A program made the position numbers and the translations under genes. Of a stretch of 39,903 nucleotides of DNA, positions 1-39,903 are shown piece by piece. The notes beneath the pieces are model-generated. The model was given only the letters and a program-made list of their open reading frames with translations. It searched no databases and was not told the origin of the DNA. The number at the start of each line of letters is the position of its first letter. Within the stretch, counting starts at the first letter, position 1. This stretch comes from Thermoproteota archaeon (GTDB lineage: Archaea > Korarchaeota > Korarchaeia > Korarchaeales > Korarchaeaceae): contig JAOZGP010000025.1 in assembly GCA_027491735.1 (NCBI GenBank), positions 1-39,903 of the forward strand, written 5' to 3'.

Positions 1-125
1 GATGGCCTTCCTGAGGGCACCTTCAAGTCATCGGTCAAGCTCCCCAGTCCACCCCATCCTCACAATCCCGAGCGGAGGTCGGTGTCATGAAGGCCATCGC
101 GCTACAGACGTTATACGCCCCTGCC

Positions 126-833
126 TCAATCCCCAATTCTTGACAGGAGAAACCTCTCTAAGGACCTCACAAACTCAGAAACTTTGCCTCTGTAGGTAAA
201 GTCAACGTCTTCTAATGCATCAGCTATTCTGGGACTCATGGCAATCGTTATATATTTCTTACGGATCTTTCTGAATGCTTCAGCGGCGGTCCTGCAGGTG
301 AGGACAACGGCGCACATACCCAGTTCTCGCAACCTGCGAATTCCTCCCTCATCTGGCTCTATATCATACAACCTGAAACACCTGCCTCCTTTGAACTCCT
401 TCACGACTTTGGCTAGACCCTTATCGATCCTTGTGGATGAGACGAGTTGAACACATAGATCTCTGTCCAGCCCAGATAGGATCCTCAGGATGCCTGTGGA
501 TGTGTGCTCCATGGGGATCAAGACGGACTTGGCCCCAATCCTTCTGAGGGAGTCAGCAGTTCCCGGACCTATCGCCATGAGGACGTTTTCTGTGACGAGG
601 TCGGCCAGTTCCCTGATCAGGTTTACAGCGGTCTTACTGGTGAATACGAGGAGATCCGTTCTACGAATTCTCAGACATTGTTCTAACCCTTTAATCTCAC
701 TACACACGGGGACAATTCTTATCAGGGGAATGGATAGCCCCTTGAAATGCTTTAACATCTTCAGAAACTTTCTGTTGGTCTCCTCAGTCCCCGTGAACAC
801 AACCGTGAGGTCAGATCCATCTGAGCTTCTCAT
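126..833 (-). CDS. hemD: Uroporphyrinogen-III synthase
   Basis: Likely closes hydroxymethylbilane to uroporphyrinogen III, the branch-point substrate for siroheme, F430, cobalamin and archaeal heme. The family is poorly conserved. The call rests on length (about 235 residues), the two-lobed alpha/beta pattern with pieces such as LLVFTSKTAVNL and VVLTCRTAAEAF, and position directly after cobA and hemC. Its first codons overlap the end of cobA, so the three genes read as one minus-strand operon. The ATG start at 833 lies about 10 bases after a GGAAGGTG ribosome-binding-like stretch. TTG codons near 857 are alternatives. Function assignment is mostly contextual but strong because of the flanking genes. 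Confidence 0.8.
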   Translation of the reverse strand: MRSSDGSDLTVVFTGTEETNRKFLKMLKHFKGLSIPLIRIVPVCSEIKGLEQCLRIRRTDLLVFTSKTAVNLIRELADLVTENVLMAIGPGTADSLRRIGAKSVLIPMEHTSTGILRILSGLDRDLCVQLVSSTRIDKGLAKVVKEFKGGRCFRLYDIEPDEGGIRRLRELGMCAVVLTCRTAAEAFRKIRKKYITIAMSPRIADALEDVDFTYRGKVSEFVRSLERFLLSRIGD

Positions 834-1536
834 GAAGATTGCACACCTTCCCAACAACTATGACTGCGGGAGGTCTCAAGTTTTCCTTCCTAGCCTTCTC
901 CGGGAAGTCACTGAGAGTTCCCTTTATAACTCTCTGATTCTCTCTCGTGGCGTTTTCTATCGCAACAATAGGGGTTTCAGGAGGGAGCCCCGCCTCAAGC
1001 GCCTGTCTGACTATATCCTCCAGGTTGGACACCCCCATAAGTATGGATACGGTGTCCACCGCCCTGAAGATATCTTGGAGATCCAACGCAGAGTCCTCCT
1101 TTTTATGTCCTGTTACTATAGCCAGACTAGAGGCGTAGTTTCTATGGGTCACTGGTATTCCAGCGTAAGCTGGGCCGGCAATGGCTGAAGTTATACCAGG
1201 AACGATCTCGTACTCTATTCCAGCTCTCCTGAGGATTTCGCACTCCTCTCCTCCTCTTCCAAAGACAAAAGGATCCCCTCCTTTCAGCCTGACCACTACA
1301 TCATGTCTTCTGGCCTTCTCCACTAACATTTTGTTGATCTCCTCCTGTTTCTCCGACTGCCCATGCCATTTACCAAGATATACCAACTCCTTAGCGTTTT
1401 TCGCGAACTCCAGGATTTTAGGATTTATCAGCCGATCGTATATCACTACATCAGCTCTCTCCAAGACCCTGGCTCCCTTAACCGTTATGAGCTCAGGATC
1501 ACCAGGACCCGCTCCAACTAGGTAGACCTTTCCCAA
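811..1536 (-). CDS. cobA: Uroporphyrinogen-III C-methyltransferase (SUMT)
   Basis: Adds two methyl groups from S-adenosylmethionine to uroporphyrinogen III, giving precorrin-2, the precursor of siroheme (DsrAB cofactor), F430, B12 and siroheme-derived heme. The N-terminal VYLVGAGPGDPELIT motif, the RLKGGDPFVFGRGGEE motif and the VPGITSAIAGPAYAGIPVTHR block are diagnostic of the SUMT family, and 241 residues is the normal length for the stand-alone enzyme. It starts with TTG preceded by GGAGG and overlaps the 3' end of hemC by 38 bases, which suggests translational coupling. No fused dehydrogenase/ferrochelatase (CysG-type) domain is present, so those steps must be encoded elsewhere. Confidence 0.95.
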   Translation of the reverse strand: MGKVYLVGAGPGDPELITVKGARVLERADVVIYDRLINPKILEFAKNAKELVYLGKWHGQSEKQEEINKMLVEKARRHDVVVRLKGGDPFVFGRGGEECEILRRAGIEYEIVPGITSAIAGPAYAGIPVTHRNYASSLAIVTGHKKEDSALDLQDIFRAVDTVSILMGVSNLEDIVRQALEAGLPPETPIVAIENATRENQRVIKGTLSDFPEKARKENLRPPAVIVVGKVCNLHEKLRWI

Positions 1537-2428
1537 GGCTCCTCCACTCCCCTATAAGTGATTCTCCTCCAGAGGATAGAAACCTATCAATAATGTCCTC
1601 AACCGAGATCTCATCGAGGCTCGAAATACAGTTCAGGAGGACCCTCCTCCTCAGATCTGGAGAAACCAAAGAAACAATGACGCGAACCTTATCACCAGAT
1701 ATCGAGGCGTTGATGCCTACAGGAGTTCTACATCCAGCTCCAATCCCTCTCAAAATCTCTCTCTCTATGTCAATCTCAGCTCTGCTCTTCTTATCCTCCA
1801 CACACGACAAGAGCTCCAGTGTTCTCTTATCCTCCTTCCTGGCGATCACCCCCAAGGCCCCCTGGGCCGCTGGCGGAGTGATCTCGAGGACATCAAATCG
1901 ATGGTACTTCGTACCAACGCCCAACCTCAGAAGACCTGCTTCAGCTAGAATAACAGCTCTATAATGCCCTCTCCTCACCTTCTCCAACCTTGTGTCCACA
2001 TTGCCCCTTATAGGTCTTACTTTGATATCCGGACGTAGAAAGAGAAGATGGCTTCCTCTTCTGAGGCTGCTCGTGCCGATAACATCTCCGGGTCTGAGCT
2101 CTTGAGGATGACAACCAACCAGAGCGTCGAAGGGGCTCTTCCTCCTGGGAACTACGAGAGCTAGCTCCTCCTCCAGCTCGGTGGTGCAATCCTTCAGGCT
2201 GTGGACTGCCAGATCGATGTCACCTCTCAAGAGGGCAGCGTTGATCTCCTTCTCGAAGATTCCCTTCTCCTCAATCTTGTAGAGGGGATCCCTCAGATTC
2301 AGATCTCCCTTAGTTCTTATCACAATGGTCTCTGCTTTAACACCTTCTCTTCTGAGGATCTCAATGACCTCATTAGTCTGGGCCATGGCAAGCCTGCTAC
2401 CTCTGGTGCCGACCTTGAGAGGTTCCAT
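1499..2428 (-). CDS. hemC: Porphobilinogen deaminase (hydroxymethylbilane synthase)
   Basis: Polymerises four porphobilinogen units to hydroxymethylbilane. The N-terminal VGTRGSRLAMAQT, the central IGTSSLRR and RPIRGNVDTRL motifs, and the GAGCRTPVG motif are all present; the cysteine of the last carries the dipyrromethane cofactor. At 309 residues it is full length. It is the first gene of the minus-strand hemC-cobA-hemD group and lies back to back with the radical SAM gene at 2469, with only 40 bases between the two ATG codons. Those bases must hold both promoters. The genes for the earlier steps (hemA, hemL, hemB) are not in the window, which cuts off just after hemD. Confidence 0.95.
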   Translation of the reverse strand: MEPLKVGTRGSRLAMAQTNEVIEILRREGVKAETIVIRTKGDLNLRDPLYKIEEKGIFEKEINAALLRGDIDLAVHSLKDCTTELEEELALVVPRRKSPFDALVGCHPQELRPGDVIGTSSLRRGSHLLFLRPDIKVRPIRGNVDTRLEKVRRGHYRAVILAEAGLLRLGVGTKYHRFDVLEITPPAAQGALGVIARKEDKRTLELLSCVEDKKSRAEIDIEREILRGIGAGCRTPVGINASISGDKVRVIVSLVSPDLRRRVLLNCISSLDEISVEDIIDRFLSSGGESLIGEWRSLGKGLPSWSGSW

Positions 2429-2442
2429 TTAGGAGACCTCGA

Positions 2443-2450
2443 CATATAAG
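2443..2450 (+). promoter_or_regulatory. TATA-like box for the radical SAM gene
   Basis: CATATAAG lies about 23 bases before the ATG at 2469, the spacing expected for a leaderless archaeal transcript. The complementary strand of the same 40-base gap must also drive hemC, so the two promoters overlap. Confidence 0.45.
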
Positions 2451-2468
2451 GTTAAAAGGGTTCCTTCA

Positions 2469-3533
2469 ATGGATGAATTGATGCTTTCATTTTTGAGAGG
2501 TAAGGAGAGGCTCAGAAGCATTCAGGTGGAGATATCGACAGCCTGTCAGCTCAACTGCGAGATGTGCCCGAAGAACCTGTTCAGCAGTAGGTGGATTTCA
2601 GCGCTCATGGATTTCGATCTCTACAGAACGATCTCCGAGGACATGAACATGTTCAGGTATGTCCATCTTCAGGGCTGGGGAGAGCCCCTGCTCAACCCCA
2701 ATATCTGTGATATGATTACAATCGCTAAGAGAAAGAGGTGCAGCGTAGGCGTTACCACGAACGGTTTACTCCTCGATAGAGAGATGTGTTCAGATCTGAT
2801 CAAGGCCGGAGTCGATCTCATAGCTGTGTCGGTCGCAGGCGCAAGACCTGAGACCCACGACCTCATCAGAAAGGGCTCGAGCTTGGAGGATCTAAAACAG
2901 AAGCTTAAAGATCTCTCATCCGTGAGAAAGGTGGAGAAGAGGCCCAAGATCACCTTAACCACGATAATGATGAAGAACACTGTGCATGAGCTCCCAGATC
3001 TCGTTAATCTGGCTCGGGAGGTTGGCGCCGATGAGCTGATAGTGAATAACCTGGATTATATACCTTCTCCTGATCTGGGCGGCATGGAGGTCTTCTCTCC
3101 ACCGGGACTTGAGCCGGAGAAACACATATTGGAGTCCATTGAAAGAGCTAAGCTTTTGGCAGATAAACTAGGCGTAAGGTTGTATGTCAGACCTCTCAAG
3201 ATGGAGGAAAGCGTGGTTTGTGCAGAAAGTCCCTTAACGAATGTGTTTGTGACTTACCAAGGAGATGTGGCTCCTTGCGTGTACCTCCACCTCCCCACAA
3301 AGGAGAGGGTGATCCCACGCTTCTTCATGGGTGCGGGTTACCTTGTGGAGAAGCTCTACTTCGGTCGCGTGGATAGTGAGAGGCTAAGGGATGTGTGGAA
3401 AAAAGAGATCTACAGGGATTTCAGGGACATCTTCTACAGAAGAGCTATGGCCCAGATGTATCCCTCCAGCTTTCCTGGAAAGATTGAAATTCCAGAGCAA
3501 TGCAGAACCTGCTACAAGATGTACTCAATCTAA
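2469..3533 (+). CDS. Radical SAM/SPASM domain protein
   Basis: The N-terminal CX3CX2C motif (C26, C30, C33 in STACQLNCEMC) binds the radical SAM [4Fe-4S] cluster. The HLQGWGEPLLNP and VTTNGLLL segments match the radical SAM barrel. Late cysteines C251, C270, C345 and C348 form a SPASM-like auxiliary cluster site. SPASM proteins include AhbC and AhbD of the siroheme-derived heme pathway, and the gene is back to back with hemC, so a tetrapyrrole role is possible. Neighbourhood is the only support: peptide-modifying enzymes have the same architecture. The ATG at 2469 fits a leaderless start. The 3' end overlaps the convergent beta-propeller gene by 4 bases. Confidence 0.75.
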   Translation: MDELMLSFLRGKERLRSIQVEISTACQLNCEMCPKNLFSSRWISALMDFDLYRTISEDMNMFRYVHLQGWGEPLLNPNICDMITIAKRKRCSVGVTTNGLLLDREMCSDLIKAGVDLIAVSVAGARPETHDLIRKGSSLEDLKQKLKDLSSVRKVEKRPKITLTTIMMKNTVHELPDLVNLAREVGADELIVNNLDYIPSPDLGGMEVFSPPGLEPEKHILESIERAKLLADKLGVRLYVRPLKMEESVVCAESPLTNVFVTYQGDVAPCVYLHLPTKERVIPRFFMGAGYLVEKLYFGRVDSERLRDVWKKEIYRDFRDIFYRRAMAQMYPSSFPGKIEIPEQCRTCYKMYSI

Positions 3534-4471
3534 GGAAGCTCCATCAGAGATATAGATTTTCCTTTCTTAACGGCCACCCCAAGCCGTCCGATGCAGATTG
3601 GTTCTCCGTCCAGTTTGATCTCTCTTCTCCTATCCTCCGAAAGAACAATGACCCTTCCCTGAAATCCAAGGTAGATCTCATCCTCAGCGAAGATAGATAG
3701 GGGTCTTGTAGGCATCTCCTTCCTCCAGAGGACTTCTCCATCAGGGGAGACGACCTGAAGAATATCTTCGTCGGCAGCAGCAATGATTCCTCTTTTCTCA
3801 TCAACACAGATCTCAGGCTTCCTCATGATCACTCGAAAGAGCTCATCACAGCTATCTGAGAGCATAAAAAGTCCTCTCTCCTCAGAGATCACAAATCCAT
3901 CCCTCAGGAACATAAGTTCTTTGACAGAAATGTTAAACTTCCTGTTCACCGGTCTAACAATGTAGAGTCTTCTCTCGGTACCGAAAGCGATGTGGTTCTC
4001 CCGAAGCACCATTCCCCGAACAGCTCCTTCCACAGCTCTCTCCAGGACACGGTTCCCATCGATGTTGTAGATGTATGCAAACTCATCGATCCACCCAGCG
4101 CCAGCTCCCACGTATTTGTCCCCGATGGACACTGAAGTCACGTCCTCCGGTCTCTCTCCTATACTCGCGACCGTCATGAATTGCTGTTTCCAGATGAGAT
4201 CTCCCTCTTTCGAGAAAAGGTAAAGCTTACCGTCCATGAAGTTGGTACCAACCGCTAGGTATTTCTCGTTGACGTCTAGGGCGGTTATCTGCACGTCGGT
4301 ATATGGATCCCTGTAAAAGGTCACCGAGAGCTTCTCAGTCCAAAGGACGCCGTCCTCATCGAAGAGATAAAGCCAACCATCCTTACATCCGACGGCTAAC
4401 AGCTCATCACAGATATCGGCTACTTTCACCTCATCCTCGCATACATGGCTCCACACAACGCTCACCTTCAA
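3530..4471 (-). CDS. Beta-propeller (PQQ/WD40-like repeat) protein
   Basis: About seven repeats of the form 'LAVGxxDGxLYLFxxxGxxxW' are visible, for example ELLAVGCKDGWLYLFDEDG, then DGKLYLFSKEGDLIWKQ, and QVVSPDGEVLWRKEMP near the end. This is typical of outer blades of PQQ-like or WD40-like propellers that serve as binding scaffolds. No signal peptide or catalytic residues are evident. A longer open frame extends to 4615, but its first 48 residues do not look like propeller and overlap the exporter gene. I chose the TTG at 4471, which lies about 35 bases after a TTTTTTAAA stretch on the minus strand. It follows the exporter gene on the same strand. Function unknown. Confidence 0.6.
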   Translation of the reverse strand: MKVSVVWSHVCEDEVKVADICDELLAVGCKDGWLYLFDEDGVLWTEKLSVTFYRDPYTDVQITALDVNEKYLAVGTNFMDGKLYLFSKEGDLIWKQQFMTVASIGERPEDVTSVSIGDKYVGAGAGWIDEFAYIYNIDGNRVLERAVEGAVRGMVLRENHIAFGTERRLYIVRPVNRKFNISVKELMFLRDGFVISEERGLFMLSDSCDELFRVIMRKPEICVDEKRGIIAAADEDILQVVSPDGEVLWRKEMPTRPLSIFAEDEIYLGFQGRVIVLSEDRRREIKLDGEPICIGRLGVAVKKGKSISLMELP

Positions 4472-4538
4472 ACTGCTGGCGTCACAGAAAAAGCGAATGG
4501 GAAGTTTAAAAAATAGGTGAAAAAGTTGAGGAGGGAGA

Positions 4539-5975
4539 TCACACCCTCGGAGCCCACTGAGGCAGCTTGCTCCAGGCCACTGGGCCGAAGATGTACGTGG
4601 ACAGTGTGAACCCAAGTATGACGTTTATTATGGCTCCAGTGAAGAACGCTATCCACGGCTTGGATCCGTAGCCGGCGAATATCCTCTTGAAATTGGTGGT
4701 CATGCCTATGCTGAAGAACGTGAATATGAAGGTCCACGTCCTCATTGTCTTTATCGGTCCTATCAGGTTGGGCTTCATGATCTTCATGTATTCAGTCGTC
4801 GACACGCCCAGCGTCACCAAGGTCATGACGAACGATGCTATCAGGAATCCTATCACGAACTTCGGGAACCTCCACCAGATCTCCATGGGAGATGGCTTTA
4901 TTCCAGTCTCCTCGACCTCCCACCTAGTCGTTGATATCACAGCCATGACGAAGGCCCAGAGACCTATCCAAATGTCCCTTCCTATCACCTTCATCAATGT
5001 GAAGGCCCATATAGCCTGCTCATGAGCATCAGCGCCGCTGACAACGGCAGCAATGTGGTCGTGATACCACTCACCATAGAAGTCCGCAGCTGCAAATCCA
5101 GCAGCATCAGCGAACTCGGAGGTTCCTATCCAAGCCCCAGCAACTCCCGGATGGAGCGGTCCAGCAGCCATAGCTGCGAAAGGCAGCAGGAATATGCAGA
5201 TTATGGCCATGAGTATCACTGCAGAGATTCCGAGGGCGTAGTCCTCCTTCTTGGCTCTGACCGCAGCTGCCATGGCTATTGAGGCAGAGACTCCACAGAC
5301 GGCACCTCCAGCTCCCAACACAGCTGAGGTCCTTTTGTCGAGCCCTATTTTGACTCCTATGGAGTATATTATGACGAACGTTATTATAGCTATTATGGCG
5401 GCCTGAGCTATGACGTAGGGACCAGCCATGTATATCAGGGTGAACGGCAGCGTGGCGCCAAGCAACACTATACCTGTCTTTATGTAGTACTCAACCCTGA
5501 AGCCGGAGGACATCCACTTCGGGTAGTGCCATATGTTTCCAATCACCAGTCCTAGAAGAACTGCCAGCAGAGGAGGCTCGAGGTTGAAGTTGTGCACGGT
5601 CTTGTTGGCCGCCACCACGAAGATTATGATGGACAATATGTAGACGAATGTGAACGAGATTGCGAAGTCCTTGGCATTGAACCCCAGTATGGAGCTCGTT
5701 ATGGTGAATATTATGAGCCAGAAGAGGTAGTTTACAACGTACCCGAACCAGTGTTTAGCGAAATAATCAGCTATCTGGCTGCTCTGTGTCCATTTTCCTG
5801 GAGCGGAGACAGCTAAGGTCTTAAGAGCCGGAACATTGCCAGAGTAGTAGAGAACCAGCGCTATTATGATCACGATGAAGGCCATCCAGACGGCCCACCA
5901 GTCCTCAGTCTTCCATAGAGATTCCCATCCTCTTATGACTTCTACTCTTTCCTTTCCTTCCTCCTTCTTGGACAA
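4539..5975 (-). CDS. YeiH-family putative sulfate/sulfur-oxyanion exporter
   Basis: Polytopic membrane protein with about 11 helices. The core carries GIVLLGATLPF and the glycine-rich GAGGAVCGVSASIAMAAAV signature of the YeiH/PSE family (putative sulfate exporters). Compared with ordinary YeiH it has extra N-terminal helices and a loop insert around EFADAAGFAAADFYGEWYHDH. The open frame runs to 6146, but that extension is basic and not membrane-like. I chose the TTG at 5975 because GGAGGTG lies about 7 bases before it and a TATA-like box lies 45-50 bases upstream. In a window with sulfite reductase, export or import of sulfite, sulfate or an organosulfonate product is plausible. Substrate is inference. 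Confidence 0.7.
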   Translation of the reverse strand: MSKKEEGKERVEVIRGWESLWKTEDWWAVWMAFIVIIIALVLYYSGNVPALKTLAVSAPGKWTQSSQIADYFAKHWFGYVVNYLFWLIIFTITSSILGFNAKDFAISFTFVYILSIIIFVVAANKTVHNFNLEPPLLAVLLGLVIGNIWHYPKWMSSGFRVEYYIKTGIVLLGATLPFTLIYMAGPYVIAQAAIIAIITFVIIYSIGVKIGLDKRTSAVLGAGGAVCGVSASIAMAAAVRAKKEDYALGISAVILMAIICIFLLPFAAMAAGPLHPGVAGAWIGTSEFADAAGFAAADFYGEWYHDHIAAVVSGADAHEQAIWAFTLMKVIGRDIWIGLWAFVMAVISTTRWEVEETGIKPSPMEIWWRFPKFVIGFLIASFVMTLVTLGVSTTEYMKIMKPNLIGPIKTMRTWTFIFTFFSIGMTTNFKRIFAGYGSKPWIAFFTGAIINVILGFTLSTYIFGPVAWSKLPQWAPRV

Positions 5976-6020
5976 GAGTCGACACCTCCACCTCTTTCCG
6001 TCTAAGGATAGAAAGGGTTT

Positions 6021-6028
6021 TTTATAAA
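6021..6028 (-). promoter_or_regulatory. TATA-like box for the YeiH-family gene
   Basis: TTTATAAA, followed by an A-tract on the minus strand, lies so that transcription would begin near 5999. That leaves a leader of about 24 bases carrying GGAGGTG before the TTG at 5975. This supports the shortened start. Confidence 0.5.
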
Positions 6029-6267
6029 TCTTCTCATGAATACCTCGAGCAGTTGCAGGCAATCTCCTACCGATTTTTGGGTAAAAGTTTCTCCTAAAAA
6101 CAGCTTCACAGTCTCCCTGCTTACCAGACCGCCGATTTAAGCCCAAAAAACAAACAGTCCTTTAAGTTCATCTAAATTCACCAACTATAGGGATTTTTCG
6201 GAGGAAATCGTGCTCTGCTTTGGCATCTAGGCAAAAGGTGTGAGGTGCTTTGTGATTTTACGAGATG

Positions 6268-6277
6268 CTTTTATCTA
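6268..6277 (+). promoter_or_regulatory. TATA-like box for the lactate dehydrogenase gene
   Basis: CTTTTATCTA lies about 27 bases before the TTG/GTG pair at 6297-6302. This is the spacing of a leaderless archaeal promoter, and no Shine-Dalgarno sequence precedes the start. Confidence 0.45.
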
Positions 6278-6299
6278 AATCTGAAGTGAATCTGCCTTG

Positions 6300-7733
6300 G
6301 TGTACAGATTGGCCGGCAGCAATGTAGTGAAGGATCTCAGAAAGATTTTGGGTCCTGATAAAGTTGATGACGACGAATTAGTGGTCAAGTTATATTCTAA
6401 AGATGCTGTTTACTTTGAAAGCAATGCTCTTGCAGTAGTCTTCCCCACAAGTACAGAGGAAGTCTCTGAAGTTGTCAGGTACGCCTACAAGCATGACCTC
6501 AAGATATATCCTCAGGGATCCGCCAGTGAGATAGTTGGATCATCAACCCCCAGAGAGGACGGCATAGTGATTAGCTTCGACAGGATGAACAGGATAAAGG
6601 AGGTGAACATAGTAGACTCCTATGTGGTGGCTGAGGCTGGGGCAAGGATGCTCGATGTAAACAACTTGCTGGCAGCTAAAGGATACATGTTTCCAGTCGA
6701 TCCAGCCTCGATCAAGGCTGTGACTGTGGGAGGAGCAGTCAACAGCGGAGCCGGGGGGATGAGAGGAGCCAAGTATGGAACGATGAAAGACTGGGTGAGC
6801 GGTCTGACAGTTGTTCTTCCAGACGAGAAGGGAACTATTCTCAAATTAGGTGGAAAGACTGCCAAAAACAGAGAGGGATACGATCTAGTTCGTCTGATAA
6901 TAGGGAGCGAGGGTACTCTGGCGGTGGTAACAGAAGCTACTCTGAGGATAGTCCCTCAACCGGAAAGTCTAGCAACGGTTGTGGGATTCTTCCTCACGCT
7001 GGAGGACCTGCTGAACGCTGTGATAAACATAAAGGAGAGCAGGATAAATCCATTCATAATGGAGTTCGTTGATGCTGATACAGTAAGAATGACTATGAAG
7101 GCTTTAGGCTCTAAGATAAAAGGAGAAGGGCACTATCTACTTGTCAGCGTCGACACAACACCTGAGGCCACCAACCGCGTTCTCTCCCAGCTCGAGGAGA
7201 TCATGAGGAAAAACAGCGTAACAGCTGTGTACACGGCCAGGACCATGGCCGAGGCTGAAGCTGAGGGATTCTTCGATATAAGGAGAAACTACTATCCTGC
7301 ATCCATAAGACTTGCGGCTGAAGGCCTCAAGAGCCCGAACTCTCGCATGTATGTGTACGTTGAGGACATATCAGTTCCTCCGACCAAGACCATAGAGGCG
7401 GTCAAGAGACTCAGGGAACTGGAGAAGAAATATGGAATACCAATGACTCTAGGGGGACACATAAGTGATGGAAACCTGCATCCAATCCTCTGGTTCTACG
7501 ATCACGAGAGGGAGAAGAAGGAGAAGTTCGAGGACATGATTCTCGAAATTATGGAGGTAGCCATAAGCCTAGATGGTGTGATGAGCTCAGAGCACGGCAT
7601 AGGCATGACAAAAAAGGAGGGTCTAGCAAAGCAGCTTGAGGCCAAAGGCAGCTTGAAGGCCCTTGATCTCATGAAACAGATAAAGAGAGTCTTCGATCCC
7701 AAGGGAATCCTTAATCCTGGGAAGGTGCTATGA
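6300..7733 (+). CDS. FAD-linked D-lactate/glycolate-type dehydrogenase (GlcD family)
   Basis: Oxidises a 2-hydroxyacid, most likely D-lactate, to the 2-oxoacid with FAD. The PCMH/FAD_binding_4 domain fills the first half (VVFPTSTEEVSEVVRYA, DPASIKAVTVGGAVNSGAGG, LIIGSEGTLAVVTEATLRI). The C-terminal half has the family's GGHISDGNLHP and SSEHGIGMTKK motifs that hold substrate and flavin. About 477 residues is full length. TTG at 6297 or GTG at 6300 are both possible; the TATA spacing favours a leaderless message. The next gene, 10 bases on, encodes a small Fe-S protein, matching the GlcD-GlcF arrangement. In sulfite or sulfate reducers such enzymes feed electrons from lactate to the membrane pool or to DsrC. 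Confidence 0.9.
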   Translation: MYRLAGSNVVKDLRKILGPDKVDDDELVVKLYSKDAVYFESNALAVVFPTSTEEVSEVVRYAYKHDLKIYPQGSASEIVGSSTPREDGIVISFDRMNRIKEVNIVDSYVVAEAGARMLDVNNLLAAKGYMFPVDPASIKAVTVGGAVNSGAGGMRGAKYGTMKDWVSGLTVVLPDEKGTILKLGGKTAKNREGYDLVRLIIGSEGTLAVVTEATLRIVPQPESLATVVGFFLTLEDLLNAVINIKESRINPFIMEFVDADTVRMTMKALGSKIKGEGHYLLVSVDTTPEATNRVLSQLEEIMRKNSVTAVYTARTMAEAEAEGFFDIRRNYYPASIRLAAEGLKSPNSRMYVYVEDISVPPTKTIEAVKRLRELEKKYGIPMTLGGHISDGNLHPILWFYDHEREKKEKFEDMILEIMEVAISLDGVMSSEHGIGMTKKEGLAKQLEAKGSLKALDLMKQIKRVFDPKGILNPGKVL

Positions 7734-7743
7734 GGTGAAGGTT

Positions 7744-8040
7744 ATGAATCCCAACGAGATGAAGGATCAGATTATGAAAGAACTCTCCAGATGCTCCTAT
7801 TGTGGGCTCTGTGAGTGGGTATGCCCAGTTCTGAGGGTACAACTGAAGAGGAACTACGGACCCAGGGGTAGATTGAGCACGATGATCTTCGCCTTAAGGG
7901 ATGGACTCTGGACGGAAGCTGGTGAAAGCGGTGTGTTCACATGTCTCCTTTGTGGTGCCTGCTCAACTCAGTGTCCAGCGGGCATAAAACTTGAGGAGGT
8001 GATAAGGCTCTTCAGGTACTACCTGACTCTCACCGGCTAG
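7744..8040 (+). CDS. Small two-cluster [4Fe-4S] protein (GlcF N-terminal type)
   Basis: The 98-residue protein has two 4Fe-4S motifs, CSYCGLCEWVCP and CLLCGACSTQCP, with the spacing seen at the N-terminus of GlcF, HdrC and DsrK-type subunits. It stops where GlcF would continue into two CCG domains. It probably carries electrons from the FAD dehydrogenase just upstream. Open frame begins at a GTG at 7735. I prefer the ATG at 7744 because GAGGTGA lies 5 bases before it. The missing CCG part may be supplied by the LutA-like gene 3 kb away on the other strand. It could also be a natural HdrC-like protein. Confidence 0.8.
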   Translation: MNPNEMKDQIMKELSRCSYCGLCEWVCPVLRVQLKRNYGPRGRLSTMIFALRDGLWTEAGESGVFTCLLCGACSTQCPAGIKLEEVIRLFRYYLTLTG

Positions 8041-8194
8041 GCCATTAACACGAGAAGATTTATTTTATTATAAATAAATAGAGCACTTTGGTATCATTCT
8101 CTTTTTTATCTGAAATTATATGTGTAATAAAAAGAGACTTCCGTTAGATAGGACGACTAAAATAAAATAGTAAAATAAAAAAGAAGTGTGAGAT

Positions 8195-9664
8195 TTAAAT
8201 TATGCCTAGCTTGCTGAGAAGTCCGTAGAAGAAGAATATGCCACAGAATATCATAAAGATTACTGCTATCGCCTCCAAAGCAGCGTGAGCCTTGTACTCC
8301 TTGGGAAGTTTTCTGTTCAGGTATATGATTATGGGCACGCCGAAGAGAGCGCCGAAGTTGGCCATGTTAGCTGATATCACTATAAGCCAGAACGGCCTTG
8401 TCAGGTTTATTGCTATAGCAGTCCAGCCGAGGAAAACAGCGCATATCACGTAGTAAACTCTTCTGACATCTCCCTTGGCCCATTCTCTTATACCCTCAAT
8501 CTTCCAGAGAGCATCAGTTGTATTTCTGGTTATAACATCGACTAGTCCCACCTGAGTCTTGAAGAGCGTTAGAGCTCCGACCAACAGGCCAAACCACCAT
8601 CCAAATGATCCCCAGACTTTGCTCAACATTTTGCCTTCGTAAGCAGCAACGCCCCAAGCAGGTAAACTGGATCCCACTGGTAGTAATGCGTGAGCCAAGA
8701 GCCCTGGGAGTATCATTCCTATAATGGCCCCAACGAAGAATATGTAAACCTGCTCTTCCATCATGAACTTATACCATCTCTTCATCACACTGACGTTCTC
8801 CTCAGTCAACTTAGGTATTTTCCCTACTGGAGACAGAGGGACCTTGGTTCCTCCTATTATGGCTGGAATGTAGCCGACGAGTGAGCCCACACCGTATCCC
8901 TTATCTCTATAATAGTTCGCTAGTACATAGTTTAGACCCGTAGCGAATCCAGTGAAGCCAACAACTCCGGCTAGTATGCTCGGATCCACGTTGGGAGGTA
9001 TATACCCGAAACTCACAAGTCCCACAGCTGCCTCAGCCCAGACCTTAGCCGGCACCAGTATGATGTCAAAGATCACGAAGGAGCCGAAGATCACAATGAG
9101 GTCAAACCAATTCCAGATCTCGAGCGTTCTAGAAATTTTAGCGCCTAATGATATTATTATAAAGCTAAGTATTATCAGAACATAAGCCCATGTCTTTGTA
9201 AGCCAGGCATCCTGAGGACCGGCAACTCTACCTAGTTGAGCTGATGCTACAGCTGTAGCTGAGGTAGCAGCCCATCCAGGCCATCCAAAGCAGAACCACA
9301 TTGCTAGAAGGCCAAGTATTCCTATCCATATGCCTCCTCTAAGCATTCCTATTATCGGTATTTCTCCGGTAGTTATGGTCCATTTAGCCCACATGTAGTT
9401 ATATGATGTCTGTAACACCGCTGAAACCACTATCAACCAGAGAAGACTCATGCCATGCTTGGCGAAAAGTGATGGTCCAAGTAAATACTCCCCACTGCCT
9501 ATCGACATCCCCAGAGCTATTATAGCTGGTCCGTACACCTTCAATATCTTGTCCTTGAGTCCTATCTCCTTGAGGTGGAAAAACTCCTCAGGAGAAGGTA
9601 CCTTGTCCACAACTTCTAACGGAGGCCCTCTACCTAGGGGGTACGTCTCGCTATTCTGGCTCAT
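8195..9664 (-). CDS. Nramp/SLC11-like membrane transporter
   Basis: This 489-residue protein has about 11-12 membrane helices. GPAIIALGMSIGSGEYLLGPSLFAKHG near residue 45 resembles the unwound first helix of the Nramp/LeuT fold, but the metal-binding DPGN motif of true Nramp is replaced by GSGEY. A metal ion is therefore a less certain substrate. It lies between the lactate dehydrogenase pair and the LutB-LutA pair. A hydroxyacid or other organic anion import role would fit, but this is only positional inference. An inverted repeat at 9681-9703 lies just before its ATG, suggesting regulated expression. Confidence 0.6.
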   Translation of the reverse strand: MSQNSETYPLGRGPPLEVVDKVPSPEEFFHLKEIGLKDKILKVYGPAIIALGMSIGSGEYLLGPSLFAKHGMSLLWLIVVSAVLQTSYNYMWAKWTITTGEIPIIGMLRGGIWIGILGLLAMWFCFGWPGWAATSATAVASAQLGRVAGPQDAWLTKTWAYVLIILSFIIISLGAKISRTLEIWNWFDLIVIFGSFVIFDIILVPAKVWAEAAVGLVSFGYIPPNVDPSILAGVVGFTGFATGLNYVLANYYRDKGYGVGSLVGYIPAIIGGTKVPLSPVGKIPKLTEENVSVMKRWYKFMMEEQVYIFFVGAIIGMILPGLLAHALLPVGSSLPAWGVAAYEGKMLSKVWGSFGWWFGLLVGALTLFKTQVGLVDVITRNTTDALWKIEGIREWAKGDVRRVYYVICAVFLGWTAIAINLTRPFWLIVISANMANFGALFGVPIIIYLNRKLPKEYKAHAALEAIAVIFMIFCGIFFFYGLLSKLGII

Positions 9665-9680
9665 ACCTCGACGGGCGAAT

Positions 9681-9703
9681 GGGAAAAATAAAAAATTTTT
9701 CCC
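9681..9703. promoter_or_regulatory. Perfect inverted repeat upstream of the transporter (candidate operator)
   Basis: GGGAAAAAT and ATTTTTCCC flank a 5-base A-rich spacer, 17 bases before the transporter ATG on the minus strand. It overlaps the only TATA-like A/T tract there, so a dimeric regulator could block or aid transcription. Confidence 0.4.
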
Positions 9704-9818
9704 ACGTAAGATATCTTCAAATCAACTAGAATACGAGTTGAACGCATATATCGAGCATTCTGAACATAAATGTCGACAGTTAAGGCATATTAATTTAATT
9801 AACCACAACTTATTAGCT

Positions 9819-9840
9819 GAAATTAGCCGAAGCTAATTTC
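9819..9840. other. Perfect 9-bp stem-loop in an AT-rich gap
   Basis: GAAATTAGC and GCTAATTTC are separated by the tetraloop CGAA. It lies in the 256-base AT-rich gap between the LutB-like stop and the transporter start. It could be part of a terminator for the lutA-lutB transcript (minus strand) or an operator. The 12-base word AGCTGAAATTAG that enters this stem recurs at 12931-12942. Confidence 0.35.
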
Positions 9841-9920
9841 CTAATAATAAAATAGTTAATTTAGAGGAGTTATTCAGATAAAATAATATTATATTTAAAA
9901 ATTTTAGTTAGTACGATTTT

Positions 9921-11096
9921 CTAAAACTTAGATTTAATGTACCTGATTATGGAGGGCATATCTATCTTGCTCGGACAGACCTCTCTGCACTTTCTGCATC
10001 CCAGACAGAACATCGCTAGAGGGGCTGCCTTGTCTATTCCTTCGATTATAGCCGTCCATCCTATACCCATAGGTCCTCCATAGACCCTTCCTCCCCATGT
10101 GTTGCCGACGAGGTCCCATATAGGGCACTCGGCCTGACATCTTCCGCATCTCAAACAGAGAAGCTGCTCCCATAAGTGTTCATCTTTGAGAGCCTTCCTC
10201 CTTCCTCCGTCATACAAGATGACATGCATTTCTTTGGCTCCGTGAACACCATATACCCGATGGTACTCTATGTCAGCTGTGCTGCTCGGCCCTGCTATGA
10301 CGGACAGGTAGGTTGGCGGGTAGAGGCCTGCATATCCTGACTGGACTAGGGCTTGGAAGAACGCATCCTTCATAGTGGGCATTATTTTTTCGACTCCTGT
10401 TATCGATATGAGCACTGGCGGTAGGTTAGTGGAGTTCCTTATGTTCCCCTCATTAGAAATCAGAAAGATCGCTCCAGAATCCGCAGCTATGGAATTAGCA
10501 CCTGAGATTCCTACGTCGGCTTTGATAAACTTCTCTCTCAGGAACAAACGAACTCTGGCCGTCAGCTCCTCTATACTCATATCGTCTCTCACATCTGGAT
10601 CTATCTTTTTCAGAAGACGGGCAGCCTCCTCTTTAGTTATGTGGATTGCTGGGGCTATAGCGTGCATGGGCTTTCCTCCGGAGAGCTGAATAAGGAGCTC
10701 CCCTAAGTCTGTCTCATAGACTTCATGTCCCTTAGCTATAAGATGCTCTCGTAACTGGATTTCTTCAGTCACCATGGACTTAGCCTTTACTATGAGCTTT
10801 CTCCCATCTCCAATTATATCATCTACAATCCTCTTTACCTCATCTGGAGATTTGGCTAGGTAAGCATGTCCGGCACACCGTCTTACACTCTTCATAGTTT
10901 CATCTATGTAATAATCTATATTTTGGAAAACCTCTTCCTTCACCTTTCTCACATGCTCCGCCAACTCAACGAGGTAGGGCCATGTGTCCAGAGCCCTAAT
11001 GGAAGCTGGAGCTAGATTTCTCACGGATCTCTCCAAACCGGTTCTCAGATTCCCATTATCCAATGCAGAAAATATTGTTGAGAGTATATCCCCCAT
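9921..11096 (-). CDS. lutB: LutB-like LUD-domain Fe-S protein
   Basis: LutB-type subunit of the LutABC L-lactate oxidation system. Residues about 60-290 form the LUD domain (VGISGANSIAADSGAIFLISNEGN is the typical signature). The last 70 residues carry two 4Fe-4S motifs, CLRCGRCQAECPIWD and CLGCRKCREVCPSK. The open frame begins at a GTG at 11105, but the ATG at 11096 has GAGGTGA upstream and is the better start. It follows the LutA-like gene by about 16 bases, so they form one transcript. No separate LutC is seen in the window. With the GlcD-type enzyme nearby, the region could oxidise both lactate isomers. Confidence 0.85.
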   Translation of the reverse strand: MGDILSTIFSALDNGNLRTGLERSVRNLAPASIRALDTWPYLVELAEHVRKVKEEVFQNIDYYIDETMKSVRRCAGHAYLAKSPDEVKRIVDDIIGDGRKLIVKAKSMVTEEIQLREHLIAKGHEVYETDLGELLIQLSGGKPMHAIAPAIHITKEEAARLLKKIDPDVRDDMSIEELTARVRLFLREKFIKADVGISGANSIAADSGAIFLISNEGNIRNSTNLPPVLISITGVEKIMPTMKDAFFQALVQSGYAGLYPPTYLSVIAGPSSTADIEYHRVYGVHGAKEMHVILYDGGRRKALKDEHLWEQLLCLRCGRCQAECPIWDLVGNTWGGRVYGGPMGIGWTAIIEGIDKAAPLAMFCLGCRKCREVCPSKIDMPSIIRYIKSKF

Positions 11097-11112
11097 TGAG
11101 GTCACCTCTCTT

Positions 11113-12081
11113 CTACAAATAAGCCTCTCCCAGATGCAGCGAGATGTCCTTCACTTGCACCCTCCCCTGTCCAGCTCTACTCAAGCTAACATAGCAGAAA
11201 GGACACATGGTGACCACGTTTTCACACACTTCCTTCAGCTCTGATACCCTGAGAGAGGCCACTTCCTCGGAGAGCCTCGGAGATAGAGACTCGATCGGAC
11301 CTCCACAACAGAAAGTCAATCTTTTCGTCCTGAAGGGCTCCCTTATTTCAACTCCAGCTCTGCTGAGAAGCTCTCTGGGTTGATCTATTATCTCAAGATA
11401 CCTGGCGTAGTAGCAGGGATCGTGCACCGTGACAGAGATCTCCAACTTTCTTTTTGGTGAGATTTCTTTCTCAACTAGAATCTCCAGGTAGTTCTCGACT
11501 TCTAGATCAAATCCATCCACAAACTTCGGGTACACCTCGCGGAGCACGTGGGTTGTGTGTGGGTCGATGGTAATGACCTTCCCCACACCGTTTCTTTTGA
11601 AGATATCGTAGACTCCCTTAGCATGTTTTGCGAAATCCTTGTCCCTTCCAAAGTCGTACAGGAGGGTTCCGGCGTAGAGCTCGTCGTCATAGAGGTATCC
11701 AAATTTTATATCAGCTTTCTTGATTAATGCAGCGATTCTCTTCAAAATTTCGTGCTGTGAGGATATCTCCTGCTGAGATACTCCGGAAGCCAACTTGGAT
11801 ACATCGAAAACGGAGCTCACCATCTTACCCAACTTGAGAAGGGCGCCTCCAACGGATCCTCTCTCCAGCTTCTCTAAATACTTCGTGGAGGCAATCGTAT
11901 AGGGGACCATCTGGTAGAGAAGGCTTGTGTAAAGGACTGTCTCTCCTCCCTTAGGGAGGTTGATATCTCTGGCCCAGCCACTAGCTGCATCGCTCGGAAT
12001 GGAGATGGGGGATCCCTTTCTGAGAGTGTTCCTAACAATCATACTCAGCACATCTTTGGTAGGCAGGGGCAAACTCCTCAC
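11113..12081 (-). CDS. lutA: LutA/HdrB-like CCG-domain protein with a degenerate first CCG motif
   Basis: The C-terminal half holds a complete cysteine-rich CCG motif: C223, 34 residues, C258-C259, 33 residues, C293xxC296 (HDPCYYARY, FCCGGPIES, MCPFCYV). This is the non-cubane cluster signature of HdrB, GlpC and LutA. Where the first CCG motif should be (residues 134-146, ELYAGTLLYDFG) the cysteines are replaced, so one of two cluster sites is lost. At 322 residues it is longer than usual LutA because of an N-terminal stretch of about 100 residues with no recognisable motif. GTG at 12081 and a TTG a few codons later are both possible starts. It is transcribed with the LutB-like gene. Confidence 0.75.
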   Translation of the reverse strand: MRSLPLPTKDVLSMIVRNTLRKGSPISIPSDAASGWARDINLPKGGETVLYTSLLYQMVPYTIASTKYLEKLERGSVGGALLKLGKMVSSVFDVSKLASGVSQQEISSQHEILKRIAALIKKADIKFGYLYDDELYAGTLLYDFGRDKDFAKHAKGVYDIFKRNGVGKVITIDPHTTHVLREVYPKFVDGFDLEVENYLEILVEKEISPKRKLEISVTVHDPCYYARYLEIIDQPRELLSRAGVEIREPFRTKRLTFCCGGPIESLSPRLSEEVASLRVSELKEVCENVVTMCPFCYVSLSRAGQGRVQVKDISLHLGEAYL

Positions 12082-12229
12082 CTCTCGACGGCTTAGGTTG
12101 TGGATTGGACTTACTTTTAAAAATTGAGGGGAAAATGTAAAAATAGAATTGCTGTGGTTGGCTTCATTTGAATCCTCAGAAAAATAGTGAGTTTCATACG
12201 GAATTGAGCAGCATTAAGGCACCGAATAC

Positions 12230-12661
12230 TCACCCGGCTTTTAGACCAATCCCCCTTAGAGTCTTGTAGAGGGTATCCGGATCATGGGCGTAAAGGTTAA
12301 TCAAGGTCATCCATTTGCTTTTTATCGATATCAGATTTCTTTTTTTATCGATTAGAACCTTAAGCTTGTTGTCTATTTTAAGTCGTCTTCCTCTGTAAAC
12401 TACCTGATCGTCAAGCACACAGTATTCCTCCGGAGTAGGCACGGCCACTTTGGGCACAAGTCCTGATGTGATTACTATCCATGCTAAAAATAGCCCTGGT
12501 ATCCAGAGAAAGTAGGCTGCTATTAGGGAAATAGCTATATAAATACTCGCCAGCAGGGTCCCTCTCATAATCCGGTTCTTTCTATCCTTCCTCTTCAAAT
12601 CTGAAACGAAGTCATAGTATCTGCAGGTTGTCTGGCCCTCCTTTAGTCCAGTCATCGACAT
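12230..12661 (-). CDS. Small membrane protein of unknown function
   Basis: The 143-residue protein has a basic N-terminal segment (DLKRKDRKNRIMR), one long or two short membrane helices at residues about 33-70, and a soluble C-terminal domain of 70 residues with beta-strand character (VVYRGRRLKIDNKLKVLIDKK). No family recognised. The segment KKRNLISIKSKWMTLINLY resembles a PH-like or photosystem-assembly-type fold only loosely. It stands alone, with a 396-base AT-rich gap upstream and a 148-base gap to the LutA-like gene. CTTTAAAG at about 12703-12710 is a candidate TATA-like box. Confidence 0.55.
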   Translation of the reverse strand: MSMTGLKEGQTTCRYYDFVSDLKRKDRKNRIMRGTLLASIYIAISLIAAYFLWIPGLFLAWIVITSGLVPKVAVPTPEEYCVLDDQVVYRGRRLKIDNKLKVLIDKKRNLISIKSKWMTLINLYAHDPDTLYKTLRGIGLKAG

Positions 12662-13057
12662 CCCTTTGAGAGTTGGTTTACGACTAGGTAAGATCTCCTC
12701 GCTTTAAAGAAGCTTCCGTGTCCCTTTAAGATTTTTAAAATAAAAATAAATTTCTTCGGGTAGGATTAGCTAAGAGAAAAGAAAGCTAACAACTTAGTAA
12801 TGGGCTAATATAGCCTAACAGTATTCTGATGATATGATGTTTATATTTATAGATAAATAGATAACATGTCTGGGATGACAGAAGATAGTTTTTGGAGAAG
12901 GATGTCTACTATGAAAAATTTTTATAGAAAAGCTGAAATTAGTCAATTTATCTTCAACGACTAAACTTATTTTAGGTTTTAGGAAGATCACCTGGCTTAA
13001 AGCGATGGACGTTAAGTTTAACTCTTAATCTTCATTCAGGGACTGCCAGGTAAAAAC
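12662..13057. other. 396-base AT-rich intergenic region
   Basis: Separates divergent genes. It holds GGCTA-ATA-TAGCC, a 5-bp palindrome at 12803-12815, and a second copy of the word AGCTGAAATTAG (12931-12942) also found at 9815-9826. A TTTATATTTATAG TATA-like tract at 12838-12850 precedes a possible 32-codon frame (listed separately). Apart from that frame I see no gene. Confidence 0.4.
12866..12964 (+). CDS. Possible leaderless 32-residue small protein
   Basis: ATG at 12866 lies about 22 bases after the centre of the strong TATA-like tract TTTATATT (12840-12847), the geometry of a leaderless archaeal message. The frame encodes MSGMTEDSFWRR and continues to a TAA at 12962. It is charged with aromatic residues and has no recognised family. 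No ribosome-binding sequence is present. The AT-rich surroundings make chance frames common, so this is a candidate only. Confidence 0.25.
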   Translation: MSGMTEDSFWRRMSTMKNFYRKAEISQFIFND

Positions 13058-14077
13058 ATGTTGGTGCCTGTCCTAATGTTCATAATTGGTACTCTTATGA
13101 CGATGGTGGCCTCGATTCTCTTTACAAACGCCATAGAACATGTTGGAGACCTGATGAACTGGTCGGAATCCTTTACCGGCGCAATAATAGCTCCGCTGTT
13201 CACATCTATACCAGAGCTCACCATAGTGCTCGTTGCCATTTTCGTTCACGGTGGAGCTACTGGACAGGAGATCGGGATAGGGACAATATTCGGTCAGCCG
13301 TTCATGACAAGTTCCCTATCCTATGCTCTCGTTCTTCTGGCAATGATCTTCGGATACAAAGTTGGGAAGAGAAAGGACCTCCGCATAAGCGTGGACAGGA
13401 GGCTAGCTATTCCCTTTATATTCACCGTGGTATTCTTCCCTATAGTCCTCGTTCCTGGAATCCTCCATGGATTCCTTGTGGACATCTTCTTCTCTCTCTT
13501 ATTTCTTGGCGGGTACTTCTACTACGCTTGGCTTATGTACAGGAGCAGGGTAGCTGAAATAGAGCTTGAGGCGGAGCTAGAAACCGGAGGGGAGGAGGCA
13601 CTTTACCTCGGCAGGTTCCTCGAAGAAAAGCCAGCTTATCTCGTTCAGCTTATCCTAGCAGTTATCGGGCTGTACTATGGGTCAGAGATGTTAGTGAAGT
13701 CGATAGACATAATATCAAGAATTCTCAATGTCAGTCCCCTTGGAGCGGCTCTGATCCTTGCTCCTGCAGCGACCGCGATACCGGAGACGATGACCGCCAT
13801 AATATGGGGTTATCATGGAAAGGATACCTTCGCCATAGCGTCACTGGTGGGTGAAAGAATACTTTACTCCACCTTCTACCCGGCCTTAGGGATACTGATA
13901 ACAGACTGGATCCTGGACATATACGCCTACTTCAGCGTCCTCGTGACAACACTCGTGTCCTTGGTCATGATACCATACATAAGGAGGGGCAGGATCCCGT
14001 CGGTGATCCTTGCTCTAGGCTTTGTGTTCTTCGTGCTCTATGCAGCGTTCGTCTTCCTCCACTCAATATTCTTCTAA
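13058..14077 (+). CDS. CaCA-family sodium/calcium exchanger-like protein
   Basis: Membrane antiporter with about 10 helices. It has the two inverted alpha repeats of the CaCA family: residues about 38-60 (FTGAIIAPLFTSIPELTIVL) and 226-250 (SPLGAALILAPAATAIPET). Both contain the conserved S/T-x-P-E core that binds the cation. A hydrophilic loop at residues about 163-190 divides the halves, as in family members. It probably exchanges Ca2+ for Na+ or H+. The ATG at 13058 follows an AGG by a few bases. It is monocistronic and convergent with the next gene. The exact ion cannot be told from sequence. Confidence 0.8.
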   Translation: MLVPVLMFIIGTLMTMVASILFTNAIEHVGDLMNWSESFTGAIIAPLFTSIPELTIVLVAIFVHGGATGQEIGIGTIFGQPFMTSSLSYALVLLAMIFGYKVGKRKDLRISVDRRLAIPFIFTVVFFPIVLVPGILHGFLVDIFFSLLFLGGYFYYAWLMYRSRVAEIELEAELETGGEEALYLGRFLEEKPAYLVQLILAVIGLYYGSEMLVKSIDIISRILNVSPLGAALILAPAATAIPETMTAIIWGYHGKDTFAIASLVGERILYSTFYPALGILITDWILDIYAYFSVLVTTLVSLVMIPYIRRGRIPSVILALGFVFFVLYAAFVFLHSIFF

Positions 14078-14123
14078 CAGTTTTAGAGGATCAGGCCTTC
14101 GTGAAGCTGCCTTCCGAGCCCTT

Positions 14124-15056
14124 TCATCCCACAAAAATCAACTTTTCCTTGAGGGCCATCAGGTCCTCTCTGTCAAGGGATCCCAGAAGAGCTAATATTT
14201 CGTCTAAAAGCATTTTCTTACCATTAAATTCCGGTAATCTCACCTTCCTAAGCTCGATTCTCCCGAACTTACCCTTGGCCATCAAGATGAGGGAGACGTC
14301 CATCTCTGTAATGCTCAGGACATCGATCTCTGCGTCAGCGAAGGAGGCCATCGGAATGGACCTGTCCTCCACTTCCAGGGAAAATGGCTTTATCTCCCTG
14401 ATCTTCAGGGACTCACCATCAAAGATGATCTTCCCATCTGTGAATACCACATTCGAACCACAGATCACTCCCCCACTGAAGGATATCCGTCTAGACCGTA
14501 TTCCCGAGAAGTTAGCGGCATCTATCTCGGAGTCTTGCACGTTGAGGAAATCTATCTCGGACCAGAGGGCGTAGAATTCTTTGATCCTCGTGTGCTCGAT
14601 GGAAATGCTCCTGACGGAAGCCCCTGAAAGATTCAACCTGATGAGCTCACAGTTATGCAGCCTGATCTCACCGATTTCTGCATCTGAAAGATCGAACCCT
14701 TTCATCACACAGTTTTTCATTTCGAGAAAATTGATCTTTGCCTGAGAAAAGTGCATGTTGACTTCGAAGATCCTATCTTCCAGCTTCAGTCCAGGTAACC
14801 TGTATCCGACGAAGACGCATCTCCTCTCTTGTACTCCCTTCTCCAAAACCTCCTTGAACCTCTTTTTCACATCCTTCCTCTCCGATGGACTGTGAAATAT
14901 GCAATATCCATCCTGAGTGGCTGGCTGATCGCACCTGTAGGAGGTAAATCCTCTGTCCATGTCCGGATAGAGCGTGTAGAACTTACACAGCCTCGGTGTC
15001 TCGAGGAACACCGGTTTAGGAACCTCTCTCTTGATCTTCAGAGGTGTCGAACTCAT
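14124..15056 (-). CDS. Pentapeptide-like repeat protein with an N-terminal Cys/His domain
   Basis: Residues about 20-60 contain a Cys/His cluster (CKFY, YRCDQPATQDGYCIFHS) that could bind zinc, similar to small archaeal C-x(n)-C-x8-C-x2-H modules. The middle (about 85-210) has irregular pentapeptide-like repeats such as FDLSDAEIGEIRLHNC and LNLSGASVRSISIEH, which would form a right-handed beta-helix. The C-terminal 30 residues are helical. The frame opens at a TTG at 15071, but the ATG at 15056 sits right after the stop of the upstream gene and is preferred. The two genes are probably cotranscribed. Function unknown. Confidence 0.6.
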   Translation of the reverse strand: MSSTPLKIKREVPKPVFLETPRLCKFYTLYPDMDRGFTSYRCDQPATQDGYCIFHSPSERKDVKKRFKEVLEKGVQERRCVFVGYRLPGLKLEDRIFEVNMHFSQAKINFLEMKNCVMKGFDLSDAEIGEIRLHNCELIRLNLSGASVRSISIEHTRIKEFYALWSEIDFLNVQDSEIDAANFSGIRSRRISFSGGVICGSNVVFTDGKIIFDGESLKIREIKPFSLEVEDRSIPMASFADAEIDVLSITEMDVSLILMAKGKFGRIELRKVRLPEFNGKKMLLDEILALLGSLDREDLMALKEKLIFVG

Positions 15057-15060
15057 GATC

Positions 15061-16047
15061 TCACATTCCAATGAATTCCCTAGCTATCTTTTTCGCTCTC
15101 TCCCTAGGAAGTCCTCTTATCTTGTAAAAGAGCTCTCTACAACCCGCATAATCCAGCTTATTAACGAGTTTTATGAGGAATATCCTCTCAGCCAAGTGAG
15201 GGAATGGATCTTTCTCACTGGGGACCTTTTCCTTCTCTCTTTCCTGCAGAATTATCTTTATAATGCTTCTAGCGGCCAACAATCTCTCTTTTTCGGGATC
15301 TCTTTCTCCTCGGTAGTACATCAAAGTGAGTACGTCACCTGGGGGTTGGGGGAATCTCACCTCTCCTCGGGATATCTCGAGGGAGGGCTTCTCTAAAGCG
15401 AAGCAACTGTCGATCTGCCCATCAATCTTGTCCCTCAGTAGATCTTGAAGGGGTTGGTGTATGTCTCCCGCCTCAATATAGATCCTTCCCCTTAGCTCAC
15501 CTGACTTCACGAGCTCAGCAATCCTCCTGGACCTCATATCCAGCCTGAGCTTTATCCTTCTGCTATCCACCTTGGCGTACTCCATTACGCTCTCAACAGC
15601 AGCGCCGAACGAGGAGCTAAAGGTCATGTAGTAGGCGTAGAGGGCTACGTAAGCATCTTTTTCAGTCTTGTAGACGGGCCCGAGGACGGGGTCCCTGAGT
15701 ATGTCCCTTATAGACTCCTTCCCTCTGGCGTCTATGAGCTCGTATATCCTCTCCAGGGCGTCAAAGTAGGGTTCTACCTGGAGAATCCTCTTACCTTTGT
15801 CCCTCATCTCCCTCAGGACTTCGCACAGTCTTTCTGTGAACTTAGGAAATGCGGGGACAGAGACGTAGGTTTCCTCTGATATTTTATGGATGTAGTCGTC
15901 TGGAGCCAGGATACCATTCAGCATTCTCTCAAAGAATTTATTTGACGGCTCCTCCAAGATTATGGCATCGGACTCCTTCATCCTCCTCTTCATGAAGGGT
16001 ATGGCCTCGATCCAGTGCGGAGAAAAAACTATGGTTATCCTAATCAT
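15061..16047 (-). CDS. Conserved-looking soluble protein of unknown function
   Basis: About 328 residues, alpha/beta, no membrane helices. It begins MIRITIVFSPHWIEAIP, and DAIILEEPSNKFFERML with RIYIEAGDIHQPLQDLL suggests a compact domain with conserved acidic and histidine residues. This faintly recalls TraB/PrgY- or EreA-like hydrolases, but I would not assign it. The open frame extends to 16203, but the first 52 residues are low-complexity basic. ATG at 16047 lies directly after GAGGGAGG. The next gene begins 5 bases from its stop, so both are one transcript. Confidence 0.5.
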   Translation of the reverse strand: MIRITIVFSPHWIEAIPFMKRRMKESDAIILEEPSNKFFERMLNGILAPDDYIHKISEETYVSVPAFPKFTERLCEVLREMRDKGKRILQVEPYFDALERIYELIDARGKESIRDILRDPVLGPVYKTEKDAYVALYAYYMTFSSSFGAAVESVMEYAKVDSRRIKLRLDMRSRRIAELVKSGELRGRIYIEAGDIHQPLQDLLRDKIDGQIDSCFALEKPSLEISRGEVRFPQPPGDVLTLMYYRGERDPEKERLLAARSIIKIILQEREKEKVPSEKDPFPHLAERIFLIKLVNKLDYAGCRELFYKIRGLPRERAKKIAREFIGM

Positions 16048-16234
16048 CCTCCCTCGACCTCTGGACATCACCTTAAACTTATCTGAATCACTTACATCGA
16101 TAACACAAAATTTTATTGTAATATAGATCAATGGGCGTCTGCTCCTCAGCGTCGAGGCGATAGGTTCCATTAACCAAGTCCTTCGAGCTCCATGGTTCGC
16201 CAAACTTTAATTTTGGACCAGTAACTCCCTGACT

Positions 16235-17596
16235 GTGAAGCTCCCTAGAATACTGATATCAGCTCCTAGTGGTAAGAGTGGCAAGACCTCAGTGACTCTT
16301 GGGTTGATAAGGGCACTTAAGGAAGAGGGGTTCAGAGTTCAACCCTTCAAGGTCGGGCCTGACTTCATAGATCCTTCCTACCACACGTTCATCTCCGGCA
16401 GGACCTGTCGAAATTTGGACTCGTATATGTTCACCAGGAATGTCCTTCTCTGGTCCTTGTTGAGAAACTCGAGGGACGCCGACATAGCCGTGATAGAAGG
16501 CTTCTTCGGATTTTACGACAGTCCAGACGGTGTAAGCGAAAGAGGTAGCACAGCCGAGGTCTCTAAATTACTCAAAACTCCGGTGATACTGGTTTTGAAT
16601 GCTGAGAGGGTGAACAGGGGGCTGGCGGCCATAGCAAAGGGACTGGTGAGTTTCGACGAGGAGGCCCCTATAAGAGGGGTCATAGTGAACAATGTGGCCG
16701 GGGAGAGGCAAGAAGGAAAAATAAGGAGGATCTTCAGAGAACTGGCTCCTGAAGTGGAGCTTCTCGGGGTTGTTATGAGGAGCGAGACCGTGAGGGAGGT
16801 CATGAAGTACAGACATCTCGGCCTCATACCCATTGCTGAGAGGAGTAGAGAATTGGAGAAGCTGGTGGAGGTGTCTAAAAGAACTTCAGAAAGATTGGAC
16901 CTGGATAGGATAAAGGAGATAGCTTCTGAAGCTCCAGAAGTAGATTTTCCTGACGTGAGGGAACCTGAAGCCACATTTGACGTGGATGTGGCTGTGTTGA
17001 TGGATGAGGCCTTCTCCTTCTACTATCCCGAGAATATAGAGTTCCTACAGAGGCACGCGAGGAGGGTACTCTATGTGGACGCCATCAGGGACAATGAACT
17101 CCCTGAAGTGGACCTCCTCTACATAGGAGGAGGCTTTCCGGAGGTGTATGCCCCCCTCCTAGAGGAGAACGAGGAGTTCAGGAGATCTATTCTCAGAGAG
17201 CACGCAAGAGGAATGAGGGTATATGCTGAGTGCGGGGGGTTGATGTACTCCTGTAGCCGTTTGAGGATTGACAGGAGCTATGAGATGCTTGGGCTCGTGG
17301 AGGCAGAGGTGATCATGCAGAGAAAACCAGTGGGACACGGGTACACTCATCTGAGAGCAATAAGAGAAAACCCTCTATGCAAGGTGGGCAAGGAGATAGT
17401 GGGACATGAGTTCCATCACTCCAAGCTTGTGCTCGAGGAGGACGTCGAGTTTGCCTTCGAAATGCTCCGGGGCTACGGAGTAGACGGCCTCCACGATGGA
17501 ATAATGAAGGAGAACCTTCTCTGCAACTATACGCACCTACACACGCTCCATGATTTCTCTCTATTTGAAAATCTCCTCAGATCTACACAGCGGTGA
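16235..17596 (+). CDS. CbiA-family a,c-diamide synthase (CfbB/DsrN type)
   Basis: ATP- and glutamine-dependent amidation of the a and c acetate side chains of a sirohydrochlorin-type tetrapyrrole. N-terminal P-loop SAPSGKSGKTSVT, the KVGPDFIDPSYHT block, and the C-terminal glutaminase with nucleophile Cys in YAECGGLMYS and His in VGHEFHHSKL are all intact. Length 453 residues is typical. Three family roles fit: CbiA for cobalamin, CfbB for coenzyme F430, and DsrN for siroheme amide of DsrAB. Position beside the dsr locus favours DsrN, while the methanopterin/F420 genes keep CfbB open. GTG start at 16235. It overlaps the convergent KaiC-like gene by 14 bases. Confidence 0.9.
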   Translation: MKLPRILISAPSGKSGKTSVTLGLIRALKEEGFRVQPFKVGPDFIDPSYHTFISGRTCRNLDSYMFTRNVLLWSLLRNSRDADIAVIEGFFGFYDSPDGVSERGSTAEVSKLLKTPVILVLNAERVNRGLAAIAKGLVSFDEEAPIRGVIVNNVAGERQEGKIRRIFRELAPEVELLGVVMRSETVREVMKYRHLGLIPIAERSRELEKLVEVSKRTSERLDLDRIKEIASEAPEVDFPDVREPEATFDVDVAVLMDEAFSFYYPENIEFLQRHARRVLYVDAIRDNELPEVDLLYIGGGFPEVYAPLLEENEEFRRSILREHARGMRVYAECGGLMYSCSRLRIDRSYEMLGLVEAEVIMQRKPVGHGYTHLRAIRENPLCKVGKEIVGHEFHHSKLVLEEDVEFAFEMLRGYGVDGLHDGIMKENLLCNYTHLHTLHDFSLFENLLRSTQR

Positions 17597-18338
17597 GAAG
17601 CTTTATACCACTCTTCGAGGGTATGAACTCTATGAGCTCCACTGGGTGGTTGGTGGCAAAGAGCCTCTCTATACTCAAGAAGAACCTGTATTTCGAGCCT
17701 TCCAGCCTTCTTCTAGTCCTGAAGATCCCATCCATGCTGTAGAGCAGAGGAACAACAGTGTTCTTGTAAGCTCCGGCGTAGAGGACATACACCTGAGTGA
17801 AGTTCTGGTTTCTGAGGAAGCCCTTCAATATCTTAAACATCTCGCTTATCTCTCTAGCGGTCTCGCCGTAGGTCAATGAGGTAAGTCCTGTTAAAGACTC
17901 CAAAACAGCTCTTCCCCCTTCTTCATGTGATAAGGCATATTCCTTGACCTTATTGAATACCTGCTGTGTGTCTATGGGATTTTTCACGTAGATGGCCCTA
18001 TCAACAGGGGAACCCTCCTCCGTCATCCTTCTCCAAGACCAGCAGTCTATTATGGTAAGATTCCCAAGATCCCTCTCTATCTGCCCCTCACTTCTTCCTC
18101 TGGCAGTCAGGATGTCCTTCATTATCGTCACCAGAAGCTCTGGCGGTCTGTCATAGGTTATGTAAAGCACGTTTTCTCCTTTCACCAATCCTTCACAAGC
18201 GAATACCCTCGCGAACATGGAGTTATGGGTTCCAGGCCTCCCGTAAAACACGTTAGCAAAGTTCTTGGGTATTCCCCCCTCTATAAGCTTGTCAAGCTCG
18301 GGAATTCCGGTGGAGACTCTCTCGATACCCATATTCAT
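17583..18338 (-). CDS. KaiC/RadA-like protein with a degenerate Walker A
   Basis: The opening IERVSTGIPELDKLIEGGIP and following beta-strand match KaiC/RadA-type RecA folds. The P-loop, however, reads YGRPGTHNSM (residues 32-41) in place of GxxGxGKT: both the glycine-lysine pair and the catalytic threonine position are changed. Nucleotide hydrolysis is therefore unlikely. YITYDRPPELL and TIIDCWSWRR mark the later strands. Its ATG overlaps the stop of the upstream winged-helix/TusA gene (ATGA), so the two are coexpressed. They are transcribed away from dsrC. I infer a signalling or regulatory partner, not an energy-using enzyme. Confidence 0.7.
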   Translation of the reverse strand: MNMGIERVSTGIPELDKLIEGGIPKNFANVFYGRPGTHNSMFARVFACEGLVKGENVLYITYDRPPELLVTIMKDILTARGRSEGQIERDLGNLTIIDCWSWRRMTEEGSPVDRAIYVKNPIDTQQVFNKVKEYALSHEEGGRAVLESLTGLTSLTYGETAREISEMFKILKGFLRNQNFTQVYVLYAGAYKNTVVPLLYSMDGIFRTRRRLEGSKYRFFLSIERLFATNHPVELIEFIPSKSGIKLLTAV

Positions 18339-18856
18339 CTCCGCCTGAACATCAACTTGTAGACGTCACCTACTTTCGTGAATCCTCTGGTTTTAAACCC
18401 TTTTGCTTTGGCCATCCTTATCAGGCAGTCTCTGGTCCTCTCATCATCTGTGGCCACGATGAGCACTTCATCATGTTCCACTATCTTAATCAGCCTCCTG
18501 AACCTTATTATCGAAAACGGGTATTCACAGCCGGTGAGGTCGAGAATTCTTTCCTTCTGTCCCATCTTTCTCTTGAAGACTCCCTCAGCACTGCTATATA
18601 TTTCCTTGAGGGGTTTCTTGATCTTGTAGATGTTTTTAGGCCTGCCGACAGTTCCCTTTCTCAGTTTCACGACTTCAACCCATCCACTCATCACGAGAAA
18701 TCGCAGAGTGAAGTAGAGACCCTTTTTCGAGCAGTTAAGTGCTGACGCTATTTCCTCAACAGTAGCGCCCTCGTTCATCCTCTTCTCCAGGTACTTCAGA
18801 ACTCGTATCTCATTCTTGGAGAGCAGTTTTGTCTGGCCATCTTTAAATTTTTCCAT
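18335..18856 (-). CDS. Winged-helix DNA-binding protein fused to a TusA-like sulfur-carrier domain
   Basis: Residues 11-85 form a winged helix (LLSKNEIRVLKYLEKRM, then TVEEIASALNCSKKGLYFTL and a wing with VGRPKNIYKI). Residues 103-171 align along their length with TusA/SirA: ILDLTGCEYPF where TusA has LDxxGxxCPxP, then VLIVATDDERTRDC where TusA has LLIIADDPATTRDI. The sulfur-binding cysteine is replaced by tyrosine (EYP), though Cys110 lies two residues earlier. The frame runs to a GTG at 18949, but a TATA-like box at 18886-18893 places the transcript start near 18864, so the ATG at 18856 is preferred. Divergent to dsrC, it is the natural candidate for the dsr regulator. Confidence 0.75.
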   Translation of the reverse strand: MEKFKDGQTKLLSKNEIRVLKYLEKRMNEGATVEEIASALNCSKKGLYFTLRFLVMSGWVEVVKLRKGTVGRPKNIYKIKKPLKEIYSSAEGVFKRKMGQKERILDLTGCEYPFSIIRFRRLIKIVEHDEVLIVATDDERTRDCLIRMAKAKGFKTRGFTKVGDVYKLMFRRR

Positions 18857-18885
18857 AGAAAATCCTTGCGTACTTCTCTGGGAAA

Positions 18886-18893
18886 ATTTATAA
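18886..18893 (-). promoter_or_regulatory. TATA-like box for the winged-helix/TusA gene
   Basis: TTATAAAT on the minus strand, about 30 bases before the ATG at 18856. It decides that start over the upstream GTG at 18949. Confidence 0.45.
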
Positions 18894-19024
18894 TAATTCT
18901 CCTCGCTTGTGGTCGAGCTGTTGACGATCTTCTCTGGGTTGGTAAACACCTTACATATAAGAATAACAGCTTTTCCTGATTTAAAGACTGTGACAGACTT
19001 CCTTAAATCGTCGAAGGGGAAAGG

Positions 19025-19034
19025 TTATATATAA
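19025..19034 (+). promoter_or_regulatory. TATA box of the dsrC-Rieske-cytochrome b-dsrMK operon
   Basis: TTATATATAA is preceded by a purine-rich GGGGAAAGG that resembles a BRE. Transcription should begin near 19055, leaving a leader of about 10 bases that starts around GGTGAAAA before the ATG at 19065. It is the strongest TATA box by eye in the window. Confidence 0.65.
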
Positions 19035-19064
19035 TACCCTTTTTCTCAAACTTGGTGAAAACAC

Positions 19065-19385
19065 ATGCCCGAGATCGAGTTTAAGGGGCAGAAGTATATA
19101 GTGGATGAGGATGGATTCCTCCAGGAACCTGAAAAGTGGAGCCCGGAGTTGGCTGAGCATATGGCTAAAATCTATGAGGGCATAGATAAGCTGACTGACG
19201 AGCATTGGAAGGTCATAAACTTCCTCAGGGACTACTTTAAGAAGTACGGTATAGCTCCACCGATAAGAATTCTCTGTAAGACTACTGGGTTCAGTCTACA
19301 GAAGATATACGAGCTCTTTCCCTCTGGGCCTGCCAACGGAGCCTGCAAGGTTGCGGGCCTGCCCAAACCGACCGGCTGTGTGTGA
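19065..19385 (+). CDS. dsrC: DsrC sulfur-carrier protein
   Basis: Small cytoplasmic protein that takes sulfite-derived sulfur from DsrAB as a trisulfide between its two C-terminal cysteines, to be reduced by DsrK. The IEFKGQKYIVDEDGFL start, the WSPELAEHMA helix, the KYGIAPPIRIL segment and the C-terminal arm GACKVAGLPKPTGCV are all diagnostic. Both redox cysteines, C94 and the penultimate C105, are present 10 residues apart. It is therefore a true redox-active DsrC, not a TusE- or RspA-like relative lacking one cysteine. Full length at 106 residues. ATG start with GGTGA a few bases before it. First gene of the operon. Confidence 0.96.
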   Translation: MPEIEFKGQKYIVDEDGFLQEPEKWSPELAEHMAKIYEGIDKLTDEHWKVINFLRDYFKKYGIAPPIRILCKTTGFSLQKIYELFPSGPANGACKVAGLPKPTGCV

Positions 19386-19445
19386 AAGCTTTATCAAAAT
19401 CTCTTCATTTTTTCCCACTAAAAACTCAAAAACGGGTGACTTGGA

Positions 19446-20084
19446 TTGGCTGAGGAGGGAGGAGTTTTCAAGAAGAATAAAGATAAAGAGAAGGAAGTTG
19501 ATGAGGGCAGGAGAACTTTTCTGAAAACCTTAGCTGTCTCCTCTGTGATATTGGCCTCAGCGGATCTGCTCAGCATCCTGAGAGTCCTCGGACCAGCCAA
19601 GCTCAAGATACCGAAGTGGCCCAAACTGAAGATATGCAACGTAAAAGACCTCAAACCTAAAGTGCCCGTTGAGTTCAACTACCCGTTGACGATAACCCCG
19701 AATCTCCTGATAAAACTTGGCAAAAAAGTCCCAGGTGGTGTTGGACTCGATCAGGACATAGTAGCTTACAGCAGGCTGTGTCAGCATCTGGGGTGCATAG
19801 TGGAATTCCTGCCGGAGGGCAAATGTGACAAATATCCGGACAGGGACATACTCTACTGTCCCTGCCACGCCGGTTACTATGACGCGGACGACAAGGCGAA
19901 GGTCTTAGCGGGACCACCACCTTACCCACTTCCTCAAGTCATACTCGACGTCGACGAAAACGGTGACATATATGCCGTCAAGATGGGGCCGCCTGTGATA
20001 TATGGTGTCACACCGAAGGGGTCCGATGAGGTCTGGCGTGATCTTCTCCTAGCTCCAACGAAGATAGTTAAAGGCACCGGGTGA
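19446..20084 (+). CDS. Rieske [2Fe-2S] protein with Tat-like signal
   Basis: The N-terminus has a twin-arginine motif (EGRRTFLKTLAVSS, residues 20-33) followed by a hydrophobic stretch, so it is probably Tat-exported and membrane-anchored. Cluster ligands are C112 and H114 in LCQHLGC, and C138 and H141 in CPCHAG. C117 and C140 form the stabilising disulfide typical of bc1/b6f Rieske proteins. It begins with TTG, 60 bases after dsrC, with GGGTGA upstream, and is followed at once by cytochrome b. Together they form a Rieske/cytochrome b quinol-oxidising module. Placing such a module inside a dsr operon is unusual (see findings). Confidence 0.93.
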   Translation: MAEEGGVFKKNKDKEKEVDEGRRTFLKTLAVSSVILASADLLSILRVLGPAKLKIPKWPKLKICNVKDLKPKVPVEFNYPLTITPNLLIKLGKKVPGGVGLDQDIVAYSRLCQHLGCIVEFLPEGKCDKYPDRDILYCPCHAGYYDADDKAKVLAGPPPYPLPQVILDVDENGDIYAVKMGPPVIYGVTPKGSDEVWRDLLLAPTKIVKGTG

Positions 20085-20089
20085 TCTCT

Positions 20090-21559
20090 ATGAGCGAGGA
20101 GCAGAAAAGCCCTATAGCAAGATTCGTCGAATGGATTGACTCCAGATTCGGTTTTTCCGATACCATATTGAGACCTGGACCGAAATACACATTCACACCT
20201 ACTTATTGGCTGGGAGGTCTTGCCTTCTTAGTATTTATGCTCCAAGGAGTGACTGGAGCAATAATTCTCCTGTTCTACATCCCGAGCACCGACGCTGCCT
20301 ATGAGCTCACGTCCAAGATGATCTCGTCAGTTCCCTTCGGAGCACTCCTCCAGACGGTTCATCTTTACGGCGGATACGCGATGATAATCCTGGCGCTGAT
20401 TCACTTCCTTCGTTGTTACTTCGAGGGAGTTTACAAGAAGCCTAGGGAGCTGATGTGGATGGTGGGAATGCTGATGGGCCTCTGCACCCTCTTCATGGGG
20501 TTTACGGGTTACATACTTCCATGGTCCGTGATATCTGGGTGCGCTGCGCACATCTCCCTGGGGATACTCGACTATCTCCCGCCTCAGATAGGGGGGCCTC
20601 TTAAAACATTCATAGTTGGTATAGGCACAGACGAAGAGATTCTCAGGAGGTTCTGTGCTTATCACGTCGTCATACTCCCAGCAGCGGTATTTCTCCTGTT
20701 TTTGATAAAGCTTCACATGTTTGAGGTCCACGGGCCTGCCGAGCCTGTCACTCCTAAACATCACCTTCCTGATGATGCATTCGAGAGGAGGCCTTGGTTC
20801 CCTGACGTGCTTGTGTACCTCCTCATGCAGGGGTTTGTCTTCATAGCAGTTCTTCTGCTGGTTTCAGCCCTGTTTCCACTGGTGCTTCCACCTAAATTCT
20901 CGATGGAAGCAGCTGCTTCAGTTCATCCGGAGCCTGAGTGGTACTTCATGTGGATGTACACTCTTCTCAGGATAAACATCTTCAGCGGCACTTATGGGAC
21001 CCTGGCGGTGATTTGTACAGTTGGGCTGATAGGCCTGATAATATTCTTCCTGCCGTTCGTGGACAGGTCAGAAGCCAGACATCCTCTCGAAAGACCAACT
21101 GCAACGACGCTTGGTCTGATAGGCATAGCTGAGTTCATAGTACTGATAGTCTGGGGATACCTAACCCCTGGCGAGAACCTGCCCACCGAACAGGCGGTCC
21201 TTGTGCTAGGTCTTCCAGCGCTGATAATAGCCCTGATCTGCAAATACTACTTTAACAGCATACTTGTCGAGAGAGGCATAAGGACTCCCAAGAAATTCGC
21301 GTTTGAGTTCCTGAGCGCTGTAGCTAGAAGGAGGTACCTGAGTGTAGTGGCCTTCAGTCTCCTTGTCAGCATGACCTCCTGTACAGCTGCTGGAGCTGTG
21401 AGCGATGCTGCTTGCGGAAATATGCTCAGCGCAGCGATGGGAACAGTGTTCACTGGCCTGTTGTTCTTTTTGGCCTTTGCTCTGATGTACCTCACAGACA
21501 GGACAGCCAATGTGCCGATGAAGCGTAAATTTGGTCCGTTGGAGATGGGAGGGGAGTGA
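20090..21559 (+). CDS. Cytochrome b (bc1/b6f type, fused N- and C-terminal domains)
   Basis: The 489-residue di-heme membrane protein oxidises quinol at the Qo site, which is marked by PEWY (residues 282-285) and by GYILPW (140-145). First-pair heme ligands are H91 and H105 with the normal 13-residue gap. The second helix D gives H192 and H209, a 16-residue gap instead of the usual 13-14. About 12 helices are predicted, so it carries cytochrome b6 plus subunit IV and extra C-terminal helices. GTG at 20081 overlaps the Rieske stop, and the ATG at 20090 is an equally good start. The 3' end overlaps the next ATG. Confidence 0.93.
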   Translation: MSEEQKSPIARFVEWIDSRFGFSDTILRPGPKYTFTPTYWLGGLAFLVFMLQGVTGAIILLFYIPSTDAAYELTSKMISSVPFGALLQTVHLYGGYAMIILALIHFLRCYFEGVYKKPRELMWMVGMLMGLCTLFMGFTGYILPWSVISGCAAHISLGILDYLPPQIGGPLKTFIVGIGTDEEILRRFCAYHVVILPAAVFLLFLIKLHMFEVHGPAEPVTPKHHLPDDAFERRPWFPDVLVYLLMQGFVFIAVLLLVSALFPLVLPPKFSMEAAASVHPEPEWYFMWMYTLLRINIFSGTYGTLAVICTVGLIGLIIFFLPFVDRSEARHPLERPTATTLGLIGIAEFIVLIVWGYLTPGENLPTEQAVLVLGLPALIIALICKYYFNSILVERGIRTPKKFAFEFLSAVARRRYLSVVAFSLLVSMTSCTAAGAVSDAACGNMLSAAMGTVFTGLLFFLAFALMYLTDRTANVPMKRKFGPLEMGGE

Positions 21560-21825
21560 TGTTGCCGGATAGGATGGTTCTCGCTTGTGAGATCCTCGTG
21601 GTGATCCAACTGATAATCTCCATACTGATAGTGACACTGGACCCCATACTTCAGTGGCAGCCCTTCGCGATAGGGTTGGCCGTGGTGTTGATAATAGCGG
21701 CTATGGTGCTCTATGCGTATCACAATGCATCCGTTGAGTTCGATGAAGAGTGGCTGGCAGGAGCTGTCTCGCTGATAGCTCTAATAATACTGTTCGGTTT
21801 CTTCTATATCATAAAGGGAGGTTGA
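21559..21825 (+). CDS. Small three-helix membrane protein of the Rieske/cyt b-DsrMK operon
   Basis: About 88 residues with three hydrophobic helices (around 8-28, 35-57, 64-86) and a short acidic loop (VEFDEEW). No heme or Fe-S ligand pattern is evident, and I recognise no family. Its ATG overlaps the stop of cytochrome b (GTGATG), with GGGAGGGG just before it. The DsrM-like gene starts 6 bases after its stop. This tight coupling suggests it is a structural subunit joining the cytochrome b and DsrM modules, but no direct evidence of function exists. Confidence 0.75.
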   Translation: MLPDRMVLACEILVVIQLIISILIVTLDPILQWQPFAIGLAVVLIIAAMVLYAYHNASVEFDEEWLAGAVSLIALIILFGFFYIIKGG

Positions 21826-21830
21826 CGAAG

Positions 21831-22691
21831 GTGGATCCATGGGCTTTCTTCGTCGGAGATGTGCTCTCCTATATAGCGGTCATAGTGTTCGTGATTGGAG
21901 TTTTGGCAAGAGTCGGCAAGTGGCTCTCCGTACCAGTGCCCCTTAAGGTACCGCTCACTCCCGGGCCCACAACCTACCCTGGAGTAGTCATCAGGCTTGC
22001 CAAGGAGGTCTTCCTATTCAGAAGCTTGTTCAAGGGGGAGAAAAAGCTCTGGGTAGGAGCGTGGACCTTCCACATATTTCTGCTGACCACGCTCATAATA
22101 CACGTAATCAACCTGCTTTACCACGATCTGTGGAGCGTGATAGGCTACGGATGGTATGAGTTCGCCGGGTATACGGGGATTATACTCTTCGGGGCCCTGG
22201 TGTTCTTACTCGCTAGGAGGATTACTGCTCAGCACATGAGGTACCTCTCAAAGCTCCCGGATTACTTCATATTGATTCTCCTGATGGCGATAGTTTTCAT
22301 GGGTAACTACATAAGATCCTTCTCGGGAGTCGACGTGAAGCAGGTCTCCGCTTGGCTCTATAGCCTGATAGCCCTTCATCCGATACCGCCCCCCAGCGAT
22401 CCATACTTCCTCACTCATGTTCTCCTGGCTGAGCTACTGATTATGTACATTCCGTTCAGCAAGATAATGCACTTCATAGGGATCTTCGTCAGTCCCACAA
22501 GAAACCAGAGGAATGACGGCAGGATGAGAAGACACAGAAACCCGTGGAACTTCCCTGTAAAGATAATGAGCTGGGATGAGTACTGGGCCAAATTCGGGGA
22601 TCAGCTTAGAGGTATAGAGGGAGAAAATGAGGGAGAAGCTAGAGAAGAACAGAAATCACTCACGGGAGATAAATCCGGGGTAGGAGGTTGA
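21831..22691 (+). CDS. dsrM: DsrM-like membrane cytochrome b (NarI/HdrE family)
   Basis: The 286-residue protein has five to six helices and histidines placed as in the NarI/DsrM/HdrE family (FHIFLLTTLIIHVINLLYH, HVLLAELLIMYIPFSKIMHF). It binds heme b and passes quinol electrons to DsrK. The frame opens at 21750 inside the small membrane gene, but GTG at 21831 has GGGAGG 9 bases upstream and gives the expected N-terminus (VDPWAFFVGDVLSYIA). The C-terminal tail after residue 250 is charged and soluble. The Fe-S partner DsrK starts 15 bases later. Confidence 0.85.
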   Translation: MDPWAFFVGDVLSYIAVIVFVIGVLARVGKWLSVPVPLKVPLTPGPTTYPGVVIRLAKEVFLFRSLFKGEKKLWVGAWTFHIFLLTTLIIHVINLLYHDLWSVIGYGWYEFAGYTGIILFGALVFLLARRITAQHMRYLSKLPDYFILILLMAIVFMGNYIRSFSGVDVKQVSAWLYSLIALHPIPPPSDPYFLTHVLLAELLIMYIPFSKIMHFIGIFVSPTRNQRNDGRMRRHRNPWNFPVKIMSWDEYWAKFGDQLRGIEGENEGEAREEQKSLTGDKSGVGG

Positions 22692-22706
22692 GTGGAGGGT
22701 TGATCT

Positions 22707-24176
22707 ATGAGGTTGGACTTCTCAAATCCTGGTAAGAAGTGGAAGCTTTACGCGAGCCTTTTGAGCGATCAGAAGGAGTTAGGGCTTCCGTTTCCAAGAG
22801 AGTGGACGCATGAGAACTTTAAACTTCCTCCAAACTGGCGTGAAATCTTTCTAAAAAACATGGAGAGTGTTTTGAAGAAATATAGGTCGGTCAGACTGTT
22901 CATGGACCTCTGCGTTCACTGCGGTGCATGCGCCGACAAGTGCCCCTTCTTCTTGGCCACAAGAGATCCTCACAACATGCCTGTGGCCAGGCAGGATCTC
23001 TTCAGATCGGTCTACAAGAAGTTCTTCGATGCCTCCGGAAAGCTCCTTGGAACCACTGCTGGAGCGGTGAAGGATCTGGATGAGAAGGTGGTAGACGACT
23101 GGTACACCTACTTCTATCAATGCTCGGAGTGCAGGAGATGCGGGGTATTTTGTCCATACGGTATAGATACAGCAGAGATAACAATTGCTGCCAGGGAGGT
23201 TTTGCTCTCAATAGGACTGAGCACTAAGTCCACCACACAGTCCATAAACAAGTGCGAGTTCATAGGGAACCACTTGGGAATACCTCCAGCAGCGATGGCC
23301 AACTCTTTGGAGTTCATGGAGGAAGAGCTCAGGGAAGAGGGGTGGGATGTCGAGATCCCACTCAACAAGAAGGGGGCGGAGATACTGTTTGTCACGCCAT
23401 CGGCCGACTACTTCGGAGATCCACATTGGTACACGATGAAGGGGTATGTGAAGCTGTTCCATGTGCTGGACCTAGACTACACTCTAAGCACCTACGCCAG
23501 CGAGGGAGGGAACTTCGGGCTTTTCCTGAGCTACGAACACATGAAGAAGATAAACGCCAAGATATATAAGGAGGCAAAGAGGCTGGGCGTCAAGTGGATA
23601 CTAGGAGGGGAGTGCGGCCACATGTACCGGGTTGTTCACAACTTCATGGGGAGCATACACGAGGAGCCACCTGACTTCCTGGAGGAACCCGTCTCTCCTA
23701 TAACAGGGACGAAATTTAAGAACGCCGTCTCAACGAAGATGGTACATATATGTGAGTTCACGGCTGATCTCATAAAACACGGCAAGTTGAAGCTCGACCC
23801 ATCGAAGAATGATCAGTATGTGGTCACATATCACGATTCGTGCAATCCCGCTAGGGCAATGGGCCTCATAGAGGAGCCCAGATACATACTTAGGCATGTG
23901 TGCAACCACTACGTCGAGCTGGATCCGAGCGTCAACAGAGAGAGGACCATCTGCTGCACGGCTGGAGGCGGACTCCTCACAGATGAGTGTCTCGAGCTGA
24001 GGTATCAGGCTATAAAACCGAAAATAGATGCGATAAAGAGATCAGGAGCCAACTTCCTGGCACTCATATGTGCCATAGATAAGGCGGCCTTCCCAACCTA
24101 TATGAGGCATTACAAACTTCCGATAAGAGTGGGAGGAGTCCACGAGCTCGTCGGAAACGCTTTGGTTCCTCCATAA
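22707..24176 (+). CDS. dsrK: DsrK-like (HdrD-type) Fe-S protein
   Basis: Catalytic partner of DsrM, thought to reduce the DsrC trisulfide. Two 4Fe-4S motifs: C69, C72, C75, C79 (CVHCGACADKCP) and C139, C142, C145, C149 (CSECRRCGVFCP). A CCG-type site follows with C379 (HDSCNPAR), C416-C417 (TICCTAGGG) and C455 (LICAIDK). The last position reads CxxD where HdrB/HdrD have CxxC. An earlier GGECGHM at 301-306 stands in place of the first CCG. At 489 residues it matches DsrK. ATG start. A T-rich stretch (TTTTTCAACAACATTTTTT) follows the stop and may end the operon. Confidence 0.9.
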   Translation: MRLDFSNPGKKWKLYASLLSDQKELGLPFPREWTHENFKLPPNWREIFLKNMESVLKKYRSVRLFMDLCVHCGACADKCPFFLATRDPHNMPVARQDLFRSVYKKFFDASGKLLGTTAGAVKDLDEKVVDDWYTYFYQCSECRRCGVFCPYGIDTAEITIAAREVLLSIGLSTKSTTQSINKCEFIGNHLGIPPAAMANSLEFMEEELREEGWDVEIPLNKKGAEILFVTPSADYFGDPHWYTMKGYVKLFHVLDLDYTLSTYASEGGNFGLFLSYEHMKKINAKIYKEAKRLGVKWILGGECGHMYRVVHNFMGSIHEEPPDFLEEPVSPITGTKFKNAVSTKMVHICEFTADLIKHGKLKLDPSKNDQYVVTYHDSCNPARAMGLIEEPRYILRHVCNHYVELDPSVNRERTICCTAGGGLLTDECLELRYQAIKPKIDAIKRSGANFLALICAIDKAAFPTYMRHYKLPIRVGGVHELVGNALVPP

Positions 24177-24230
24177 CTTTTTCAACAACATTTTTTATCT
24201 TTCCTCCTTTAACTCCTCTGGAGAGAGGTG

Positions 24231-24614
24231 GTGCATCTGCTTGAGGAGGAGAACGTCACTAGGATAGGTATAGTGGCCTGTGAGAAGATAATGGATCGCA
24301 TGTGCCTAGGCTGCCTGAAATGCTTTAAATCCGCCGAAGATGGAGGAGGAATGTTTATGAACTATGAAAGCGCCAGAATCATGTTCATAACCTCCTGTGG
24401 AGGATGCCCTGGGTTCGTCATAAACAAAGTAGGCATGATGCTGAGAGAGGCCAAGTACTATGGGGCCGAGATAGATGTCATACACATAGGAACTTGCATT
24501 AAGAGTGCTGTCGAGGTGGGCAAGTGCCCAATAAACATAAACGAGCTTAAGGCGAAGCTTGAGGAGAAGTTCAAGAAGCCTGTGGTTATCGGCACGCACC
24601 CCTATCCTCCATGA
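24231..24614 (+). CDS. CGGC-type cysteine-rich redox/metal protein
   Basis: About 128 residues. Cysteines occur in clusters: CLGCLKC, a CGGC core in FITSCGGCPGF, and GTCIKS followed by GKCP. This resembles the CGGC domain of uncharacterised archaeal and bacterial proteins that may bind a metal or a thiol ligand. It starts at one of two adjacent GTG codons (24228 or 24231) after GAGAGG, 50 bases after dsrK. The T-rich gap suggests partial separation from the operon. Position between dsrK and the ferredoxin makes a sulfur redox role plausible. No activity is known to me. Confidence 0.7.
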   Translation: MHLLEEENVTRIGIVACEKIMDRMCLGCLKCFKSAEDGGGMFMNYESARIMFITSCGGCPGFVINKVGMMLREAKYYGAEIDVIHIGTCIKSAVEVGKCPININELKAKLEEKFKKPVVIGTHPYPP

Positions 24615-24625
24615 GGAAGGCCACC

Positions 24626-24636
24626 TTTATATAAAA
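24626..24636 (+). promoter_or_regulatory. TATA box of the ferredoxin gene
   Basis: TTTATATAAAA lies 35-45 bases before the GTG at 24670. GAGGTG at 24662-24667 would sit in the short leader. The ferredoxin therefore seems to have its own promoter within the dsr region. Confidence 0.6.
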
Positions 24637-24669
24637 GCAGCAAGAGGTAAGGATGAGAGGTGAGGTGCT

Positions 24670-24885
24670 GTGGGAAAGAAGGTCCTGATTTCCGTCGATT
24701 ACGCATGCTGCCAGGGATGTGGTACTTGTGCGGCCATAGCTCCCGATCTATTCGAGCTTAGGGATGACGGCAAAGCTTGGCCGGTCCAAGACGTCGTTGA
24801 ACTCGATGATGAGCAGATGAAGCTCTTGGAGGAGGCCATGAGAGACTGTCCCCTGCACTGTATCAGTTACCAGGAACAAGAGTAG
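24670..24885 (+). CDS. Single-cluster [4Fe-4S] ferredoxin
   Basis: The 71-residue ferredoxin has CQGCGTC (residues 14-20) plus the distal CPLHC near residue 61, the pattern of a monocluster ferredoxin. A cysteine precedes the first ligand (ACCQGC) and another follows the last. It is acidic in its middle, as usual for soluble electron carriers. It lies 473 bases before dsrA. It is the obvious soluble electron donor or acceptor of the locus, for example for DsrAB. GTG start with a good Shine-Dalgarno sequence. Confidence 0.88.
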   Translation: MGKKVLISVDYACCQGCGTCAAIAPDLFELRDDGKAWPVQDVVELDDEQMKLLEEAMRDCPLHCISYQEQE

Positions 24886-25313
24886 GTTCTCTCGAGGAAT
24901 CATATGTCTTTAATTTTTCATACCGCCCTTCTCCTTTTTATAAAATCCGCTACATTTATGTGATGGATGAGCTAGCGTTCCACACGACCCTCCACTTGCT
25001 TCAACATAGCAGCTCCTTTTTTATGTACAGCTGAGCTTGTTCATAGATAGAAAGCTTTGAATACTTAAACTTCCCTCATCCATCGGCTTTAGCAGGCTTC
25101 TCGACTGCATGCCGGTCTAAGGTTGTGCTCGGTTACCACTAAAACCTGGTGAGTCAGCCTAAAACCTTCAGTGCGCTCCGAGCGGAACAATCAGTGACTC
25201 AGCGTGCGGAATGGAAGTCGCTACCTAAAGACTGCGGTGGCTCACAGAGTGGATCTGAAAAAAGTAAACCTTCCTGGAGGCATCATATCTTACGGAGTTT
25301 AGGTGTCCCCAAC

Positions 25314-25329
25314 TTAAAATTTAATAAAT
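25314..25329 (+). promoter_or_regulatory. TATA-like tract of the dsrAB operon
   Basis: TTAAAATTTAATAAAT lies about 37 bases before the dsrA ATG. Transcription would start near 25348, at the G-tract that serves as the ribosome-binding site. Confidence 0.5.
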
Positions 25330-25355
25330 TCCCCCTTTTGGATTGATTGGGGGAA
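25329..25355. promoter_or_regulatory. Inverted repeat between dsrA TATA tract and start codon (candidate operator)
   Basis: TTCCCCC (25329-25335) and GGGGGAA (25349-25355) are perfect inverted copies 13 bases apart. The right arm is also the Shine-Dalgarno sequence of dsrA. The left arm lies between the TATA tract and the expected start site, so protein binding here would control sulfite reductase transcription. Confidence 0.45.
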
Positions 25356-25358
25356 ATT

Positions 25359-26567
25359 ATGTCCCTTGAGTTGAATATCGACGAGTTGAAGAAAGAGCTG
25401 GAGAAGAAGCCCTGGCTTATTGAAGAGCTGAAAAAGGGACCTTGGCCCGGATTCATAACGGAGTACGAGAGAATGGCTGCGAGGAAGGAGATAACAAAGA
25501 GGATGATGTGTCAGCTGGAGCTCTCTTACAGGAATAGGACCACCCTCTGGAAGCACGGTGGTGCCGTCACCGTTAAGGGATACGGTGGAGGTGTTATAGG
25601 AAGGTACAGTATGATACCTGAGATAGGACCACCCTCTGGAAGCCATACTTTCAGGGTTAACCAGCCAGCTGGTTGGTTCTACAAAACGGACAAGCTCAGA
25701 GCCATATGTGAAGTCTGGGAGAAGTATGGGAGCGGTCTGATGAACCTACATGGCTCCACAGGAGACATAATCCTGCTTGGAGTGGACTCTCCAGAAGTTC
25801 AGGAATGCTTTGAGAATCTCTTGGATGTTGGCTACGACCTAGGAGGATCTGGCTCCGTTCTCAGGTCCTTAAGCTGTTGCAAAGGTCCGGCTCTATGTGA
25901 GTGGGCCCTGATAGACACACTTGACCTATACCACGATCTGACCATGACCTATCAGGACTACCTCCACAGGCCTCACTGGCCCTACAAGTTCAAGATCAAG
26001 ATCTCCGGTTGTCCGAATGATTGTGTGGCGGCTAAGGGAAGAGCTGATCTAGCTGTGATAGGCACTTGGAGGGATGAGATTCAGATAGACCAGGAGGAGG
26101 TTAGAAACTACGTAAAGAGCGGTCTCGACATAGAACATATAGTGAAGAACTGTCCCACAAAGGCCATGAGTTGGGACGGAAACGAACTTAAGATAGACAA
26201 CAAGGAGTGCGTCAGGTGTATGTACTGCATAAACAAGATGCCCAAGGCCCTCAAACCGGGTAAGGACAGGGGAGCTACCCTGCTGCTTGGAGGCAAAGCA
26301 ACAATCCTGCACACAGCCTTCATAGGCTGGGTTATAGTCCCATTCATGAAGATAGAGAAACCCTACAAGGAGCTCAAGGAGCTGTTGGAGAAGATGTGGG
26401 ACTGGTGGGATGAGCACGGCAGGTACAGGGAAAGGATTGGAGAGCTGGTCTACAGACTAGGGATGAACGAGTTCCTTAGAGCTGTCGGATTGCCCGCGGT
26501 ACCGCAGATGGTGTGGCACCCAAGGAACAACCCGTACATCTTCTGGAGGCCTGAGGAGCTGGAGTGA
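25359..26567 (+). CDS. dsrA: Dissimilatory sulfite reductase alpha subunit
   Basis: Catalytic complex with DsrB that reduces sulfite with siroheme and [4Fe-4S] clusters. Siroheme-coupled cluster ligands are C174 and C180 ([11 protein letters not shown]) and C218 and C222 (ISGCPNDCV). The inserted ferredoxin domain carries C265, C284, C287 and C290 ([15 protein letters not shown]). [11 protein letters not shown] and RVNQP are conserved DsrA segments. ATG at 25359 follows GGGGGA; an in-frame TTG at 25347 lies inside the Shine-Dalgarno region and is not used. It is 402 residues, near family length. A 21-base perfect repeat occurs twice inside the gene in different frames (see findings). Reductive versus oxidative type cannot be settled by eye. 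Confidence 0.97.
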
Positions 26568-26578
26568 GGTGATAAATT

Positions 26579-27676
26579 ATGGCGCAAAAAGTTAGTAAGG
26601 ATTACTGGAGCAAGATCATGAGGGGTCCCCCGTATTATGGGGACATGCTCCACCCCATCCTGAAGAAGAACTATGGCAAATGGAAGTATCACGAGCATGT
26701 GAAGCCGGGTGTGGTTAAATACGTGGCAGAATCCGGTGATGTCCTGTACACGGTCAAAGCTGCCATACCAAAGATTCTAAGCGTGGACACAGTCAGGGTC
26801 CTCTGCGACATAGCCGATAAATACAGCGACGGCTACCTCAAGTTCACCAGCAGACATGCTGCTCAGTTCCTCATTACCGATGAGAGCAAGATAGACCCGT
26901 TGATAGATGAGCTGGAGAGTAAGGGCTTCCCCGTTGGTGGTACTGGAAAATCCTTCAAGCCGATAATCCATACGATAGGCTGGAATCACTGCCACACCGC
27001 TATATATGATGCTCCTGGCCTGGCTAAGGCGATATCCGATGAGCTCTTTGAGTACTGGAAGAAACCTGATCTTCCTGCTAAGCTGAAGATAGCGTTGGCG
27101 TGCTGTCTTAACATGTGTGGTGCCATACATTGCTCCGACATAGCCATAGTTGGTCTGCACAGGACTCCTCCAGTGGTGGACGACGAGATTGTGTCCAAGT
27201 TTTGTGAGATACCCAGTACTATAGCTGGATGTCCTACCTTCGCACTCAAGCCCAAGGTTCTAGGTCCAGGAAAGAGGAGCATTGAGGTGGATCCAAAGAA
27301 GTGCATGGGATGCGGAAACTGCTATTCTGTCTGCCCCGGAATGAAGATCTTCAATCCGAAGTACGACTGTCTCTCCATATGGGTCGGAGGCAAGATACCC
27401 GACTCCAAGACGCCGCCCAAGTTCTCCAGGCTCATAATCCCGTATGTGCCCAACAATCCGCCGAGATGGCCTGAGGTAACTGAAATCGTGAAGAAGATAG
27501 TGGACCTCTGGAGGAAACACGCGAGACCTGATGAGAGGATAGGAGAGTGGATAGAGAGGATAGGCTGGGAGAGATTCTTCAAGCTTGCCGGCTTGGAGTT
27601 CACGGAGAAGCACATCGACACTTACCTGTTCTCCGTCAGGGACTTCAGGAGTTCCACCCAGTTCAAGTGGGAGTGA
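26579..27676 (+). CDS. dsrB: Dissimilatory sulfite reductase beta subunit
   Basis: Partner of DsrA, 11 bases downstream, with GGAGTGAGGTGA before its ATG. Cluster and siroheme-region cysteines C138 (WNHCHT), C175/C176, C180 and C185 (ACCLNMCGAIHCSDIAI) match archaeal DsrB. The ferredoxin domain holds C218, C242, C245, C248 and C252 (KKCMGCGNCYSVCPG). The IIPYVPNNPPRWPEV segment is a hallmark of DsrB. Full length at 365 residues. The operon ends here; no dsrD follows directly, and the T-rich run after the stop looks like a terminator. Confidence 0.97.
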   Translation: MAQKVSKDYWSKIMRGPPYYGDMLHPILKKNYGKWKYHEHVKPGVVKYVAESGDVLYTVKAAIPKILSVDTVRVLCDIADKYSDGYLKFTSRHAAQFLITDESKIDPLIDELESKGFPVGGTGKSFKPIIHTIGWNHCHTAIYDAPGLAKAISDELFEYWKKPDLPAKLKIALACCLNMCGAIHCSDIAIVGLHRTPPVVDDEIVSKFCEIPSTIAGCPTFALKPKVLGPGKRSIEVDPKKCMGCGNCYSVCPGMKIFNPKYDCLSIWVGGKIPDSKTPPKFSRLIIPYVPNNPPRWPEVTEIVKKIVDLWRKHARPDERIGEWIERIGWERFFKLAGLEFTEKHIDTYLFSVRDFRSSTQFKWE

Positions 27677-27688
27677 CTCCTCTCTCCC

Positions 27689-27706
27689 CTTTGTTTTTTA
27701 TAGAGA
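27689..27706 (+). terminator. T-rich archaeal terminator after dsrB
   Basis: CCCTTTGTTTTTTATAG starts about 13 bases after the dsrB stop. T-runs like this end archaeal transcription without a hairpin. The next gene is on the other strand. Confidence 0.4.
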
Positions 27707-27820
27707 TCTACCACAGGAGAACACCTGTTTTAATGATTCCTTGATGTTCCTAATGGAGTTGGAGTAGTTTACTTCTAAATAAAATAATAAAATAAAGAGA
27801 AGAGAAAGAGGTAACAAATC

Positions 27821-28714
27821 CTATATGAGCTTCGCTGAGCTGAGTATCCTCCTCATCGATTCAACTACCTCTTCAGGCTCCTTCATCAGAGGAGGTCTGA
27901 CATAAGGCTTCACAGGAGTCCTCATTAGGAAAAGAGCTGTTTTTATTGCTGTGGGGAATGAAGACGCTACATCGTAGACCCTCACAACATTGATGAGTCT
28001 CCTATGGAGCTCGACAGCCCTCTTGAGATCTCCCTCCATGAACGCCCTGTAGATGCCCACATGGATCTCGGGAGCGAAGTTTGCACAGGCCATGATCCCT
28101 CCATCTCCTCCCATCGCCAGGACGTTGAGCAGGTGATCGTCTAGGCCGGTGAGGACAGAGAAATCTCTCCTTACGGACTTAACCTCCAGGATAAGATTTC
28201 TCATGTATGTGACACTGTCGTAGGTAACCTTTGCTCCAGCAACACCGCTGTGCTCCGCAGCCAATCTTCTGTAGACGCTTACCGGTATCATGTTCCCGGT
28301 GAGGCTCGGTATGTTGTAAATTATCAAAGGAAGGTCAACCCTCTCAGCTATCCTGGAGAAGTGGAGGCAGAGGTTATCCTCCCTGAGCTTGAAGAAGAAG
28401 GGTGGTGTTGCTATGACTCCATCAGCACCGAGATTCTTCATCTCCTTTCCCATCTCAATGGCCCTCTCAGTGTCGTTAGAGCTTATTCCAGGAATGACCT
28501 TCACTCTTCCTCCTACCTCATCGAGGACCGCTTCAACTAATCTGAGACCTTCCTCCTCCTTCAGATGCACAAACTCCCCGGTGGTGGAGTAGGGAAACAC
28601 GCCGGAGACCTGAGAATCTGCCAATCGCTTTGCTAGCCATCTGGCAGCATCTAGATCCAGGGAAAGGTCCTCCTTGAAGGGGGTTATCATGGGAACTATC
28701 ACACCCGAGAACAT
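27821..28714 (-). CDS. DapA/KDG-aldolase family (class I lyase)
   Basis: TIM-barrel aldolase of the dihydrodipicolinate synthase/N-acetylneuraminate lyase/KDG aldolase family. GVIVPMITPFKED, FPYSTTGEFVHL, LIIYNIPSLTGN (Tyr general acid) and the Schiff-base lysine in GVAGAKVTYDS are present. About 297 residues is full length. I chose the ATG at 28714, which follows AGGGGGA by 6 bases, over the TTG or ATG eight residues upstream. Sequence alone does not tell lysine biosynthesis (DapA) from sugar-acid cleavage. The STTGEF motif and absence of neighbouring lysine genes lean toward a 2-keto-3-deoxy sugar-acid aldolase, with low certainty. Confidence 0.85.
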   Translation of the reverse strand: MFSGVIVPMITPFKEDLSLDLDAARWLAKRLADSQVSGVFPYSTTGEFVHLKEEEGLRLVEAVLDEVGGRVKVIPGISSNDTERAIEMGKEMKNLGADGVIATPPFFFKLREDNLCLHFSRIAERVDLPLIIYNIPSLTGNMIPVSVYRRLAAEHSGVAGAKVTYDSVTYMRNLILEVKSVRRDFSVLTGLDDHLLNVLAMGGDGGIMACANFAPEIHVGIYRAFMEGDLKRAVELHRRLINVVRVYDVASSFPTAIKTALFLMRTPVKPYVRPPLMKEPEEVVESMRRILSSAKLI

Positions 28715-28764
28715 GTTGAATCCCCCTATTTTCAGCACAGCTAAAGTTAAGAGTTATTCCTCGA

Positions 28765-29070
28765 TCAGCGGAGTGTTGAGGTCCTCTTCAGACGGAACAC
28801 AACGGTTCCGCCGCAGGTGAAGGGAGCTCCTGGATCCGGACACTGAATGTACCCTTCATCCTCTGAGAAGCCTATTCCCAATGTCTTAGCAGATATTCCA
28901 TGGGAGAGCGGAGAGAGAAGGCTTATCATCCCGACAAGAGCGTGTATGCATATTTTATCACCCCTCAACAGAAACCCATCGACGAAAAAACGATCGCCTT
29001 CAACATATCCAGCAGCGCACCTTCCCCTCACCTCATGGACCTCGACGACGACCCTGTGAAGAACGCACAT
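28765..29070 (-). CDS. TIGR04076-family small protein
   Basis: The 101-residue protein matches my memory of the TIGR04076 pattern: an opening beta-strand with EVRGRCAAGYVEGDRFFV, then GDKICIHALVGMISLLSP, and a late CPDPGAPFTCGGTVVFRL. Conserved cysteines occur at the start, in the middle (KICIHA) and in the CPDP segment. Function is unknown; family members are thought to be small cytosolic proteins. ATG at 29070 lies near AAAATTTAAGG, so a near-leaderless message is possible. It is divergent from the CDF transporter, and the two share a 56-base promoter region. Confidence 0.7.
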   Translation of the reverse strand: MCVLHRVVVEVHEVRGRCAAGYVEGDRFFVDGFLLRGDKICIHALVGMISLLSPLSHGISAKTLGIGFSEDEGYIQCPDPGAPFTCGGTVVFRLKRTSTLR

Positions 29071-29126
29071 CAGAGACTCAATAACGGCCCATCCTTAAAT
29101 TTTTAGTCCTCACCGATCCTCCTGAG

Positions 29127-30344
29127 ATGAAGGGAGCCGAGTACATACTGGCGTCGCTGCTGGCCACCTGCCTAGCAGTCGCACTAAGGGTCTTCGCTGT
29201 GGTCGCGAAGGGCAACCTGGCCATAGTGTTCGAGGTTCTTCACGCGGGCATGGATGTGATGATAACGTTGATGGTGCTCATCTCAATAGTGATCACAGAA
29301 TCGAGGATCTCCGAGAGGTTTCCCTATGGTCTCTACAAGCTCGAGGACCTCGTAACCCTGATCGTGGTGGTGATGATGATGATCTCCGGAGTAGATCTCC
29401 TGATCTCCGGGGCGAAAAAGAGTCCCTTCCCCACAAACATCGATCAGGTAATGGCCCAGCTCCTGAGCCTGATACCTCTACAGGCATCGGCGTTCACAAG
29501 GAGCAAGGCAGCTCAGGTGATGAGGTCGCCCGCCCTCAGGGCTGATGCTGTTCACTGTCAGGTTGATGTGCTGGAGGGTCTTGGAGTCGCTCTCGGGCTC
29601 TTCTGGTTTATTGCGTCAGGACGATCAACGGCTTACACCGTCGCTCTAATTATTGCTGCTCTTGGATTCTTTTTATCTGCTTTTAAGGTCGGCAGAGAGG
29701 CCATTCTGGCGATCCTCGACATGCCGAAGGATAAAATGCTGTGCAGCAGGATAGCTGAGCTATCGAGATCGGTGGACGGGGTGACCAGGGTGAGCTCGGT
29801 CAGGGCCAGATGGGCAGGTCCGGTCATGTTCGTGGAGGTGGTCCTAGAGGTCAAGGCAGCAATGACCGTTGAGGAAGCTCACATAATAAGCAATAGAGTT
29901 GAAGAGCTCGTGAAAAGTAGAATAGAAGGAGTTCGAAGGATAACGGTCCACATAGAGCCCAGCATAAGGGAGAATCTCCTGATAGCTCTTCCCATCTGCG
30001 AAGGGAGAGTATGCAGGCAGTTCGCTAAGGCCGAGAGGTTCCTTCTCGTCAAAGTTAGGGGTAACAAGGTCATCTTGAGGAGGGAGTTCTTCACAGGCCC
30101 TGTTGAAAGGATGCTCTGGGGTGCTGAGATTTCGGAGAAGCTTGCCGAAGTGGGAGTTACGGACGTGATATTGTTTAATATAGGAGAAATAGCCTTCTCA
30201 ATACTCCTAAGACACGAGGTTTTCGTCTGGAGAGCTAAAACCGATGATCCTAACGAAAACATAAGGCTTCTCATGGAGAGGAAGCTAGATAGGATCAAGA
30301 AGCCTACGAAAGAGGCGTCTTGGCGCACTTCCCAGGGAGAGTGA
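29127..30344 (+). CDS. CDF-family metal transporter fused to a NifX/NifB-like domain
   Basis: N-terminal CDF module with about six helices. Metal ligands of the family appear as HAGMD (helix 2, near residue 39) and ADAVHCQVD (helix 5). Residues about 215-275 form the cytosolic ferredoxin-like CTD with VRARWAGPVMFVEVVLEV. From residue about 284 a second domain follows (LPICEGRVCRQFAKAERFLL ... KLAEVGVTDVILFNIGE), matching the dinitrogenase iron-molybdenum cofactor biosynthesis (NifX/NifB C-terminal) fold. It presumably exports divalent metal, with the extra domain sensing a metal cluster or metal state. ATG start. The TatD gene begins 5 bases after the stop, so they are one operon. Confidence 0.8.
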   Translation: MKGAEYILASLLATCLAVALRVFAVVAKGNLAIVFEVLHAGMDVMITLMVLISIVITESRISERFPYGLYKLEDLVTLIVVVMMMISGVDLLISGAKKSPFPTNIDQVMAQLLSLIPLQASAFTRSKAAQVMRSPALRADAVHCQVDVLEGLGVALGLFWFIASGRSTAYTVALIIAALGFFLSAFKVGREAILAILDMPKDKMLCSRIAELSRSVDGVTRVSSVRARWAGPVMFVEVVLEVKAAMTVEEAHIISNRVEELVKSRIEGVRRITVHIEPSIRENLLIALPICEGRVCRQFAKAERFLLVKVRGNKVILRREFFTGPVERMLWGAEISEKLAEVGVTDVILFNIGEIAFSILLRHEVFVWRAKTDDPNENIRLLMERKLDRIKKPTKEASWRTSQGE

Positions 30345-30348
30345 GCAC

Positions 30349-31056
30349 ATGTTAATCGACGCTCATGTCCATTACCACGAGCTTGAGAGAAGCTACGACG
30401 ATATGATGATCTTAGCGGTCTCCGATGACCTGGAGTCATCGAGAAAAACTCTCAGTCTGGCGAGAAGGACAGTCTTACCGTGTGTGGGAGTTCATCCTTG
30501 GAGTGTTGAGAGCTCCAGTTTGAAGGACCTAGACGAGCTGAGAAGAATAATAGAAAGAAAAGAAATAATTTGTTTAGGTGAGATAGGGTTGGACAGGAGG
30601 AGAGCATGCAGCTACAACAGGCAAGTGGAGTTCTTCACAGAGCAACTGAGGATAGCGGCTGACTTCTCGCTTCCAGTGAATCTCCATGCTCTTGATGCTT
30701 GGAGAGAGGTCCTCAACATGCTTGACCGATATGAGATCGAGAGGGCGATCTTTCATTGGTTCACAGGACCTCTTGACCTCCTAGAGGAGCTGAGGAGCAG
30801 AGGATACTTTATAACAATAAATCCTGCGGTGGTGGTCCAGGAGAAGCACATGAAGATTCTGCTGGAGGCTCCGCTGGACATGATGCTGACGGAGAGCGAT
30901 GGACCATATATCTACAGGGGCATTCGATTGAATCCAAGTATGATCCCTTGGTTGATCTCCGTCATCTCGAAGGTCAAGGGCATCAACACAAGAGATCTGA
31001 AGACGATGTTCGCTGAGAACCTTTCCAGGTTCGTAGGACGAGCAATAGTTCCATGA
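30349..31056 (+). CDS. TatD-family metal-dependent hydrolase/nuclease
   Basis: Begins with MLIDAHVHYHELE, the metal-binding H-x-H of the TatD amidohydrolase fold. CVGVHPWSVE, CLGEIGLDRRR, LPVNLHALDAWREVL, AIFHWFTGP and MLTESDGPY supply the remaining conserved motifs of the family. At 235 residues it is the usual size. TatD proteins are metal-dependent DNases or phosphodiesterases, but substrate in archaea is open. Start codon ATG at 30349 lies 5 bases after the CDF stop, with GGGAGAGTGAG as ribosome-binding region. Confidence 0.85.
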   Translation: MLIDAHVHYHELERSYDDMMILAVSDDLESSRKTLSLARRTVLPCVGVHPWSVESSSLKDLDELRRIIERKEIICLGEIGLDRRRACSYNRQVEFFTEQLRIAADFSLPVNLHALDAWREVLNMLDRYEIERAIFHWFTGPLDLLEELRSRGYFITINPAVVVQEKHMKILLEAPLDMMLTESDGPYIYRGIRLNPSMIPWLISVISKVKGINTRDLKTMFAENLSRFVGRAIVP

Positions 31057-31152
31057 CCTTGATGTTCTGCACAGGATCTTTTGTTGCTCTCGTGAGACGA
31101 TGAAGCGGTTGTCGTAGCCATCTAAGAGCCCCCTAATATCCTCTCTACTTCC

Positions 31153-31296
31153 TCATGAAGGAGCATATACGTGACCGACTATCTGAAGGATCCAACTCCC
31201 CTCAGAGGGCCAGATGAACTCGACAATATTCCTCCTAAAATCCCTCGCGAAATCCAAAACTTTCCTCGAACTCCAAAATGAGAAGGTATTCTTCAC
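31153..31296 (-). pseudogene. Decayed or very short minus-strand frame (31057-31372 gap)
   Basis: In the 316-base gap before the next gene, a minus-strand GTG at 31296 opens 47 codons that look protein-like (VKNTFSFWSSRKVLDFARDF, then EFIWPSEGSWILQIVGHVYA). A TGA follows. Beyond the TGA, the frame stays open and protein-like for about 35 codons (GLLDGYDNRFIVSREQQKIL). A TATA-like CTTATTAAG at 31324-31332 would give a leaderless start near 31300. This reads as a small gene or a frameshifted remnant. No family recognised. Confidence 0.3.
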
Positions 31297-31372
31297 CAGG
31301 TTAAAAACCGATCTAAGCTAAATCTTAATAAGCTGTCTCCGAGACTATAGATAATAAATTCGGTGGGTTCGT

Positions 31373-32707
31373 TTGCCACTCATAGAAGTTCTCATACCGG
31401 CCGAAGTAGGGGAGGTGGGCTTCTGGCCCGGAAGCTTCTCCGATGAGGAGCTTAAAGAGTTTTTCTTGGCCAAGGACCTGTCAGGCGAAATTCTAGCTAG
31501 GATAACTGGCAGAGAAAAGGAGATCGAGGAGAGGCACGGATTTAAGGTGAAATATAAGTATATTAGATTAGAATATTTTAGTGATTTGAGGAAAAGAGGA
31601 GTGGAGCTTCCAGCCCTGATCATCGACGGCAGGGTTTTCTCCAAGGAGGGCGCCCTCATAGCGGCGGATCTCATAGCTTCTGGCATGAATCCAGGTGAGA
31701 TAAGAGCAGTAGATCATCTGAAAACTGATAGCTTGAAGAAGATGGCAAAATCCATGATCAGTAGGGCCAAAAGTTCGGGTATTGATCTGAAGAGAGACCT
31801 TCCTGAGTCTTGGAAAGTCTTGGAGAAGGTTCTGTCATCGGAGAGGATACTTCCAACAAAGGCCTTGGAGATATTTTCTCTTCTAAAAAAATTGGAGGAT
31901 AAGCTGCTTGAACTCGAGAGAGAGCGCAAAACCATAACCGAAGCGAAGATCAGGGTATCAAAACTGGTGAGTAGGCTATCAGCCGAGGCTAAAGAGCTAT
32001 CCGACAAGTTGGGGGAGTTGGGTGTGAGAATAGAAGGATTGCCAGATCTCAGCATCGATTCCGTGGAGAGTGGAAAGGAGCTCGAGAGAATCGAAGCTCA
32101 GGCTGAAGACCTGCTGAAGGCTGTCGAGGCTCTCCTAGGTAACCTCGACAGGATAAAGAACGTGATCCTGTTGAAAGACAAGATCTTTAAGGTATGCCCC
32201 TACCTAGTTGCTTCTCTAGGATCCTCCCTCAACGAAGAGCCGCTTTGTCAGGTCTATCGATCGATAGGTTTGGACAGAAACTTCATGAGGATCGATCGGG
32301 TCAATGAGCTGCAGCGTCTGATGTCTGTGATCTCGAAATATGGGGATGTGATAGAGAAGATATATGAGCTGCAGATGTCCGGGATGTCTCCCCAAGAGTT
32401 CTCAAGGAAGATCGGTCTAAGTGGGATAAAAGATGCTCTGCGAATCGATGATCCCCTTACCTTAGCGTCCACCGTCTTGGAGTCGATAAAACCTCATCTG
32501 CCAAAGCTCGGAGAGCTCGACATGACAAAGGAGATAAAAAAAATGTTGCCCGTCTGGGAGAAGCACATAGTTAGGCTCCTGGAGAGAGAGGGCTCCATAA
32601 CGGTAGATCAAATAAAGATACCTGATCGATGGAAGGAGACCGTTTTAAGGGATATGGAAAGCAAGGGCATTATAAGGAGATCTGGCAACGTGATAACCTT
32701 GCTCTGA
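31373..32707 (+). CDS. Coiled-coil protein with thioredoxin-like N-terminus and winged-helix-like C-terminus
   Basis: This 444-residue protein is not assigned to a known family. Residues 1-105 have a thioredoxin-like beta-alpha pattern (IEVLIPAEVGEVGFWPG; LPALIIDGRVFSKEGAL) without the CxxC. Residues about 160-260 form a long coiled coil (LEDKLLELERERKTITEAK). The last 60 residues look like a winged helix (MLPVWEKHIVRLLEREGSITVDQI, then RDMESKGIIRRSGNVITLL). TTG start after GGTGGG. The stop is immediately followed, in the same frame, by a TnpB relic. Confidence 0.5.
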   Translation: MPLIEVLIPAEVGEVGFWPGSFSDEELKEFFLAKDLSGEILARITGREKEIEERHGFKVKYKYIRLEYFSDLRKRGVELPALIIDGRVFSKEGALIAADLIASGMNPGEIRAVDHLKTDSLKKMAKSMISRAKSSGIDLKRDLPESWKVLEKVLSSERILPTKALEIFSLLKKLEDKLLELERERKTITEAKIRVSKLVSRLSAEAKELSDKLGELGVRIEGLPDLSIDSVESGKELERIEAQAEDLLKAVEALLGNLDRIKNVILLKDKIFKVCPYLVASLGSSLNEEPLCQVYRSIGLDRNFMRIDRVNELQRLMSVISKYGDVIEKIYELQMSGMSPQEFSRKIGLSGIKDALRIDDPLTLASTVLESIKPHLPKLGELDMTKEIKKMLPVWEKHIVRLLEREGSITVDQIKIPDRWKETVLRDMESKGIIRRSGNVITLL

Positions 32708-32824
32708 AGCTTCACAAGGAGTTTTCATCTGAAGGACTGTGGGTATGCTGTCAACGCCGATATCAACGGAGCTAAAAACATACTAAAACGAGCATGGGCT
32801 ATACGCTGCGGTCAGGGGCTGTAG
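32708..32824 (+). pseudogene. C-terminal relic of an IS200/IS605-type TnpB
   Basis: Directly after the stop of the previous gene, 38 in-frame codons read DCGYAVNADINGAKNILKRA and onward to a TAG. This is the last zinc-ribbon cysteine followed by the NADxNxAxNI RuvC motif of TnpB (OrfB). Everything upstream is missing, so it cannot be active. The 3' end connects to a folded omega-RNA-like stretch. Confidence 0.75.
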
Positions 32825-32922
32825 TGACCCAGCCAGAAGGGGGTGCAGCTTTGTGCTGCACACTCCCCAACCTCCGTAAGGCTTCTGGTGGAAGCCCCCG
32901 TCTTTAGAGGGGGAGGAGGTTA
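32825..32922 (+). ncRNA. Omega-RNA-like right end of the TnpB relic
   Basis: CCAGAAG (32833-32839) pairs with CTTCTGG (32882-32888), enclosing GTGCAGC-TTTGT-GCTGCAC (32843-32861) with a GGGG/CCCC extension. A final CCCCC...GGGGG hairpin (32895-32913) is followed by AGGAGGTTA. This nested layout, at the 3' end of TnpB, matches the omega-RNA/right-end organisation of IS200/IS605 elements. A guide segment, if any, would begin near 32922-32925. Confidence 0.5.
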
Positions 32923-32990
32923 CTATAAGCAAGGCCTCCTCATGAGAACATCTCAGCGAACGGATATCCAATATAACATAATGAAGAACT

Positions 32991-33773
32991 TCATCTCCTG
33001 AGTTGCTGCTCCTCGCTCCCCATGCGCATGATCGGCGAGAAATAAGCGCATTCCTCCGGGCTTATCTTCAACTCCTCCGGATTAAAGTCACCCATCTCAA
33101 TGGGAGCGTTCCTTATGATCACGAAGGGAGTGAGCTCCCTGCCCTCTCCCATGTAGATGTGTCCAGCGGCAGCCAGATCATCTGCTATGTTGAGGGCCGT
33201 CACCAGGATCCTTCTCCCGAAGAGATCATCCTCTCCTCTGTAATCCTTCACTCCAACGAAACCGTGCATACCGAGGGCGAACCCGGTGGTTCCTCTCCTG
33301 AGAGGAGAGAGGCGACTGTCCACTATTATGACCCCCACAAGCTTTCCTGTCCGTCTCCTGATCTCAAAGGCCATCTTCCTTGCCTCACGATTCGGATCCT
33401 CAGGCCATAGAGCAGCGCAGCCGGGAGGTGCATTCTTGTGATCAACTCCAGCGTTGGCGATGAGGTTCCCATCCTTCACAGTAAGTACGGTCCTCAGGGA
33501 AGTTCCTATCACGGTGTCCGCCTCTCTCAAAACGATTTCCACGAATTCAGGCTCAAGAGAAGACTTCTCAGCGAGTTTGATGGCTCTGTTTGAGGGCTTG
33601 ATTGCGGAGAGGTTCACAAATCTCCCCTTGGAATGTGATATCGCCTTGTCGGCGATCAGTATTATGTCCCCATTCCGGAGCTCGATCTTCATCTCGGAGA
33701 GCCTGCTCAGCAGGAGATCCACCAGATCGCATCCTGTCTCAATTCTCCCCGTTCTCACGGGAATTACCTCCAA
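32991..33773 (-). CDS. cofE: Coenzyme F420-0:gamma-glutamyl ligase (CofE/FbiB-like)
   Basis: Adds glutamate to F420-0 with GTP. The IPVRTGRIETGCDLVDLLL opening, GDIILIADKAISHSKGR, the ANAGVDHKNAPPG motif, VGVIIVDSRLSPLRRGTTGFALG and TALNIADDLAAAGHIYMGEG are CofE signatures. TTG at 33773 follows GGGGGTGA by 5 bases and lies just after the MptE stop. The open frame extends to 33812, which would overlap mptE by 35 bases. About 260 residues, normal. The presence of F420 chemistry supports an archaeon with F420-dependent C1 or redox metabolism. Confidence 0.92.
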   Translation of the reverse strand: MEVIPVRTGRIETGCDLVDLLLSRLSEMKIELRNGDIILIADKAISHSKGRFVNLSAIKPSNRAIKLAEKSSLEPEFVEIVLREADTVIGTSLRTVLTVKDGNLIANAGVDHKNAPPGCAALWPEDPNREARKMAFEIRRRTGKLVGVIIVDSRLSPLRRGTTGFALGMHGFVGVKDYRGEDDLFGRRILVTALNIADDLAAAGHIYMGEGRELTPFVIIRNAPIEMGDFNPEELKISPEECAYFSPIMRMGSEEQQLRR

Positions 33774-33777
33774 CGAG

Positions 33778-34446
33778 TCACCCCCACAGAACCTCAGCTC
33801 CCAATCTCTCAAGGAGCTTCAGCAGGTACTTCGCTATCTTCAGCTTCAAAATCTTCCTCCCCAAGTCCTTCCCGGAAGTCACGTCGTATCTATTTATCCT
33901 CATGAAATTCATGCCAAGAAGATGTATCCTCTTGGCTCCTGCTGACCAGGCCAGGAAGGCAGCTCTGTCCCCATCCGTGAACCCGCCGAAGTTGTGTACG
34001 GAACCCGCGGGCTCCACCTGAGTGGTTGGGATTACTGATCCCATTCTTGGGACGTAACTGATGATTCTCCTCACGTTATCCCCATGAGCGTGCACCACGA
34101 GCACGGAGCTCATCTCAAGATATGACTCGACGGGACCGTCGAGGTCCGTGACCACGACGTCAGGATCTCTTCCCGTGACTTGTTTAAAGACAACAGAAGC
34201 AGCGTCTGCTGCCACGATGATCCCCTCAGGAGAGTTCCTGAGCTGATCAGCTAGCTCAGGAGCGTTTCCAAGAACCCAGACCTCCTCTCCTCGGATTAAC
34301 TCCTCCAAGACATCTGGACTCTTGGGAGAAGCAAGCTCGTCGAGCAGGAGAGTAGCTCTTCTATCCTCGCCCACGTCGAGGTCCAACACACCCGCTATTC
34401 TGTGATATATAGGCATCCAAAACTTTAAGTCTATGTCCCTCATCAT
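33778..34446 (-). CDS. mptE: 6-hydroxymethyl-7,8-dihydropterin pyrophosphokinase, MptE-type
   Basis: Archaeal DUF115 pterin pyrophosphokinase, making the diphosphate used to build tetrahydromethanopterin or folate. EVWVLGNAPELADQL, GIIVAADAASVVF, DPDVVVTDLDGPVES and HAHGDNVRRI are the nucleotide- and metal-binding motifs of the family. GFTDGDRAAFLAWSAGAKRIHLLGM is another typical stretch. At 222 residues it is full length. The ATG pair at 34446/34443 is the start. It is divergent from the dihydropteroate-synthase-like gene, with which it forms a pathway. Confidence 0.85.
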   Translation of the reverse strand: MMRDIDLKFWMPIYHRIAGVLDLDVGEDRRATLLLDELASPKSPDVLEELIRGEEVWVLGNAPELADQLRNSPEGIIVAADAASVVFKQVTGRDPDVVVTDLDGPVESYLEMSSVLVVHAHGDNVRRIISYVPRMGSVIPTTQVEPAGSVHNFGGFTDGDRAAFLAWSAGAKRIHLLGMNFMRINRYDVTSGKDLGRKILKLKIAKYLLKLLERLGAEVLWG

Positions 34447-34484
34447 GCAGCGTGAGAGCCGTGGAGAGCTAAAAAGGTGATGTT

Positions 34485-35717
34485 TTGTTTCTTAGAGCCG
34501 ATCTCTCAGGCGTGCGGATTGGTCTGGAAGAAGATGTGAAGGTCATGGGTGCAATAAACCTGAGCCCTGAATCTTTCTATGCTGGTTCGGTCGTTAGAAA
34601 TCCCGAGGAAGCCCTCCAGAGGGCCGAACACATGATCGAGGAGGGAGCCTCCATAATAGATGTGGGAGGGATGAGCACTGCTCCCTACCTGGACACGGAG
34701 GTCAGCGCGGAGAATGAAGCTCGGAGGGTGGTTCCTGCGATAAGGCTTCTCAGCAGCAAACTTGAGGTCCCCATATCTGTGGACACGCAGAGGAGCTCCG
34801 TAGCCAGGGAGGCAATGGATGCAGGAGCCTCGATAGTGAACGATGTGTCCGGCTTATCCGATCCCGAGATGCCTGAGCTGATAGCTGACACAGGCTCATC
34901 ACTCATCCTCGGAGCGCCTAGGGAGCCCTTTGACCCTCATTCAGATCCAATATCTCAGATTAGAAGGTCTCTATCTCATGCCCTGGAGAAGGCCAATAGC
35001 TTCGGCATACCCGAGGGGAGAATTGTGATAGACCCTCTGATAGGGTTCTTTAGAAGCGAGATCTGGTATCTCTGGGACTGCGCTGTCATCAGGCGATTAG
35101 GGGGACTTCTATCTCTTGGTCGTCCCATATGTATCGGAATCTCCAGGAAATCCTTTATAGGCAAAATACTAGGCATTGAAAAACCTGAGGATAGACTTAT
35201 AGGAAGCATAGCAGCCGTGACCTTGGCGGTGGAGAGAGGAGCAAGCTTGGTGAGAACTCATGACGTAAAGGAGACTGTTCAAGCTGTTAGAACTGTTGAG
35301 GCGATGACCGATCGGCCAGTCAGGCTGAATCGTGATGGCATTGAGGTGATGGGGCTTCCTTCTCTTAGGAAGCTCGACGCCAGGGATCTAATGATAAGGA
35401 TGGGGGTACATAATGTGGGCGCTGATATAATGTCGGACAAGGCGATATTTCATCTCTTACTGCTGAGAAAGATCAGAAGGGAGGTTGCTCTGATAATAAA
35501 ACAGGAACTTCTCGCTTGTGGGGGAGACGCCTCCCTTCCAAAGGAAGTCTTTGACCTTGGAAAAGGGAGGGTGGATGTGGTGCTCATGGCTAACAGATCC
35601 CAGCTAAGCAGGTTGATCGAAAAACTCGAGGTGAACGCGTCTCACGCCTCTACACTCAAAGACGATTTTGTGAACATATCCGCTCTTCTGAAGGAGATCA
35701 TAAAGATGAGCGATTAG
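34485..35717 (+). CDS. Archaeal dihydropteroate-synthase-like protein with C-terminal extension
   Basis: The first 285 residues are a pterin-binding TIM barrel (VMGAINLSPESFYAG, IIDVGGMSTAPY, ISVDTQRSSVAREAMDAGASIVNDVSG, IGISRKSFIGKILG, RTHDVKETVQAVR). It condenses the pterin diphosphate with an aryl amine. About 125 more residues follow (GVHNVGADIMSDKAIFHLLL onward), forming a helical domain absent from ordinary folate synthases. Together with the MptE-type gene this fits methanopterin synthesis. TTG start after GGTGA. ATG at 34480 is in another frame. Confidence 0.85.
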   Translation: MFLRADLSGVRIGLEEDVKVMGAINLSPESFYAGSVVRNPEEALQRAEHMIEEGASIIDVGGMSTAPYLDTEVSAENEARRVVPAIRLLSSKLEVPISVDTQRSSVAREAMDAGASIVNDVSGLSDPEMPELIADTGSSLILGAPREPFDPHSDPISQIRRSLSHALEKANSFGIPEGRIVIDPLIGFFRSEIWYLWDCAVIRRLGGLLSLGRPICIGISRKSFIGKILGIEKPEDRLIGSIAAVTLAVERGASLVRTHDVKETVQAVRTVEAMTDRPVRLNRDGIEVMGLPSLRKLDARDLMIRMGVHNVGADIMSDKAIFHLLLLRKIRREVALIIKQELLACGGDASLPKEVFDLGKGRVDVVLMANRSQLSRLIEKLEVNASHASTLKDDFVNISALLKEIIKMSD

Positions 35718-35860
35718 ATTAACTTTTTAAAGGGGATGCATAAACTCCATAAACCCGCTAGATCGAGCTCATCTTGGAAAGGTTGTGCTCCACTCAAACG
35801 TGCCTCGACAAGCTCTGACCAATTTCAGTAAGAAATCCTCCCAGTGGAGGGGAAGGCCAG

Positions 35861-37207
35861 ATGACCACAAAAAGTTATAAAACAGCGCTGATGGTTCTCC
35901 TCCTCACCTCATTCACCATAAACCTTGGATTCACAGCAGTCGATCCAGTATTCCCCTATATGGTGTTGGCATTCAAGGGACTGCTGAGGAAACTTCCCGA
36001 GACAGTGCAGGGAACGATACAAGCTCATGAGGGAGCTGTGGAGTTTGGACTTCTCATGGCCGCCTTCATGGCGACCAGAGCTCCAATGGCTGGAGCTGTG
36101 GGTTTCATGAGCGATGTCCTGGGAAGAAAGAGGATAATATGCCTTGGACTCGGGATATACACCCTGGTCTCCACAGGACTGATCTTAGCGGACAACATAT
36201 CTGAGCTAATCTTCCTGAGAGCTCTTCAGGGCATCGCCTCAGCTATGGTGTGGCCGGTTGCTCAGGCATACCTGGCTGATGTAACTCCGAGGTGGAGCAG
36301 GGGCAAGGTGATGTCCGCTTTCACAATGTCTTTCACACTGGCTGAGATAGCTGGTCCTGCGGTCGGGGTCGCGATATACGAGGGTTCCATAACCCTTCTC
36401 CATATAACGGACCTTCTCACCGCACTGAGATCTCCCTTCTACTTTCTAGCAGCCATGAGCCTTCTGTCTCTGATTCTGAGCCTTCTGCTTCCCAAAACTG
36501 CCTCCGAAAAGGTGTCATCCACCAGCTTCAGGGAAGTGGTCAGGGCTGTGAGATCCCTCCCTCCAGAAGTGGCCAGGAGCGTCAAGGCGATATACTTCAA
36601 CGGGGTCGTGAACGGCATCGCCATGGGGATAATGAACACGGTGGCCATAGTCTATATGATAGAGGAAGTGGTGAAGGACCCCCTCTACATAGGCTTCTTC
36701 TCCACAGTTCTCTCGGCGGTCTCCTTACCGGCGACTTTTCTATCTGGGTATGTGACTGACAGGATGCATGAGAGGAAAACAGTCGTTATGGTGGGTTATC
36801 TGCTCGGAACAATTGCCTTCATAGCGATTCCACTGACAAACAACTTCAGCACCTTAATCCTGATTGGATCGATTGCCAGCTTAACCTTCAGCTTTTCTAT
36901 GCCAGCTCTAAGAGCTCTTCAGGCTGATCTGGTGGAGTCAGATGTCAGAGGAACAGTTTTCGGTCTCCAGCAACTCTTCTTCAATGGAGGAACTTTTTTA
37001 GGTGCCGTCGTTGGTGGCTGGATAACCTCATACGCGGCAGCATCGTCACTGCCCGGAGGAATCACGGGCTATGCAATTCCTTTCTGGATGACTGCCGCAA
37101 TGGATCTGCTGTCGGTAGTTGTGTTCTCAGCGTTCGTGACTGAGAGAAAGGATACGGATGAGAGGAGAATTAAGGATCAGGGGATGGGAGATTATCCTCT
37201 TCCGTAA
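35861..37207 (+). CDS. Major facilitator superfamily transporter
   Basis: The 448-residue protein has 12 predicted helices. GFMSDVLGRKRII is the A-motif loop between helices 2 and 3, and SGYVTDRMHERKTV is the equivalent loop in the second half. The long loop between helices 1 and 2 (KGLLRKLPETVQGTIQAHEGAV) is unusual. Substrate unknown; the fold resembles drug/proton antiporters. ATG start after GGAGGGGAAGG. Convergent with the PEBP gene, with a 16-base overlap. Confidence 0.85.
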   Translation: MTTKSYKTALMVLLLTSFTINLGFTAVDPVFPYMVLAFKGLLRKLPETVQGTIQAHEGAVEFGLLMAAFMATRAPMAGAVGFMSDVLGRKRIICLGLGIYTLVSTGLILADNISELIFLRALQGIASAMVWPVAQAYLADVTPRWSRGKVMSAFTMSFTLAEIAGPAVGVAIYEGSITLLHITDLLTALRSPFYFLAAMSLLSLILSLLLPKTASEKVSSTSFREVVRAVRSLPPEVARSVKAIYFNGVVNGIAMGIMNTVAIVYMIEEVVKDPLYIGFFSTVLSAVSLPATFLSGYVTDRMHERKTVVMVGYLLGTIAFIAIPLTNNFSTLILIGSIASLTFSFSMPALRALQADLVESDVRGTVFGLQQLFFNGGTFLGAVVGGWITSYAAASSLPGGITGYAIPFWMTAAMDLLSVVVFSAFVTERKDTDERRIKDQGMGDYPLP

Positions 37208-37713
37208 AGACCTGTGACAGATCCTTCAGCGATCACATGCCCCTGCATGGCATGCAGCACTTGAGATGCGGTCAAGCCCGGACTCAAGGGAAGTTTTGAG
37301 TCCAAGGCGTAGACATGGAAGATGTATCTGTGGGTCTTGCCTAGGGGCGGGCACGGACCTCCATATCCCATCTCGCCGAAGTCATTGACTCCCTGATATC
37401 CGTACTGAGTGACGGCTTTCCTGGGTAAGTTCTCTGGAAGGGAGGTCACCTCGGCTGGGACGTTGTAGAGGATCCAGTGAATAAAAGTTCCTCCTGGGAC
37501 GTCCGGATCCTCGACTATCACCACATAGCTCACAGCTCCGCTCACCTTGCTCCAAGATAGAGGAGGCGAGATGTTTCTGCCCTCACATGTATAAACCCCA
37601 GGAATCTTTCCTCCGCTCTCAAAAGCCCTAGATTCAACTTTGATAGAACTTCTAGTGCTCCTCAAGCTGAACTCCACAAAAAGTAGCGCTAAGATGACGA
37701 AGAAGATCACCAC
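37192..37713 (-). CDS. Phosphatidylethanolamine-binding protein (PEBP/YbhB) family, exported
   Basis: Residues 1-17 (VIFFVILALLFVEFSL) are a hydrophobic signal or anchor, so the protein is probably on the outside of the membrane. The PEBP core contains YTCEGRNISPPLSWS, VVIVEDPDVPGGTFIHWILYNVP, GYGGPCPPLGKTHRYIFHVYAL and HVIAEGSVTGLYGR, the anion-binding motifs of the family. Bacterial and archaeal YbhB-like proteins have no firmly known role. GTG start. Overlaps the MFS gene at its 3' end. Confidence 0.88.
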   Translation of the reverse strand: MVIFFVILALLFVEFSLRSTRSSIKVESRAFESGGKIPGVYTCEGRNISPPLSWSKVSGAVSYVVIVEDPDVPGGTFIHWILYNVPAEVTSLPENLPRKAVTQYGYQGVNDFGEMGYGGPCPPLGKTHRYIFHVYALDSKLPLSPGLTASQVLHAMQGHVIAEGSVTGLYGRG

Positions 37714-37801
37714 AAACGTCAGCTTCCTCAGAGGATCTCACCCATGTAACGACCTGGAGATAAAATTAATTCATTGTGACCATCTACATGTCGATCCGTC
37801 C

Positions 37802-39373
37802 GTGAAGCTGGATAAGGAGAAGGATGAGGGGAACGTAGAGTACAAGCTCAGACTCTCACCTCCCTCTGAGGAGAGAATCGAGGAGCTGGCGACTCAGCTC
37901 AACTACAGGATAAACGAGGGGGGCGGGGAGGCCTTCTATGAGCTTGGAGTTTCAGACGACGGCCAGCCAGTCGGTCTGACTGATCAAGAGGCGGAGGAGG
38001 CCTTCAAAGTCCTATACAAAATATGTAAGAAGATAGGAGCAAGCTATATGGTGCTCAGAAAGGAGAGGGCTAGGAGAGGCTATGTTTTCGAGGTCCTGAT
38101 AAGGAAAAGCGTTGACGTTCCACCCGTAATGATAAACGTTGTCCTGCTCGGGAACGTGGACGCAGGAAAGTCCACTTTGAAAGGCGTCCTAGTGAGCGGT
38201 CAACTCGATGACGGTGACGGGGCGGCGATGAGCTGGGTGGCGAGATATCCTCACGAGCTGAAGATGAGGAGGAGCTCCTCCGTCTCCATACACATATTGG
38301 GGTTCGACGAGAGAGGAAGATGTATAAACGACTCGTTCAGATACAACGAGCCCGAGATATACCTTCGATCCTCGAAGATCGTAAATCTGATCGATCTGGC
38401 CGGTCACTACAGGTATCTCAGAACCACGCTCAGAGGGGTTCTAGGAAGCCTGCCTGACTATGCCCTACTGGTGGTCGGAGGAAATGCCGGACCTATAGGG
38501 TCATTCAAGGAGCACTTGGGCATAGCCATAGTCCTAGGCATACCCATAGCAGTTGTGGTCACGAAAGTGGACATGGCCCCGAGGAAGGTCTTGGAGAGGA
38601 CCTTGAAGGACTTAATCAGGATTATGAAACTCCCCGGGATAAACAGGATCCCAGTAATTGTGAAGAACAAGGGAGATGCTGTTCTGGCCGCTAGGTACGT
38701 GAAGCACGGCAGATTGACACCTGTATTCCTCGTCTCCAACGTTACTGGACGGGGCTTGGAGCTTCTTAAATTCTTCATGAATGCTCTTCCCCCTAGGATT
38801 CCTTGGCAGGAGAGGATGAAGGAGAGTTTTCTCTGCTACATAGACCAGAAGTTTGATGTGAGCGGCGTGGGACTCGTAGTCAGTGGTTTGGTCGAGTACG
38901 GATCGGTGTCCGAGGGGGATAAGGTTTTGATAGGTCCTTTGGACGACGGAAGCTTTAGATCCGTCAGGATAAGATCTATACAAGTGAACAGGATGCCTGT
39001 TTCTCGCGTGATAGCTGGAGAGATGGCTGGTTTTGCCTTGAAGGGAATAGAGGAATCAAGAGTGAGAAGGGGGATGGTCCTTCTAGGCTCTGGTGCTGAC
39101 GTCAGGGCCGTCTGGAGGTTTAAGGCAAGGATAAGGGTCCTCCATCATCCAACGACCATAAGGGTTGGTTATGAGCCTGTGGTACATATACATACCATAA
39201 GGCAGACCTGCAAGATCGTGAGATCGAGCAAGCCATTCCTCAGAACCGGCGACGTCGCTGAGGTCGTCTTCAGGTTCCTGAAAAGGCCCGAGTACATAAA
39301 GGAAGGTGATGTGTTCATATTCAGGGAGGGTACCACGCGAGGACTCGGAAAGGTTCTGGAGACCTCCCTTTAA
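37802..39373 (+). CDS. GTPBP1/2-like translational GTPase
   Basis: EF-Tu-like GTPase of the GTPBP1/2 group. Its N-terminal domain matches that family (GNVEYKLRL, then GEAFYELGVSDDGQPVGL). G1 is LLGNVDAGKST, the switch II region is LIDLAGHYRY, and G4 is VVTKVD. Domains II and III follow (VVSGLVEYGSVSEGDKVLIG). The frame is open from 37640, but the part before 37802 overlaps the divergent PEBP gene. GTG at 37802 lies about 38 bases after ATAAAATTAATT, and the family's N-terminal domain starts there. About 523 residues. Role in ribosome or RNA handling is inferred. Confidence 0.85.
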   Translation: MKLDKEKDEGNVEYKLRLSPPSEERIEELATQLNYRINEGGGEAFYELGVSDDGQPVGLTDQEAEEAFKVLYKICKKIGASYMVLRKERARRGYVFEVLIRKSVDVPPVMINVVLLGNVDAGKSTLKGVLVSGQLDDGDGAAMSWVARYPHELKMRRSSSVSIHILGFDERGRCINDSFRYNEPEIYLRSSKIVNLIDLAGHYRYLRTTLRGVLGSLPDYALLVVGGNAGPIGSFKEHLGIAIVLGIPIAVVVTKVDMAPRKVLERTLKDLIRIMKLPGINRIPVIVKNKGDAVLAARYVKHGRLTPVFLVSNVTGRGLELLKFFMNALPPRIPWQERMKESFLCYIDQKFDVSGVGLVVSGLVEYGSVSEGDKVLIGPLDDGSFRSVRIRSIQVNRMPVSRVIAGEMAGFALKGIEESRVRRGMVLLGSGADVRAVWRFKARIRVLHHPTTIRVGYEPVVHIHTIRQTCKIVRSSKPFLRTGDVAEVVFRFLKRPEYIKEGDVFIFREGTTRGLGKVLETSL

Positions 39374-39610
39374 CTCTATCAGTGTAGGAAGTCCCCTCCG
39401 TGAATGGAAAGGGATGAGAGCTGGTAAGCTTATGTTTCTCTTCTGCATGTTCACTATCATCCATTTGGCTGAAAGATCTGATGGACCTAGGCTGGGACAG
39501 TCCGAAGTTACGCCTATGGAGACGAGTCCGGTCATTGAAGCAGCCCTATTGTTAACGGTGAGCCTATTAATTACTTCTAGGACATCATGAATGCTTAAAC
39601 TCAACCACCC
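39374..39610. other. Region between the GTPase and the terminal TnpB relic
   Basis: Two opposing frames of modest length cross this region, one antisense to the GTPase end. Neither shows recognisable motifs. A minus-strand TATA-like GTTTAAGC is at about 39593-39600. I see no clear gene. Confidence 0.35.
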
Positions 39611-39835
39611 ACATCCCCTAATTCACCCCCACTCCGAAGAATGGGGATTTCTTAGCGATGTTTTGTAACCCTGACGAGAGATGGTCGGAGGTCACCCAGA
39701 TGGGTGGGTTCGTGCAGGTTAGATCTACCGCTACAGCCACAGGCCTGGATGCACTCCACAGGATCCCCTTTAACCTCTTTACCTTCTGTCGCTAAGAAGG
39801 CCCGTCCATAAGGGCGGAGATGAATTAGGGGAGTT
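39611..39835 (-). ncRNA. Nested inverted-repeat, omega-RNA-like structure
   Basis: Outer helix CCCCTAATTCA (39615-39625) with TGAATTAGGGG (39821-39831), and inner helix TTCTTAGCGA (39649-39658) with TCGCTAAGAA (39789-39798), both perfect. Between each pair lies a small hairpin. On the minus strand the 3' hairpin is CCCCATTC-TTCG-GAGTGGGG, an 8-bp stem with the stable UUCG loop. The fold is a four-way junction of about 220 bases ending at an IS605-like right end. Strand is chosen from that loop and the relic frame. Confidence 0.45.
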
Positions 39836-39843
39836 GGTGGTAG
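39652..39843 (-). pseudogene. C-terminal tail of a TnpB/OrfB-type transposon protein (relic)
   Basis: A 64-codon minus-strand frame reads AFLATEGKEVKGDPVEC and ends SLVRVTKHR before a TAA at 39654-39652. This resembles the tail that follows the RuvC motif in many archaeal OrfB proteins, as I remember them. No start codon or catalytic part is present in the window. The stop is followed directly by a hairpin and GTGAATTA, like the right end of an IS200/IS605 element. Confidence 0.45.
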
Positions 39844-39903
39844 TTACTTTCTGTACTCAGACTTCGATGAAATATCGATGAGATCGTGGCTATACACTGC
39901 GGT

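Follow-up and report, generated by a model that had tools for sequence, protein, structure and literature searches.

The current analysis of a 39,903-nucleotide stretch of a Methanodesulfokora genome (Korarchaeia), hereafter the window, suggests a previously undescribed electron feed into sulfite reduction, as two groups of hot-spring archaea encode the core of complex III within their sulfite-respiration operon. In most bacteria, the sulfite-respiration operon encodes DsrJOP as partner proteins, whereas here, in agreement with the original prediction, a bc1/b6f-like pair consisting of a Rieske protein and a cytochrome b, together with a small protein with three transmembrane segments (TM3), occupies the place of JOP. 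It is a standing question of the sulfur cycle how energy conservation is coupled to sulfite reduction through DsrMK and what part JOP plays. Because JOP is replaced by a chemically well-understood module, its role, whether as an outer-face quinol-oxidising partner or otherwise, becomes testable by comparison. No prior description of a Rieske/cytochrome b-dsr gene order was found in the literature searched, which excluded the key 2019 genome paper, and if our interpretation is true, this would be, as far as we have found, the first case of a disulfide/trisulfide reductase connected to a Rieske/cytochrome b system. Its hosts are also archaea invoked in debates on the early history of sulfite respiration and of methane metabolism.

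The six genes were predicted to be contiguous on one strand, and the coordinates confirm this: dsrC (19065-19385), the Rieske [2Fe-2S] protein gene (19446-20084), a full-length cytochrome b gene (20081-21559), the TM3 gene (21556-21825), dsrM (21831-22691), and dsrK (22707-24176) all lie on the forward strand, with successive gaps of 60, -4, -4, 5, and 15 bases. The start of dsrM was corrected from position 21750 of the automated ORF call to 21831, since homologues agree on the latter and GGAGG precedes its GTG. Three prime of dsrK, the operon goes on along the same strand with genes for a CGGC-domain protein (24228-24614; PF08821, 74 bits) and a 4Fe-4S ferredoxin (24670-24885; PF13459), both found at the same place in both congeners, and then with dsrA (25347-26567; TIGR02064, 547 bits) and dsrB (26579-27676; TIGR02066, 494 bits). 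A forward-strand gene for a dsrN/cobB-like a,c-diamide synthase (16235-17596; TIGR00379, 448 bits) is an upstream neighbour retained in relatives, as judged by synteny. Upstream of dsrC, a TATA-box-like stretch recognised in the sequence itself (GGAAAGGTTATATATAATA, 19020-19035, forward strand) is a candidate operon promoter; a scan for sigma-70 promoters and terminators, which is ill-suited to archaea, gave promoter counts near chance.

Conserved archaeal synteny, a point raised along with the original prediction, was evident upon comparison. The order dsrC-Rieske-cytochrome b-TM3-dsrM-dsrK is present in 8/8 genomes from two archaeal lineages, namely the window's genome, both Methanodesulfokora congeners, and five Geocrenenecus-type Caldarchaeales, and because it recurs in seven further genomes of two archaeal groups, it is not attributable to chance. 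In all eight, the genes from Rieske to DsrK overlap or nearly abut and the module always lies between dsrC and dsrM, while the DsrC-Rieske gap is 12-13 bases in the two Methanodesulfokora congeners. Among 398 genomes of the second phylum, DsrK scores above its model cut-off in five, which are precisely the five with an adjoining Rieske/cytochrome b. A cytochrome b match adjoins DsrK in none of the 32 other archaeal genomes having a weaker DsrK. Two Desulfobacterota genomes encode an independent DsrM-DsrK cluster followed by Rieske and cytochrome b. A deltaproteobacterial locus (L051) with a cytochrome b near dsrAB was rejected as a second example, as the Rieske there is a fusion with an FeS subunit of succinate dehydrogenase, to whose operon the cytochrome b also belongs.

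DsrC (PF04358, 128 bits, E=3e-37; TIGR03342 above cut-off) aligns with both C-terminal redox cysteines, C94 and C105, located 10 residues apart on the flexible arm. DsrM, a NarI-like di-heme cytochrome b, matches NF038037 at 164 bits (E=5e-48), which is under the 300-bit equivalog cut-off, and PF02665 above cut-off; its histidines 81, 91, 98, 196, and 214 are invariant in the alignment. DsrK (NF045796, 591 bits, cut-off 400) carries two 4Fe-4S motifs and a CCG domain, and neither it nor DsrM matched any PDB sequence. In the DsrK tree, it is the sister group of the bacterial (Desulfobacterota) DsrMKJOP-type catalytic subunit (support 97/93), with which it shares 52-59% identity, and it falls outside the archaeal MK-only clade, to which identity is about 35-40%. 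The loss of the last cysteine of the CCG motif (CAID) was considered as a special trait and discarded, since the MKJOP-type DsrK of Desulfobacterota has CAID too.

Given a DsrK of the bacterial MKJOP kind, the expected partners would be JOP, yet dsrJOP was not found near the locus, as originally claimed. DsrO and DsrP are absent next to DsrMK, and the only NrfD-family match of each Methanodesulfokora genome lies off the dsr locus; the sole NrfD gene in the window's genome, like that of a second genome (G026), is part of a [NiFe]-hydrogenase operon, and the window's one scores 48 bits against a DsrP cut-off of 350. The DsrJ model NF038038 had no match in 10 genomes, although it was also silent in every control genome. 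Nor does JOP accompany another copy of dsrMK, as the second dsrMK-like pair of the window's genome (C30), a full copy, stands alone. As for the claim that no cytochrome c is encoded nearby, no CxxCH heme-c motif occurs among window ORFs of at least 70 aa; within the inspected neighbourhoods, this motif was encountered only in a MoaA-like protein of two relatives and nowhere in the Methanodesulfokora stretches. The operon contains no acceptor subunit or carrier of the cytochrome c1, cytochrome f, cupredoxin, or CbsA kind. The cupredoxin model PF00127 had no match in the 8 genomes, but these metagenome-assembled genomes are incomplete and the search overlooked a fused domain known from G413, so this null was discarded as proof that cupredoxins are lacking. 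COX1 was found in none of the three Methanodesulfokora genomes, whereas a heme-copper oxidase is clear in four Geocrenenecus-type genomes, which leaves room for an aerobic role there.

Rieske, cytochrome b, and TM3 are members of an archaeal complex III family. Cytochrome b has N-terminal and C-terminal domains (PF13631, PF00033, and PF00032, all above cut-off) plus C-terminal helices; it is SoxC-like (213 bits) and matches bc1/b6f structures at E values down to 3e-37. Its single-chain structure prediction (pLDDT 46) was too poor for use. The heme ligands H94, H108, and H195 are present, whereas the fourth position, which aligns with the canonical helix-D histidine, is Lys210. This lysine is found in all 15 aligned family members, including relatives without DsrK, and it was therefore rejected as an adaptation to DsrMK. 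The Qo motif PEWY (P285-E286-W287-Y288) is invariant in the 8 Dsr-linked cytochromes b, and because this motif and the Rieske cluster ligands are intact, the module is not decaying. Dsr-linked cytochromes b form one clade (support 86/89), with which the Rieske data concur (93/96), consistent with a single recruitment. TM3 has no family match, but an HMM of the Dsr-linked proteins identified homologues in L038, L039, L180, L183, and L184 (E 2e-7 to 1e-5), the L180 homologue being fused to a cupredoxin.

The Rieske protein (PF00355, 31.7 bits, cut-off 20.3) is the only such match in the window's genome. It begins with a Tat-type N-terminus (RRTFLK), has the ligand pattern C-x-H...C-x-x-H, and finds its nearest solved structures in AioB and SoxF. 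Its motifs, CQHLGC and CPCHAGYY, include the four cluster ligands and the disulfide pair, with Gly where a potential-raising Ser would stand. This serine, worth about 130 mV in yeast (PMC12954380), occurs in 0/8 Dsr-linked Rieske proteins vs 6/7 unlinked relatives, and the disulfide pair is missing in 5/8 of the former. Methanodesulfokora Rieske proteins retain the disulfide and Tyr, as in fairly high-potential Rieske proteins. Judged from sequence, there are signs that the potential of Dsr-linked Rieske proteins has been lowered, signs that trace to few evolutionary events; a lowered potential would match a poor acceptor.

Based upon these features, we lean, by a modest degree, toward the operon encoding a quinol:DsrC-trisulfide oxidoreductase. 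In this enzyme, the partner of DsrMK that handles quinol would be Rieske, cytochrome b, and TM3 instead of DsrJOP. Menaquinol, one possible source of which is the NrfD-containing membrane [NiFe] hydrogenase whose genes lie at another locus of the genome, would give up its electrons on the outer face, at the Qo (PEWY) site of cytochrome b. The first electron would pass to the Rieske cluster, which would dock on DsrM; through the two b hemes of DsrM, the electron would cross the membrane and reach DsrK. DsrK would then reduce the DsrC trisulfide, the product of DsrAB from sulfite, thereby freeing sulfide. The second electron would enter the cytochrome b hemes and either return to quinone or move sideways to DsrM, while TM3 would serve as a structural complex III subunit whose own copper acceptor domain was lost or never present. 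The original prediction raised electron bifurcation or a proton-motive Q-cycle as possibilities. Menaquinol lies near -75 mV and sulfite reduction near -116 mV (standard values), so a menaquinol donor and a DsrC-trisulfide acceptor leave almost no energy for a Q-cycle. These energetics speak against a high-potential Q-cycle of the conventional kind with DsrC as its end point, as do the lowered appearance of the Rieske sequences and the failure to find a high-potential acceptor in Methanodesulfokora genomes. Any Q-cycle or electron bifurcation by the module is hypothetical. A more specific and more tentative version, to which we give slightly less than even chances, is that DsrMK-Rieske-cytochrome b-TM3 is one membrane assembly and a third type of DsrMK complex beside MK-only and MKJOP, in which DsrMK of bacterial type came together with an archaeal complex III and the lowered-potential Rieske passes electrons via DsrM to the DsrC trisulfide. 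The gene set, its order and conservation, the motifs, and the relationships are all established; the single physical complex, the route and direction of electrons through it, and how much proton motive force it yields are what we infer from them.

Co-transcription of six genes would not prove one complex, and the most serious competing interpretation, which is unlikely but well short of negligible, is that one promoter merely co-regulates two complexes: a stand-alone complex III delivering electrons to an acceptor on the outside, and a DsrMK that oxidises quinol in the ordinary way. This would explain why Rieske/cytochrome b/TM3 stands without DsrK in relatives L038/L039 and L148-L152, along with the TM3-cupredoxin fusion, the disulfide and Tyr kept in Methanodesulfokora Rieske, and the heme-copper oxidase of most Geocrenenecus-type genomes. 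However, it accounts less readily for the tightly packed position of the module between dsrC and dsrM in all eight genomes or for the loss of Ser throughout the Dsr-linked branch, and no acceptor was found in Methanodesulfokora, albeit by a weak cupredoxin search. Bifurcation of the kind proposed for anammox, where a Rieske/cytochrome b complex feeds a cytoplasmic-side reductase (PMC12954380), appears improbable. Of the two quinol electrons, one would reach a high-potential acceptor via Rieske; the other, at low potential, would leave cytochrome b at the inner face via the Lys-position heme for DsrM/DsrK, lowering the potential available for DsrC. The family-wide inner-face lysine ligand is in keeping with this, but its presence in relatives without DsrK argues against a Dsr adaptation, the Rieske sequences appear lowered rather than raised, and the acceptor is again not found in Methanodesulfokora. 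Slightly less probable still is reverse operation, with DsrC-bound sulfur being oxidised, DsrMK reducing quinone, and Rieske/cytochrome b passing electrons to oxygen or another acceptor. The heme-copper oxidases of most Geocrenenecus-type genomes would suit this role, whereas Methanodesulfokora lacks a COX1 match, a disulfide-free Rieske would be a poor carrier to a high-potential acceptor, and published work groups the DsrAB of both lineages with bacterial enzymes of the reductive type (PMC10591310, PMC6053391). Lastly, a chance neighbourhood or assembly artefact, conceivable for draft metagenome-assembled genomes, is ruled out for practical purposes by an identical order in eight separate genomes of two lineages.

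A quinol:DsrC-trisulfide oxidoreductase of this composition would share features with several known systems. It resembles bacterial DsrMKJOP in having a DsrK of the same branch, DsrM, and both dsrC and dsrAB in the neighbourhood, but has Rieske, cytochrome b, and TM3 where DsrJ, DsrO, and DsrP would be. It shares an archaeal host and the lack of JOP with the DsrMK-only systems of the basal DsrMK clade (PMC10504309), whose DsrK forms a separate clade with no adjoining cytochrome b (32 genomes), whereas here the module and DsrMK share an operon. Complex III of the SoxL-SoxC kind in other Thermoproteota has homologous Rieske, cytochrome b, and TM3 in the same order, with PEWY or PDWY; the module described here differs in being joined to dsrC and dsrMK, in having no cupredoxin, heme-c, or CbsA-like acceptor fused to it or beside it, and in its seemingly lowered Rieske. 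The anammox complexes are similar in the idea of joining Rieske/cytochrome b to a cytoplasmic-side reductase, but that partner is a putative NAD(P) reductase rather than DsrMK, and their Rieske potentials exceed +300 mV (PMC12954380), unlike the apparently lowered ones here. Haloarchaeal and Methanoperedens systems (PMC4683180) are likewise archaeal cases in which Rieske/cytochrome b is tied to a terminal reductase of anaerobic respiration, although their acceptor is a nitrate reductase outside the cell, reached via cytochromes c in Methanoperedens, whereas DsrMK/DsrC would act inside it.

The dsr operon of the window comprises ten genes on the forward strand (19065-27676), encoding DsrC, a Rieske protein, cytochrome b, a small protein with three transmembrane helices (TM3), DsrM, DsrK, a CGGC protein, a ferredoxin, DsrA and DsrB. 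From dsrC through dsrK, the six genes are separated by 60, -4, -4, 5 and 15 bases, which bears out the original prediction of a continuous one-strand order with overlaps or gaps below 65 bases. The dsrM start was placed at 21831, a GTG preceded by GGAGG, replacing the 21750 given by automatic ORF calling. As predicted, no cytochrome c was found nearby: the CxxCH motif is absent from every window ORF of at least 70 aa. The genome itself is a 1.36 Mb draft that is 88% complete, and its sole Rieske match is the gene within the operon. Three Methanodesulfokora genomes keep the CGGC-domain protein (24228-24614) at this place, after dsrK and before the ferredoxin.

It is evident that this arrangement is conserved. 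The genome set included 29 genomes from the window's phylum, and the two Methanodesulfokora congeners (G025 and G026) retain the whole dsrC-to-dsrB cluster in unchanged order, with protein identities to the window ranging from 84-85% for DsrC down to 35-38% for TM3. A cytochrome b scan of named genomes located dsrC-Rieske-cytochrome b-TM3-dsrM-dsrK in Geocrenenecus dongiae, G. huangii, KUA_Bin06 and Aigarchaeota SKYB24 as well, and a class search added one further genome (G063). Thus, the archaeal synteny that had been proposed as a check is present in all eight genomes, which belong to two archaeal groups; across the seven relatives, the spacings range from -8 to 45 bases. Among the 398 genomes of the Geocrenenecus phylum, DsrK exceeded the model cut-off only in the five Geocrenenecus-type genomes; none of the other 32 genomes with a DsrK match had a cytochrome b match close by, as judged by comparing coordinates from two separate searches. 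In the Geocrenenecus-type genomes, dsrAB is located elsewhere, beside a divergent second DsrM-DsrK pair (about 313 bits; loci L133, L136, L139 and L140), such that a single genome encodes two different DsrMK pairs. A second DsrMK-like pair also stands alone in the window's genome (contig C30, 16666-18009; locus L029, 8637-11049), scoring 331 bits with a full CCG motif.

The dsr genes of Methanodesulfokora and of the Aigarchaeota lineage now named Geocrenenecus were already known (PMC10591310, PMC6053391, PMC9246946), and large surveys have described MK-only and MKJOP arrangements (PMC10504309). The literature covered, which did not include McKay et al. 2019, does not mention any Rieske/cytochrome b module placed between dsrC and dsrM. 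In the DsrK tree, the eight loci, represented by seven rows, are sister to the DsrMKJOP-kind DsrK of Desulfobacterota (support 97/93), with archaeal MK-only DsrK placed separately. Unlike DsrK, the cytochrome b and Rieske genes are members of an archaeal complex III family, within which the eight Dsr-linked cytochromes b form one clade (86/89) and seven unlinked Rieske sequences split off from the Dsr-linked ones (93/96). Based upon these trees, whose support is moderate, a bacterial-type DsrMK was joined to an archaeal complex III, probably in a single event. TM3 is likewise a subunit of this family, since an HMM of the Dsr-linked TM3 matches homologues beside unlinked Rieske/cytochrome b (E 2e-7 to 1e-5). 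The homologue in genome G413 (locus L180, 6662-7303), which adjoins a Rieske protein extended at its N-terminus and cytochrome b, carries a C-terminal cupredoxin domain, which Dsr-linked TM3 lacks.

The PEWY Qo motif is retained in the window cytochrome b, as are three of its four heme ligands. At the remaining ligand position (inner-face heme, helix D), all 15 aligned family members, DsrK-less ones included, have lysine (Lys210), while other Korarchaeota and SoxC-like proteins from the same search have histidine. This substitution extends to the whole of this archaeal cytochrome b family (the unlinked loci L038, L039 and L148-L152 too), with or without DsrMK and with b6-like spacing; we found no report of lysine replacing the inner-face heme histidine in an archaeal cytochrome b family. 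All four Rieske cluster ligands are kept in every aligned protein. The potential-raising serine occurs in none of the eight Dsr-linked proteins versus six of seven unlinked relatives (Fisher's p = 0.0014, a figure that is too strong, given the shared ancestry of the proteins and the small number of changes behind the contrast). In yeast, loss of this serine lowers the Rieske potential by about 130 mV (PMC12954380). The serine is also missing from Rieske proteins of other Korarchaeota, and the disulfide pair is missing in five of the eight Dsr-linked proteins.

We lean modestly toward a role for Rieske/cytochrome b/TM3 on the outer face, where it would oxidize quinol as the partner of DsrMK and fill the position held in bacteria by DsrJ, DsrO and DsrP. 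The Tat-type N-terminus of the Rieske protein would direct its cluster outward, DsrK faces inward and the two DsrM hemes would bridge them, yielding a redox loop. By standard values, menaquinol and sulfite provide little energy for a full Q-cycle, which a lowered-potential Rieske would fit; yet so small a yield does not account for what the module brings, which is the weakest point of the proposal and the reason for our restraint. A published proposal for bacteria is that quinones cycle between DsrMK and DsrJOP (PMC8076601). DsrJ had no match in the genomes searched, using a model that was also silent in every control genome, and DsrP yielded a single NrfD-family match per Methanodesulfokora genome, not at the dsr locus. 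For both the window's genome and G026, this match lies inside a [NiFe]-hydrogenase operon, a plausible quinol source. COX1 was found in none of three Methanodesulfokora genomes and clearly matched in four of five Geocrenenecus-type genomes. Cupredoxins were not detected in the eight Dsr-linked genomes, by a weak search that overlooked the fused domain of G413. Near the dsr island, the window also encodes a PF03601 (YeiH-like) membrane protein (4539-6146, reverse strand), possibly a sulfite transporter; L133 and L140 have similar-looking proteins of about 460 aa close to dsrAB. The window further holds an organic-acid oxidation cluster (6297-12081), made up of an FAD-linked oxidase of the lactate/glycolate type, a LUD-domain FeS protein and a CCG protein, that could feed electrons to quinones.

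In two Desulfobacterota genomes (G450 and G487), the genes for DsrM and DsrK are followed in one cluster by those for a small lipoprotein carrying two CxxCH motifs, Rieske, a cytochrome b that bears a heme-c domain, and succinate dehydrogenase; fumarase precedes the cluster in G450. As read from the sequences, the Qo motif of this cytochrome b is degenerate, and the DsrK of the cluster branches outside both the group uniting Dsr-linked and Desulfobacterota MKJOP proteins and the archaeal MK-only group. This looks like a separate DsrMK-Rieske-Sdh system, and DsrMK-type pairs have thus come together with Rieske/cytochrome b on at least two occasions. The DsrK reading is broken in both clusters (L252, G450 contig C337; L253, G487 contig C170). 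At another locus (L051, 6639-7892), adjoining dsrAB-dsrN-dsrC, a C-terminal Rieske domain is fused onto the succinate dehydrogenase FeS subunit, and a cytochrome b carrying a heme-c motif comes after it.
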